NCBI GenBank assembly: GCA_025403435.1
Contig: CM046348.1
Coordinates: 10,968,606 to 11,032,605 of the forward strand
DNA length: 64,000 nucleotides
Direction: 5' to 3'
Origin: Artocarpus heterophyllus
Taxonomy: Eukaryota; Streptophyta; Magnoliopsida; Rosales; Moraceae
Shown: one piece after another, positions 1 to 64,000 of the stretch
Layout of the letters: every line of letters starts with the position of its first letter
Numbering within the stretch: position 1 is the stretch's first letter
The notes under the pieces: model-generated
The model's database searches: none
What the model was told of the DNA's origin: nothing
What the model saw: the letters and a program-made list of their open reading frames with translations, nothing else
Made by a program: the position numbers and the translations under genes

Positions 1-377
1 TATATTTTTATCTTTTCAGGACTCACTAAGTGTGAGGTGGCTACGAGAAATATAGTTGAGGAAGTGATGTAGCTATATTACATTGGGACTGCTTCAATTG
101 TTGAGAATGTTCTTCATGATAATGTAAGCATCAATTGTTACTTTCTGTGACTGTATTACAATGTGTTGAGGGTTAAAATGATGATGACAACAGTTTATAT
201 TATTAAATTTAAGGTGCTACATTAAAACTGTGGTTTATTTATTGTTTATATTTTTATTTTTGAGTTGAGAGTTTTCATTTAAGTCCCGGGTAAATTTTAT
301 TTTTAAGGTTTTACTTTTATTATTTATTTTTATTTTATCTCATTAAAAACTGTTAACCCCCATATAGGGGCGTTACA
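1..377 (+). mobile_element. 3' end of a family-A gypsy-type LTR, cut by the window edge
   Basis: This is the reverse complement of the first ~380 bases of the LTRs at 38729, 45877 and 52107. It shares the segment with CACTAAGTGTGAGGTGGCTA and ends in GGGGCGTTACA. In the element's own sense the LTR runs TGTGACACC...GGGGCGTTACA, so this copy is on the plus strand and only its 3' end is visible. No primer-binding site follows position 377, so it is either a solo LTR or the downstream LTR of an element lying to the left. Confidence 0.85.
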
Positions 378-1533
378 GTTATTTACAAGATTGTGTTCTT
401 GTCTTCTCTTTAAATCTGGTGAATGAAGGAAAAACTGGAAAGTCATCCACCAATGGTAAAAGGAAAAACGCCATTCATAAGATTGAATCGGAAAAGAGAA
501 TATCTAAATATAAACAATATATCTTATAGTCAAATTAAGTGAAAATTTAACAAATTCAAAAAATGCCTGTTCACAGGAAACAATTCAAAAGAAAAGTCGT
601 TGACCGGTGAAGAAGAATATTATACATAATCAAACCACTGGGCAACGTATACAAAGCTAAAAATCGTGTTTTTTTTCTTTTAAAAACAAGATCCATATGA
701 TAATGTTTTTAAAATGAGTAAAAATAATTTTGTTTTAAAAAATAAGATTTTTTTAAAAATTATATTGAAAATATTTTTAAAATTTTTACCTCAAAAAATA
801 TATAAAAATATTTTTAAACTTTCCCTAAAACAATAACAAACGAGGGATTTATTTTCTTTTTCTTTCTTCTTTATTTCCTAAAATCCGCAAAGGCCTCGTT
901 GTTTTTCTTTATTATTATTATTATTTTTTTGGGTTGGAGCGGCGTATAGAAACGTCGTCATCAGATTTAATCCAAAAGAAAAAAAACGTTGTCATCAGAT
1001 TTTATTTCAAAAAAAAAAGTCGGCAGAGAAATGTGAGGTGGCATTTATTTAAGTGAATTAAGTAGTGGAGGGAGTTGTGCTCGTGTGTCAATGTGGGTGA
1101 AGTGGGAGTTAAGAAGAGGGATGGAATTTCAAAAAAAAAAAAAAGATGGCCTTTTTGTAAATATGTATCGAAAGAGTAACTTGTTATTAGGCGAGTTTGT
1201 TTGAAAAAGTTAAAGTAACATATGTCAAAAGATTAACAGGGTGTTTAGGAGTGTTAGTCAGAATCAATTGATTAAAACTAATTAGTTAAAAATATCATAA
1301 AATATAAAAATTTTATATTGTAGTAGTTTGTTTTTATTTTTACTATAACTATTAAGAGTTTTATACTATTTATTGGTTAGAACCAATTAGTTCTAAATGA
1401 AAACTAAACAACGTTTGTAAAAGAGTATGAAATAGAAACTGAACTTGGCACTCCTCATTATGGCAACCAAGCAACATTCCTTGAAACATTTCAAAACAAA
1501 ACAGGTTGTTTATAACAATATTAAGTTCCTACT
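378..1533. other. AT-rich intergenic DNA, no gene seen
   Basis: Poly-A/T-rich sequence with short homopolymers and a small direct repeat around 940-1010 (GTCGTCATCAGATTT / GTTGTCATCAGATTT). No supported coding region or RNA gene was found. Confidence 0.5.
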
Positions 1534-3688
1534 TGTAACGCCCCGAAATTTATTTAATGTTATTGTAATATAAATGATGAATTAGTGTGTCATAATTAAT
1601 GTTTTAACATTAATTTAATTACTTGGTTGGATTTTAAAATTTTGGTTGTTTTGTTAATTTGATGAATTCAAATGATTTCTTATTGTTTTAAAATGATGTT
1701 TTGAGTTTTAAAACACAACAATTTGTAAAATGTTAAAATTATTCCGTTTTACAAAAACCGTGGGCGGCACATGATTTTCGTATAGTAAAACCGCCTACTG
1801 TTTCTCTCTATTTATTCTCTCTCTTCCTCCTCTCTCCTCACACTCTCAGATTTCTCTCTCTCTTCACTCACTCACTCTCTCTTGATCTCTCTCTCGGCTA
1901 CTCTCATCTCTCTCTATCTCTCTCAAAATTTTTGAAACCAAATTCGAATCCAAGCTTTGGGTTAGCAAGGAGGAGGCTCGGGGACGTGATTTGGTAACCA
2001 AGAACGCGGATTGAAGCTCCGATTCGAGGTTAGTTTTGAAATTTCTAAACTTGTTATAAAATTTTCAATTTTGTGCATTTTTGAAATCTAGGTTTGTTTA
2101 AGCCTAGAAAACCTTTGATTTGAGTTAAATGAACTTAGAACAATTAGAATCTAAGCTTAGATTGAAGAAAAATGGATTGGATTCAAGGTTTTTCATTTTT
2201 CTCCCCATTTTCTCATTTTTAGATTTTTGAGTTTAAATCTTGTTTAAATGAGTCCAAATGTGTTATGGTATGTTTTTCTATCAACTATGATTGTTTTTCA
2301 TGCCTGGGATTTGAGAAAAACAGGTTAGAATCAAGATTTGTGTTTTGGGGGAATCAAAAACCGGTGGCTGAATTTCTGGGTTTTCCTAGTTCGGCAGGCC
2401 GGACCACGTGTTCGGCAGGCCAGAATAGGGATCGGCAGGCCGGTGTTCTTCCGTCCGGCAGGCCGAACTTGGGGATGTTCGGCCGATTGAACTTTGCCTC
2501 CGGCAGGCCGAACTGTGCAGTTCGGCCGGCCGAAGCAGGGAGCCTGGCAGGGCGACGGAAGCATGAAAAATTTTGTGATTTTTCACCCGTTTTTACTATT
2601 TTGAACCTTGATTTAAATTCCAACCTTATAGAATGATTTTAAAGATACAAATGGCACACTATGACATCATGAAATGGTTTAGTAACATAGAATGTCTCAA
2701 ACTAGATATTGATCGACTTAGTTTGTATCTAGGATCGTTCGTGGTTCCGCGGAGCTAATGTATAGCTGATCGGGATTTCGGTGTGGGGCACCGGTACGAG
2801 TATTGAGGTAGGACTTCTACCCCATTCCTTGGTAGCCTAGTTTCAAAATGATTTGGCTTTGAAAGGGGTTTCTATTAAAATGTTTTCAACGGTTGTTTGA
2901 AAAGGAATTTATCGGTTATATTTTAATATACCGTAAACTGAAACGGACTTCATAATAAATGTAAATGACAACACTCGGTAATTGGGTTTTGAATGTTGAT
3001 GATAATAAACATATAGGCATGATGCCATATCAGAGATCGGGTCGTGTAGCAATCGACTTTGGGGGCAGGTCCCGAAACCTAGCTGGCCACTACGGTGGTG
3101 ATATTATTATGGTTTGCCTAGGAAAAAAAATGATATTTCTGGTTTTCTGAGTAAACTGTTTTGGGTAAGAACGGTTTTTCTCAAATTTATTTATTCATTT
3201 ATTTGTTTAAGGTTTCTCTCAACTAATTCTTGAATAATGAAAGATTTCTTTAAATTAAATTATTTTACAAAACATAGTCCTACTGAGCCTTTCACTCACG
3301 TTTTATTTGTTTTAAATTTCCCCTTCTAGGTGGTTTCCCATTTAGGTTTGGAGAGGATTCAACGGACAGGACCCAGGAGCAATAAAGGAATTAGTAAATT
3401 TATTTGTATTATTTAAATCAAGGCATGTAAGATTTTAACTTTATTTGTACTTGGACTGTGATTACATTTATGATATTGTCAGTACCATGTGTGTACACAA
3501 GTTGTGGGTCTGTGAGACCCATAATCGCTATGTTTATTCTTTAATATTAATTATTCATGAAATGACTTTCTTTAAATTCTCACATTTTATACTGAACCCA
3601 AACCTTTAAACTCTTGATTTTAATTAAATACTCCTTAAATTAATTTAAATAATCCGCCACGTCACCTCCCGTATTCCAGGGCGTGACA
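1534..3688 (+). mobile_element. Solo LTR of a gypsy-type retrotransposon, different family from A
   Basis: The block begins TGTAACGCCCCG and ends GGCGTGACA, and is flanked by TACT on both sides (1530-1533 and 3689-3692). A pyrimidine patch of TCTC repeats lies at about 1800-1925, as expected near a promoter start. A 'ctactgagcctttcactcacg' stretch near 3280 matches the layout of long chromovirus-type LTRs. No PBS, polypurine tract or coding domain flanks it, so it is read as a solo LTR left by LTR-LTR recombination. The 4-bp duplication is shorter than the usual 5 bp, so the boundary or one base may have changed. Confidence 0.75.
2386..2556. repeat. GC-rich minisatellite inside the solo LTR
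   Basis: About eight imperfect copies of a CGGCAGGCCG core recur every 17-30 bases, some as the palindromic CGGCCGGCCG. The block stands out from its AT-rich surroundings. Short open frames here on both strands follow from the repeat and are not genes. Confidence 0.8.
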
Positions 3689-3861
3689 TACTTGTGAAAA
3701 TCGAGAGCACTAGTTCACAAAAAGAAAGTAACCATGCGATCTGACTAGCCTAACCATCCCCAATTTGATTACCAAAAAACATTTACACCAATTATGATTC
3801 TTCAATTGCCACTTGTTCCAAAACAGGCAGGTCTAGAGGGCCACAAGCACGAGACAAGAAA

Positions 3862-4110
3862 GGATTAGTTTGAGAAATAACACTTATGTAGCGTTGATTT
3901 TTAAATTTAACGCTTTTAGAACAAATGTATCACTTTTAAAGAGTATAAAGATATAATTGATCATAAGTATTTTGCGTTAAGGTTAGGCATATATTACCTA
4001 AAAAATATTTTGACCTTTTTGACTAAAAGAAATAATATGAATGAAAGCAAGAAAAAAAAAAGTGAGAGAACCCGATAGTAGTAGTAAAAAAATGATATAC
4101 TGCCTAATTT
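3862..4110 (+). repeat. Dispersed repeat B, copy 1 (MITE-sized)
   Basis: Shares a ~250-bp sequence with 43978-44235 and, inverted, with 45720-45876 plus 54078-54118. Hallmarks are TTTTAAAGAGTATAAAGATA, then GGTTAGG, then ATTTTGACCTTTTTG, then a purine-rich stretch. Size and AT content suggest a miniature non-autonomous element, but no clear terminal inverted repeats were found. Confidence 0.6.
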
Positions 4111-5049
4111 ACTCCACGATAAAAATAGTCAAAGCATGACACAATTATTAAAGAGAAATCCAAGGCTAAGCACATTTATTTGATGGAGGTGGCAAGACAT
4201 GATAGAGATAGCATGAGCATGAGCATGAGCATAAGCACCGTAAAAACTGAACGACACGATAATGACATGACACTATTATTATTTTTATTTCTATACTTTT
4301 TTTATAATTTTCTTATGAGACTTACAACATGCTATTTTTTTTCTTGACACAATTTTAACTTATTTGAATTTTTGCTTAGTAAAGTTTTCAATATTGTCAT
4401 ATTTTTTAATCATATAATTTGTTTTGGTATAACTTCATATTTTTATTGTGTATAATACTTATTTTTTTGTTTATTTTAATTTTGTTATTGGACATGATTA
4501 GTCCATAAAGTCACAATTAAAGTGTGGGCCCATTAAACGCACAATATCAATAGAGAAAACTATATGATAGGCCATGTTTTGAAAAGTTGTGTTTATTTAT
4601 ATTACACTTAAAAAGATTTATGCTATACAATCATTTATATTATATATTAAATTGTACAACAAATAAACATGTATGATATTTATAAAAGTAAATCTTAAAA
4701 TATTACATTTATGAAACTCTCCACATTAATACAAGTGGGCTCTTTACAAGAATACCACAACACTAAGACTTGGATTGATTTATGCCGCATAAAGAAAAAA
4801 AAATTTAAAAATTACACGGCACATCATCATATTATGTTTTGACATACCAAATATACGATGACCTATGGCACGATGGGCAAGATCTGCCAAAAACCGCCAT
4901 TTCTAATGGTGGCAGCCAACATAATGCATGAAAGAAAAAAAAAACACAAAATTCATAAAATTACTTATACTTAGAAAAAAAAAACACAAAGGATACATAA
5001 AAAAGTACAAAAAAATTATCAAAATTTGAACAAATCTAAAATTTATTAA
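4111..5049. other. AT-rich intergenic DNA
   Basis: Contains a short GAGCATGAGCAT microsatellite at about 4210-4235 and long A/T tracts. No coding region is supported. Confidence 0.5.
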
Positions 5050-5560
5050 GAAAATTTAAAGGAAATTTGGAGTATGGATCTACTCACGCACGAAGGAGCT
5101 CTGATCAGTAACCTTCACCAGCCATTGAGACTAGAGTGAAGACAAGGCGTGATTCATCTCATGGAGGTGAGATCTCCGATGACATGTCTCCGATGCGAGG
5201 AGCTCAAATCCACAACAGATCACCTTTGTTGGCATCAAATTGTGATGGACCTCGTTGTTCACCAGTGTGGGATCATGGAGAGCTTGTTGCCGTAGTCGCA
5301 TAAAACCAAACCATGGCGTCATCGGCAACGAGGGCTTTGGGAGGGTCAATGTCGTCATCATCGAGAAGGCATGGAGGTAGTCGAGAGAAGTGAGAGAGAA
5401 AAAGGGGAGACGGTGGAATAAGGCAGAGGAAGAAAGGGGAGACGGCTGGGAAAAGAGAAGAAGAAAGAGAGAAGAAAATGGTTGGGAAGAGAGAAGGAAA
5501 GAGGAAAAAAAAAACCTAGGTATAGATAAGGGGTCTTTTGGTCAAGACATTAAAATTTGA
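5050..5560. other. Less AT-rich island of unknown origin
   Basis: Base composition is richer in G+C than the flanks, and open frames of about 75 codons exist on the minus strand. The right part (5380-5500) is a GA-rich run of GAGAAAG-like units. The translations match no family I recognise. It could be a gene fragment or the untranslated part of a transposon. Confidence 0.3.
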
Positions 5561-5821
5561 TTACATCAGTGTGGCATAAGTGTAGACAGTTTTAAAGAGA
5601 GTGATGTAAATCAATCCAACGGTAAAATGTGTGCCATAAATCCTAAATATCTCAATATAAATAAGAGAAAATAGACCGTGATCGAGCCTAATAAGTCAAA
5701 AACTGCCCAACATTGTCTCGCACAATTATTAAATGGACCGACATAGAGAGCACGAGCCATAAATGGACCGGGCTGGCTCAGTTGAAAGTTAGACAAATGG
5801 ATTGAAGAACATGAAAGAGTA

Positions 5822-8089
5822 TGAGCAACAAGGATGGTTTCACTTTTAATCCAGATATTTTACTTTCAGCCAAAAAAAAAAAATCCACATATTTTACCAG
5901 CCATTCTCAAACGCAATTTAGGAGAAAAAAAAAACTTTATTACCGCAATCTATTCTACTTTTTTGAACTCTGAGACAATACCAATAAGGAAAGAACAGCC
6001 CCTAAAAAAAACTTTTGCAGTTAGGTGATGAAAATTGCCCCACTTCTAGCAATATTATCCAAGCCGCTCCGTTTTTATTGACTTTGATGCATTCTGATAA
6101 TAGAAGTACCTAATCACCTGGAATAGGAGCTATTGATGAAAATTTGCAAGAGTGAAGACACGTGAATTTTATGCAATGTCAATAAGTCGACATTATTCTT
6201 CATGCAACCAAAATCCAACAGATTGGCTTTATTAATGGATGAAGCTTTGAAAGAGTTGTAACCTGTCATTCTACTTATGGACTCATCCGAACTTCGGAAA
6301 TGCCATGATATGAACAAGTAGCCGCAACAATTGCCAAAATCCATAGGGTCGACAACTTAATTGTTATAAGAATTACAAGAACAGAATTTTTTCTTAATTA
6401 ATCAGGTCATATCTTCATCTCAAAAACACTCTATGCTTACTGATATAATCCGGGCAATTTAAGTACTTTGTGCATATATATTTAAGTGAAATCTATTACA
6501 GAAGATTTAGAGACCAGAGACTTGTTAAAATAATGCGATAAAAATAAAAAACAAAAACACACAAAGATTTACGTGAAAACCCGATACATGAAAAAAAACC
6601 ACGAGCAAAGAAGAAGAAATTACTAAACTCGAAAAATATTACAAGATGGAGGCGATTAAAAAGTCTAAAACAATAATACCAAAACTCTAGCAAAATACAT
6701 CATATATATATATATATGCATAAACTCTATGGGCCCAAAACATAAACTAAATGACCTAAAACACAAAGGTTCGTACTCTATTACCACCACAAATCTCACG
6801 AAAATCTCACATTTATTCTTTCATTATAATTGTCATACCATGAGCTTTTTGGGTTGGGTCAAACTGAATTTGGGTCATTATACTTTAACATTGAGATGAT
6901 TTAAGTGAAATTAATGTCCTTGGAAGATAAGAAAGAGAACATGGTTATTAATAAAAATAATAACAATAATGAAGAAGAGAAGAAAACAGGGTTATTAATA
7001 TTTAAAAAAAATGTTAGAGAAAAAAACAAAGAAAGTTTCTTATCAGTCTAAAAAACAAAAAATTTTATGGAAGTTTCTTTTTCCAATTAATAAGAAACAA
7101 ATTCTAAAAGCGTGGTTACTACGTTTCCAAGAAAAACAAAAAAGTGTCATCACATGTTTTCTTTCTATTCCATGACTTGGGTTTCGTTCCACAAAATTAA
7201 TTTGAGAGATAGTAACAGATTAGCGGCTTCCTAGTTTAGAAATTCTCTGTTTTTTGCTAGGCATAAAGTTTTGCAAGATCAAAGTTACTGAAGTCAACTC
7301 CTAACTTCAGTTTATTAGATGTTTAATAAAATTGATTAGAACCAATTTTTTAATTAAAAAATAATGTAAAATTTTTACACATTTTAACAACTTTGCCAAA
7401 AAAAAAGTAGAAAGCTTCTTTTTCCGATTAACCAGGCAAGAAACAAGACTCATTAAGTACGGTTCCCAATTAAAGTGAATCTTATATCTGAAATGATAAA
7501 GTTCATATTTTAGCGGCCTCAGGTATTAGAAAAAAATCACTTTAAAATCTGAAACGAATGATTGCAAGTTTGAAGAACGCCCTAACAATTTTTTTGGTTT
7601 CTTATCGGTCTAAAAAATGGGAAATTTTGTGGAAGCTTCTTTTTTCAATTAACAAGTCAAGAAACAAATTCTACAAGCGTCATTACTATGTTTCAAAGAA
7701 AAAAAAAATGGTGTTATTACATTTTTTTTCTTTCTATTTTATGACTTGAGTTTCGTTTGACAGTAATTAATTTAAGAAATAGTAACAGATCAGTGGCTTG
7801 CTAATTTGGAAATTCTCTCTGTTTTTTGCAGGGCAAAAAAGTTTTGTAGGATCAAAGTTATTGAAGTCAACTCCTAACTTCAATTTAATTTTCCTTGCAT
7901 GCAATGCAAGTCTCGGTCTTCGTTGTCAGTGCCCAAAAAATCAACATTGTCATAATGAGACACCCCATTAATTCCCAATTGAAGTGAATCTTATACCAGA
8001 CATGATAAAAAAAAAAAAAAAATCATATTTTGACAGCCTCTGGTACTAAAAGAAATTCACCTTGAAATCTTACACAAACGATTGCAAGT
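5822..8089 (+). promoter_or_regulatory. Upstream region of CrRLK1L pseudogene 1, duplicated from the intact gene's upstream region
   Basis: Large parts align with 61727-63049, upstream of the intact CrRLK1L gene. Shared landmarks are GATATTTTACTT, the segment with AATAAGTCGACATTATTC (6180 / 62027), and the stretch with GTCAACTCCTAACTTC just before the start codon. The homology shows that the two receptor genes were duplicated together with more than 1 kb of 5' DNA. Compared with the intact locus, this copy has an insertion (about 6525-6893) and an internal tandem duplication (7036-8105). No specific promoter element is assigned. Confidence 0.65.
6525..6893. repeat. Insertion absent from the paralogous upstream region
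   Basis: The flanks on both sides align with the 62370-62480 region of the intact locus, but this ~370-bp block does not. It has a (TA)n run at about 6702-6717 and a GTGAAAACCCG ... AAAAAACCACG pair typical of dispersed plant repeats. No clear target-site duplication was found, so its type is left open. Confidence 0.45.
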
Positions 8090-8105
8090 ATGAAGAACGC
8101 CTACA
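7036..8105 (+). repeat. Imperfect tandem duplication of the 5' region including the first codons
   Basis: Unit one (about 7036-7585) and unit two (about 7598-8105) align with an offset near 562 bp. Both contain TTTCTTATC, GTCTAAAAAA, ACAAATTCTA, the 'gactt(g)ggtttcgtt' region and the sequence just before the start. Unit one ends with GATTGCAAGTTTGAAGAACGCC, matching GATTGCAAGTATGAAGAACGCC at the pseudogene start, so it carries a decayed start (TTG for ATG) and the first few codons. The intact paralogue has only one copy. Confidence 0.75.
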
Positions 8106-8790
8106 ACAAATATACTGGTCTCCAAAGCCTAATAACGTTTTTCCTGGCATTCTACTACGTCCTCCTCCAACTCGCTGTTCAATATATGATCGCAGTTGCG
8201 GAACCACTTCCGTACAACCCTGCGGACAACATAGCCATCGCCTGTGGCTCTTCAGGAAACATAACGGCAATCGACGGACGGAGATGGTGTGGAGACATAA
8301 ACTCAATACTTTTTCCCTCAACAGTCCAAAATGAAGCTTCTATTTGCTTGGCAGCTGTTGAGCTGGCAACGGAAGTTGATTCTATCCCTTACAGATGTGC
8401 TCGGCTCTCACGTTCAGAATTCACTTACTTGATACCAGTAAGCACTCCTGGCTCAAAGTTCATAAGGCTTTACCTCTAGGCATACCAAAATTTTGACCCT
8501 CCAATGCCATCTTCTATGTGAAAGCCGAACAATTTGTCCTCCTAAGTAACTTCAACGCTTTTCTAACCACTAGGGATTCGCTTGGAAGGAAAGACATAGT
8601 TAAAGAATTCCATGTGTCCGTTGAGAAGTCAATTGTTAGCATAACATTCACTCCCTTAGCTCTGGGGTTATTTGCTTTCATCAATGGAATTGAAGTCGTA
8701 TCGACACCCACGGATCTTTTTTCCTGGCATCCCATTGATAATGGTCCTATGCTCGTGGGCCAACAAAACCGGTTCCCTTTAAGAAACAAC

Positions 8791-9060
8791 TGTTGGAATT
8801 AATCTAATATATGGGCTAATATAATAAATAAATGTGAATTAAAGGCTATCAGATAAGGATGTCAAATTAAAAGTGATCAATTTAGGTTTTAGGCTTTTAA
8901 TGTATGATTAAGTGTGTGCTTCCTATGTGTAGAAACTAAAATATAATTACTAATTTTATGATGGACTAAATTGGTAATTAAAGATAACTGTTAGGGTTTA
9001 GCAGTTACATATAAAGGGATTATGGTCTTCAAGTCAGTACGTACGTTATTTTTCTGTTCC
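8791..9060 (+). mobile_element. Truncated copia LTR fragment inside pseudogene 1
   Basis: Begins TGTTGGAATTAATC and aligns with roughly the first 270 of the 464 bases of the copia LTRs at 17784 and 38523, up to TTTTTCTGTTCC. The right ~190 bp of the LTR is missing and no target-site duplication is seen. Compared with the intact paralogue, the ectodomain segment after the LRNN motif is lost. The sequence looks like an insertion followed by a deletion that removed the LTR end and receptor coding sequence together. Confidence 0.85.
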
Positions 9061-10072
9061 ATATAAAGGGGTTACACTTCTGCGAGATTGAACAAGCTAT
9101 TAATTCTAGCGGTGACCGTGCATTTCAAATTTCTATAGCGAATCAAATTGCGGACGAGCATGCAGATGTGATCTACTGGAGTGGTGGTATTGTCTCAATC
9201 TCCGGCAATGGAGAAGAGTGGAAACCGAACCTCTCTCTTAAACTGCAAGCAAACCCAAAAGATTGGAGAATTGCTTACACAGATGCAATCTTGAACGGGG
9301 TTGAAATCTTCAAATTGAATAAGGCAACACCAAGTCGGAAAGCACTTGTTGCAATTATTGGCATCATTTCAGTTGTTACTTCCATTGTTGTTATAAATTC
9401 CATCCTTGGAGTCTTGATTTCCCTACAAGGGAGCAAAGTCAAGGACTCAAATTTTCTACTAAGTTTGCAAAAACGAAAGGTTCGTGGTTGTCGTCGGAGC
9501 AATGCCGTTACTTTTCATTGGCTGAGATCAAAGTCGTCACCAATAACTTCGATGATACTTCTATTATTGGGGTTGGAGGGTTTGGCAACGTGTACAAAGG
9601 ACACATTAATGGTGGGGCCGCCTCAGTTGCAATCAAACGGTTGAACCCAGAATCATCACAGGGAGCCCACGAATTCAAGACCGAGATCGAGATGCTCTCT
9701 CATCTACGCCACATCAATCTCGTCTCTCTGATCGGATATTGTGAGGAGAATGGCGAGATGATTCTTGTGTACGAGTACATGCCACGTGGGACACTCTCCA
9801 ATCATCTATACAACACGGAAAACCCCCTCTAACCTGGAAACAACGGCTTCATATTTGCATTGGTGCCGCTAGTGGATTGCACTATCGTCATGCAGGTGTG
9901 AAGCATACGATCATTCATCGCGACGTGAAGACTACAAACATATTATTGGATGAGAAATGGGCTGCCAAGGTTTCAGATTTTGGGCCATCAAAAGTGCGCC
10001 CCTCTAACACATCAAAGGCCCACATCAGTACAATGGTCAAGGGCAGTATTGGGTATTTGGATCCTGAACACT

Positions 10073-12536
10073 TGTAACGCCCATATATGTAGGTTAACAG
10101 TTTTTGATGAATTAAAATAAAAATAAAAAATAAAAAATAAAAGTAAATCCTCAAAAATAAAGTTGCTCGGGCTTGAATGAAAACTCTAAAATCAAAAATA
10201 AAAATATAAACGACAATTAAACCACAGTTTAATGTAGCACCTTAAATTTAATAATGTAAATTATCGTCATCATCATTTCAATCCTCAACGCATTTTAATA
10301 CAGTTACAAAAAGTAACAATTGATGCTTATATTATCATGAAGAACATTCTTAACAATTGAAACAGTCTCAGCGTAATATAGTTATATAACTTCCTCAACT
10401 ATTTTTCTCGTAGCCACCTCATACTTAGTGAGTCCTGAAAAGATAGAAATATAAGGGAATGAGCGACAATATGCTCAGTAGGGAAAACCATTACTCACCT
10501 TTAGGTTTTTATCATTACCACATTAAAACCTGTATGGTTAGTTAATACTCATCATTATCTAGATTATGAGATTTATTATAATCATATTCCGTGGATACTA
10601 TAGTTAATCGTCATTGAGTTTCATACATATACATATATACAAATATTACAGTTCAACATTATTCCTAGATATCCACGTTTAATAGAGTATAACTCAACTC
10701 ATCGAAACCCAAATGGGCGCACTTGGCCACCCTTCAAACATTCAAAGGGCGTTTCGATGAGGGGACATCAAGCCCCGAGTCCTCACCAAGTGGATTCCTA
10801 TACAGTGTGTTTTGGAAATTTCGACCCAAGGGAGCGTCATCACCTCCTCCTATTTAACCTTTTGGGGTATTCGTGCCCAAGGACGTAACCGCCGCCCTCT
10901 TCACGTCTCACAATTCCTTCATATTAAATCATTATTTATAGAGTCAGTTTTCCTAACTATGCTTCTCAATTTATAACATGTGTCAAATCATTATGTTCCT
11001 TGTTGTACAATATAAGACGAGTTCTACATCATCATAATATAGATATAATCATATACATTCAAAATACCATATACATATCTTGCAACATAAAACAACCAAA
11101 TTTTCAATTTACCAAAACCTCACAAAAGATGAGTAATAGAATCCTTACGTTCCAAGCTTATCAACAATCTTTTAATCCCGAAATTAATTAACGTTAGCTC
11201 CACACTCCCTTGATCCTAAGGCGTGTATAAGGACAATTAAAACTAAAGCACAACTTACAACCACATTCATAAATAAATCATGTGTAAATTCATCTTACTA
11301 GTGTACCATTAAAGGTTTTATGTAAATCTCTTTTGAATACCACAGTAAATAATTTTTGTCTTAACACAATATAAAATGTATACAAGTAATCTATATGTTT
11401 TAGTCTCTAATAAAATTCACCAATCACTTAGGATAATATTATAAAGGTTGCAAGACATTAGGAATTAGGTGGTGAGCAAAGATGGGTTCTTGGTTCAGGT
11501 TAGCAGTTAGTATACCATGAAAACTGGCAGTATACTTTTGCAAAAGGATAGGTTCACTATCTACAATCATCACATGGGTTAACAAGTGGTTTACTTAATC
11601 TAAACGGGCGGTATATTGCCACTGGTAGGTTTACTAGTTTCCAATCTGAAAATTAAAAAATTCATAGAAAATAAAATACAATTTCGATTTAAGCTTATGA
11701 TAGCTCGTTAGAAAGCTTAGGATGTCTATTTTTTAAATATTCAAACCAATTTACAAAATTCATTTTTATTTAATCCCAGAATTTCAAGAAAGTACCACTG
11801 CCCATAGAGGTATTACAAAGTTTACTAATATAAATTTTTTGTCTACGGCATATGCACTTAGACCTTATACATATGCTCCAAAATAGCAACAAAACATATA
11901 CTCAGGTTTAAGAATGTAAATTTGAATAATCCTTGAGTATAAAAAAATTTATAAATGAAAGAGTAAATTTGTTCCTAAAATTCTAACATCGGATTATGGC
12001 TAGTTGAAAGCTTGAAATGGCTTCAAAATAGGTTTTTTGACTTTTGTATGGCTGAAATTCTTGCTCAAATAGAGGTGATGGTGGCTGATTTTTATGGCTA
12101 CCTTGAATAAGCTCTCTAAGTATTTTGCTTCAGCAAAAGAAATGAGAAGAAGAGTGTGGGAACCGTGGAAGAAAAAGAAAGAAAAGATGAAGTCTTTGAA
12201 GAGAAGTAATAGAAGCAATTATGGAGGAGACATGTTGGAGCATGTCACGGAGGAAATAAAGAAAATGAGGGTCAGGAGTAGTTGAGAAAGATATCTTCAT
12301 GTCTCCTCTGGAGACTTTAGCCCACATAATACCAAAATTACATTTTCAAAATTTATTAAAAGTTTCAAGGCTTTTTAGTAAACATACTAAATAAGTATAA
12401 GAGAATTTTAGAAAATTTAAAAATAGATAGAAATAAATATTGTGAAATAGATTTTAAATGAAACAAATTTTTGATTGACACACTAAAAATTAATTTAATT
12501 ATCTTAATACCCGTTAAGAAAATAATAGGAGTTACA
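10073..12536 (-). mobile_element. Old family-A solo LTR inside the kinase domain of pseudogene 1
   Basis: Begins TGTAACGCCCAT and ends GGAGTTACA on the plus strand. It aligns along its length with the LTR at 38729-41109 in the same orientation, so the element is on the minus strand. Flanks are ACACT (10068-10072) and ATACT (12537-12541), a 5-bp target duplication with one change. Several terminal bases have decayed, for example GTGTCACA to GAGTTACA. No internal region is present. It splits the kinase reading frame just after the YLDPEHL motif. Confidence 0.88.
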
Positions 12537-13099
12537 ATACTATAGATTGGTACAACTAACAGAAAATTTGGATGTGTATTGCTGTTTGAAGTATTGTGTG
12601 GAAGGCCACCAGTGATGTCGACGGTGGAATGGAGTAAGATGAGCCTGCTCAGTGGGCCCTAAGTTGCTATCATGAGGGAAGACTTGATGAAATTGTGGAT
12701 CCATATCTAAAGGGTAAAATTACGTCGGAGCGTTTGAAGAAGTTCGGTGAGATTGTGGTGAGTTGCCTGTAAGATAATGGAGCTGAACGACCATCAATGA
12801 AGGAAGTGGTGTGAGGCCTAGAGTCTGCTATGCAGCTGCAGCAAATCTTCGAGGGAAATGCTAGGATTGGTGGGGAAACTGGTCCTAAAGTAAATGATAA
12901 TGGTACACCTAGATGTCATACTTGCAGCTGGGGAGACACATCTGGGGCTGTGTTTTCTGAGATCAATGAGCTACAAGGAAGGTGACCTCATGAGAGCGGT
13001 ATAAATTAAGTTGACTTTTGGCTTCAACCCTAGCCAATTAGGTTGCAAAAGAGTACCGTGCGTTTTTTGATTTTGGTGAAGAAGTTGATTGCAAATATG

Positions 13100-13141
<42 letters not shown>

Positions 13142-14701
13142 ACTTCATGTCCTAAATTAGAATTTTAAAAGAAAGATAAGTGTTTAATATGAAAATGTGT
13201 GCAATAAGAAAATACTTATGTGAAATGATTGTATGCTGCTAGTATAAACAACATAATATAGCAATTGGTATCCTATCAGTTTAATTTCATTATCGTTTTG
13301 AAGTACTTGAGAATTTGAGATGATTTCATTATTATTAAAGGTCTATTTTATAGACGTCTATATATAATTCATATATTCCACCATGAATTGTAAAATTTTG
13401 ATATTATATGGTGAAATTTTATTTATGTTGTAACTAGACACGTACGTAAATAATTAAGCTTAGACATGTATATATGTTTGTTAATTTGGTAGTTACATTG
13501 CAACACTGTGTTTTTTAATTTGGTAAAAGAAACTCCGGGAATTAATTAAAGATATATTTAAAGAGAAAAAAATTTACAGATATAATAAAAAGCCAATATT
13601 AAATATTGAGCTCAGATTTCAGTAGGAGAAATAATAGTGCCCCAGAGTTTAATCTTGAAAAGAAAGTAAAGACATGCATGGCCTGCCGGAGCATCTTCAT
13701 AAATTATTGCAATAAAACAAAAAACAAAAAAAAAAGAAAAGAAAAGAAAAGAAAATTTCTGTCGTCGTTGTGGCTAGTCTCAAAGTCTTACTATAAGAAA
13801 ATGAAAATTCCATCTTACTAATACCAGTTGTAGTCTCAAAGTCAAGTCTTTAGCAATAAAACGAATTAAAAAAAAAATAAGAAAAAGAAAATTCCAGTCG
13901 TTGCAGAATATCAAAAATGATACAAGAAGATGATGTCAATGGTAAATGATTCATGAAATATCAGAAGTGGAATAGTATTGCAAAAAGACTTCCCATATTA
14001 AATTGGTCAATATCAATGACCTACCCAGTAATCTTTTTCCAAGGAAATTTCTTAAAGAACATATGATATATAAAACAATAACAAAATGTATCTTGAGTCT
14101 TCACAATCAAACTTATTTTATGTCCAAACAAATCTTTAAAAAAAATAAAGTAAAGAGCACAAATAATCGGTGGTTGCAAATAGGTCTTCAAATTTTAGTA
14201 GTTAAAACAATGATATTTAATGACATGCATTTTCGTAGAAGACCAACTTGCACTGATTAATTGTTTTCGTGATTTTGTTTTTCCTTCTTTATAAATGGAA
14301 TGAGAAACACCCAATATATGATCAATTGACAGTTGACTTACTAGCATAGAAGCAGCTGGAAGTAAGCAGCTGGAAGTAACATGTGAGACAATTAACTGTA
14401 GCAAACATTTTGTAGTAACTGATCTGTTAGGTGGATTTACAAATTAGAAAAACAATTTTTGTTCAAGATAAAAAGACATTTTAATTGGAGTTTTTTATTG
14501 GTGAAAAATTAAAGATAAATAAAAATTTATTATTAAATGTTAATGAAATTTTCGAAGAAAACCTATAAGAGTTTTTAGCTTAAAACGAAAAAAACTATTG
14601 TAAAACTTTCCATCAAACAAAAGGGCAAAAAGAGAGTTATTGTTATTTTTTCTTTCACTTTTATGTATGGTAATGCCTAACGTTAAGCTATCACAATTTC
14701 C

Positions 14702-14740
<39 letters not shown>

Positions 14741-16050
14741 TGTGTATCAATTATCATTTTACTCTCTAAAATGTTTTGTTTTGCTTGGTTTATTCCTTTT
14801 TTGTAAAACCTTAATAATTGAGCATTAATTAAAGTAATTAATAAACTTTATAAGTAATAGGACGCTTTGGCCCAACTTGAGACCTGAAGCAATTGCTTAA
14901 GTTGCTTATAGTTGAGCCGGCACTACCAATAAGACCCAACGGGGCCACTTTTCCCATTCAAAGAAGGAAAAAAGAAAACAAAAAAGCGGTAATCGAAGGG
15001 TAAAAAAAAGAGCGTAACGTATTTATTTTAGATGTTTAAAATTTCTAACGATTTTTTTTGAAAAAAAAAAAGATTCTAGTCATCTCTTGGCTCTATTTGT
15101 AGTCTTAAAAAGGAACAAAGATTTTCCTAAAAAAAAGAACCAATTTTTTTTTAAACAAGCTATATAAAACATACACTTTATTAATTATTAGTATTATTGT
15201 TGTTGTTGTTAATTAAATTTTCTCTACTTATAAAAAAAAATTAACTGTGAGGGGCATAGTGGAGGTGGGGCTGTTTGGTTTTATTTTTGAGAAGTTTTTT
15301 CTTATTTTAAAAAAAAAAAAAAACAAATAAAAAAAGTTAAGATAAGAGAGAACATATTTTATAAATTGCACGTAATAAGTTATGTTGTAAACTTTTGTGA
15401 TTAGCGTGGTATGGTCTTTGTGTTGCTGTATACACGTGCATGAATAAAGTACATGCATATGGCCCCAAAAAAAAAGGAAAAAAAAGAAGAAATGTTTTAA
15501 AAGTACTCTTGTAGCCTTGCACCATTTTACTGGATTGCATAAGTATGTGTTCAATCTCTGGCGTGTCTCTTACAATTTGTAGTCCTGAAATCAAGTCGTT
15601 CTGCCTTTAATTTAAATAAATAAATAAACGAAGACATAGACAAATCTCAAGTCGTAATTCGTCCACATCAGGGGGAAAAAAAAGCAGGAGAACACAAAGT
15701 CAAAGTCTTTTTGGAATAATGAGATCCAACTTGATGACTTGGATTGGTAACAAATAAGCCAAGTTTAGGTGCAACGGTCAAAGTTTTCAATATTGCAATG
15801 ACTTGGAAATTTTAACGCGGACAAAATCTCAGTTTACATTTTTTTTTGTAGTGTTAAATAATTTCAAAATAGACATATTTCCCTGGATAGTTTTTTTTTA
15901 CCTCACATGAATTTTTTTTATATAATTCACAGGTTAAAATGGAAATAAAATATTCTACATCACAACGGCAAGCTACAATAAAAGTCGTATTTGGAAATAA
16001 AATTGTGAAGTCCTCTAGGGCCTAGAAATTTATTTGACATTCCCAAAATT

Positions 16051-16180
16051 AACCCAAAATGCACGTTCTTCATTGAGTTTAAGTCACCGCCCTTTTCCTA
16101 TTAAACTAAAATGCACGTTTTTCATTGAATTAAAGTCATCTTTCTTCCTCTATTAACCCAAAATGTACGTTTTCCTTGCG
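16051..16180. repeat. Three imperfect ~52-bp tandem repeats
   Basis: Units begin near 16051, 16103 and 16155, each with AAAATGCACGTT (TGTACGTT in the last) followed by TTCATTGA and AAGTCA. The third unit is shortened. They lie about 450 bp before pseudogene 2. Confidence 0.75.
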
Positions 16181-16204
16181 GCTGAGGTATTGTTGAAAAA
16201 TTTG

Positions 16205-16420
16205 ATTTTTTTTTTTAAGTTAAACAAACTAGAGTTTAATTTTATAAAAAACATTAATTTTATCCTTTTTTAATTAGAAGAATAAGTTAATTACGACATG
16301 GAAATGAAATCGTATAAAATTACAATTTTTTTTAAGTTAAACAAACTAGAGTTTGAATTTTGTAAAAAACAATAATTTTATCTTTTTGTTTTCTATTAAA
16401 AGAATAAGTTAATTATGACG
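16205..16420. repeat. Two ~95-bp imperfect direct repeats
   Basis: Both copies carry AAGTTAAACAAACTAGAGTTT, then a run of A, then TTTTATC, then AGAATAAGTTAATTA. Copies lie at about 16206-16300 and 16323-16420. No coding content. Confidence 0.75.
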
Positions 16421-16610
16421 TATATTTGGCATTAATCATTAAATATTTTCACAATATACAATATAATATCATATAAAAACAAAAAAGATGGCGCATAGTT
16501 GGTGTCAGTCGTTAAATCATTTCATGACATCAATGCAATGTTGTTAAAAAAATTATTTTAACGACGTCAAAATATCATCGCTAAAAGAAGAGTATTCGTA
16601 CGGCATTTTA

Positions 16611-17783
16611 ATGGATTTCGTTAATTACTGCGTAGCTTGGTTGAGGCTAAGGAAGGAGAAACGCCACCACAGCTCGTACAGAAGGGAATCCAGCAAGTTG
16701 ACGAAAGCTTGGCTTCCCGATCAGCTTTGCCGTTGTTTTTCCCTCCCGGAGATCATAATGGCCACCAATAACTTTGACCAAGAATTGTTGATAGGCAGGG
16801 GAGGCTTTGGCAACGTCTACATAGGTCATCTGACTGACGAAACATCCTCGGTTGTTGCAATCAAGCGGCATAACAAAGGATTGTCGGGTCAAGGGATGCG
16901 AGAAGTCGTAGCGGAGATCAATACATTATCGCAGATCCAGCACGTCCATTTGGTATTACTCATCGGATGTTGCTTTGACAACGATGAGAGGATCCTCGTC
17001 TATGACTACATGGCCAACGGGACTCTCCGCGAGCACCCCTACGGCACGGAAAACGACACTCTCCCCTGGAAACTGCGCCTTGAGATATGTATTGGGGCGG
17101 CGCGTGGGCTGCATCACCTCCACACGGAATTGGAGAACACCATCATCCACCGCGACGTCAAGACCACAAACATATTGTTGGATGAGAAGTAGATTGCTAA
17201 GGTTGCAGACTTTGCATTGTCAAGAGTAGGCGGCGAAGACCACCGTTAGCACAGAGGTGAAGGGCACTTTCGGGTATCTTGACCCGGAATATGTGCGAAG
17301 AGGACAACTGACGGTCAAGTCCGACGTGTACTCTTTCGGTGTCGTTCTCCTCGAAGTGTTGTGTGCCCGTAATCCGATTGACATCAAACTGGAAGTCGTT
17401 CAACGAAACTTGACATACTGGGCAAGACAGTGCATAAGAGAAGGGAAGATTCAGAACATCGTGGACCCGTACCTAATAGGGAAGATTGCGCCTGAGTCTT
17501 TCAAGAAGTTCATGGAGGTGGCAGAGAGGTGCGTCCGAGATCGTGGGAACCAACGGCCCACGATGCTTGTGGTGATTGCGATGCTTGAATATGCACTGGA
17601 GCGGCAGGAACAAGCGGACGCCGCAAGGCAGGGGGAAATTCCCTCCTGGATGTGCCCGTATCCCGTGCGGCTATCGTTCCATCTGGCCGATGATGACTGT
17701 GGGCCTGAGAATGACATGTTGGGTTTGGAGTTGGACAGTGAGAGTGGCACCCATGAGATATTGTCATATGCCACTGATTCCGA
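16611..17783 (+). pseudogene. CrRLK1L receptor kinase, pseudogene 2 (kinase part only; last codons at 41378-41390)
   Basis: The frame opens just inside the membrane region and runs through juxtamembrane sequence (CRCFSLPEI, ATNNFD), a glycine loop (GRGGFGNVY), VAIKR and the [12 protein letters not shown] catalytic loop. A TAG at 17190-17192 follows DEK, where the sibling copy has a TGG codon. DFG is changed to DFA. One extra C near 17230 shifts the frame. The rest of the kinase (GTFGYLDPEY, SDVYSFGVVLLEVLC, VDPYLIGKI, RPTM) and C-terminal tail read on from 17257. No malectin-like ectodomain is found upstream, so the gene is 5'-truncated. The frame meets the copia element at 17784. Across the TCCGA duplication it continues as ...DSESQN and a TAA at 41388-41390. 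Confidence 0.93.
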
Positions 17784-18247
17784 TGTTGGATTAAAATCCA
17801 ATATATGAGCTATTATGTTAAATAAATGTGAATTAAAGGCTATCAATAAGGTTGTTCAATTAAAAGTGATAATTTAAGTTTTGGGCTTTTAATGCATCAT
17901 TAAGTGTGAGCCTCCTATGTATAGAGACTAAAAATATAATTACTAATTTTATGATGGGTTAAATTGGTAATTAAAGATAATTGCTAGGGTTTAGCAATTA
18001 TATAAAAGGGTTGTGGTTCCCAAGTCAGTACGTACATTATTTTTCTGTTCCCATCTATAGAGAAATTACAAAGCATTCTGAGAAGGAGGATTTACGTACC
18101 AGACTTGGAAGATCCTCAACCTACAGACTCAAGAATCAAATTTAATCCATGGATTCAGATTAGCTTCTGCATCTTATTAATATTCTTGATGATTTGACAT
18201 GAACGATTCTGGATGATGATGGTTTTCATCACAATTTTATTCTAACA
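17784..18247 (+). repeat. Copia 5' LTR
   Basis: Begins TGTTGGATTAAAATCC and ends TTCTAACA. A TATAAAAG box at 18001-18008 is the likely promoter core. Length equals that of the 3' LTR once the nested insertion is removed. Confidence 0.93.
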
Positions 18248-18249
18248 AG

Positions 18250-18262
18250 TGGTATCAGAGCC
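18250..18262 (+). other. Copia primer-binding site
   Basis: TGGTATCAGAGCC lies two bases after the LTR end. It is complementary to the 3' end of plant initiator methionine tRNA and sets the plus-strand direction of the element. Confidence 0.92.
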
Positions 18263-19669
18263 TCTTTATGTTAAATCATTAGGAATCAAAAAATTTTCAA
18301 TATGTGATTCTCATAGGATAATTCTCAAATTTAACAATCTATGATTCTTTAAAATTGTTGAATTTGAGAACAATTGTTTGAATTTTTGGTTTAATTTTTT
18401 AAGGAATACAATATTCGGTTGAATGTGTTTGATATATATATATATGTATGTATGTATGTATTCAATCATTTTTGTTTTAGATACATATTATATATATATA
18501 GGTTTGTGAAGGATTCTAGGTAAGTTTTTTTTTTTTTTTACAATATAAGTTTGGGTTTCGTATATAAAACCATTCATTCAAGGATTCAACCGATGACACT
18601 TTTAGAGCTGCTGGAAAACTCCGATGACGACCATAAGGCCGCGTTGGAAAGAAAGTGTCGCGGCTAGAGGCCGTGCCGGAGCAAGAAACCGGCGGCCTCT
18701 GCATGAGGAATTAAAAAAAAAGTGATGTTGGGGCCGTTCGTCGTTCGCCGGGGTTGCGACCGCCGACGTCGGCCCTTTCTAGTTGCAGCCCTAGGGTGCC
18801 GCCGAAGACGTCCATAGCAGATGCAGTGGCAGCCGTCAGGTTGCCTACACCAATCTTCCCCAAAGGTCGAAAGACCCTTAGGGTTTCCTTGGGGAGGGTC
18901 TGGGCGTGATGAGGTTTCTTACACGGGCCCAGTTGGGCCCGTGACCCGACAAAACCCAGGGCTCAAACCCCTAGGTTACCGATTATTAAAAAAAAAAAAA
19001 GGAAAGAAATCATACACAGGCCAGTTGGGCCCGTGACTGGATATAGAGGCATATACGCGGGTTGGGCCCGTGAGAAGCAAAGTCACCCCGAATTAAAAAA
19101 AAAAAGGGCTGGGTTTAGGAGTTGGGTTGGGTCCTCTCGACTCGGTCCAGCCCCGACCCAGTCAAGGTTGACTTTGAATGTTGATTTTGACCAAGTTGAC
19201 TTTGACAAATTTTTTTATTTATTATTATTATTTTTGGTCATTTTTGGTGCAATTTTAAATTGAAATATTGGTATTTTATATATATATATTGAGATAAATT
19301 AATTGAAGCAACATGTCACCAAAGTGGTCTTTCTTGTGGAAATTAATTTGAACGGTTGTGTTTATGCAACTTATGTGAATATTGACCGGCCCAAAGGAAG
19401 GCAATATTTGACATAATTACATGTACACCTGTGGTGATAAACACGTGATGATTATTTGGTTTTACATGTAAACAATAAATCGGCCCAAAGGAAGATTTAT
19501 TGTTTGACATGTTCTTATTGTCAGTGTTTGATTACTACACCAAGATATCACTTACGAGTTAATATTTCTGTCCAAAGACTAAATATTAATGGAGTGCTCG
19601 ATATCTTAAAATGGGGTTACCTTTATTTGGATTTATTATTGTTACTATGGATTCTTATGTGAGCTTGTT
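18263..19669 (+). other. Copia untranslated leader, with a GC-rich patch
   Basis: A 1.4-kb stretch between PBS and gag. At 18600-18960 it is GC-rich. Three copies of a TTGGGCCCGTGA core (18932, 19024, 19059) sit in larger near-palindromes. At 19380-19510 CGGCCCAAAGGAAG occurs twice. Open frames here lack domain similarity and are not called. Confidence 0.7.
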
Positions 19670-20175
19670 TTGGGTTTGTTTGTTTTGTTCTCTGTTTCAG
19701 CTACTAGTTCTGCCTCAAATATTACTACCAACATCAATTCAATTCCTATGCTGAATGGTAACAACTTCAAATCATGGCAAGAGAACCTCCTAATAGTTCT
19801 CGGAGTCATGGATCTCGACCTTGCGTTAAGGGTTCCTTCTCCGACACCTCTTACAGATAAGAGTTTCTCTGATGAAAAGAGGGACATGGAAAGGTGGAAG
19901 AAGTTAAATCACATGTGTATGATGATCATGAAGAAGGCCATTCAAGAAGCATTCAGGGGCACTATATCGAAAACGATAAAGGCAGCCAAAGAGTTCCTCG
20001 AGGACATTGAGAAGAGATTTGCCAAAAATGAAAAGGCTAAAACTAGTACACTTTTGGCAAGCCTCATTTCAATGAGATACAAAGGTAAGGGGAATATTAG
20101 GGAGTACATCATGGAGATGTCTTACCTTGCTTCAAAATTGAGAGCACTTAAGCTTGACCTTTCTGAGGACTTGCT
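19670..20175 (+). pseudogene. Copia gag, 5' part
   Basis: Capsid-type gag that would package element RNA. The frame contains IPMLNGNNFKSW near the start, typical of plant copia gag, and runs to the LARD-type insertion at 20176. The frame is open from at least 19670 but its first in-frame ATG is at 19748, so the original start is uncertain. With the insertion and one TTGCT copy removed it continues at 34505, then meets TAA at 34536-34538 and again near 34634. Both replace expected glutamine codons. Confidence 0.88.
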
Positions 20176-23100
20176 TGTAACACCCGAGATTTTTAGTGCA
20201 TTAAAAATGCATTAAATTAAAGATTATGTTAAGACAAAGTACAATTAAAGGAAAATACTGTATAATAAGATGGAAAATTATACAGTGTTAGAGTAATGCA
20301 GTATAAGAATTGAATTGTGTGGACCACAATTTTTATCTTATACTTTTTATAAAAGAAAAGAAAAAAAAAAGGAAGGAAAAATCAGAAATTCCAAAGCAAA
20401 CTCGACTTTCTCTCTCTAGATTTTCTCTCTCTAGAATTCTCTCTCTCTCCTCAAATCTCGTTTGAGATTCCGGCGTTATTTTTCGACACCTCCCATACCA
20501 GTGGGAAGCTCTCGTTGAGCTGAGTCCAACGAGGTGTCGTGCCACCCAAATAGCCGCCGGAGGAGGGCCCACGCGCCGCCCAAAGTGGCGGCGAAACCCA
20601 TTTTTTCCCGACGTCGTTTCTCGGCCGTCCGACCACCAATCGACGTGATTTTGGTGTCTATGGACTCAGTGTGAGGAGAGGAACAAGATGGTACCAATTT
20701 TCCAGCTCAATTTTGGCTGGAAAGGCTTCGCCGGAGCTGCCCATCTCCGCCGTGTCGCCGCCCCTCGAGAACCGCCGATAATGGCGGCGGTGAGGTACAC
20801 CGCCGCCACCGTTCGATTCAGACGGCGACGGGGAGTGAAACCCCTCGCCTAATTTCACGCCACAGCCGCGGTTGGTCGGAGTTCCACCTCCGCCGTCGAG
20901 CGCCGCCGCGGAAGCCTTCGTAGCCACCGTTCCTGGCTGCCTCGTCCCAAATTGAAAGGGGGAAAATGTTCAGATGGTTGAGAAGAGCGTGAAGCAACTC
21001 TCAATTGCACGAAATGATGGCCGGAGGACGGAGAACGGCGTCTCCGTCGTGCACCGCCGTGGAGCTAGGTGGGGCCGCCGTTCCACGCGGTGTTGAGCTG
21101 CCCCACCGTAGGGGAAATACTCAGAGGAGGTCGGGGAACAATTCCCCCACCTCAATTTCACGGTACCGTCGCCGGAGGACCGAAATCGGAGCCGCCGGTT
21201 TCCGCCGAGAATTCCGTCTTCGATTTGCTATGTTGGAGGCCGAATTGGGTGAAATTGACCCCACCAATCGACTCAGGAGGGTCGAATTAGGGGGGGTAGG
21301 CTCGAGCTCAGCCCTCAACGGAGCCAACCGCCGCCGGTCAACGGCCGGTCAACGGCGGTCAACGGCGGTCAACGCCGGTCAACGGCCGGTCAAATGGCAA
21401 AATGGGATTTTGTGATCCGGACCTCCGATCGAAGATCCGAGACCGCCTCCCGACTCGTTTCGACGCTCTGAACGCAATGGTGACCTCCGTTCGAGCAAAT
21501 TCCACTCCGATGAAAATCGTCCGGTACCGACTGTACGCAGATCGAGGCGATTCAAACAGTAATATCGGAGTCTAGAAGGACAGTTTCAAGAATGCATGAT
21601 CTCCAGGAAGCATTCCTAGCCATTTATGGTCGCTCGAGGAGCACTGCAGAGGATGCTTCACATACTGTAGATGCAGCGAGATACAACTGGATCTGCTTAG
21701 CTTGGAGTTCAAGTAAGTAGGAATCTCGCATACAGTATAAACTGTTTTAGATGCTTTCATAGAAATTTATGAAATGCATGATCAGTGATTGTTACACTGT
21801 TTTATATGAGAATAGGTTTTATAACGTTACAAGGTGACGAAAAAACCCGTTAAGGGTAAAATCGTCATTTCTAAAGAAACGGCTAGAACGGAGTCGAACA
21901 CTCCGATTTAGCATAATGTTATTAGATGGAAAATGTTCCGTGATACGTTAAGTAACGTAACGGTCATGTGAGATCAAGATTTAACGAGGAATGTTTTAAG
22001 TAAACGAGTGGTAACCGATGAGTTACAAAGTTAAAAGGAAAAGTAACCCCGGTGGGTTACAAGGCTAATTGAAGGAAATGTAAACTGACAGTTTATAAGG
22101 TTGAGTAACAGAACGGTAGACCGATAGTATACCAAGTTATGAATAAGGAAAGAATGATTAATGTTTACGTTTTATTATCAATCGAGTGGATTGATAATAA
22201 AGAAAGTTAATTAATGAGTCGGCTGTCGTATGATCAGGACACAAAAGCCGACCAATGGAAGGAAAAGGAACGATAAAGGAATGGAATAGAGAACACTAGA
22301 GTATAGTTCGGGTAAGTTTCAAACCTCACCTACAGCATGAAGTAAATGATTTTTAAATGCTTATTTATATGTTTGCAAATGTGTTTGCAATTGTTAAGCA
22401 AGTTTCTTTTAAAGTATATTTGCATTTATTATGCAAAAAGTTTTAAAGTTCAAGAAAAAGAATTGCAATGAAATTGCAATCGTTATGTTAAAGGTTTATT
22501 GGCATATTGATATGCATAACGTTATTTAAAAGTCTAAGTTATGATTTTTAAAGTATTTAAAGTATATTTTGCATTATGACAATGCAAAATGTTTTATGGT
22601 TTAAGTTATAAGTTTCATGTTGCATTTGCTATGCAATAAGTTGCATTTATTGTGCAATAAGTTTTAGAATAAAAGTTATAGTTTGCAAAATGTGTTAGCA
22701 TTTTATGATGTATTTATTAAGCAATATGTTGCATTTGTTATGCAATGAGTGTTAGAATGCAAGTTATGATTTGCAAAATGTGTTTACATTTTATGTTGCA
22801 TTTGTTATGCAATGAGTTGCATTTATTATGCAATTGGTTTTATAGTATAAGTTATGAATTGCAAGTGTATTGCATATGATGTGATTGCATTTGAAATGCT
22901 CACTAAAGTTAATAAGAAGGTAACGTTAAGATAAAAAGAAAGTGTCGTACCAGCCTCTTTGTTATGAGGTAATGAAAGTGAAATTAAAGTGTGACCTCCT
23001 AAAGGTGAGGTACAAGACCTCAATGTTTGATGGTCTCAAGTCTTCCACAAGGGAAGCATCATGTTTACGATCTCATGATTAATGAGTTGGTACGAACACT

Positions 23101-24229
23101 AAAGTAAAGTAAGGAAAAATGAAGGTTACAAGATAAAGAAAGTTAAGGAATAAGAATAAAGGTTGAGAAAGAAATGAATGTTTAAGTTTATAGAATGTTC
23201 ATAAAATGCTCATAATTGAAGTTAATAATTGAGCATAAATGGAGTCATGCATTCTGATGTTACTTGAATGCTTTTTTATGAAATGTTTATATGTTATGTT
23301 TATGGAAAACATTCTGAAAAATGTTTACGATAAATGTTTATGAATAACGTTTTCATGTTTTCAAGAAACGGTTTATGAACGACGTTTTAAGATAAACGTT
23401 CAAGAAATGTTTAAGAGAAAGGTTTTACATTAAATGTTTATGAAAAACATTTCATGTTTGCAAGAAAAGGTTTACGAATGACGTTTTAAGAAAAACGTTG
23501 AAGAAATGTTTTATGAAAAAAAACGTTTTCAGAAATGTTCTATGAAAGACGTTTATGAAGAACGTTTTTAGAAATGTTTAAGGAAAACGTTTATGAAAAA
23601 TATTTTCATAAATGTTTATGGAAAACGTTCATGAAGAACGTTTCAAGAGAAAGGTTTTCATGAGAAAAGTTTTAAAGCATGTTTAAATGCCTTGTGAGAA
23701 TATGTTTGAACTTGCTGAGCGAAAGCTCATTAAAAGTTTTTCATACTGTAGGTAACTTATGGGTGACCAATGGGACCCGTTAGAAGAGCTGGGTGCTGCG
23801 GAGGACAGATGCGAAGATTTGGGTATGGATACCATCACTGTTTGCTTTCGCTACGTAAAGAAAATGTTTTCCATTGTTTAATGTTGTGTTTTCAAAGTTT
23901 AAAGAAAATCAGAGTTTTAAGAATTGTATTCAAAGTTTTAAGATACAGTTTATGAACTGTTTTATGTAATGATAAAGTAAAGTTTTAAACTATGATTTAA
24001 TAAATGTTTCTTATTAAGTTTTAAGAAACGTTTTGAAATGATTTTAAGGGCAAGTGTTGAGCGATGTCTCAACTTGAATGCGACAGAGGTCGCATCAATA
24101 TTAAAGAACGTTTAAGGAAAGAAAAAAAAAATTTTATTACAGTATTTTCTTACTAAGTAAGTAAGATTACTGTTTATGAAACTATGTTTATGAAAGTAAA
24201 GTGACTGCCCGAAAAGGCGGGTCGTCACA
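20176..24229 (+). repeat. LARD-type element, LTR copy 1 (4054 bp)
   Basis: Starts TGTAACACCCGAG, with a TATAAAA box at 20348-20354, then a TCTCTCTC pyrimidine patch (20409-20453) and a GC-rich block (20470-21500). The GC-rich block includes a CGGTCAACGG minisatellite at about 21335-21395. After it come AT-rich periodic tracts (22370-22880 and 23270-23660). The GC-rich open frames on both strands recur in all three copies and have no recognised domain. Confidence 0.93.
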
Positions 24230-25319
24230 GGTGGTATCAGAGCAGTATCCTGCCATCCCATTTCGCGCTGTCATATGTCCGCTACACCATAGCTCAAGTA
24301 AGTAAGTTAAGTTAAGTAGAAAGAAAAGTTAGAATTTACTGAATACGTATTTATGTTAGGCGTAGCCTTTGATATTGGCACACCTAGATATGCAACGAGA
24401 AGGCAAAGGTCAAAGGATGAATGTGATGTTATATGCTAGAATGTCCTCGCAAGTCGACTATAGTCGTCGTCTCTTAGCGATGTCAAGTCAACGATGACAA
24501 AGCGTGGTCAATGATGGTCAACAGATGGCCGACAACTCAAAATCAAGAAGATGAGCTTGTGACACGTTATGATGTTTAGGCGCACAATGGTGTCTCCGTA
24601 TGAGCAAATATTACTCTGATGGAGTTATTATGTATTGGCTACACGCATAACGAGAAAAAGGGGATCAAGATAACGGAATAATGAAGGTCTGAAGTGATTT
24701 TCAGTGCTTTATGGAACGAAAGTGCCGAAGAGCAACTTGACGTTAGATCATTAATTATGTTATTTGATCGAGCTTAAGCACTCCTTCGCTAAGCTGAGAC
24801 ATGCGAATGAGCTCGTAACTGCCCGGATGGGAAATACGATCAAGGCAACGATGCCCAATCTAACAGCAGAAACCTCACAGATTGGAGGATGGAAGCTGGA
24901 AATTATACGTTATGAGGAAAATTACGCAAAATGTCATTCTAGAATGGATATAGAAACGAAAATTATGGATTTTGTGATCGGATGACCCTGATCTTTAGAA
25001 GGAAACGAAGAGATTAGAATGAAAATGAACCCTATTTCTAAGAATAGCATTCAATGATAGAATGCTAAACCCTTAGATGAATGGAAACTGCGCTCAAATG
25101 TTGGAAGATCAGAGTTGCGCAGCAGAAGTGTGGTGTACAATTTAAAGGAATATGTCAAGAACATGATGAAAATTGTTGAAGTTCTAAGATGAGGGCTCAG
25201 TTTTAATGAAAGAGTAGTGATCAAGGAAGTATGTCAAGAACGAAAAAGGATGACAAGGAAGATGAACTACCTATGAAGGTTCTGATTTTCGAGGACGAAA
25301 ATTGTTAAGGAGGGAAGAT
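24230..25319 (+). mobile_element. LARD-type internal region 1
   Basis: 1090 bp from PBS (TGGTATCAGAGC at 24232-24243) to polypurine tract (25307-25319). The longest frame (24764-24985, 73 codons) has no recognised domain. It differs from internal region 2 at about 25 positions by eye. Confidence 0.9.
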
Positions 25320-28300
25320 TGTAACACCCGAGATTTTTAGTGCATTAAAAATGCATTAAATTAAAGATTATGTTAAGACAAAGTACAATTAAAGGAAAAT
25401 ACTGTATAATAAGATGGAAAATTATACAGTGTTAGAGTAATGCAGTATAAGAATTGAATTGTGTGGACCACAATTTTTATCTTATACTTTTTATAAAAGA
25501 AAAGAAAAAAAAAAAAAAGAAGGAAAAATCAGAAATTCAAAGCAAACTCGACTTTCTCTCTCTAGATTTTCTCTCTCTAGAATTCTCTCTCTCTCCTCAA
25601 ATCTCGTTTGAGATTCCGGCGTTATTTTTCGACACCTCCCATACCAGTGGGAAGCTCTCGTTGAGCTGAGTCCAACGAGGTGTCGTGCCACCCAAATAGC
25701 CGCCGGAGGAGGGCCCACGCGCCGCCCAAAGTGGCGGCGAAACCCATTTTTTCCCGACGTCGTTTCTCGGCCGTCCGACCACCAATCGACGTGATTTTGG
25801 TGTCTATGGACTCAGTGTGAGGAGAGGAACAAGATGGTACCAATTTTCCAGCTCAATTTTGGCTGGAAAGGCTTCGCCGGAGCTGCCCATCTCCGCCGTG
25901 TCGCCGCCCCTCGAGAACCGCCGATAATGGCGGCGGTGAGGTACACCGCCGCCACCGTTCGATTCAGACGGCGACGGGGAGTGAAACCCCTCGCCTAATT
26001 TCACGCCACAGCCGCGGTTGGTCGGAGTTCCACCTCCGCCGTCGAGCGCCGCCGCGGAAGCCTTCGTAGCCACCGTTCCTGGCTGCCTCGCCCCAAATTG
26101 AAAGGGGGAAAATGTTCAGATGGTTGAGAAGAGCGTGAAGCAACTCTCAATTGCACGAAATGATGGCCGGAGGACGGAGAACGGCGTCTCCGTCGTGCAC
26201 CGCCGTGGAGCTAGGTGGGGCCGCCGTTCCACGCGGTGTTGAGCTGCCCCACCGTAGGGGAAATACTCAGAGGAGGTCGGGGAACAATTCCCCCACCTCA
26301 ATTTCACGGTACCGTCGCCGGAGGACCGAAATCGGAGCCGCCGGTTTCCGCCGAGAATTCCGTCTTCGATTTGCTATGTTGGAGGCCGAATTGGGTGAAA
26401 TTGACCCCACCAATCGACTCAGGAGGGTCGAATTAGGGGGGGTAGGCTCGAGCTCAGCCCTCAACGGAGCCAACCGCCGCCGGTCAACGGCGGTCAACGG
26501 CGGTCAACGCCGGTCAACGGCCGGTCAAAGGGCAAAATGGGATTTTGTGATCCGGACCTCCGATCGAAGATCCGAGACCGCCTCCCGACTCGTTTCGACG
26601 CTCTGAACGCAATGGTGACCTCCGTTCGAGCAAATTCCACTCCGATGAAAATCGTCCGGTACCGACTGTACGCAGATCGAGGCGATTCAAACAGTAATAT
26701 CGGAGTCTAGAAGGACAGTTTCAAGAATGCATGATCTCCAGGAAGCATTCCTAGCCATTTATGGTCGCTCGAGGAGCACTGCAGAGGATGCTTCACATAC
26801 TGTAGATGCAGCGAGATACAACTGGATCTGCTTAGCTTGGAGTTCAAGTAAGTAGGAATCTCGCATACAGTATAAACTGTTTTAGATGCTTTCATAGAAA
26901 TTTATGAAATGCATGATCAGTGATTGTTACACTGTTTTATATGAGAATAGGTTTTATAACGTTACAAGGTGACGAAAAAACCCGTTAAGGGTAAAATCGT
27001 CATTTCTAAAGAAACGGCTAGAACGGAGTCGAACACTCCGATTTAGCATAATGTTATTAGATGGAAAATGTTCCGTGATACGTTAAGTAACGTAACGGTC
27101 ATGTGAGATCAAGATTTAACGAGGAATGTTTTAAGTAAACGAGTGGTAACCGATGAGTTACAAAGTTAAAAGGAAAAGTAACCCCGGTGGGTTACAAGGC
27201 TAATTGAAGGAAATGTAAACTGACAGTTTATAAGGTTGAGTAACAGAACGGTAGACCGATAGTATACCAAGTTATGAATAAGGAAAGAATGATTAATGTT
27301 TACGTTTTATTATCAATCGAGTGGATTGATAATAAAGAAAGTTAATTAATGAGTCGGCTGTCGTATGATCAGGACACAAAAGCCGACCAATGGAAGGAAA
27401 AGGAACGATAAAGGAATGGAATAGAGAACGCTAGAGTATAGTTCGGGTAAGTTTCAAACCTCACCTACAGCATGAAGTAAATGATTTTTAAATGCTTATT
27501 TATATGTTTGCAAATGTGTTTGCAATTGTTAAGCAAGTTTCTTTTAAAGTATATTTGCATTTATTATGCAAAAAGTTTTAAAGTTCAAGAAAAAGAATTG
27601 CAATGAAATTGCAATCGTTATGTTAAAGGTTTATTGGCATATTGATATGCATAACGTTATTTAGAAGTCTAAGTTATGATTTTTAAAGTATTTAAAGTAT
27701 ATTTTGCATTATGACAATGCAAAATGTTTTATGGTTTAAGTTATAAGTTTCATGTTGCATTTGCTATGCAATAAGTTGCATTTATTGTGCAATAAGTTTT
27801 AGAATAAAAGTTATAGTTTGCAAAATGTGTTAGCATTTTATGATGTATTTATTAAGCAATATGTTGCATTTGTTATGCAATGAGTGCTAGAATGCAAATT
27901 ATGATTTGCAAAATGTGTTTACATTTTATGTTGCATTTGTTATGCAATGAGTTGCATTTATTATGCAATTGGTTTTATAGTATAAGCTATGAATTGCAAG
28001 TGTATTGCATATGATGTGATTGCATTTGAAATGCTCACTAAAGATAATAAGAAGGTAACGTTAAGATAAAAAGAAAGTGTCGTACCAGCCTCTTTGTTAT
28101 GAGGTAATGAAAGTGAAATTAAAGTGTGACCTCCTAAAGGTGAGGTACAAGACCTCAATGTTTGATGGTCTCAAGTCTTCCACAAGGGAAGCATCATGTT
28201 TACGATCTCATGATTAATGAGTTGGTACGAACACTAAAGTAAAGTAAGGAAAAATGAAGGTTACAAGATAAAGAAAGTAAGGAATAAGAATAAAGGTTGA

Positions 28301-29367
28301 GAAAGAAATGAATGTTTAAGTTTATAGAATGTTCATAAAATGCTCATAATTGAAGTTAATAATTGAGCATAAATGGAGTCATGCATTCTGATGTTACTTG
28401 AATGCTTTTTTATGAAATGTTTATATGTTATGTTTATGGAAAACATTCTGAAAAATGTTTACGACAAATGTGTATGAATAACGTTTTCATGTTTTTAAGA
28501 AACGGTTTATGAACGACGTTTTAAGAAAAATGTTCAAGAAATGTTTTAAGAGAAAGGTTTTACATTAAATGTTTATGAAAAACATTTCATGTTTGCAAGA
28601 AAAGGTTTACGAATGACGTTTTAAGAAAAACGTTGAAGAAATGTTTTATGAAAAAAAAACGTTTTCAGAAATGTTCTATGAAAGACGTTTATGAAGAACG
28701 TTTTTAGAAATGTTTAAGGAAAACGTTTATGAAAAATATTTTCATAAATGTTTATGGAAAACGTTCATGAAGAACGTTTCAAGAGAAAAGTTTTCATGAG
28801 AAAAGTTTTAAAGCATGTTTAAATGCTTTGTGAGAATATGTTTGAACTTGCTGAGCGAAAGCTCATTAAAAGTTTTTCATGCTGTAGGTAACTTATGGGT
28901 GACCAATGGGACCCGTTAGAAGAGCTGGGTGCTGCGGAGGACAGATGCGAAGATTTGGGTATGGATACCATCACTGTTTGCTTCCGCTACGTAAAGAAAA
29001 TGTTTTCCATTGTTTAATGTTGTGTTTTCAAAGTTTAAAGAAAATCAGAGTTTTAAGAATTGTATTCAAAGTTTTAAGATACAGTTTATGAACTGTTTTA
29101 TGTAATGATAAAGTAAAGTTTTAAACTATGATTTAATAAATGTTTCTTATTAAGTTTTAAGAAACGTTTTGAAATGATTTTAAGGGCAAGTGTTGAGCGA
29201 TGTCTCAACTTGAATGCGACAGAGGTCGCATCAATATTAAAGAACGTTTAAGGAAAGAAAAAAAAAAAATTTTATTACAGTATTTTCTTACTAAGTAAGT
29301 AAGATTACTGTTTATGAAACTATGTTTATGAAAGTAAAGTGACTGCCCGAAAAGGCGGGTCGTCACA
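25320..29367 (+). repeat. LARD-type element, LTR copy 2 (4048 bp)
   Basis: Middle LTR of the array. It shares some variants with copy 3 only (for example GAACGCTAG near 27427) and has others of its own where copies 1 and 3 agree (for example TTAGAAGTC near 27661). Confidence 0.93.
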
Positions 29368-30458
29368 GGTGGTATCAGAGCAGTATCCTGCCATCCCATT
29401 TCGCGCTGTCATACGTCCGCTACACCATAGCTCAAGTAAGTAAGTTAAGTTAAGTAGAAAGAAAAGTTAGAATTTACTGAATACGTATTTATGTTAGGCG
29501 TAGCCTTTGATATTGGCACACCTAGATATGCAACGAGAAGGCAAAGGTCAAAGGATGAATGTGATGATATATGCTAGAATGTCCTCGCAAGTCGACTGTA
29601 GTCGTTGTCTGTTAGCGATATCAAGTCAACGATGACAAAGCGTGGTCAATGATGGTCAACAGATGGCCGACAACTCAAAATCAAGAAGATGAGCTTGTGA
29701 CACGTTATGATGTTTAGGCGCACAATGGTGTTTCCGTAGGAGCCAATATTACTCTGTTGTAGTTATTCTGTATTGGCTACACGTATAACGAGGAAAAGTG
29801 GATTAAGATAACGGAATAATGAAGGTCTGAAGTGATTTTCAGTGCTTTTATGGAACGAAAGTGCCTAAGAGCAACTTGACGTTAGATCATTAATTATGTT
29901 ATTTGATCGAGCTTGAGCACTCCTTCGCTGAGCTGAGACATGCGAATGAGCTCGTAACTGCCCGGATGGGAAATACGATCAAGACAACGATGCCCAATCT
30001 AGCAGCGGAAACCTCACAGATTGGAGGATGGAAGCTGGAAATTATACGTTATGAGGAAAATTACGCAAAATGTCATTCTAGAATGGATATAGAAACGAAA
30101 ATTATGGATTTTGTGATCGGATGACCCTGATCTTTAGAAGGAAACGAAGAGATTAGAATGAAAATGAACCCTATTTCTAAGAATAGCATTCAATGGTAGA
30201 ATGCTAAACCCTTAGATGAATGGAAACTGCGCTCAAATGTTGGAAGATCAGAGTTGCGCAGCAGAAGTGTGGTGTACAATTTAAAGGAATATGTCAAGAA
30301 CATGATGAAAATTGTTGAAGTTCTAAGATGAGGGCTCAGTTTTAATGAAAGAGTAGTGATCAAGGAAGTATGTCAAGAACGAAAAAGGATGACAAGGAAG
30401 ATGAACTACCTATGAAGGTTCTAATTTTCGAGGACGAAAATTGTTAAGGAGGGAAGAT
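29368..30458 (+). mobile_element. LARD-type internal region 2
   Basis: 1091 bp with PBS at 29370-29381 and polypurine tract at 30446-30458. Same structure as internal region 1, with no gag or pol. The frame at 29903-30124 matches the one in region 1 but has no known domain. Confidence 0.9.
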
Positions 30459-33400
30459 TGTAACACCCGAGATTTTTAGTGCATTAAAAATGCATTAAAT
30501 TAAAGATTATATTAAGACAAAGTACAATTAAAGGAAAATACTGTATAATAAGATGGAAAATTATACAGTGTTAGAGCAACGCAGTATAAGAATTGAATTG
30601 TGTGGACCACAATTTATCTTATACTTTTTATAAAAGAAAAGAAAAAAAAGAAAGAAAAAAAATCAGAAATTCCAAAGCAAACTCGACTTTCTCTCTCTAG
30701 ATTTTCTCTCTCTAGAATTTTCTCTCTCTCCTCAAATCTCGTTTGAGATTCCGGCGTTATTTTTCGACACCTCCTATACCAGTGGGAAGCTCTCGTTGAG
30801 CTGAGTCCAACGAGGTGTCGTGCCACCCAAATAGCCGCCGGAGGAGGGCCCACGCGCCGCCCAAAGTGGCGGCGAAACCCATTTTTTCCCGACGTCGTTT
30901 CTCGGCCGTCCGACCACCAATCGACGTGATTTTGGTGTCTATGGACTCAGTGTGAGGAGAGGAACAAGATGGTACCAATTTTCCAGCTCAATTTTGGCTG
31001 GAAAGGCTTCGCCGGAGCTGCCCATCTCCGCCGTGTCGCCGCCCCTCGAGAACCGCCGATAATGGCGGCGGTGAGGTACACCGCCGCCACCGTTCGATTC
31101 AGACGGCGACGGGGAGTGAAACCCCTCGCCTAATTTCACGCCACAGCCGCGGTTGGTCGGAGTTCCACCTCCGCCGTCGAGCGCCGCCGCGGAAGCCTTC
31201 GTAGCCACCGTTCCTGGCTGCCTCGCCCCAAATTGAAAGGGGGAAAATGTTCAGATGGTTGAGAAGAGCGTGAAGCAACTCTCAATTGCACGAAATGATG
31301 GCCGGAGGACGGAGAACGGCGTCTCCGTCGTGCACCGCCGTGGAGCTAGGTGGGGCCGCCGTTCCACGCGGTGTTGAGCTGCCCCACCGTAGGGGAAATA
31401 CTCAGAGGAGGTCAGGGAACAATTCCCCCACCTCAATTTCACGGTACCGTCGCCGGAGGACCGAAATCGGAGCCGCCGGTTTCCGCCGAGAATTCCGTCT
31501 TCGATTTGCTATGTTGGAGGCCGAATTGGGTGAAATTGACCCCACCAATCGACTCAGGAGGGTCGAATTAGGGGGGGTAGGCTCGAGCTCAGCCCTCAAC
31601 GGAGCCAACCGCCGCCGGTCAACGGCGGTCAACGGCGGTCAACGCCGGTCAACGGCCGGTCAAATGGCAAAATGGGATTTTGTGATCCGGACCTCCGATC
31701 GAAGATCCAAGACCGCCTCCCGACTCGTTTCGACGCTCTGAACGCAATGGTGACCTCCGTTCGAGCAAATTCCACTCCGATGAAAATCGTCCGGTACCGA
31801 CTGTACGCAGATCGAGGCGATTCAAACAGTAATATCGGAGTCTAGAAGGACAGTTTCAAGAATGCATGATCTCCAGGAAGCATTCCTAGCCATTTATGGT
31901 CGCTCGAGGAGCACTGCAGAGGATGCTTCACATACTGTAGATGCAGCGAGATACAACTGGATCTGCTTAGCTTGGAGTTCAAGTAAGTAGGAATCTCGCA
32001 TACAGTATAAACTGTTTTAGATGCTTTCATAGAAATTTATGAAATGCATGATCAGTGATTGTTACACTGTTTTATATGAGAATAGGTTTTATAACGTTAC
32101 AAGGTGACGAAAAAACCCGTTAAGGGTAAAATCGTCATTTCTAAAGAAACGGCTAGAACGGAGTCGAACACTCCGATTTAGCATAATGTTATTAGATGGA
32201 AAATGTTCCGTGATACGTTAAGTAACGTAACGGTCATGTGAGATCAAGATTTAACGAGGAATGTTTTAAGTAAACGAGTGGTAACCGATGAGTTACAAAG
32301 TTAAAAGGAAAAGTAACCCCGGTGGGTTACAAGGCTAATTGAAGGAAATGTAAACTGACAGTTTATAAGGTTGAGTAACAGAACGGTAGACCGATAGTAT
32401 ACCAAGTTATGAATAAGGAAAGAATGATTAATGTTTACGTTTTATTATCAATCGAGTGGATTGATAATAAAGAAAGTTAATTAATGAGTCGGCTGTCGTA
32501 TGATCAGGACACAAAAGCCGACCAATGGAAGGAAAAGGAACGATAAAGGAATGGAATAGAGAACGCTAGAGTATAGTTCGGGTAAGTTTCAAACCTCACC
32601 TACAGCATGAAGTAAATGATTTTTAAATGCTTATTTATATGTTTGCAAATGTGTTTGCAATTGTTAAGCAAGTTTCTTTTAAAGTATATTTGCATTTATT
32701 ATGCAAAAAGTTTTAAAGTTCAAGAAAAAGAATTGCAATGAAATTGCAATCGTTATGTTAAAGGTTTATTGGCATATTGATATGCATAACGTTATTTAAA
32801 AGTCTAAGTTATGATTTTTAAAGTATTTAAAGTATATTTTGCATTATGACAATGCAAAATGTTTTATGGTTTAAGTTATAAGTTTCATGTTGCATTTGCT
32901 ATGCAATAAGTTGCATTTATTGTGCAATAAGTTTTAGAATAAAAGTTATAGTTTGCAAAATGTGTTAGCATTTTATGATGTATTTATTAAGCAATATGTT
33001 GCATTTGTTATGCAATGAGTGTTAGAATGCAAGTTATGATTTGCAAAATGTGTTTACATTTTATGTTGCATTTGTTATGCAATGAGTTGCATTTATTATG
33101 CAATTGGTTTTATAGTATAAGCTATGAATTGCAAGTGTATTGCATATGATGTGATTGCATTTGAAATGCTCACTAAAGTTAATAAGAAGGTAACGTTAAG
33201 ATAAAAAGAAAGTGTCGTACCAGCCTCTTTGTTATGAGGTAATGAAAGTGAAATTAAAGTGTGACCTCCTAAAGGTGAGGTACAAGACCTCAATGTTTGA
33301 TGGTCTCAAGTCTTCCACAAGGGAAGCATCATGTTTACGATCTCATGATTAATGAGTTGGTACGAACACTAAAGTAAAGTAAGGAAAATGAAGGTTACAA

Positions 33401-34499
33401 GATAAAGAAAGTTAAGGAATAAGAATAAAGGTTGAGAAAGAAATGAATGTTTAAGTTTATAGAATGTTCATAAAATGCTCATAATTGAAGTTAATAATTG
33501 AGCATAAATGGAGTCATGCATTCTGATGTTACTTGAATGCTTTTTTATGAAATGTTTATATGTTATGTTTATGGAAAACATTCTGAAAAATGTTTACGAT
33601 AAATGTTTATGAATAACGTTTTCATGTTTTCAAGAAACGGTTTATGAACGACGTTTTAAGATAAACGTTCAAGAAATGTTTAAGAGAAAGGTTTTACATT
33701 AAATGTTTATGAAAAACATTTCATGTTTGCAAGAAAAGGTTTACGAATGACGTTTTAAGAAAAACGTTGAAGAAATGTTTTATGAAAAAAAACGTTTTCA
33801 GAAATGTTCTATGAAAGACGTTTATGAAGAACGTTTTTAGAAATGTTTAAGGAAAACGTTTATGAAAAATATTTTCATAAATGTTTATGGAAAACGTTCA
33901 TGAAGAACGTTTCAAGAGAAAGGTTTTCATGAGAAAAGTTTTAAAGCATGTTTAAATGCTTTGTGAGAATATGTTTGAACTTGCTGAGCGAAAGCTCATT
34001 AAAAGTTTTTCATGCTGTAGGTAACTTATGGGTGACCAATGGGACCCGTTAGAAGAGCTGGGTGCTGCGGAGGACAGATGCGAAGATTTGGGTATGGATA
34101 CCATCACTGTTTGCTTCCGCTACGTAAAGAAAATGTTTTCCATTGTTTAATGTTGTGTTTTCAAAGTTTAAAGAAAATCAGAGTTTTAAGAATTGTATTC
34201 AAAGTTTTAAGATACAGTTTATGAACTGTTTTATGTAATGATAAAGTAAAGTTTTAAACTATGATTTAATAAATGTTTCTTATTAAGTTTTAAGAAACGT
34301 TTTGAAATGATTTTAAGGGCAAGTGTTGAGCGATGTCTCAACTTGAATGCGACAGAGGTCGCATCAATATTAAAGAACGTTTAAGGAAAGAAAAAAAAAA
34401 ATTTTATTACAGTATTTTCTTACTAAGTAAGTAAGATTACTGTTTATGAAACTATGTTTATGAAAGTAAAGTGACTGCCCGAAAAGGCGGGTCGTCACA
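30459..34499 (+). repeat. LARD-type element, LTR copy 3 (4041 bp)
   Basis: Right LTR of the array, ending GGTCGTCACA at 34499 and followed directly by TTGCT and the rest of copia gag. At many sites where copy 2 differs it agrees with copy 1, as expected if copies 1 and 3 are the original pair of one insertion. Confidence 0.93.
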
Positions 34500-34504
34500 T
34501 TGCT

Positions 34505-34907
34505 AGTGCATTTGGTTCTTATATCTCTGCCTGCATAATTCAGTCAATTCATGGTGAGCTATAACTACCAAAAAGAGACTTGGTCTCTTAATGAGCTCAT
34601 CTCACATTGTGTGCAAGAAGAGGAAAGGTTGAAGTAAGAGAAGACATAAAGTGCTCACTTGGCTAGTACTTCCAAAGACAAAGGGAAGAAAAGAAAGAAG
34701 GATAAGGAAGCTACAGTTACGATGCCACAAAAGAAACAACAAAAGAGACAGATTGATCTGGAAGGCACTGGTTGTTTCTTCTGTAGAGCTGCAGGACATA
34801 AGAAGAAGCATTGCACCAATTATCACGCTTGGCATGCCAAAAAAGGTATGCTTCTTAATTTGGCTTATTCTAAGGTTAATTTAACTTTGGTACCTGAACA
34901 CACTTAG
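34505..34907 (+). pseudogene. Copia gag, 3' part with zinc knuckle
   Basis: Continues the gag frame after the nested insertion (VHLVLISLPA, stop, FSQFMVSYNY ... LNELISHCVQEEERLK, stop). The nucleocapsid zinc knuckle CFFCRAAGHKKKHC (C-X2-C-X4-H-X4-C) lies at about 34769-34812. Two in-frame TAA codons stand where CAA is expected. Confidence 0.9.
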
Positions 34908-35204
34908 TGGATGAATCCTGATGCAACCACTCACATCAGTGTATCTATGCAAGGATACCTGAGATGCCGAAAGCCAAATGATGGTGAAAGATACATCTAC
35001 GTGTGCGATGGTAAGAAAGTTGAAGTTGAAGCAATAGGAAAATTTAGATTATTGTTAAAGGCTAGATTTTATTTGGATCTTGATGAAACATTTATTGTAC
35101 CGTCTTTTAGACGAAATTTGATTTCTATCTCTGCTTTGGACAAGTCTGGTTATTCTTGTTTATTTGGAAATGAAAATTTAGTTTGTTTCATGATTCAAAA
35201 TTAG
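34908..35204 (+). pseudogene. Copia protease region
   Basis: The frame directly follows the zinc-knuckle segment. The expected aspartic-protease site DSGATTH reads NPDATTH, so the catalytic aspartate is displaced or lost. Downstream VPSFRRNLISIS matches the copia protease C-terminal region. It ends at TAG 35202-35204. Confidence 0.85.
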
Positions 35205-35329
35205 TTGGTTCTGGTTCTTTTTCAAGTTACGATGATCTTTATTTACTTAATACAATTACTTCATTTAATGAATCATTGTAATTAAGTACACAAGGTATAA
35301 AGAGAAAATTAATCAATAAGAATTCAGCT

Positions 35330-36240
35330 ACGTTATGGCACAAGAGATTAGGTCATATCTCCAAAAGGAGAATAGAGAGACTTGTGTCAGATGAAATTCT
35401 TGACCCCTTAGACTTTACAGATTTTGATATTTGTGTTAACTATATTAAAGGGAAACAAACCAATAAAAGGAGATTTGAAGCCAACAGGATTTTAGACTTC
35501 TTAGAACTTATACATATAGACATTTGTGGGCCATTCCCTACAGCTTGTTGGAATGGTCAACAATATTTTATAACGTTCATAGACGATTTTTTCGTATGTG
35601 GCTACATATATCTCATTTATGAAAAGTCACAGTCACTGGATGTGTTCAAAAATTGTAAGGCTGAAGTTAAAAATCAACTTAGTAAAAGGATTAAAAGCGT
35701 CAGATCTGACCATGGTGGTAAATATTATGGTAGATATAACGGTTCAGGTGAACAACGTCTAGAACCGTTTGCTAAGTTTCTAGAGGAAAGCAGTATCGTC
35801 CTACAGTACACTATGCCGGGTTCGCCCACTATGAATGGTGTTGCTGAAAGACAAAACAGAACTCTTAAGGACACGGTGAGGTATATGATTTCTCATTCTA
35901 CCTTACCAAAATCACTCTGGGGAGAAGCACTTAAGACTGCAGCATATATCCTTAACAGGATTCCAACTAAAGCAACTGTCAAAACCCCTTACGGACTTTA
36001 GACGGGCAAGAAGCCTAGTCTAAAGCATTTGCATGTTTGAGGATGTCCAGCTGAGGCAAGGCCTTATAGACCTAATGAAAAGAAACTGGACTCAAGGATG
36101 GTTAGTTGTTATTTTATTGGATACTCTGAAAGATCTAGGGGGTACAAGTTTTATGATCCCACAACCAAATTGATATTTAAGACGGGAAATGCTCGGTTCT
36201 TTGAGGATGTCAAGTTTCAAGGGGGGGAGGGATATGGTTA
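35330..36240 (+). pseudogene. Copia integrase
   Basis: Starts with the GAG-pre-integrase motif LWHKRLGH. The core shows the three acidic residues in [16 protein letters not shown] and [10 protein letters not shown]. The frame is broken by TAG after TPYGL (36001) and by TGA at about 36040 where the family has tryptophan in the WGC motif. The C-terminal GYKFYDP segment follows. Confidence 0.92.
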
Positions 36241-36413
36241 GAGACTTTGTCTTTGAAGAGGAATATATTAATATTCTCACAGCTGTTATTGACATTGATT
36301 AGGTTCTTATTCTTTACATTGTTCAAGAAGTAGACCCAAATCAAGACAATGTCGGAGAATCTCCTGTTCCAGAAATTGTTCCAGAGGAACAATCTCTACC
36401 ACCTCAAGAACCT

Positions 36414-37307
36414 ATGTCATTAAGGAGATCCACTAGAGAAAAGAGAAGTGCGGTGCCAGATGATTACATTGTATTTCTCCAAGAACATGAGTATGACATT
36501 GGTATGGTGGAAGATGATCCAATCAACTTTTGTCAAGCTATGGAAAGTTCTAGATCTCAAGAGTGGATTGATGCCATGAATGAAGAGATAAAGTCTATGA
36601 AGGATAATGATGTTTGGGATCTTGTCCCATTGCCTGAAAGTACAAAACCCATTGGTTGCAAATGGATATTTAAGACCAAGAGGGATTCAGAAGGCAATAT
36701 GGAGAGATATAAGGCTCGTCTTGTCGCTAAAGGCTTTACACAGAAAGAAGGCTTTGATTATAAAGAGACCTTCTCTCTGGTTTCTTCGAAAGACTCTTTC
36801 AGAATTATAAAAGCATTAGTGGCTCATTTTGATCTTGAGCTTCATCAGATGGATGTTAAGACTGCGTTTCTCAATGGTGACATTGATGAAACAATCTATA
36901 TGGTGCAACCGAAAAACTTTGTGTCGGGAGATACAAAGAAGATGGTTTGTAAATTAAAGAAATCAATCTATGGGCTTAAGCAAGCTTCTCGTCAGTGGTA
37001 TTACAAATTTCATCAGGTTATCATCTCGCTCGGTTTTGAAATGAATTTAGTCTATGATTGTATATACCATAAGTTCAGTGGGAGTAAGTATATTTTCCTA
37101 GTTTTATATGTCGATGACATTTTGCTTGCAAGCAACGATATAGGCTTATTACACCAAACCAAGAGATTTTTATCAAAAAAATTTAAGATGAAGGATCTTA
37201 GTGACGCCTCTTTTGTGCTGGGTATACAGATACACCGGGATCGCTCTCGAGGTATTTTAGGATTATCACAAAAAGAGTTATATCAAAAAGGTTCTCAAGA
37301 GATATGA
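36414..37307 (+). pseudogene. Copia reverse transcriptase
   Basis: Begins with RRSTREKR and contains the copia RT landmarks DNDVWDLVPLP, GCKWIFKTKRD, YKARLVAKGF, QMDVKTAFLNG, YGLKQASRQWY and the catalytic YVDDILL. The frame is lost near 37280, and the downstream part is in another frame. The frame boundaries given here are open-frame limits, not a mature protein. Confidence 0.94.
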
Positions 37308-37308
37308 C

Positions 37309-38094
37309 ATGCAGGATTGTAAACTAGGTGATACCCCTGTGGCTAAGGGAGATAAGTTTAGTCTCAATCAGTGCCCCAAGAATGATTTTGAGGTTAAGAA
37401 AATGCAGAAGATTCCTTATGCATCAGCAGTAGGGAGTCTAATCTATGCTCAGGTTTGTACGCGTCTGGATATTGCGTACGTTACAGGGATGTTGGGTAGG
37501 TACTTAAGCAATCCTAGAAATGATCATTGGGTGGCAGCCAAACGAGTCTTGAGGTATTTACAGAGAACAAAGGACTACATGCTCACGTATCGGAGGTCTA
37601 AACAGCTAGAGATCATTGAGTATACTGACTCTAATTATGCTGGATGCCAAGATAGTATGAAATCTACGTAAGGCTATGTCTACCTTCTGGCTGGAGATGT
37701 TGTCTCTTGGAAAAGTGCTAAACAGTCTCTTATAGCATCTTCTACGGTGGCGGCAGAGTTCATAGCGTGTTATGAGGCATCCAATCATGAAATATGGCTG
37801 TAAAATTTTGTCACGGGGCTGCGCATAGTAGATAGTAGTCAAAGACCACTCAAGTTATTTTGTGACAATAAGTCAACAGTTTTGTATTCCAACAACAACA
37901 GGAGCTCGGTGAAGTCCAAGCATATAGAGATCAAGTTCCTGGTTGTGAAAGAAAGAGTTCAGAGTGGACAGTTGTCTATAGAGCACATCGGCACAAACTC
38001 TATGATTGTAGATCCGCTTACTAAGGGATTGCCACCCAAAATGTTTCATGAGCACACTGCTCGTATGGGTGTCATATCATTTCAGGATATTTAG
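37309..38094 (+). pseudogene. Copia RNase H
   Basis: Continues from RT in a shifted frame: AVGSLIYAQVCTRLDIAY, YTDSNYAGC, then TAA at 37669-37671, LIASSTVAAEFIACYEASN, another TAA at about 37801, then CDNKSTVLYSNN and KSKHIEIKF. The end is ARMGVISFQDI and TAG. RNase H acidic residues are visible in TDSNYAG, AAEF and CDNKS. Confidence 0.92.
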
Positions 38095-38507
38095 TTTTAG
38101 TGGGAGTTTATAATTTTAAATGCTCTTATGATATAGACATTTTTAGTTATTTCAGTTTATAGATATTTTAAGGTGATTTTCTGCAAAAATAAAGTTTTCA
38201 GTTTATTCACACTCTGATTTTGGTATGGTTTGATCTTACTAAGGTTTTCTGGTGGACCAGTTGGAAATAGGCATGTTAAGATCACATTGCATGAAATCTT
38301 TATGCTATACATCCATGCTTGATCTTGTCATTAGTTTTATTGGTATATGTGATCATTGATGGGTCTAGTTACGACATATGTAACGAAGGTCGCTTTGGTC
38401 TTATATTTATATGGTTAATGGACAAGATTGTTGAGGTGCATAAGTTTTTGATAGCAAAATTCATGACCTCATAAGGTATAATTCACATTTATAAAGTTTT
38501 ATATATA

Positions 38508-38522
38508 GCCCAAGTGGGAGAT
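38508..38522 (+). other. Copia polypurine tract
   Basis: CCAAGTGGGAGAT immediately before the 3' LTR start TGTTGGAT, the expected primer site for plus-strand DNA synthesis. Confidence 0.85.
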
Positions 38523-41372
38523 TGTTGGATCAAAATCCAATATATGGGCTAATATATTAAATAAATGTGAATTAAAGGCTATTGATAAGGTTGCCCAATT
38601 AAAAGTGATCAATTTAGATTTTGGCCTTTTAATGCATCATTAAGTGTGGGCCTTCTATGTGTAGAGACCAAAAATATAATTACTAATTTTATGATGGGCT
38701 AAATTAGTAATTAAGGATAATTGCTAGGTGTAACGCCCCTATATGAGGGTTAACAGTTTTTAATGAATTAAAATAAAAATCAAAAATAAAAGTAAAACCT
38801 TAAAAATAAAGTTGCCCGGGGCTTAAATGAAAACTTTCAAATCAAAAATAAAAATATAAATGACAAATAAACCACAGTTTAATGTAGCACCTTAAATTTA
38901 ATATTATAAACTGTCGTCATCATCATTTTAACCCTCAACGCATTGTAATATAGTCACAGAAAGTAACAATTGATGCTTACATTATTATGAAGAACATTCT
39001 TAACAATTGAAGCAGTCCCAATGTAATATAGCTACATTGCTTCCTCAACTATTTTTCTCGTAGCCACCTCACACTTAGTGAGTCCTGAAAAGATAAAAAT
39101 ATAAGGGAATGAGCGACACTATGCTCAGTAGAGAAAACCATTACTCACCTTTAGGTTTTTATCATTACCACATTAAAACCTGCATGGTTAGTTAATAGTT
39201 ATTATTATCTAGATTATGAGATTTATTATAATCATATTCCGTGGATACTATAGTTAATCATTACCGAGTTTCATATATATACATATATACAAATATTATA
39301 GTTCATCATTATTCCTAGGTACCCACGTTCAATAGAGTATCACTCAACTCATCGAAACCCAAAATGACGTGCTTGATCACCCTCTAAATATTCCAAGGGT
39401 GTTCCGGTGAGGGGACATCAAGCCTCGAGTCCTCACCAAGTCGATTCCTGTACAGTGTGTTCTGGGACTTTCAACCCAAGGAAGCGTAATCACCTTCCCC
39501 CTATTTTACCTTTTAAGGTATTCATGCCCAAGGACGTAACCGCCGCCCTCTTTATGTCTCACTATTTCTCTATATTAAATCATTATTAATAGAGTCAGTT
39601 TTCTAACCATGCTTCTCAATTTATAACATGTGTCAATTCATTATGTTCCTCGCCATACAATACAAGACGAGTCCATGTCATAGTTTCATATATGATACTC
39701 ATATAATATCAGTTCAACATAGATATATATATATATATCTTGCGGTAAAACAATCAATTTTCATTCTATAAAAATCTCACAAAAGATGAGTAATAGAATC
39801 CCTACCTTTCAAGCTTATCAACAATCTTTTAATCCTGGAATCAATTAACGTTAGCTCCATACTCCCTTGATCCTAAGGCGTGCATAAGGACAATTAAAAC
39901 TAAAGCACAACATACAACTATATTCATAAATAAATCATGTGTAAACCTATCTTACTAGTATGCCATTAAAGCTTTTATGTAAAGCTCTTTTGAATACTAC
40001 AGTAAACAATTTTTGTCAATTTTTGTCTTAACACAATATAAAATGTAAACAAGTAATCTATATGTTTTAGTTCCTAATAAGATTCATCAATCACTTAGGA
40101 TAATATTGGAAAGGTTGCAAGACATTAAAGAATTAGGTGGTGAGCAAAGATAGGTTCTTGGTTTAGGTTAGCAGCTGGAATACCATAACAAACTGACAGG
40201 TTTACTAGTTTCCAATCCAAAAATTGAATAATTCATAGAAAATAAAATACAACTCCGATTTAGGTTTATGATAGCTCGTTAGAAAGCTTAGGATGTTTAC
40301 TTTTCAAATATGCAAACCAATTCATAAAATTCATTTTAATTTAATCCCAGAATTTTAAGAAATAGCCACTGCCCATAGAGGTATTTCAAAGTTTAACAAT
40401 ATAAATTTTCTGTCTAGGGCATATACACTTAGACTTTATACATATGCTCCAAAATAGCAACAAACATATACTTAGATTTAAGAACGCAAATTTGAATAAT
40501 CCTTTAGTATAAAAGAAAATTTATAAATGAAAGACTAAATTTATTCATAAGATTCTAACCTCGGATTATGGTTAGTTGGAAGCTTGAAATGGCTTCAAAA
40601 CAGGTTCATTGACTTCAGTATGGCTGAAATTCTTGCTCAAATGGGGGTGATGGTGGCTGATTTTTATGGCTGCCTTGAAGAAGTTCTCTAAGTATTTTGC
40701 TTCAGCAAAGAAATGAGAATAAGAGTGTGGGAACCGTGGAAGAAAAAGGAAGAAAAGATGAAGTCTTTGAAGAGAAGTGATAGAAGCAATTATGGAGGAG
40801 ACATGTTGAAGCATGTCACGGAGGAAATAAAGAAAATGAGGGTCAAGAGTAGTTGGAAAAGATATCCTTATGTCTCATCTGGAGACTTTAACGCACATAA
40901 TGCCAATATGATATTTTTGAGATTTATTAGAAGTTCTAAGGCTTTTTTTTAGTAAACATACTAAATAAATATAGGAGAATTTTAGAAAATTTAAAAATAG
41001 ATAAAAATGAATATTGTAAAATAAATTTAAATGAAGCAAATTTTTTTTTGATACACTAAAAATTAATTTAATTACCTTAATACCCGTTAGGAGAATAACG
41101 GGTGTCACACTAGGGTTTAGCAATTATATAAAGAGGTTGTGGTCCCCAAGTCAGTACGTATATTATTTTTCTGTTCCCATCTATAGAGAAATTATAGAGC
41201 ATTCTGAGAGTGATGATTTACGTACCAAACTTAGAATATCCTCAACCTACAGACTCAGGAATCACATTCAATCAATGGATTCAGGTTAGCTTCGCATCTT
41301 ATTAATATTCTTGATGATTTGATATGAATGATCCTGAGTGATAATGGTTTTCATCACAATTTTATTCTAACA
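38523..41372 (+). repeat. Copia 3' LTR, split by a solo LTR
   Basis: Left part is 38523-38728, right part 41115-41372. The nested element and one CTAGG duplicate lie between them. Removing them leaves 464 bp, the same as the 5' LTR. The last ~47 bases occur again in the 228-bp tandem duplication to the right. Confidence 0.93.
38729..41109 (-). mobile_element. Family-A solo LTR inside the copia 3' LTR
   Basis: TGTAACGCCCCT ... GGTGTCACA on the plus strand, flanked by CTAGG at 38724-38728 and 41110-41114. 2381 bp. It matches the LTRs of the LOG-carrying element at 45877-54077 but keeps a ~400-bp middle section (about 39930-40330) that those lack. No internal region, hence a solo LTR. Confidence 0.93.
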
Positions 41373-41781
41373 TCCGAATCCCAAAACTAATCGAGAAGAG
41401 AGAGATACAATGTTCGTAGTAGTTCTGTATGTAATTAGCTCCAGTTGGTGATTGTCCAACAAGCTCTGCCTATATAAACACATGGTCAGTTAGGAGAGAA
41501 AGAGACTGAAGTGTTTGTAGCCTTTATGTAGATAAGAAGCAAGTCGTACTTACGAATGATCCTGAGTGATAATGGTTTTCATCACAATTTTATTCTAACA
41601 TCCGAATCCCAAAACTAATCGAGAAGAGAGAGATACAATGTTCGTAGTAGTTCTGTATGTAATTAGCTCCAGTTGGTGATTGTCCAACAAGCTCTGCCTA
41701 TATAAACACATGGTCAGTTAGGAGAGAAAGAGACTGAAGTGTTTGTAGCCTTTATGTAGATAAGAAGCAAGTCGTACTTAC
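41326..41781 (+). repeat. Perfect 228-bp tandem duplication across the copia/host junction
   Basis: 41326-41553 and 41554-41781 appear identical. Each unit holds the last ~47 bp of the copia LTR, the TCCGA site, the final codons and stop of pseudogene 2, and ~160 bp of its 3' flank with a TATATAAACA box. It must postdate the copia insertion, and its identity argues for a recent event. Confidence 0.93.
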
Positions 41782-41944
41782 GTGTTTGCTTGACCAAATT
41801 TTCACAATACAATAAATTGTTCCAAAATTAGTCATAAATCGACTATATGAATATTTATAATGGCCCTATAAATTTTTTTTATTCAGAAATACCAAGTCGA
41901 GAGACAAAACCTAGTTTACAAGAGAACATATATAAGTAGGAATA

Positions 41945-42510
41945 TGTTGCGGGATATCTCAACGGCCCAAAGTTCAAAGAATGAGGTAAAGGCCTAACGC
42001 GCTCTAAATAGAATATAAGTCGAGATAACCCCAAGATGAGATAACCTCAGAGCTTATCTCTCCAGAGGAGAGTCGAGGTTAAAATGAATTCATGATTTCC
42101 GCTCATGAGTGTGCCCCCACTTCCAGATAGATAGAGAGGAGTGGGTGAGGCCGATAGTTGATACAATGCGTCAGGAAACAAGACCACTAGAACTATCTTC
42201 GAGGTACTTTTGAGTATAGGCAAATATTATGGGTTGGCACGGGACACGAAGATTCGCTCTCCCATTAAGCCTCAAGGCTATATAAAAGAGAGATCAGAAT
42301 GAGTGAATGGGCTGGACTCCAGATCATTGTAATCATAGAAAACACCTCTCCACCCCTTCCCTGAACCACTTTCTTCTTCTACCATTTTTGATGAATTCGT
42401 ATATCGTGATTATGAATACTAGATAAGAACAAACAATAGCTCATTTTAGAGTGAACCACTACAAATCCGTATCTTCATTTTTTTTACCTCTTCTCAAATT
42501 TTTATTACAT
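41945..42510 (+). mobile_element. Probable truncated LTR of another retrotransposon
   Basis: Begins TGTTGCGGGATATCTC. It has a strong GCTATATAAAAGAG promoter-like box at about 42278-42289, then TTGTAATCATAGAAAACACC and a pyrimidine-rich stretch, and ends near 'gtgaaccactacaaatccg'. This resembles the R-U5 part of some gypsy LTRs. No partner LTR, PBS or clear right end is seen, so the call rests on layout alone. Confidence 0.4.
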
Positions 42511-43977
42511 TAAATAGTAAGCACCATGAGAGATTATGAGATTATCGTGAAGACTATTGTTGATTAATTTCCACCATCAATAGAATAGTTGATTAATACT
42601 TACATTGTAAGGTTTCGTATGGGCAATGACTTTGCTAAGGTGTGTTTGCTTGATATATATGAAAGAAAAGAAATAAATTAAGAGTGTTCTTCTTTCTCCT
42701 TTAATATTGTGTTTGCTTATAAAATTAGAAGACAACAGGTGGTATAATAATTCATTGCCTGCGAAGAATGTCATTATTAAGAATAATGCTACTTATATGT
42801 GGATGATAATAAAGTCATTAATAATGAGGATATGATGATATTATCAGTATGATAATTCTTGTTCGCTGGATAAAAAAGATGTAGAACCACCTAATGATTG
42901 AAAGTTGGTTAAAAATTTTAATTTTCAGTGTTCGTGTGATGCAAAACACTAATGACCAAGTCATCACCCATTGAATATCAATTTGGAGGTTAATCTCATC
43001 CGTCGCATGTGGTGACAATTTATCAACCAAATACTTTGTATGAACTGAATGGTGAGGAGACATCCAGAGGGGGTTATGAAAGACGATAACAGTACAGTCA
43101 TTCTGAAAAGTCAAACCTTGAAACTAACAATTAATAACCATATAAATGTTTAAAAAGAGATGGAGATTATGGTGTCAGGTCCTTGGGACAATTGGCAGAC
43201 TAGATAATCTGAAATATAATTTGGTTAAAGTCTAGGAGAAAAAGTCTTATGGTCTTGATCTTGTTGCTCTTGGCATTATATAGGCATGAACCATTTCATA
43301 AAATATGTGTCTGAATGGCCCAAAGTCTCGATAGTTAGCTCTTAATTTTCTAGTCAAAAGATATCGTCGAGGAACGCATATAGATGCACTATTACATTTT
43401 GGCCTCGTAACTTTCCATGAATTTCCTATTTCTCATTCAACGATAAAACCTTACTTGATTCTTTTTTCTTTTTTTTTAGGATCAACGAATTAAATGATAT
43501 TTTTTTATCTTTTTCCTTTTTGTTCTCCTTCCAAATTACTTTTTTTTTTTTTTTTTGCCATGATGATTCAATTCCTATTAGTTTCAAATTTTCAATGATA
43601 TATATTAGTCAAGTCCTATGTGTAGATATATGAAAAGAGGGGTTCCTTCTTTATCAAAGGAAATGATATTATCGAAACTACAACTCATAAAATAAAAAAT
43701 TAACAAAATTTTCCTGATATAGAAGTAATCAAAAAAGCCAAATAAGTGAATATATAACCTATAAAAAAATGGCAAACCTGACCAATCTTTCTTGAATAAT
43801 GGAAAGAGCGCGGGCTATCTCTCCATCGAATTAAATTAGCCAATGGTGTACGTGAGCTTATCCATCCAGTTATGTACTCTTCGAATAGGAATCCATTTTC
43901 TTAAAGATCTAAGCTTTTTGGTGTGTCTCCAAGATCCTTTTGATGATCTATGTTATGTTGAAGGGATATCGGGTCAA
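42511..43977. other. Intergenic DNA, no gene recognised
   Basis: AT-rich, with small open frames (the longest is 98 codons, minus, 42818-43114) that have no domain similarity I recognise. Poly-T tracts lie at 43460-43560. Confidence 0.45.
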
Positions 43978-44235
43978 TTTGAGAAATATCACTTCTATGG
44001 CATTGTTTTTTCACCTTATCACTTCTATGAGAAAGTTTGAAGCATACTATTTTTAAAGAGTATAAAGATATTATTGATCATAAGTATTTTAGATTATGGT
44101 TAGGAAAAACAAGTGTTATCTAATGATATTTTGACCTTTTTGGTTAGAAACAGTGGTATGAATCAAAGAAATAAAAATAAGTGATAGGACATAATAGTAA
44201 TAGTTAAAAAGTGGTATACCATCTGGTTTACTCAG
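43978..44235 (+). repeat. Dispersed repeat B, copy 2
   Basis: Aligns with 3862-4110 in the same orientation: TTTGAGAAATATCACTT, TTTAAAGAGTATAAAGATAT, GGTTAGG, ATATTTTGACCTTTTTGG. An overlapping open frame at 43843-44040 is accidental. Confidence 0.6.
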
Positions 44236-45719
44236 GGATATCTATATGATCCTCTATGATTCGATTGATTACGTAAAGCTTGCGGTAGTATCAAAACCAG
44301 AGAAAGTATACCCAAAAAAATAGTTTTTTCTTATTATATTAGCTTAGTTAGTCGAATTTGTTGATTCTCAAATACGTAGATATCAAATGGGCTACATCCC
44401 CATGTGTGGTATTTTAAATGTATTGAATAAGCCTCTTAAAGAATTGGAAGACTTTGTACACTACAATGTGTGATTTGATAAAAATTATAATTTTACAAAT
44501 AAAGAATTAGGATGCCTTGGATATGACATGTCTCTTGATAAAAGTTACATAAAAATCAAAATAGAATTACAATTATAGATGTGTTCAATAATCACAAGTA
44601 AAAAAGGGAATTGATGAGTGGTCAAATCAATCATACATAAATAGGTTTATTGATATACCTTGTGAAAAAAGAACTTGTTTCTTTATGTGCAATTAACCAT
44701 TTTGAGAATTGTTACTCTTTGTAGAGCACACTGTGATGAAAATTATAAGCTGTGTTCGGGGGGATTTATTGTCTAGTTTTGACATCTATGGTATAATCAG
44801 TCAAGCACTTAAGAGGCAATGGTTTCCTCTGTTGAAGATGTCAGCGGTTTGAGTCCGCTTATTTCCAACTCATGAACTTAGCTGATACAAAGCTATAGTA
44901 TAGTACCAAAATTTTCCAATTCAACAGTTCATCCTATGCTCTAATTTATCATTTTAAGAGTTCTATAAAACATTATTGATAGGAGAAAATATGAATAAAA
45001 AACATCACTGAATTCAATTGAGTGCATGAATAAGAGAAATAGTGAGAACTCATAATAATCTCTCAATTTGGAAATCCAAGATTTGATTAATGTCCTTTTC
45101 ATTAAGATTAAACCCTCCTAAATCCCTCCTAAATTGCATTAATTTACTCAGAAGATTTGATTTTAATTGGAATTTGCTTATTCACAATGTATAAGGAGTA
45201 AAATTATTTTATTTTAGGTTTCTTTCTCTATCAAACTAACAAAAATTTGTTTTTATTTGATTATCATATCAACGTAAATTAATTAGATTTACAAGGCATA
45301 TCAAAGTTTACAGATATAAATTGTTGAATGAGAATAGAAGAGGACCAATAAAGTAATTTTAGATTATTTGATATTGTATGGAATAGAAAAAAAAATGATT
45401 CTTTTAGTTTATTATTATTCACTATTATTTTATTGAACTTAAAGCTTGAAAAGTAAGGGGATTTTGAGAAAATGATCATGTTTTCTCAAACGTTGTTCTT
45501 TTAGAATGATTATCTCTTTTTTTTTTTTTCTAATTTTAATCCTTATAATTTGATTATGAAATTTTTTATTTTTTATTTTTTATTTTTATTAATAAATCAG
45601 AGTTGTAACTTTGATATAAAAAGAGTTGGTCAATGGACGCTACTCTAGTTTAAATGTGTTAAGCTTCTCTAAGATTAGTTATCATCACTCTCTATTTACT
45701 TATAAAATTACTAATAAAT
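44236..45719. other. Intergenic DNA, no gene recognised
   Basis: AT-rich. No coding region, RNA gene or clear repeat is supported. Confidence 0.45.
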
Positions 45720-45876
45720 GAGGTGGTGTCCCATTTTTTACCATTACTATTACGTTCCACCACTTTTTTCTTTAATTTGATTTATATCATTTCTCCTAAC
45801 TAAAAAGGTCAAAATACTCTTAAATAACATATATTTGCCTAACCCTAACTCATAACACTTGAGAACAATAATGTCT
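45720..45876 (-). repeat. Dispersed repeat B, copy 3 (continues at 54078-54118)
   Basis: The reverse complement of this block plus 54078-54118 aligns with copies 1 and 2 (TATAAAGACATTATTG, GGTTAGG, TATTTTGACCTTTTTAG). The LOG-carrying retrotransposon split it with a TGTCT duplication, so the repeat was there first. Confidence 0.6.
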
Positions 45877-47848
45877 TGTAACGCCCCTATATGGGGGTTA
45901 ACAGTTTTTAATGAGATAAAATAAAAATAAATAATAAAAGTAAAACCTTAAAAATAAAATTTGCCCGGGACTTAAATGAAAACTCTCAACTCAAAAATAA
46001 AAATATAAACGACAAATAAACCACAGTTTTAATGTAGCACCTTAAATTTAATAATATAAACTGTTGTCATCATCATTTTAACCCTCAACACATTATAATA
46101 CAGTCACAGAAAGTAACAATTGATGCTTACATTATCATGAAGAACATTCTTTACAATTGAGCAGTCCCAATGTAATATAGTTACATCGCTTCCTCAACTA
46201 TATTTCTCGTAGCCACCTCACACTTAGTGAGTCCTGAAAAGATATAAACATAAGGGTATGAGCAACACTATGCTCAGTAGAGAAAGCCATTATTCACCTT
46301 TAGGTTTTTATCATTACCACATTAAAACCTGCATGGTTAGTAAGTCACATCATATTCCAGATTATGAGGTTTATTATGATCACATCTTATGGATACCGTA
46401 GTTAATCATTACCAAGTGTCATAATTACACATTTATACAAATATTACCAATCATCATTGTTCCTAGGTATCCATGTTAAATTGAGTATCACTCAACTCAT
46501 CGAAACTTAAATGGGCGCACTTGATCACCCTATAAACATTCCAAGGGTGTTCCGGTGAGGGGACATCAAGCCCCGAGTCCTCACCAAATCGATTCCTGTA
46601 CAGTGTGTTCTGGGACTTTCAACCCAAGGAAGCGTCATCGCCTTCCCCCTATTTTACCTTTTAGGGTATTCATGCCCAAGGACGTAACCGTCGCCCTCTT
46701 CATGTCTCACAATTTCTCTATATTAAATCATTATTAATAGAGTTAATTTTCCTAACCATGCTTCTCAATTTATAACATGTGTCAATTCATTATGTTCCTC
46801 GCCGTACAATACAAGACGAGTCCATGTCATAGTTTCATATGTGATACACATATAATATCAGTTCAACATAGATATATATGTTGCGGCAAAACAATCAATT
46901 TTAATTCTATAAAAACCTCACAAAAGATGAGTAATAGAATCCCTACCTTTTAAGCTTATCAACAGTCTCTTAATCCTGGAATCAATTAACGTTAGCTCCA
47001 TACTCCCTTGATCCTAAGGCGTGCATAAGGACAATTAAAACTAAAGCACAACATACAACTACATTCATAAAATTTATTTTAATTTAATCTTAGAATTTCA
47101 AGAAATAACCACTGCCCATAGAGGTATTACAAAGTTTAACAATATAAATTTTCTGTCTAGGGCATATACACTTAGACTTCATACATATGCTCCAAAATAG
47201 CAACAAACATATACTTAGGTTTAAGAACGTAAATTTGAATAATCCTTTAGTATAAAAGAAAATTTATAAATGAAAGACTAAATTTGTTCATAAGATTCTA
47301 ACCTCGGATTATGGTTAGTTGGAAGCTTGAAATGGCTTCAAAACAGGTTCCTTTACTTCGGTATGACTGAAATTCTTGCTCAAATGGAGGTGATGGTGGC
47401 TGATTTTTATGGCTGCCTTGAAGAAGTTCTCTAAGTATTTTGCTTCAGCAAGGAAATGAGAAGAAGAGTGTGGGAACCGTGGAAAAGAAAGGAAGAAAAG
47501 ATGAAGTCTTTGAAGAGAAGTGATAGAAACAATTATAGAGGAGACATGTTGAAGCATGTCACGGAGGAAATAAAGAAAATGAGGGTCAAGAGTAGTTGGA
47601 AAAGATATCCTTATGTCTCATCTAAAGACTTTAACACACATAATGCCAATATGACATTTTTGAGATTTATTAGAAGTTCTAAGGCTTTTTAGTAATCATA
47701 CTAAATAAATATAGGAGAATTTTAGAAAACTTAAAAATAGATAAAAATAAATATTATAAAATAAATTTAAATGAAGCAATTTTTTTTTTATACATTAAAA
47801 ATTAATTTAATTACCTCAATACCCGTTAGGAGAATAACGGGTGTCACA
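45877..47848 (-). repeat. Downstream (3') LTR of the LOG-carrying element
   Basis: 1972 bp, plus-strand ends TGTAACGCC and GGTGTCACA. Compared with the LTR at 38729 it lacks about 400 bp near 47069, where TTCATAAA occurs at both edges of the missing segment in the longer copy. Confidence 0.94.
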
Positions 47849-47866
47849 GCTCTACCCCCCTTAAAG
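47849..47866 (-). other. Polypurine tract of the LOG-carrying element
   Basis: On the minus strand the sequence is TTTAAGGGGGGTAGAGC directly before the LTR start TGTGACACC. It is preceded by CGAGGACGAAATTTC, as in Tekay/Del-type gypsy elements. Confidence 0.85.
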
Positions 47867-48522
47867 AAATTTCGTCCTCGAAATTTCAATTCTAGCAATA
47901 CTAGTAAAAATTTTGATTCCATTATGATTCCAATTCCGAGTCTAAACCGTTAATGTTGTTTATCTTCCAAAGTTAAGTTATCGTATCTCCACTTATTTAC
48001 TTGCATAATAAATCTTACTCCTAAATCCCTCAATGAGAGTATTTCTGACAAGTTTCAACTTATAACACCGTATAATAGTCTAAGAATCTGATCAGGCATA
48101 CATATTGACCATACCATGATTCCAGTCCTTCATTGTCCATGGACTGTGATTTACAATCACATTTAAGGAGATTGCCAGAGAAATTTTATATACTTCATCT
48201 TTAGGTTCCTTTTCCTTTTTGAGTAAGGAAAAGTCAAATATATTTGATTTCATACCTCAACTAATAAACTAAAACATAATCATAAAACATATATCACAAA
48301 CGCTTTTATTCAAAACTATACATTAAACTTACTCATAGAGATATTAAACGGAATCTCAGAGTTGCAAACATACCCGACATATTTTTCATTAAACAGCTAT
48401 CCTCATGACACAAACATTCAATCCAAATAATATACCCATATTTCATATGGAATATCCTCATAACTGACTCTGGTACTTCCACATAATATTAACAGAATAT
48501 TACACATTACAAACATAATACG

Positions 48523-48675
48523 GATACGTTTCGAGAGTACAAGACACTCCGTATACCAGCTATCCATATCATGCATGCTTAGAGGATACAAAAACATCGA
48601 TAAACAAAAGATCGGACCTTAAGAAGGATGCGTTTCGAGAGCATCAAGTACTCCGTATCCAGCCATCCCGGCATT
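48523..48675. repeat. Two ~48-bp imperfect direct repeats in the element's internal region
   Basis: GGATACGTTTCGAGAGTACA (about 48523) and GGATGCGTTTCGAGAGCATC (about 48627) are each followed by CTCCGTAT and CCAGC(T/C)ATCC. They lie between the LOG-like ORF and the polypurine tract, possibly a short duplication in the transcript's 3' untranslated part. Confidence 0.7.
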
Positions 48676-48803
48676 AGGCTCAATGAATCTAAAAGATTGA
48701 ACAACGACGTACCACAAGAAACACAGAATACAAGGCAAACGGTTATTCGTAACACACGAAATACGGACACACATGCCTACATGCCAAAGATAAAACAAAA
48801 AGA

Positions 48804-49454
48804 TTACAGATGGAGATTCAAATCAATTGGCCGCTCCCGGCTTTCCCTTTCCCAGTCAAGCTTGGATGTTGCAGTGTCGGATTCTGGATGTATGATTTGC
48901 ATTTTATCTATCAATTCCTCAGCTGTTGAAGCAATAACAAAGATTTGTCTCTCCGATTCTGTAGTGATGTTTTCTTCCACAGCGTAATCTAGAAATTTCA
49001 AAAGACCGTCATAAAAACCCTTTACATTCAGCAGTCCCAAAGGTTTGGAATAAAAGCCCAACAATTGCCCACAAGCAACTATAAATATTTCCTCAAGAGT
49101 ACCTAGACCACCAGGTAATGCTATAAAAGCATCAGAATTATAGATTATGTCTTTAAAATTTTTAGGGATACTCCTGACTCCTTCTCCCTTACCTATGGCT
49201 TCCTTACAAAGGTTTCCTTCAACTGGAATATGAGGCCAAATTCTTACATCAGTAGCGTCGCTAGACCTAGCTGCTAGTGCCATATTTACCATCATTTTTA
49301 TACTACCACCCCCATAGATTATGTTAATCTTCTTGTGTGCTAGGACTTGCCCTAAGTGATTTGCAGCTTCTAAATAAGCTTTATCTTTTCCAAGGCTGGA
49401 ACCACAAAAGACACAGACATTCTTTATTTTCTTCGTGGACTGGGAGGTAGACAT
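48804..49454 (-). CDS. LOG-like protein (cytokinin riboside 5'-monophosphate phosphoribohydrolase family), captured by a retrotransposon
   Basis: LOG enzymes release active cytokinin bases from riboside monophosphates in the cytosol. The ATG at 49454 gives 216 residues, the usual LOG length, beginning just before VCVFCGSS. An in-frame upstream extension to 49493 has no ATG. Landmarks are FCGSS (16-20), YGGGS (47-51), SDAFIALPGG (107-116), PGGLGTLEE (114-122) and the C-terminal TSKLDWE. Plant LOG genes normally have several introns; this frame has none, so it was probably copied from spliced mRNA. Two features cast doubt on activity. The glycine-rich GLMG after GGGSI reads KMMV (53-56). The arginine expected about 23 residues before the motif glutamate (E122) is asparagine 99. 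It may be a pseudoenzyme, a binding protein or passive cargo. It is in the sense orientation of the element, 644 bp downstream of the zinc-finger ORF. Confidence 0.9.
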   Translation of the reverse strand: MSTSQSTKKIKNVCVFCGSSLGKDKAYLEAANHLGQVLAHKKINIIYGGGSIKMMVNMALAARSSDATDVRIWPHIPVEGNLCKEAIGKGEGVRSIPKNFKDIIYNSDAFIALPGGLGTLEEIFIVACGQLLGFYSKPLGLLNVKGFYDGLLKFLDYAVEENITTESERQIFVIASTAEELIDKMQIIHPESDTATSKLDWERESRERPIDLNLHL

Positions 49455-50098
49455 ATTTGGTTTATAGAAGTGGTTGCTTAATGTCTGCTCCACTTAGACT
49501 TCGGGTTCTACATGAGTTTTTAAAGATGAGAAATATACAAAAAGGGCTAAAGAGATAGACGAGTAGGTAATGAAAAGGTAATCCAAAGATTTAAACAAAA
49601 TCTTGTGCGGATAAGAAAGTAAGATAAGGTGATTGATAGTTTACAGAAAATCTGATTCACTTTTTTGAAAAAGATTAGACTCTAATTGTATAACTTTTGA
49701 CAATTGAGAACAATTCGACAGAAGACCCTCATGACACAACTGTAGACTTTTTGACAAATATACACCAAGTCTAGAAATTTAATATAAACGACAAATACTG
49801 TAGAACTTTTGAAATTTGAGACACAAATCTTGAAATATCTGGATAAGTTTTTCAAAATTCAAACATATTACTGTACCGTATGTAACGTGTCTGATAAGAT
49901 AATATATTTTATTATATATATATTTAAGAAAATCATAAATTAAATAAGATATTAACACTTACTGTATCAATCTAATAATCACAATTATTTCAAACACAAA
50001 AGCAAATATTCTGAGTAAAAGAAAAACACAAACTGTTGAACATCAGCTAAAACTGCTTCAAATAAGCAAAGACTAAATAACCTTTATAGAGCGATGAC

Positions 50099-50620
50099 TT
50101 ATTTCCCATCCAGTTTTCTTATGGCTTGGCAAACAGGATCTAGAAATACCATATTCCTGAGGCGTTGTCTTTCTGTATAAAATTTAGGCCAGAGTTTAAA
50201 AATAGCTCCTTGAACATATCCACTAGGGTGACCGTGGAGAGGAGGATGGATGCTATCCAAGTTCTCCTTTGAAAGTCCATCCCTACAAAACCTTATTTTA
50301 TCCTCTCTATTCGTAGACATATAACCAGGTGAAGTACATTTACCGTTACAATTTTGTCTTCCACATTTGTTACAAGTGACCACGATGGCACGAGCTCTTC
50401 TTTTCATTGCACTACGACTGGTACCCGTTCCTGGTAAACCGACATCTTGACTAAAGTCACTCGGACGGATTTTCCCCTCTATCAACATTCTCACATCACA
50501 AGGGATACCAAAACGCATAAGAATCCACAACCGAGTAATTCTAGCCTTATATTTCTTTCTGAGAATCTTTTGGGAGAGTGATGGGAAATACTTTCTCATG
50601 TGTTGGTACTTTGGGTCCAT
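50099..50620 (-). CDS. Basic zinc-finger protein, layout like viral cysteine-rich nucleic-acid-binding proteins
   Basis: An intact 173-residue ORF with ATG at 50620 in good context (ATGG), first in the element after a ~1.5-kb leader. Residues 1-30 are basic. A short hydrophobic segment with GIPCDV (38-43) follows. Then comes a KRRARA cluster (73-78) just before a four-cysteine finger (C83, C86, C91, C95), a CTSPG turn (95-99) and a C-terminal IHPPLHGHPSG stretch. This order (hydrophobic segment, arginine cluster, finger, PG turn, proline/histidine tail) resembles the cysteine-rich proteins of carla- and allexi-type plant viruses, which bind nucleic acid and can suppress RNA silencing. That match is from memory of the family layout and is moderate. 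It is longer than those proteins. A gag-derived nucleocapsid is the main alternative, but the finger is not the CCHC type. Confidence 0.7.
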   Translation of the reverse strand: MDPKYQHMRKYFPSLSQKILRKKYKARITRLWILMRFGIPCDVRMLIEGKIRPSDFSQDVGLPGTGTSRSAMKRRARAIVVTCNKCGRQNCNGKCTSPGYMSTNREDKIRFCRDGLSKENLDSIHPPLHGHPSGYVQGAIFKLWPKFYTERQRLRNMVFLDPVCQAIRKLDGK

Positions 50621-52086
50621 GATGAGATGAAAGAAGAGTAAATAGAAAGGAAAAATTAAGATAGTAAATTGCAGAATCCTAGAATTCCTTCTTCTTTTAG
50701 AGGAAAAGAAGAATTTTTAATGAAAAAGAAGAGGATTTGCGATTTAGAGAAAAAATAACAAATTAAGAGAGAAAAAGTGAACTCGGAGAAATAAGGTCTT
50801 ACGCACAGTAAACGTATATGTAAACAATAATTAAACCACTGTATATGACACGTATAGAGACCACGTGGGAGAGACAGTGTGAATCAAACTGATTTAGGAT
50901 TTGAACTAGGCCCAAATGTTCTAAGTTGAAAATGGTCAGGTTGTTTCGGGCCTTAACACATTTAGAACAAGTTAAATAACAAACATAAAATTGAAAACCA
51001 ATTCGTATGAATCTTAAACCCAATTCAAAGCCCACTATAGATAAAGTTAATTATGAACAACAAATCTAATTTAACGACAACAAGGATCTTCCTGAATGAT
51101 ATTTAAAATCATTTCATAACAACATAATCTTCCAGCAACTCGAATAATTTTGTTTTAATCAAAACCTTATTGAACAATACATACACCCATATGTTATTCA
51201 TAATACTTAACATCTATCAATGGATTCATCATCATTACTACCAAGGGTTTAGAATGCGACTAACCTTGAAATCAATACGATTTACGTCTTCCAACGTAGA
51301 CCATATCAATGAACAAAGACACTAGATGTTACTACTTAAGAACATCTATAATCCCCACAATTCTACTCATACAATATATAATTTCCTCATATAACAAAAC
51401 CTTAGGTAACCAAAAGATTCACTGATACACTTAAATACAATGTACGTAACAAAATATTCCAATTTTGAGATTCATGCATTCTAGACTTTACACAGTCTCA
51501 ACAGACCAAAAGTCTAACATTTATCTCTCTCATGATTCAATACCATGATTTCCAACTTATATCATATTCCTCAAATAAATAGAACTTTTAAGAAAAGATA
51601 TTGACACTTATGTGCTCCATCGAATCCACACATAATCATTACTTAGGTTTGAATCAATTACGAAAAATTTGGCATATCTATGTCAAACTTTAAAATCAAT
51701 AAGTCAAGCCTTATATTTCTTATTGTTTTTCACGAGACAAAAGGCTCTTAAATCCTCGTATCTATACGAATTTCTCATCGTTTATACGAATTAAATATGC
51801 TTATAGATCCAAATATTATACGAATCTCTCATAAGCATTCTACTTATAAACTCATTCCATATAATTATTATTCCCTTATAACTATTAATACTTTCCTTCT
51901 ATATAATTATTGTACTCATATAACTATTGATATTTTCATTCTATGGCCTTTCCATGTTACATCCTTCTAGACTGTATAAATCAATGTGAAGGTTCATTTT
52001 GATGATGACAATGAAAATTCAGCTTCAAAACCATCTCAAAAATATTTTTTAAAGTGGTGCTACACTCCCTAGGTTAACCGAACCTA
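50621..52086 (-). other. 5' leader of the LOG-carrying element
   Basis: The 1.47 kb between PBS and first ORF hold no gag frame and no frame with a recognised domain. A 78-codon frame at 50799-51035 has no similarity. Around 51750-51950 short units such as TTATACGAAT and CATATAACTATTGATA repeat imperfectly. Confidence 0.6.
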
Positions 52087-52099
52087 GGCTCTGATACCA
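52087..52099 (-). other. Primer-binding site of the LOG-carrying element
   Basis: The minus strand reads TGGTATCAGAGCC followed by TAGGTTCGGTTAACC, eight bases from the LTR end. It is complementary to initiator-Met tRNA and fixes the element orientation. Confidence 0.92.
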
Positions 52100-52106
52100 A
52101 AAATTC

Positions 52107-54077
52107 TGTAACGCCCCTATATGGGGGTTAACAGTTTTTAATGAGATAAAATAAAAATAAATAATAAAAGTAAAACCTTAAAAATAAAATTTGCCCGGGA
52201 CTTAAATGAAAACTCTCAACTCAAAAATAAAAATATAAACGACAAATAAACCACAGTTTTAATGTAGCACCTTAAATTTAATAATATAAACTGTTGTCAT
52301 CATCATTTTAACCCTCAACACATTATAATACAGTCACAGAAAGTAACAATTGATGCTTACATTATCATGAAGAACATTCTTTACAATTGAGCAGTCCCAA
52401 TGTAATATAGTTACATCGCTTCCTCAACTATATTTCTCGTAGCCACCTCACACTTAGTGAGTCCTGAAAAGATATAAACATAAGGGTATGAGCAACACTA
52501 TGCTCAGTAGAGAAAGCCATTATTCACCTTTAGGTTTTTATCATTACCACATTAAAACCTGCATGGTTAGTAAGTCACATCATATTCCAGATTATGAGGT
52601 TTATTATGATCACATCTTATGGATACCGTAGTTAATCATTACCAAGTGTCATAATTACACATTTATACAAATATTACCAATCATCATTGTTCCTAGGTAT
52701 CCATGTTAAATTGAGTATCACTCAACTCATCGAAACTCAAATGGGCGCACTTGATCACCCTATAAACATTCCAAGGGTGTTCCGGTGAGGGGACATCAAG
52801 CCCCGAGTCCTCACCAAATCGATTCCTGTACAGTGTGTTCTGGGACTTTCAACCCAAGGAAGCGTCATCGCCTTCCCCCTATTTTACCTTTTAGGGTATT
52901 CATGCCCAAGGACGTAACCGTCGCCCTCTTCATGTCTCACAATTTCTCTATATTAAATCATTATTAATAGAGTTAATTTTCCTAACCATGCTTCTCAATT
53001 TATAACATGTGTCAATTCATTATGTTCCTCGCCGTACAATACAAGACGAGTCCATGTCATAGTTTCATATGTGATACACATATAATATCAGTTCAACATA
53101 GATATATATGTTGCGGCAAAACAATCAATTTTAATTCTATAAAAACCTCACAAAAGATGAGTAATAGAATCCCTACCTTTTAAGCTTATCAACAGTCTCT
53201 TAATCCTGGAATCAATTAACGTTAGCTCCATACTCCCTTGATCCTAAGGCGTGCATAAGGACAATTAAAACTAAAGCACAACATACAACTACATTCATAA
53301 AATTTATTTTAATTTAATCTTAGAATTTCAAGAAATAACCACTGCCCATAGAGGTATTACAAAGTTTAACAATATAAATTTTCTGTCTAGGGCATATACA
53401 CTTAGACTTCATACATATGCTCCAAAATAGCAACAAACATATACTTAGGTTTAAGAACGTAAATTTGAATAATCCTTTAGTATAAAAGAAAATTTATAAA
53501 TGAAAGACTAAATTTGTTCATAAGATTCTAACCTCGGATTATGGTTAGTTGGAAGCTTGAAATGGCTTCAAAACAGGTTCCTTTACTTCGGTATGACTGA
53601 AATTCTTGCTCAAATGGAGGTGATGGTGGCTGATTTTTATGGCTGCCTTGAAGAAGTTCTCTAAGTATTTTGCTTCAGCAAGGAAATGAGAAGAAGAGTG
53701 TGGGAACCGTGGAAAAGAAAGGAAGAAAAGATGAAGTCTTTGAAGAGAAGTGATAGAAACAATTATAGAGGAGACATGTTGAAGCATGTCACGGAGGAAA
53801 TAAAGAAAATGAGGGTCAAGAGTAGTTGGAAAAGATATCCTTATGTCTCATCTAAAGACTTTAACACACATAATGCCAATATGACATTTTTGAGATTTAT
53901 TAGAAGTTCTAAGGCTTTTTAGTAATCATACTAAATAAATATAAGAGAATTTTAGAAAACTTAAAAATAGATAAAAATAAATATTATAAAATAAATTTAA
54001 ATGAAGCAATTTTTTTTTATACATTAAAAATTAATTTAATTACCTCAATACCCGTTAGGAGAATAACGGGTGTCACA
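52107..54077 (-). repeat. Upstream (5') LTR of the LOG-carrying element
   Basis: 1971 bp and nearly identical to 45877-47848. Differences seen are C for T near 52738, A for G near 53944 and one T fewer in a T run near 54018. Confidence 0.94.
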
Positions 54078-54186
54078 TGTCTTTATATTTATTGGAAGTG
54101 TTATGTTTCAATCTTTTTCATAGAGGTTGTAAAATTGAAAAATAAATAAATAAACACCACATAAGTGTTTTTTTTTTCCAAATTGA

Positions 54187-54330
54187 CCCTAAAATTGTAA
54201 TGCATTTGATAGGCCCAAATAAGATATGGAATCCTTATATCTCTTGACATTAGTTTTACCCTAAAATTGTAATGCATTTGGTGGGCCCAAATAATATATG
54301 GAATCCTTATATCTCTTGACATTGATTTTA
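54187..54330. repeat. Two 72-bp tandem repeats
   Basis: Units at 54187-54258 and 54259-54330 share CCCTAAAATTGTAATGCATTTG, GGCCCAAATAA and GGAATCCTTATATCTCTTGAC and differ at only a few positions. Confidence 0.9.
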
Positions 54331-56970
54331 CTTAGAGATAGGGATGTTATTTAATGTAATTATTAAAATATCATTTTTACTTAACTAATAGCTATTAAAT
54401 AATAACATTTAAATTTAAACGTCTAAGTAAATATGGTGTTTGTTCCCTTTGATAAAGAATCAATACGAAAGGATATGAGAGGATTGGCATTCCCTTTCCT
54501 CGTTTCCTATATTGTGTAGGACCTGCAAAACTCTCATTACTAATTTTGTAAATAAACGCATTATTTGAAGATAAATAGAATTACTTCTTACTTTCTCTTT
54601 CCCTTTGATGCAAAGTAAACATGCCTTCAAAGAAGTCAATAATCCCTGTTGTTTTTTGTTTATCTATTTTCTTTCCAATCAACACCAACTTTTTCATTAT
54701 ATTCCCTTATAATTTGTAATAATATTAGACAAGACTTATGATTGGAGACACATTTTTCGATTATCATTAGATTAACTTTTGAATAATTTGAACTATGATT
54801 AGAAACAGTTCTACATTGTGTATTGTTTATTTTTAGCATAGGCAGTCATAATCAGATTGTTAAAAAATTAATCTAATAGTTAAAATAATAAAACTTACCC
54901 ATAAATTTAGAATGTATGTCCTATCATATTAAAAACTCTCATAATTAATATTGTATAACTTTTAATTAATTTCAACTTAATGTTAAGTACAAGGGCGGTC
55001 ACATTATATATACGTAAAATAAAAATCTGTTGGTCAATAAACTTGTCCATTCTTGCACATTGCCTATAATTGATGAGTTTATATTTATTTATTTATTTAC
55101 TTTAAACTTGGATTATTCTAGTGGCGTTGTTGATCCGTTCTTCTCCGCAACTAAAGAGACATTGTGGCTTTGCACATGGCAGGGTGGCTGGATGGATAAC
55201 AATATGGATGTTGTGGCGGATAGCAACAGACATGGACACATATGTGTACGTACATATATATATATATATATATATATTTGGTTGAGCCCTGATTGTGATT
55301 GAGCAACTACCAGCCACAAAATGAAGATTTTTTTTTTTTTTTGGTAGAACCACAAAATGAAAAATTCAAGGATATTAGATAATGCATTCACCGACGTGGG
55401 CTAATAAGACTCTATGCCGAACTGCGGTTCGATGCTCGAGGTATAACATACTCAAGTTAAAGGGGCAAAAGGTCTGTCAGATGAATTCTTGTAGATCAGC
55501 TAATAGTATATGCTCTTTTTTAAGGCTTATGATGTAATCTGCAACACTATATATAAAAGAGGTTACTATAGGAAAAGTAATATCATTTGAGAATAAAGTT
55601 GCTTTTAAAAGATAGAAACAATTACATGATAAAATTGAAAACAAATTTTTTTAAAAAAACGTACGAATCATTACTAAGGAGTTTTAAATGAAAATGTATG
55701 TAATAAAACGACCGTGTTTTGACCAAGAACGGATTATCCATGGGTAAATTACTGAAATTTAATTGTCTTTTTGTTTTATAAACTAATTATTTATTTTACT
55801 TGATTCGTAAATTATATTAAAATAAATCCTGAAGAAATCCAAGTTTTTATTTTTCTTATCACCTTGAATATTTTGTTAATGCACACTGTAGATTTCCAAA
55901 TTTTCTCACCTGTGACATTAATCCCCATTTTGAAAATCTTTACATCTGGATCTCCCATAGTTTCATTCCGTCTGTTTAGTCCCCGCATCCATTATGCCAC
56001 GAGACGTCTTTGTTTTTTTTTTTTTTTTTACCACTTTTCGCCAAGAAAATTTTTGCAATGATCGGAGAAGAGACTTGCATATCAGTTCTACTTAGTTTAG
56101 AGGGACTTAACTTATAGGTCATAGCCTATAGGTTTTCTAGATTTATTTACAAGTAGAGGATTCTCCCTATCTCAAAGAATTAAGGGAGTGTGTTTTTGGT
56201 TTTTTAGTTGAGGAATAATGGTTAAAATAGATGGCTGCAGCATGAGTTATATAGTGATAAAATTTTTATTAATTGATGGAGGCACTAATGAAAAACGTAA
56301 ACTAAAAGAACTCAAGTTAATTTATAAATTTAATAATTATCAAAATTAATCTACAGCGAAAAGCAGAAAAAACATAGCTTTATAAATAATTATTTGCACA
56401 ATATTTTTTAGAGATTATACATTAGTTATTACCACAATTCTACAATTTGGCAACGAATTCAAGTTGATTTGTGCAGAGAAGTCCCTAAATGCATCCAAAG
56501 TTGTATCCTATTAATATTTATAGATTATTTTATTGACATAAGCTATATGATAGAACTGTAAAGGCCTGTTTGAAATCACCTAAAAAAATTTATTTTGGTA
56601 TATTACATTCAACTTGCCCCGGCATTATACAAATTGAATAAAAAAATGTTATATGTGATTACCTAGCCGAATGCTTTGCCCAATTAATTATTCTGGCCAG
56701 TAAGTTTGCGAAAGGACAGAGAAAGTACTTGGGTTAATTTTTGCTAGCTCAACGACTTTTGTTTTGTTTATATGTTATAATTTTTTAGTTTAACTTATTA
56801 GTTTTATCTGTCATCTCAAACAAACTCTAATTATTTTTTTTGCACTGTAGTCATACATGGCATGAGGGCTATATTATTTTATGTAACGCATTGACGAAAA
56901 GGTTGATTTGGACTCAAGACCCGACGGGTTTGGATTATCATACAACTTGATGTCGGGTACTCACATGCCT
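54331..56970. other. Intergenic DNA
   Basis: AT-rich with a (TA)n microsatellite at about 55252-55277 and long T runs (55330, 56010). The 90-codon frame across the microsatellite (55030-55302) looks accidental. No gene supported. Confidence 0.45.
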
Positions 56971-56975
56971 TAGCT

Positions 56976-57760
56976 TTGTGGAAGGACATTTTCAAACGCT
57001 ACAAGTTGAAGGGGACCAATCACAATAAAAATAATGTGGTTGACATAGTAGACAATGCACTTTTTGCACATGGTTTATATAACTTGGTAGTTGATTCCTT
57101 TTTTCCCCGACCATTTTTTTTAAAGGGGGAATTTGATTGCAAACAATATCAAGAAGTGATACAAACCAAACCAATAATGAAAGGCCCAGTAGCACATGAA
57201 ACATCTCTCCCAATTGAGATCATACCCATTAATAAATTTTAAAACCGATTAAGGGGATAGTTATATACCAGAGACCCGGTGTCGAGAAAATACCTTGGTG
57301 CATTTAGGACGAGCATGCGTGAAGCTCTGTTTGATCTAATCCTTACAATAGATAGGCAATCTAAAACAATCGAGGGCCAAGACATTGTGAAAATAAGACC
57401 ATCAACAAACCCTCCAATAATTGATGGATCTTTTTGATCCAACAAAAGGCAACAGTCACTAGCATTAAGGCCATCATTGCCTCTTAGACAAAACTCTAGG
57501 TGACAAAAACCTTCGTTCCAACACACTTGAGACGGATTGTACAAATTTTCAAGAAGTGGGGAGACCACCTCCATCATCCTTAATCCCCTCCCCATCGCTC
57601 CGTCCTTATGCCCCACCTCCTCAATGCAAATCTCCCTACTTCAACAGGCCACTGCCGCCTCACCAACCTCTCCCTTTGGCCCAACCCTCTGTAACTCCAC
57701 GGTTCCATCCTTTCTCAGGACGTGATCGACGGCAGCCAACCAAGACGGGCGTCGGACGAT
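56976..57760. other. Possible gene fragments of unknown family
   Basis: An 88-codon plus-strand frame (56976-57242) and a 125-codon minus-strand frame (57239-57616) meet here, and 57540-57760 is richer in C and proline codons. I do not recognise either translation. The minus frame has several cysteines but no motif I can name. They may be remnants of a host gene or transposon cargo. Confidence 0.25.
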
Positions 57761-57769
57761 AGTCTCGGG

Positions 57770-58734
57770 GAAGGGAGGCAGTGCAAGAATAAGCTTAAAA
57801 CCCTAGCAGAGCAAGCGATAGAGAGAGAATGCAGAGAATTAAGCTTAAATTTTTTTTAGACAATCCCATTTTTTTTTCCCCCAACCATCGTTAATATCTC
57901 AATTTGTGAATACTGATCCCACATCTTTTGCGTATTCATCGTTGCTTTTTTTTATTATTGTTTTTCAGAATAATAACAAAATGGGGTTCTCTCAAAAAAC
58001 TAATTATGTAAAAAACTTTTGTCGTGTTTGAATCAAATTAAAATAGAAATTAATTTTTTTGATCATTGAGAAGTGGACAGATTGGCCAATGTCGGAAGCG
58101 ACGATTGGATGCCAGAGCTGATGGTTTATTGAATCGTAAAGAGTGTGTGGTCCTTTTTGTATTTTGCGAGCCATTCATATTACTGTATTTTTTTTTCTTT
58201 TTCTTCTTGCATCTCTTTACGAAATTTAGTTCTTCCTTTCAAAAAAAAAAAAAAACGAGTACTTTATTTGCTCTTAAGTCTTCTAAAAATGTTTTAGAAA
58301 AGGCTTAACGTGTGTTATCCCAAAGATCGAATCAATTAGCGATAAAGATACGCTACAGTTTTCTTTCAGAGCATCAGTTTATGTATTAAACGAAAATTAC
58401 GGACAATTAATCAACATTAACTTTTCTTTAAAAAAAAATGATTATAGCAAACATTTACTTAATTAAAACTTGAATTGCTCCATAACTTTGCAAATCGGCA
58501 ATTATATACAAACATCCAAACTGAGCAGGCATTACAAATTTATTCTGAAATGATCAGATTCGGAGACACCCAAATCACATATAACGATGAAACGGGAACA
58601 AGCAAGATCCAAATATAAAATATAGACGAGAAAACGACTCAGAATTATTACATATATATAAATATAACCACCCAATTGAGCGAGTGGAAATTACATGTTT
58701 CTTATCTGTATTACGCCAGACAGACCATGAGCAG
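57770..58734. other. Intergenic DNA downstream of the RALF gene
   Basis: AT-rich, with poly-T and poly-A tracts near 58190-58255. The RALF 3' untranslated region should lie at its right end, but no poly-A signal is singled out. No gene supported. Confidence 0.4.
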
Positions 58735-59118
58735 CTACCGGCGAATGCAACCGCGGTCGTAGATGTCTCTACAGTTGGGTGGTTTGCCTCCGCTCCCAGG
58801 GGCACCGCATCTATAAGGCGAATTCCGTGCCTGACCACACATGACAGCCTTATTACTATTAAAAGTATCAGAAGTCACATATGTCCCTTGCCGTAGAATC
58901 CTGCGGCTAATTTCAGAGTCCATCTGAAACTCCGTCTCCAGATCCTCATATTCCATGATATTGTTTGTGTCGTTGCTCTTCCACCAAATCGTGTCCGTAA
59001 CACTACTGGCTCCGCATTTCTTATTAGTCGTGTCGATTACGATCAGTACTGTCATCAACATCATGGCTACTGCGAGCGTTTGAGGGAGATCCCTCGTTTG
59101 AGTACTTGCGCCGCCCAT
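58735..59118 (-). CDS. RALF-family secreted signalling peptide precursor
   Basis: RALF peptides are secreted, cysteine-rich hormones that bind CrRLK1L receptors and cause apoplast alkalinisation and growth inhibition. The 127-residue precursor has a hydrophobic signal segment (about 14-28), an acidic propeptide and the hallmark MDSEISRRIL (66-75), where RR is the subtilase cleavage site. A YVTS sequence (80-83) sits where mature RALFs have YISY. Four cysteines follow at 94, 104, 116 and 124, with PYRC and IYDRGC motifs, and the protein ends IRR. The ATG at 59118 gives the full signal peptide. The frame is uninterrupted and intronless, as usual for RALF genes. The YISY variant and glycine/proline-rich spacer suggest a divergent RALF-like subgroup. 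The nearest gene is the CrRLK1L receptor starting at 63050 on the other strand. Confidence 0.92.
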   Translation of the reverse strand: MGGASTQTRDLPQTLAVAMMLMTVLIVIDTTNKKCGASSVTDTIWWKSNDTNNIMEYEDLETEFQMDSEISRRILRQGTYVTSDTFNSNKAVMCGQARNSPYRCGAPGSGGKPPNCRDIYDRGCIRR

Positions 59119-59179
59119 GGTTTCTAGTTTCTACTTTCCTCTTTACTCTTGGCAACTATGGGGAGCGCCTTTGAGGTTC

Positions 59180-59186
59180 CTTATAG
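59180..59186 (-). promoter_or_regulatory. Possible TATA box of the RALF gene
   Basis: The minus strand reads CTATAAG about 62-68 bases before the ATG, which would leave a short 5' untranslated region of roughly 30 bases. A weak assignment from position and sequence only. Confidence 0.35.
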
Positions 59187-59368
59187 TACCAGGGCATTTG
59201 ACACAAAATTAATTAGCTGCCTTTCAGCTGATATTTTAAGCAACGTGGCAACTTTCGTTTGGTCCAGTTGATTATCCTTTAGTTTCTTTTTTTTTTTGGC
59301 AGATTATCCTTTAGTTTCTGATCTTTTTTTTTTTCCCTTTTAGTGAAATTCTCGACACAAATTTTTAT

Positions 59369-60558
59369 TGAGTGATTTCTACAGTGATCCTTAACTCTTT
59401 AGCAAGTTAGGTATCTTTTTTTGGGGATATTTTGAAAAAAAGAGCCAAAAATTAAAAAAATGACCCTTTTTTTACAACAAAAAAATATTTTTTTGTGTAG
59501 AAAAACTGTTCCAATTTTTTTCAGAAAGATAAGAAAAAAAATTGTAGCAAGGAAAAGAACCTCAATAGAGTGGAAAAAAAAAAACTAGAGCAGTTTTCAT
59601 GCCCAAAAAACTTATTTTTGATGTCAAAAAATGCAAAAAAAGAGAGGTTATTTATCCAAAAAAACTTTTTTCTTAAAATCATTATTAAAATTACCCTTTT
59701 TTTTTTAATTTTGACAGAACAACTTTTAAACTTTTAAACCTTGACAATTAATAGATTTTCGTAAAATTAACTCAAAACCTAACGAAAACAACATGAGCAA
59801 GTCACATGACCTAATTTTGAAGGACATAATAGTAAATTATCTACTTTACATTTTTATAAAAATTAAAGAAAAACAAATTGGAAAAAAAATACTCGAACAA
59901 TGAAAATATCTCTTTTTATTTCATTGAGCGTGGTTGTCCTCTCCGGTGGGCCAGCAAAGGAGACTGTTACGTCGTCAATTGCAGCGACGTCGTGAGCGCT
60001 AGGCATTCGCAAATTCATCAAGTTATTTGGAAGCCTTCTCTTTTGATCGAACAAACACGCTCACTAAGGGAATCGCTTCGATCACAAGATGGCAAGGAGA
60101 GGGATGTAGCTAAATCTAGGTGGCGGCATTTGGGTTTGTGGGGATCTTTCTATTGCAGTGGATCTGCGATGGAAGAGTGCTGAGCGGCGAGCCTATAGTA
60201 GAGAAATCTTACATCACTAATAGAAGGGCTTGGCAGACCTACAACGGAAAAAGCTTCACATCATTGAGATCTAGGCTTGCACGGCATAGGGGGAGGTGGG
60301 GGTTGTTGCCGAAGAGGGAAGGAGTGGGGTGGGGTTTGCCAGAGATGGATTAGAGGGTTAGCTACATTTGTTTGAGTTTTTTGTTTTCTTTTTTTTTTTG
60401 GTTATTTTTTTAAAATGGGGACATTTTAGTAATATTGAAGAAAGTCTATTAGTTGTCAATGATTTAAGAGTTTAGGGGGTTGTTTTGCCAAAATTAAAAA
60501 AAGAGGGGCTAAAGTGTCACATATTAAAGAGTTAAGGGACCACCGATATAAATTACTT
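59369..60558. mobile_element. MULE-like DNA transposon, possibly carrying a gene fragment
   Basis: The 9-bp direct repeat AATTTTTAT flanks the block (59360-59368 and 60559-60567), the length typical of Mutator-like elements. The ends are inverted repeats. The left end has GTGATCCTTAACTCTTTA, and the right end, reversed, has GTGGTCCCTTAACTCTTTA. Inner inverted matches (59690-59775 with 60410-60510) show a TIR of about 150 bp whose left copy is split by ~280 bp of A/T-rich DNA. The less AT-rich centre (about 59930-60355) has overlapping open frames without a recognised domain. No transposase is seen. Confidence 0.65.
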
Positions 60559-60567
60559 AATTTTTAT

Positions 60568-60821
60568 ATCCATTTTAAATGAAGCAACCATGTAAATTGC
60601 ATATATTTATTGAAGAAATATTTTAACCCTTATGAGGTTAAAACCTTACGATTTATTTTTAAAAAAAGGGTCTTAATCTAATATATAGTGTATTTTTTAG
60701 ACTAGACTTCTTGTCTTATGAGTGGCGAGATTTTAACCTATGAGATTAAATAAGAGTGCTGTGTTTTATTTTTTTTCATACATAAATTTTAAAATTTTAA
60801 AGAGTAACTTTCTTATAAGAA

Positions 60822-60853
<32 letters not shown>

Positions 60854-61726
60854 ATGGTATGAGATTAGTATAATCATGAATAGATTAATGAGAAAATAAA
60901 TTTTAAAGGACTATTTTGCCTCTCCACTTTACAGCTATTCCCCACTTCGTCTTCATCAAAGTTATGGTTTATTTTATCCTTTAAACTCCAAAAACCCCGT
61001 CCCTAAATTTTTAATTCACTTAACTCTACGTCAGAAATTTCTAACATGAATATACATTGAGTTGAAAGAAAATATAATTTAGGATTTTTTTTGTTTCAAA
61101 TATCCCATATATCTTTTGAACTCTATTTGCTTCTCTCATTATCTATGTATATAATCATATATAAAAAAGGGGATAAGTTTTGTACGTCAACCTTCCATCA
61201 AATCAATACAATAGATAAAGTTTACTTACTTTTCACTTAAAGAGTAAAAATACAATAGTTAAAGTTTACTTACTTTTCACTTAATAGTAAAAATTTAAAC
61301 AAGCCCCAAAAAATAAAAATTAAGAGTAAAAAATAGTATTTATTTTGTTTAGTTTGTTTACTTAAATATTTAGATAACATTTGATGTTGATTAGCAATGC
61401 TAGATTTACAATTAAATACAAACAGATTAGGACTTAATTTGGTATTTACTATTTATGAGTTTGGACCATTAAATTACAATTGTTAGGATCTATTTAGCTT
61501 CCAAGAACAAAATTAAAATAATTATTAAATGAAAGTTAAATTAAAGCTGTCAATAATCAAACAATATAGGAATAGTAAATGATACCATACATGAGATTTA
61601 TAGTGGTTCACTCTATAATATTAGCTGTGTCTACTGGTCTTCGCTATGATGAATAGTTTGGTACAAACTACACAGAGTTGAGAGATTTGGTATGAAAACA
61701 ATAGCAATTTCTATAGAGTACGAGGA
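60568..61726. other. Intergenic DNA
   Basis: AT-rich, with an ATA/AAT microsatellite at about 60825-60853 and a near-perfect short tandem repeat of AAAGTTTACTTACTTTTCAC at about 61218-61281. No gene supported. Confidence 0.45.
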
Positions 61727-63049
61727 GCAAGGATGCTTTCACTTTTAGTCCAGATATTTTACTTCCAGGAAAAAAAAAAAAAAAATCCAGATATTTTACC
61801 AACCATTCTCAAACGCAATAATAATAATAATAATAATACACGCCCTGAAAAAAAAAAATGAAAATTGCCCCACTTCTAGCAATATTAACCAACGCTTCTA
61901 AAGCCGCTCTGTTTTTATTGACTTTGATCCATTCTGATAATAGAGGTTCCAAATCACATGGAGTAGAATATGAGCTCTTGGTGAAAGTTTGCTCGACAGT
62001 TAAGACACGTGAATCTCATGCAATGTAAATAAGTCGACATTATTCGTCATGCAACCAAAATCCAACAGATTAGCTTTATTAATCGACGAAGCTTTGAAAG
62101 AGTTATAACCTGTCATTCTACTCAGGGACTCATCCGAAAAAGCCCATAGAACTTCTTAAATGCCATGACATGAACAAGTAGCCGAAACAATTGCCATAAT
62201 CCATAGGGTCCACAACTAATTATTATAAGAACAGAAGTTTACTTAATTAATCAGGTGAGAAACACACGAAAGAATGACCTTCATCTCAAAATTACTCTCT
62301 GCGAACTGGCATAATTTCGGCCATTTAAGGAGTTTGTGCATATATATTTAAGTGAATATACATTTCATAAGATTTAGAGACTGGAGATATCAGAAGATTT
62401 AATGGAAATTAATATGTTATATTTCACAAGATTTAGAGACTAGAGATGTCAGAAGATTTCATTGAAATTAATATGTCGTTGGAAGATAAGAAAGAATTAA
62501 TAAATAAACAATAATAGAGAAGAAAAGAAAACAGTGTTCTTAATATTCAAAAAAAAAAAAAAAATCTTACAGAAAAAACATAAAAGTCTCTTATCAGTCT
62601 AAAAAACTGGAAATTTCATGGAAGTTTCTCTTTCTAACTAGAAACAAATCCTAAAAGGGTCGTCACTATTTTCCAAAAAAAAAAAATTGTTATTATAATT
62701 TTTGACTTGGGGATAATTAATTTGAGACATTAGAGATTATCTTTTTAACACGGCAAAAAGATTTGAAAAATCAAAGCTATTAAAGTCAACTTCTAACTTC
62801 AATTCAATTTTCCTTGCATGCAAGTTTTAGTCTTCGCTTGTCAGGAGACGACTAGAAAAATCAACATTGTCACGTCGAGGCACCTTGTTAATTACGGTTC
62901 CTAATTGAAGGGAAACTTGTATCTAAAATGATGAACGAACTTCATTTTGGTAGCCTCAGGTACTGAAAGAGGTTCACTGTGAAATCTGATACAAACGATT
63001 GCAAGTGGTTTCTGACAAAACAACATTTCTTGATTTTGTCATACCAAGT
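61727..63049 (+). promoter_or_regulatory. Upstream region of the intact CrRLK1L gene
   Basis: Homologous to 5822-8089 but shorter, with a single copy of the ~500-bp proximal segment. An ATA/AAT microsatellite lies at about 61819-61839. The 5' untranslated region is expected just before 63050. No defined promoter element is called. Confidence 0.6.
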
Positions 63050-64000
63050 ATGAAGAACGCCTACAGCAAATATCTTGGTCCCCAAAGCCTGCTGACAATT
63101 TCCCTGGCACTCTACGACATCCTCCTCCTATTCATTGCTCCTTTGATCGCTATGGCGGAGCCACTTCCTTACAACCCTGTGGACAACATAGCCATCGCCT
63201 GTGGCTCTTCAGGAAACTTGTCGGCAATCGATGGACGGAGATGGTATGGAGACATAAACTCAACATTTGTTTCCTTAGCAGACCAAAATGAAGCTTCTAT
63301 CTCCTTGGCAGTTGTTGAGCTAGCAAGAGAAGTTGATTCTATCCCTTACACAACTGCTCGGCTCTCACACTCAGAATTCACTTACTTGATACCAGTAAGT
63401 ACTCCTGGCCCAAAGTTCATAAGGCTTTACTTCTACTCTGGTGCATACCAAAATTTTGACCCCTCCAATGCCATCTTCTCTGTGAAAGCCCATCAATTTG
63501 TCCTCCTAAGTAACTTCAATCCTTTTCTAAATACTACGGATTCGTTTGGAAGAAAAGACATAGTTAAAGAATTCCATGTGTCCGTTGAGAAGTCAATTGT
63601 TTGCATAACATTCACTCCTTTGGTTCCGGGGTCATTTGCTTTCGTCAATGGAATTGAAGTCGTATCAACACCCTCGGATCTTTTTTTCTGGCATCCCGAT
63701 GATACTGGTCCTACGTTCGTGGGGCAACAAAGCCAGTTGCCCTTAAGAAACAACAGTATTCTGGAAAACGTATACAGGATAAACATTGGTGGAAGAGCGG
63801 TTCCTCCAGTTGAAGACACCGGTTTGTTCCGCAGTTGGGATGGCGAAAACGAAAAAGTAACTTACCTAACGGTACCAGGAACAAGTGTTTTGCCAGTTAT
63901 CGTGGAGGAGAACCTCAAATTCACAGTGATTCCACCCTACATAGCACCGACCGTAGTCTATCAGACCGCTCGGAGTATGGGGACTTATACAAATGAAACA
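63050..64000 (+). CDS. CrRLK1L (FERONIA-like) receptor kinase, N-terminal part, cut by the window edge
   Basis: 317 codons are open from ATG 63050 to the window end with no stop. Residues 1 to about 36 form a signal peptide with a leucine-rich core. PLPYNPVDNIAIACGSSGN begins the malectin-like ectodomain. Further family motifs are GRRWYGDI, YTTARLS, FTYLIPVSTPGPKFIRLYFY, FVLLSNF, KEFHVSV, ITFTPL, SFAFVNGIEVVS, YRINIGG and ARSMGTYTNET. CrRLK1L proteins are usually 800-900 residues, so membrane helix and kinase lie beyond the window. It is the intact sister of pseudogene 1, which starts with almost the same peptide. It probably works at the plasma membrane as a RALF or cell-wall sensor. That role is inferred from family only. 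Confidence 0.95.
   Translation, partial: MKNAYSKYLGPQSLLTISLALYDILLLFIAPLIAMAEPLPYNPVDNIAIACGSSGNLSAIDGRRWYGDINSTFVSLADQNEASISLAVVELAREVDSIPYTTARLSHSEFTYLIPVSTPGPKFIRLYFYSGAYQNFDPSNAIFSVKAHQFVLLSNFNPFLNTTDSFGRKDIVKEFHVSVEKSIVCITFTPLVPGSFAFVNGIEVVSTPSDLFFWHPDDTGPTFVGQQSQLPLRNNSILENVYRINIGGRAVPPVEDTGLFRSWDGENEKVTYLTVPGTSVLPVIVEENLKFTVIPPYIAPTVVYQTARSMGTYTNET

Follow-up and report, generated by a model that had tools for sequence, protein, structure and literature searches.

A gag-pol-less LTR retrotransposon family of Artocarpus heterophyllus carries a flexivirus-related zinc-finger protein and a LOG-like protein likely devoid of enzyme activity

Introduction

Non-autonomous retrotransposons are usually viewed as gutted parasites. 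LARD, TRIM, and TR-GAG are non-autonomous LTR elements that possess LTRs, a primer-binding site (PBS), and a polypurine tract (PPT) without a complete gag-pol, and TR-GAG encodes Gag only. An LTR element of Artocarpus heterophyllus, located in a stretch of 64,000 nucleotides that was analysed as a whole (hereafter the window), raises the question of why an element of this kind should carry two intact open reading frames (ORFs), one for a zinc-finger protein of viral type and the other for a LOG-like protein, and what these proteins might do for it.

Structure of the element

The window contains a complete LTR element of 8.2 kb, whose sense strand is the minus strand. The 5' LTR (52107..54077, minus strand, 1971 bp) and the 3' LTR (45877..47848, minus strand, 1972 bp) differ by two substitutions and one gap, and the pair is bordered by a 5-bp target-site duplication, TGTCT, on the left (45872..45876) and on the right (54078..54082). 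A PBS (TGGTATCAGAGCC, 52087..52099, minus strand), which we take to be of the initiator-Met type, lies 7 bases after the 5' LTR, and a polypurine tract region with the purine tract AAGGGGGG (47849..47872, minus strand) is found immediately before the 3' LTR; the LTR ends and the PPT are presumably of chromovirus-like style. By its paired LTRs, duplication, PBS, and PPT, the element is an LTR retrotransposon.

Two intact ORFs are located in the sense direction. ORF 1 (50099..50620, minus strand) encodes a zinc-finger protein of 173 aa, apparently related to the cysteine-rich nucleic-acid-binding proteins of flexiviruses, and ORF 2 (48804..49454, minus strand) encodes a 216-aa LOG-like protein in a single uninterrupted frame. 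No further ATG ORFs of at least 130 aa were present inside the element, and 10 scanned of the 28 other internal open stretches of at least 45 aa gave no Pfam match to gag or pol families, their sole weak match being to a HEPN family (E 0.099, below its cut-off). With no gag-pol found among the ATG ORFs and these 10 of 28 stretches, the window element is classed as non-autonomous; neither the ORFs nor these stretches matched Gag in Pfam, and it is thus not a TR-GAG. This anatomy, comprising the LTRs, PBS, polypurine tract, duplication, lack of a detected gag-pol, and two intact sense ORFs, had been described in an earlier note on this DNA and was confirmed in every part.

The window also holds a solo LTR of the same family (38729..41109, minus strand, 91–95% alike, with CTAGG on each side), an older family LTR (10073..12525, minus strand, 86–89%), and the end of another (1..378, plus strand, 97%) with no PBS behind it.

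Copy number and retention of the ORFs

The LTR-PBS junction of the element occurred 3,829 times, at no more than two mismatches, in the 985-Mb host assembly, and the control occurred 0 times. The window element belongs to a family numbering thousands, and the single-copy oddity that the earlier note had weighed as a sign of passive hitch-hiking is ruled out by these junctions. All of the 150 LOG matches scored were full length and stop-free at 99–100%, a biased set because it comprises the best 150 of 6,114 candidates. Both ORFs, together with the window's 4.26-kb internal region, were present in all 20 elements fetched from this list, and such identical structure rules out host genes merely caught inside one element. 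The amplification is recent: the LTR pairs differ by no more than 0.31% in 17 of the 18 elements with both LTRs readable, and 5-bp duplications were found in 16 of the 18. In a blind sample of 40 LTR-PBS junctions, ORF 1 was present at 39 and ORF 2, at least in part, at 38, which supports the earlier note's proposal that the two ORFs were retained as the element transposed.

An autonomous partner, as envisaged in the earlier note, was sought through a variant, partly older LTR-PBS junction, which was located at 8 places in the host assembly. At all 8, the 1.2 kb fetched carried the family's zinc-finger ORF and aligned with the internal region of the family, so that no partner was found at these places. 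Since these copies are 78–98% like the window copy and all carry ORF 1, the cargo predates the recent burst. Randomly broken ORFs in related copies had been suggested as a further sign of hitch-hiking; the ORFs proved mostly intact in young copies, but the zinc-finger frame was broken in 5 of the 8 variant-junction copies, as expected from decay after insertion.

Selection on the two ORFs

Among the variants of ORF 1 shared between copies of the 40-copy blind sample, we counted 6 nonsynonymous and 14 synonymous changes, or 0.15 of what neutrality predicts (p = 5e-5); the singletons (28 nonsynonymous, 14 synonymous) were near neutral. As judged from sequence comparison, these shared variants point to purifying selection acting on ORF 1. 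For the LOG ORF, the shared variants (10 nonsynonymous, 9 synonymous) gave a borderline result (p = 0.056), all variants gave p = 0.072 in the 40-copy sample versus p = 0.035 in the first 21, and the singletons were again near neutral. Of the dN/dS near 1 that had been named as a mark of passive carriage, ORF 1 is clear, with a ratio well below neutral; the LOG ORF stays borderline in the blind sample. Pairwise divergence was 1.09% in the non-coding spacer between the ORFs and 1.27% in ORF 1, and low divergence by itself proves nothing, because ORF 1 is no more conserved than the spacer.

These data bear on the explanation that a recent burst from few masters copied both ORFs without their having any role. 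The almost identical LTRs, the near-neutral singletons of both ORFs, the borderline LOG signal, the conserved spacer, and the broken ORF 1 frames at the variant junctions would all fit such passive copying. We nevertheless consider it unlikely, given the strong departure from neutrality among the ORF 1 shared variants, the occurrence of ORF 1 in copies just 78% like the window's, and the persistence of relatives of both proteins, at about 40–60% identity, in other sequences, many of them named as plant.

The zinc-finger protein

ORF 1 contains a four-cysteine knuckle (C83, C86, C91, C95; 50336..50374, minus strand) adjoined by a basic KRRAR stretch, and the four cysteines (CCCC) and MKRRAR were kept in 40/40 copies analysed. 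The window copy falls below the cut-offs of both Pfam profiles (E 0.0095 and 0.1). Its family amounts to 832 proteins at E ≤ 10, the best 120 of which were listed, and among 126 aligned family members, Viral_NABP and Carla_C4 were each matched by 96 (E ≤ 1e-3). For the fold search we used a structure model built from 126 sequences (pLDDT 82.5); an earlier, poor model from 16 sequences (pLDDT 55.6) was set aside. Foldseek against the viral library BFVD returned probabilities of 0.75–1.00 at ranks 1–21 and below 0.1 from rank 22 onward. Of the first 21, 18 were named, all as plant-virus proteins, presumably of Alpha- and Betaflexiviridae, and the names were mostly nucleic-acid-binding, RNA-binding, or silencing suppressor; E-values at these ranks were 0.005–0.94, none reaching 0.001, and the query-normalised TM-scores were just 0.24–0.39. 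By the family profile matches and the fold search, ORF 1 falls in a large family of plant proteins that appears to be akin to the nucleic-acid-binding proteins of flexiviruses, a kinship that the earlier note had proposed. Viral contigs yielded 54 pattern matches and 0 relatives of ORF 1, and genome contigs yielded 117 pattern matches and 1 relative, on a contig in a bacterial bin. One relative was located directly behind an integrase (3.3 kb seen).

Alternatively, ORF 1 might be a packaging or nucleic-acid-chaperone protein that replaces the Gag nucleocapsid, so that the element's RNA is preferred in the partner's particles. The invariant knuckle beside the KRRAR stretch is consistent with this function, which would also account for selection acting on the copy that the element itself carries. 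The fold search, however, points to flexivirus proteins, with only 4 matches in the PDB at a probability of 0.02 or less, and the element in which a relative lies behind an integrase can be expected to possess a Gag itself (only 3.3 kb being seen), so that we regard a packaging role as improbable.

The LOG-like protein

ORF 2 matched TIGR00730 at 3.3e-38 and, by this match together with its PGGxGTxEE motif (PGGLGTLEE, 49089..49115, minus strand; unaltered in 38 of the 39 readable copies), falls within the LOG family. Its Asn99 codon (49158..49160, minus strand) stands in a column occupied by Arg in 112 of the 121 proteins aligned, an Arg that we take to be the catalytic residue of LOG enzymes. 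With Asn at this position, cytokinin activation by ORF 2 is unlikely, and the earlier note's premise that it makes active cytokinin is not supported by the alignment. In addition, the window copy has KMMV in place of GLMG, the branch of ORF 2 measures 0.67 substitutions per site, and the score against the NCBIfam LOG equivalog is 86.5 at a cut-off of 300. The loss of catalysis is not beyond doubt, because 9 of 39 copies have an Arg one residue ahead of the lost position. ORF 2 is likely a LOG-derived protein without enzyme activity. That ORF 2 has kept its cytokinin-activating function and stimulates the division of host cells appears very unlikely, as the TIGR00730 match, the intact PGGLGTLEE motif, and the displaced Arg are opposed by the Asn, KMMV, the equivalog score, and the branch length.

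The C-terminal IDLNLHL of ORF 2 (48807..48827, minus strand), an LxLxL-type tail, was unchanged in 34/34 readable copies, and an [LI]xLxL tail is present in 88 of the 121 LOG proteins aligned, that of the window among them. We assume this LxLxL tail to be an EAR-like co-repressor motif (TOPLESS type). As a separate observation, the LOG relative P0046 and the zinc-finger relative P0149 have the same length, 8723, for their longest contig, a hint that one contig may bear both.

Proposed mechanism

We tentatively propose, at somewhat under even confidence, a gag-pol-less LTR family that is likely moved by a Ty3-type partner and encodes a suppressor, ORF 1, and a pseudoenzyme, ORF 2, acting via its LxLxL tail. 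The partner's proteins would mobilise the element. ORF 1, apparently of flexivirus type, is predicted to bind RNA and suppress silencing, which might benefit the RNA of the element itself. ORF 2, its enzyme activity likely lost, would act on the host through the tail by recruiting a co-repressor of the TOPLESS type, and together the two proteins would help the element evade host silencing.

A further reading, for which we see only a small chance, is a two-part retrotransposon: one element would provide gag-pol, and a separate, highly successful one would carry counter-defence genes only, for a silencing suppressor of virus type and for a LOG pseudoenzyme that has come to recruit host repressors. 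Such an arrangement would resemble a segmented virus, in which replication and suppression are split between genome parts.

The element has amplified to thousands of copies and kept two accessory proteins, one of a type with which plant RNA viruses counter silencing. Should the proposed mechanism be true, the family would make it possible to test directly whether silencing suppressors are encoded by plant retrotransposons, and how an element incapable of copying itself keeps a trans-acting protein.

Comparison with known systems

The earlier note knew of no described family with this cargo. For the LOG-type protein this does not hold, as plant Ty3/gypsy elements with such cargo have been published before (PMC9289625); the combination of a LOG-type protein with one of viral type in a family lacking gag-pol, in contrast, was not found in the literature. 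According to PMC9289625, which cites Steinbauerova et al. 2011, YgdH (LOG-type) extra domains occur in Ty3/gypsy elements of Citrus and Populus, and the consensus elements carry pol, because they were collected by reverse transcriptase. Like the window element, these encode a LOG-type protein in a plant LTR element; the window element differs in having no gag-pol, a second ORF of viral type, and the aligned Arg replaced.

With LARD, TRIM, and TR-GAG, the window element shares LTRs, a PBS, a PPT, and the lack of a complete gag-pol, but its two conserved ORFs code for proteins with no match to gag or pol. ORF 1 resembles the flexivirus cysteine-rich proteins (PF01623, PF05515) in its basic stretch and four-cysteine knuckle, with profile matches for its family and fold matches for its model, whereas it is encoded in retrotransposon DNA and its window copy lies under the Pfam cut-offs. 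ORF 2 is similar to plant LOG (LONELY GUY) enzymes in family match and PGGxGTxEE motif; it shows about 37–48% identity to the aligned LOG relatives (apart from P0001, 99%), differs from them in the replacement of Arg by Asn, and, unlike two aligned Musa LOG proteins, possesses the LxLxL tail.

Structure of the Element and Its Surroundings

The family element lies at 45877–54077 on the minus strand. Two substitutions and one gap separate its two LTRs, which are 1972 and 1971 bp long. TGTCT stands at both ends, a PBS lies 7 bases past the 5′ LTR, and a purine tract is found just ahead of the 3′ LTR. In the sense direction, the 5′ LTR is followed by a 1.5-kb leader, a zinc-finger ORF (173 aa; 50099–50620, minus strand), a 0.64-kb spacer, a LOG-like ORF (216 aa; 48804–49454, minus strand), approximately 1 kb of further DNA, and the 3′ LTR. 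No gag or pol domain was found in ten further open stretches (of 28) of the element. The same family is represented in the window by a solo LTR (38729–41109, with CTAGG on each side), an older LTR (10073–12525), and an LTR end (1–378). LTRs of the family occur in two lengths, approximately 1970 and 2360 bp, the longer carrying some 390 extra bases (copies L011, L013, L015, and L023, and 38729–41109 in the window).

Elsewhere in the window, positions 20176–34499 hold three units that resemble LTRs, each about 4.05 kb long, 99% alike, and recurring with a period of about 5.14 kb; about 1.1 kb lies between neighboring units, and TTGCT is present on both outer sides. This array appears to be another small LTR element of the non-autonomous kind, with the form LTR-internal-LTR-internal-LTR, inserted in a frame (19748–20215) labeled by eye as copia-gag-like. 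One of the eight window ORFs of at least 130 aa, at 16611–17192, appeared by eye to be receptor-kinase-like.

Copy Number and Age of the Family

The family element is genuine and abundant, and it has been active recently. The host is taken to be a plant, since the named relatives listed for the two proteins come from plants. In the host assembly (985 Mb, 334 contigs), the junction of LTR end and PBS was detected at 1,860 forward and 1,969 reverse places with up to two mismatches, against 0 for the control; at 8.2 kb per junction, this extrapolates to approximately 31 Mb, or about 3% of the assembly. A search of the assembly with the LOG protein gave 6,114 candidates, the best 150 of which were all full length and stop-free, with 99–100% identity. 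Twenty 9-kb stretches taken from these 150 were all elements with both ORFs. The LTR pairs could be compared in 17 of the 20 and in the window copy, and among these 18 elements the divergence was 0–0.31% in 17 and 1.1% in L026 (median, 0.0005), with exact 5-bp duplications in all except L021 and L026 (16/18). Same-strand copies about 6.2 kb apart were seen at C1:15107090 and 15113320, C22:23827117 and 23833354, and C12:5310774 and 5316978, the spacing expected of tandem elements with a common LTR.

A variant junction, similar to the one at the window's older LTR, was found at eight places. All eight matched the internal region of the family (78–98% over 1.2 kb each) and carried the zinc-finger ORF (67–99% protein identity), and therefore the family and its cargo predate the recent burst; these stretches cover the zinc-finger ORF, and LOG lies outside them. 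The zinc-finger frame was stop-free in three of these copies (L071, L072, and L076) and broken in five (L070, L073, L074, L075, and L077), the decay expected of older copies after insertion.

Tests of Selection on the Two ORFs

Copies were also sampled blind, by junction, on two contigs. On C1, every third of 65 listed exact junctions was taken, with L015 standing in for index 45 and index 63 excluded because it was already among the LOG matches, and both ORFs were present in all 20 new stretches. On C2, 20 of 35 listed junctions were chosen by eye, excluding four that coincided with scored LOG copies, which biases this sample against intact LOG; the zinc-finger ORF was found in 19 of the 20 and at least part of LOG in 18, with neither ORF in L058 and the zinc finger only, within its stretch, in L064. 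In the analyzed set of 40 (39 new stretches and L015), the zinc-finger ORF was broken in L053, L059, and L067 and had a one-base gap in L034, and the LOG ORF was disrupted in L045 and missing from L064; the LOG end lay beyond some stretches, and the tail was unread in 6 of the 40.

The neutral expectation was derived from 21 copies, using the spectrum of mutations in their leader and 3′ region, both non-coding. The tests take variants as independent, ignoring the tree of the copies. Shared variants in the zinc-finger ORF comprised 14 synonymous and 6 nonsynonymous changes, 0.15 of the neutral value (p = 5e-5), and singletons (14 and 28, respectively) were near neutral; all variants together gave p = 0.00092. 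These data supported selection on the zinc-finger ORF. In the LOG ORF, shared variants (9 synonymous, 10 nonsynonymous) were at 0.43 of neutral (p = 0.056), singletons numbered 15 and 31, respectively, and all variants together were at 0.66 of neutral (p = 0.072). In the initial set of 21 copies, the LOG total had given p = 0.035 (shared variants, p = 0.13), so the larger sample adds no strength to the LOG total, and selection on the LOG ORF is only suggested. Mean pairwise divergence was 1.09% in the spacer between the ORFs, 1.27% in the zinc-finger ORF, 2.3% in the leader, and 2.0% in the 3′ region; the non-coding spacer is thus as conserved as the zinc-finger ORF.

Relatives of the Zinc-Finger Protein

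A single-sequence search returned 15 relatives of the zinc-finger protein, and a profile search returned 832 proteins at E ≤ 10, the best 120 of which included chromosomal relatives named for Xanthoceras, Populus, Acer, Hibiscus, and Rhamnella. Viral_NABP was matched by 96 of the 126 aligned family members and Carla_C4 likewise by 96 of 126 (E ≤ 1e-3); the window copy itself matched neither at this threshold. A structure model built from the 126 sequences (pLDDT 82.5, pTM 0.65) had 21 matches in a viral structure library at probabilities of 0.75–1.00, with E-values of 0.005–0.94 and low TM-scores. The 18 named matches came from plant viruses, which we take to be Alpha- and Betaflexiviridae. 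In the PDB, the model had only four matches, at probabilities of 0.02 or less.

One contig from a bacterial bin (L001) encodes an integrase (PF00665, PF17921), behind which lies a relative with 51% identity that matches Viral_NABP at E 3e-8. This is plant-like Ty3-type retrotransposon DNA, presumably Athila-like in style, on a contig binned as Candidatus Nomurabacteria, where it is likely a contaminant. When another relative, P0149, was used as the query against the host, the best 150 of 5,298 candidates were 52–54% alike, and all five that fall on C1 lay about 1.5 kb behind a listed junction, like the family's own zinc-finger ORF. The longest contig is 8723 for both P0149 and the LOG relative P0046, which hints that a single contig of another species holds the two ORFs together.

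Features of the LOG-Like Protein

The LOG-like protein matches TIGR00730 (3.3e-38) but scores 86.5 bits for the LOG equivalog, whose cut-off is 300. In an alignment of 121 proteins, the Glu of PGGxGTLEE is retained. Arg occupies the catalytic column in 112 proteins; the window copy and its relative P0001 have Asn there. Asn was found at this column in all 39 readable sample copies, nine of which have Arg one position before it. An [LI]xLxL ending is present in 88 of the 121 proteins, and the IDLNLHL tail was identical in all 34 readable sample tails; we take LxLxL to be the EAR co-repressor motif. The tree places the window protein with P0001 on a common branch of 0.67 substitutions per site, and the two group with three other tailed proteins with weak support (0.35).

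Overall Reading and Comparison with Described Elements

Taken together, the viral-type protein, at least, looks selected, and we take the element to be non-autonomous, with a cargo that likely serves counter-defence. No partner element was found for the family, and this, with the borderline selection on LOG, is among the weakest points of this reading.

With most subscription journals outside the search, no publication was found that pairs a retrotransposon with carlavirus and nucleic acid binding protein or with Carla_C4, no title in a wider search described such an element, and PMC9289625 alone was found for YgdH with retrotransposon. A term search of PMC11963269 and PMC6317226 showed YgdH, carlavirus, and nucleic acid binding to be absent. 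According to PMC9289625, which cites Steinbauerova et al. 2011, Ty3/gypsy consensus elements of Citrus and Populus carry YgdH, the domain of LOG proteins; extra ORFs are reviewed in PMC7264820. In PMC6338049, viral helicases in insect retrotransposons are discussed as possible suppressors.
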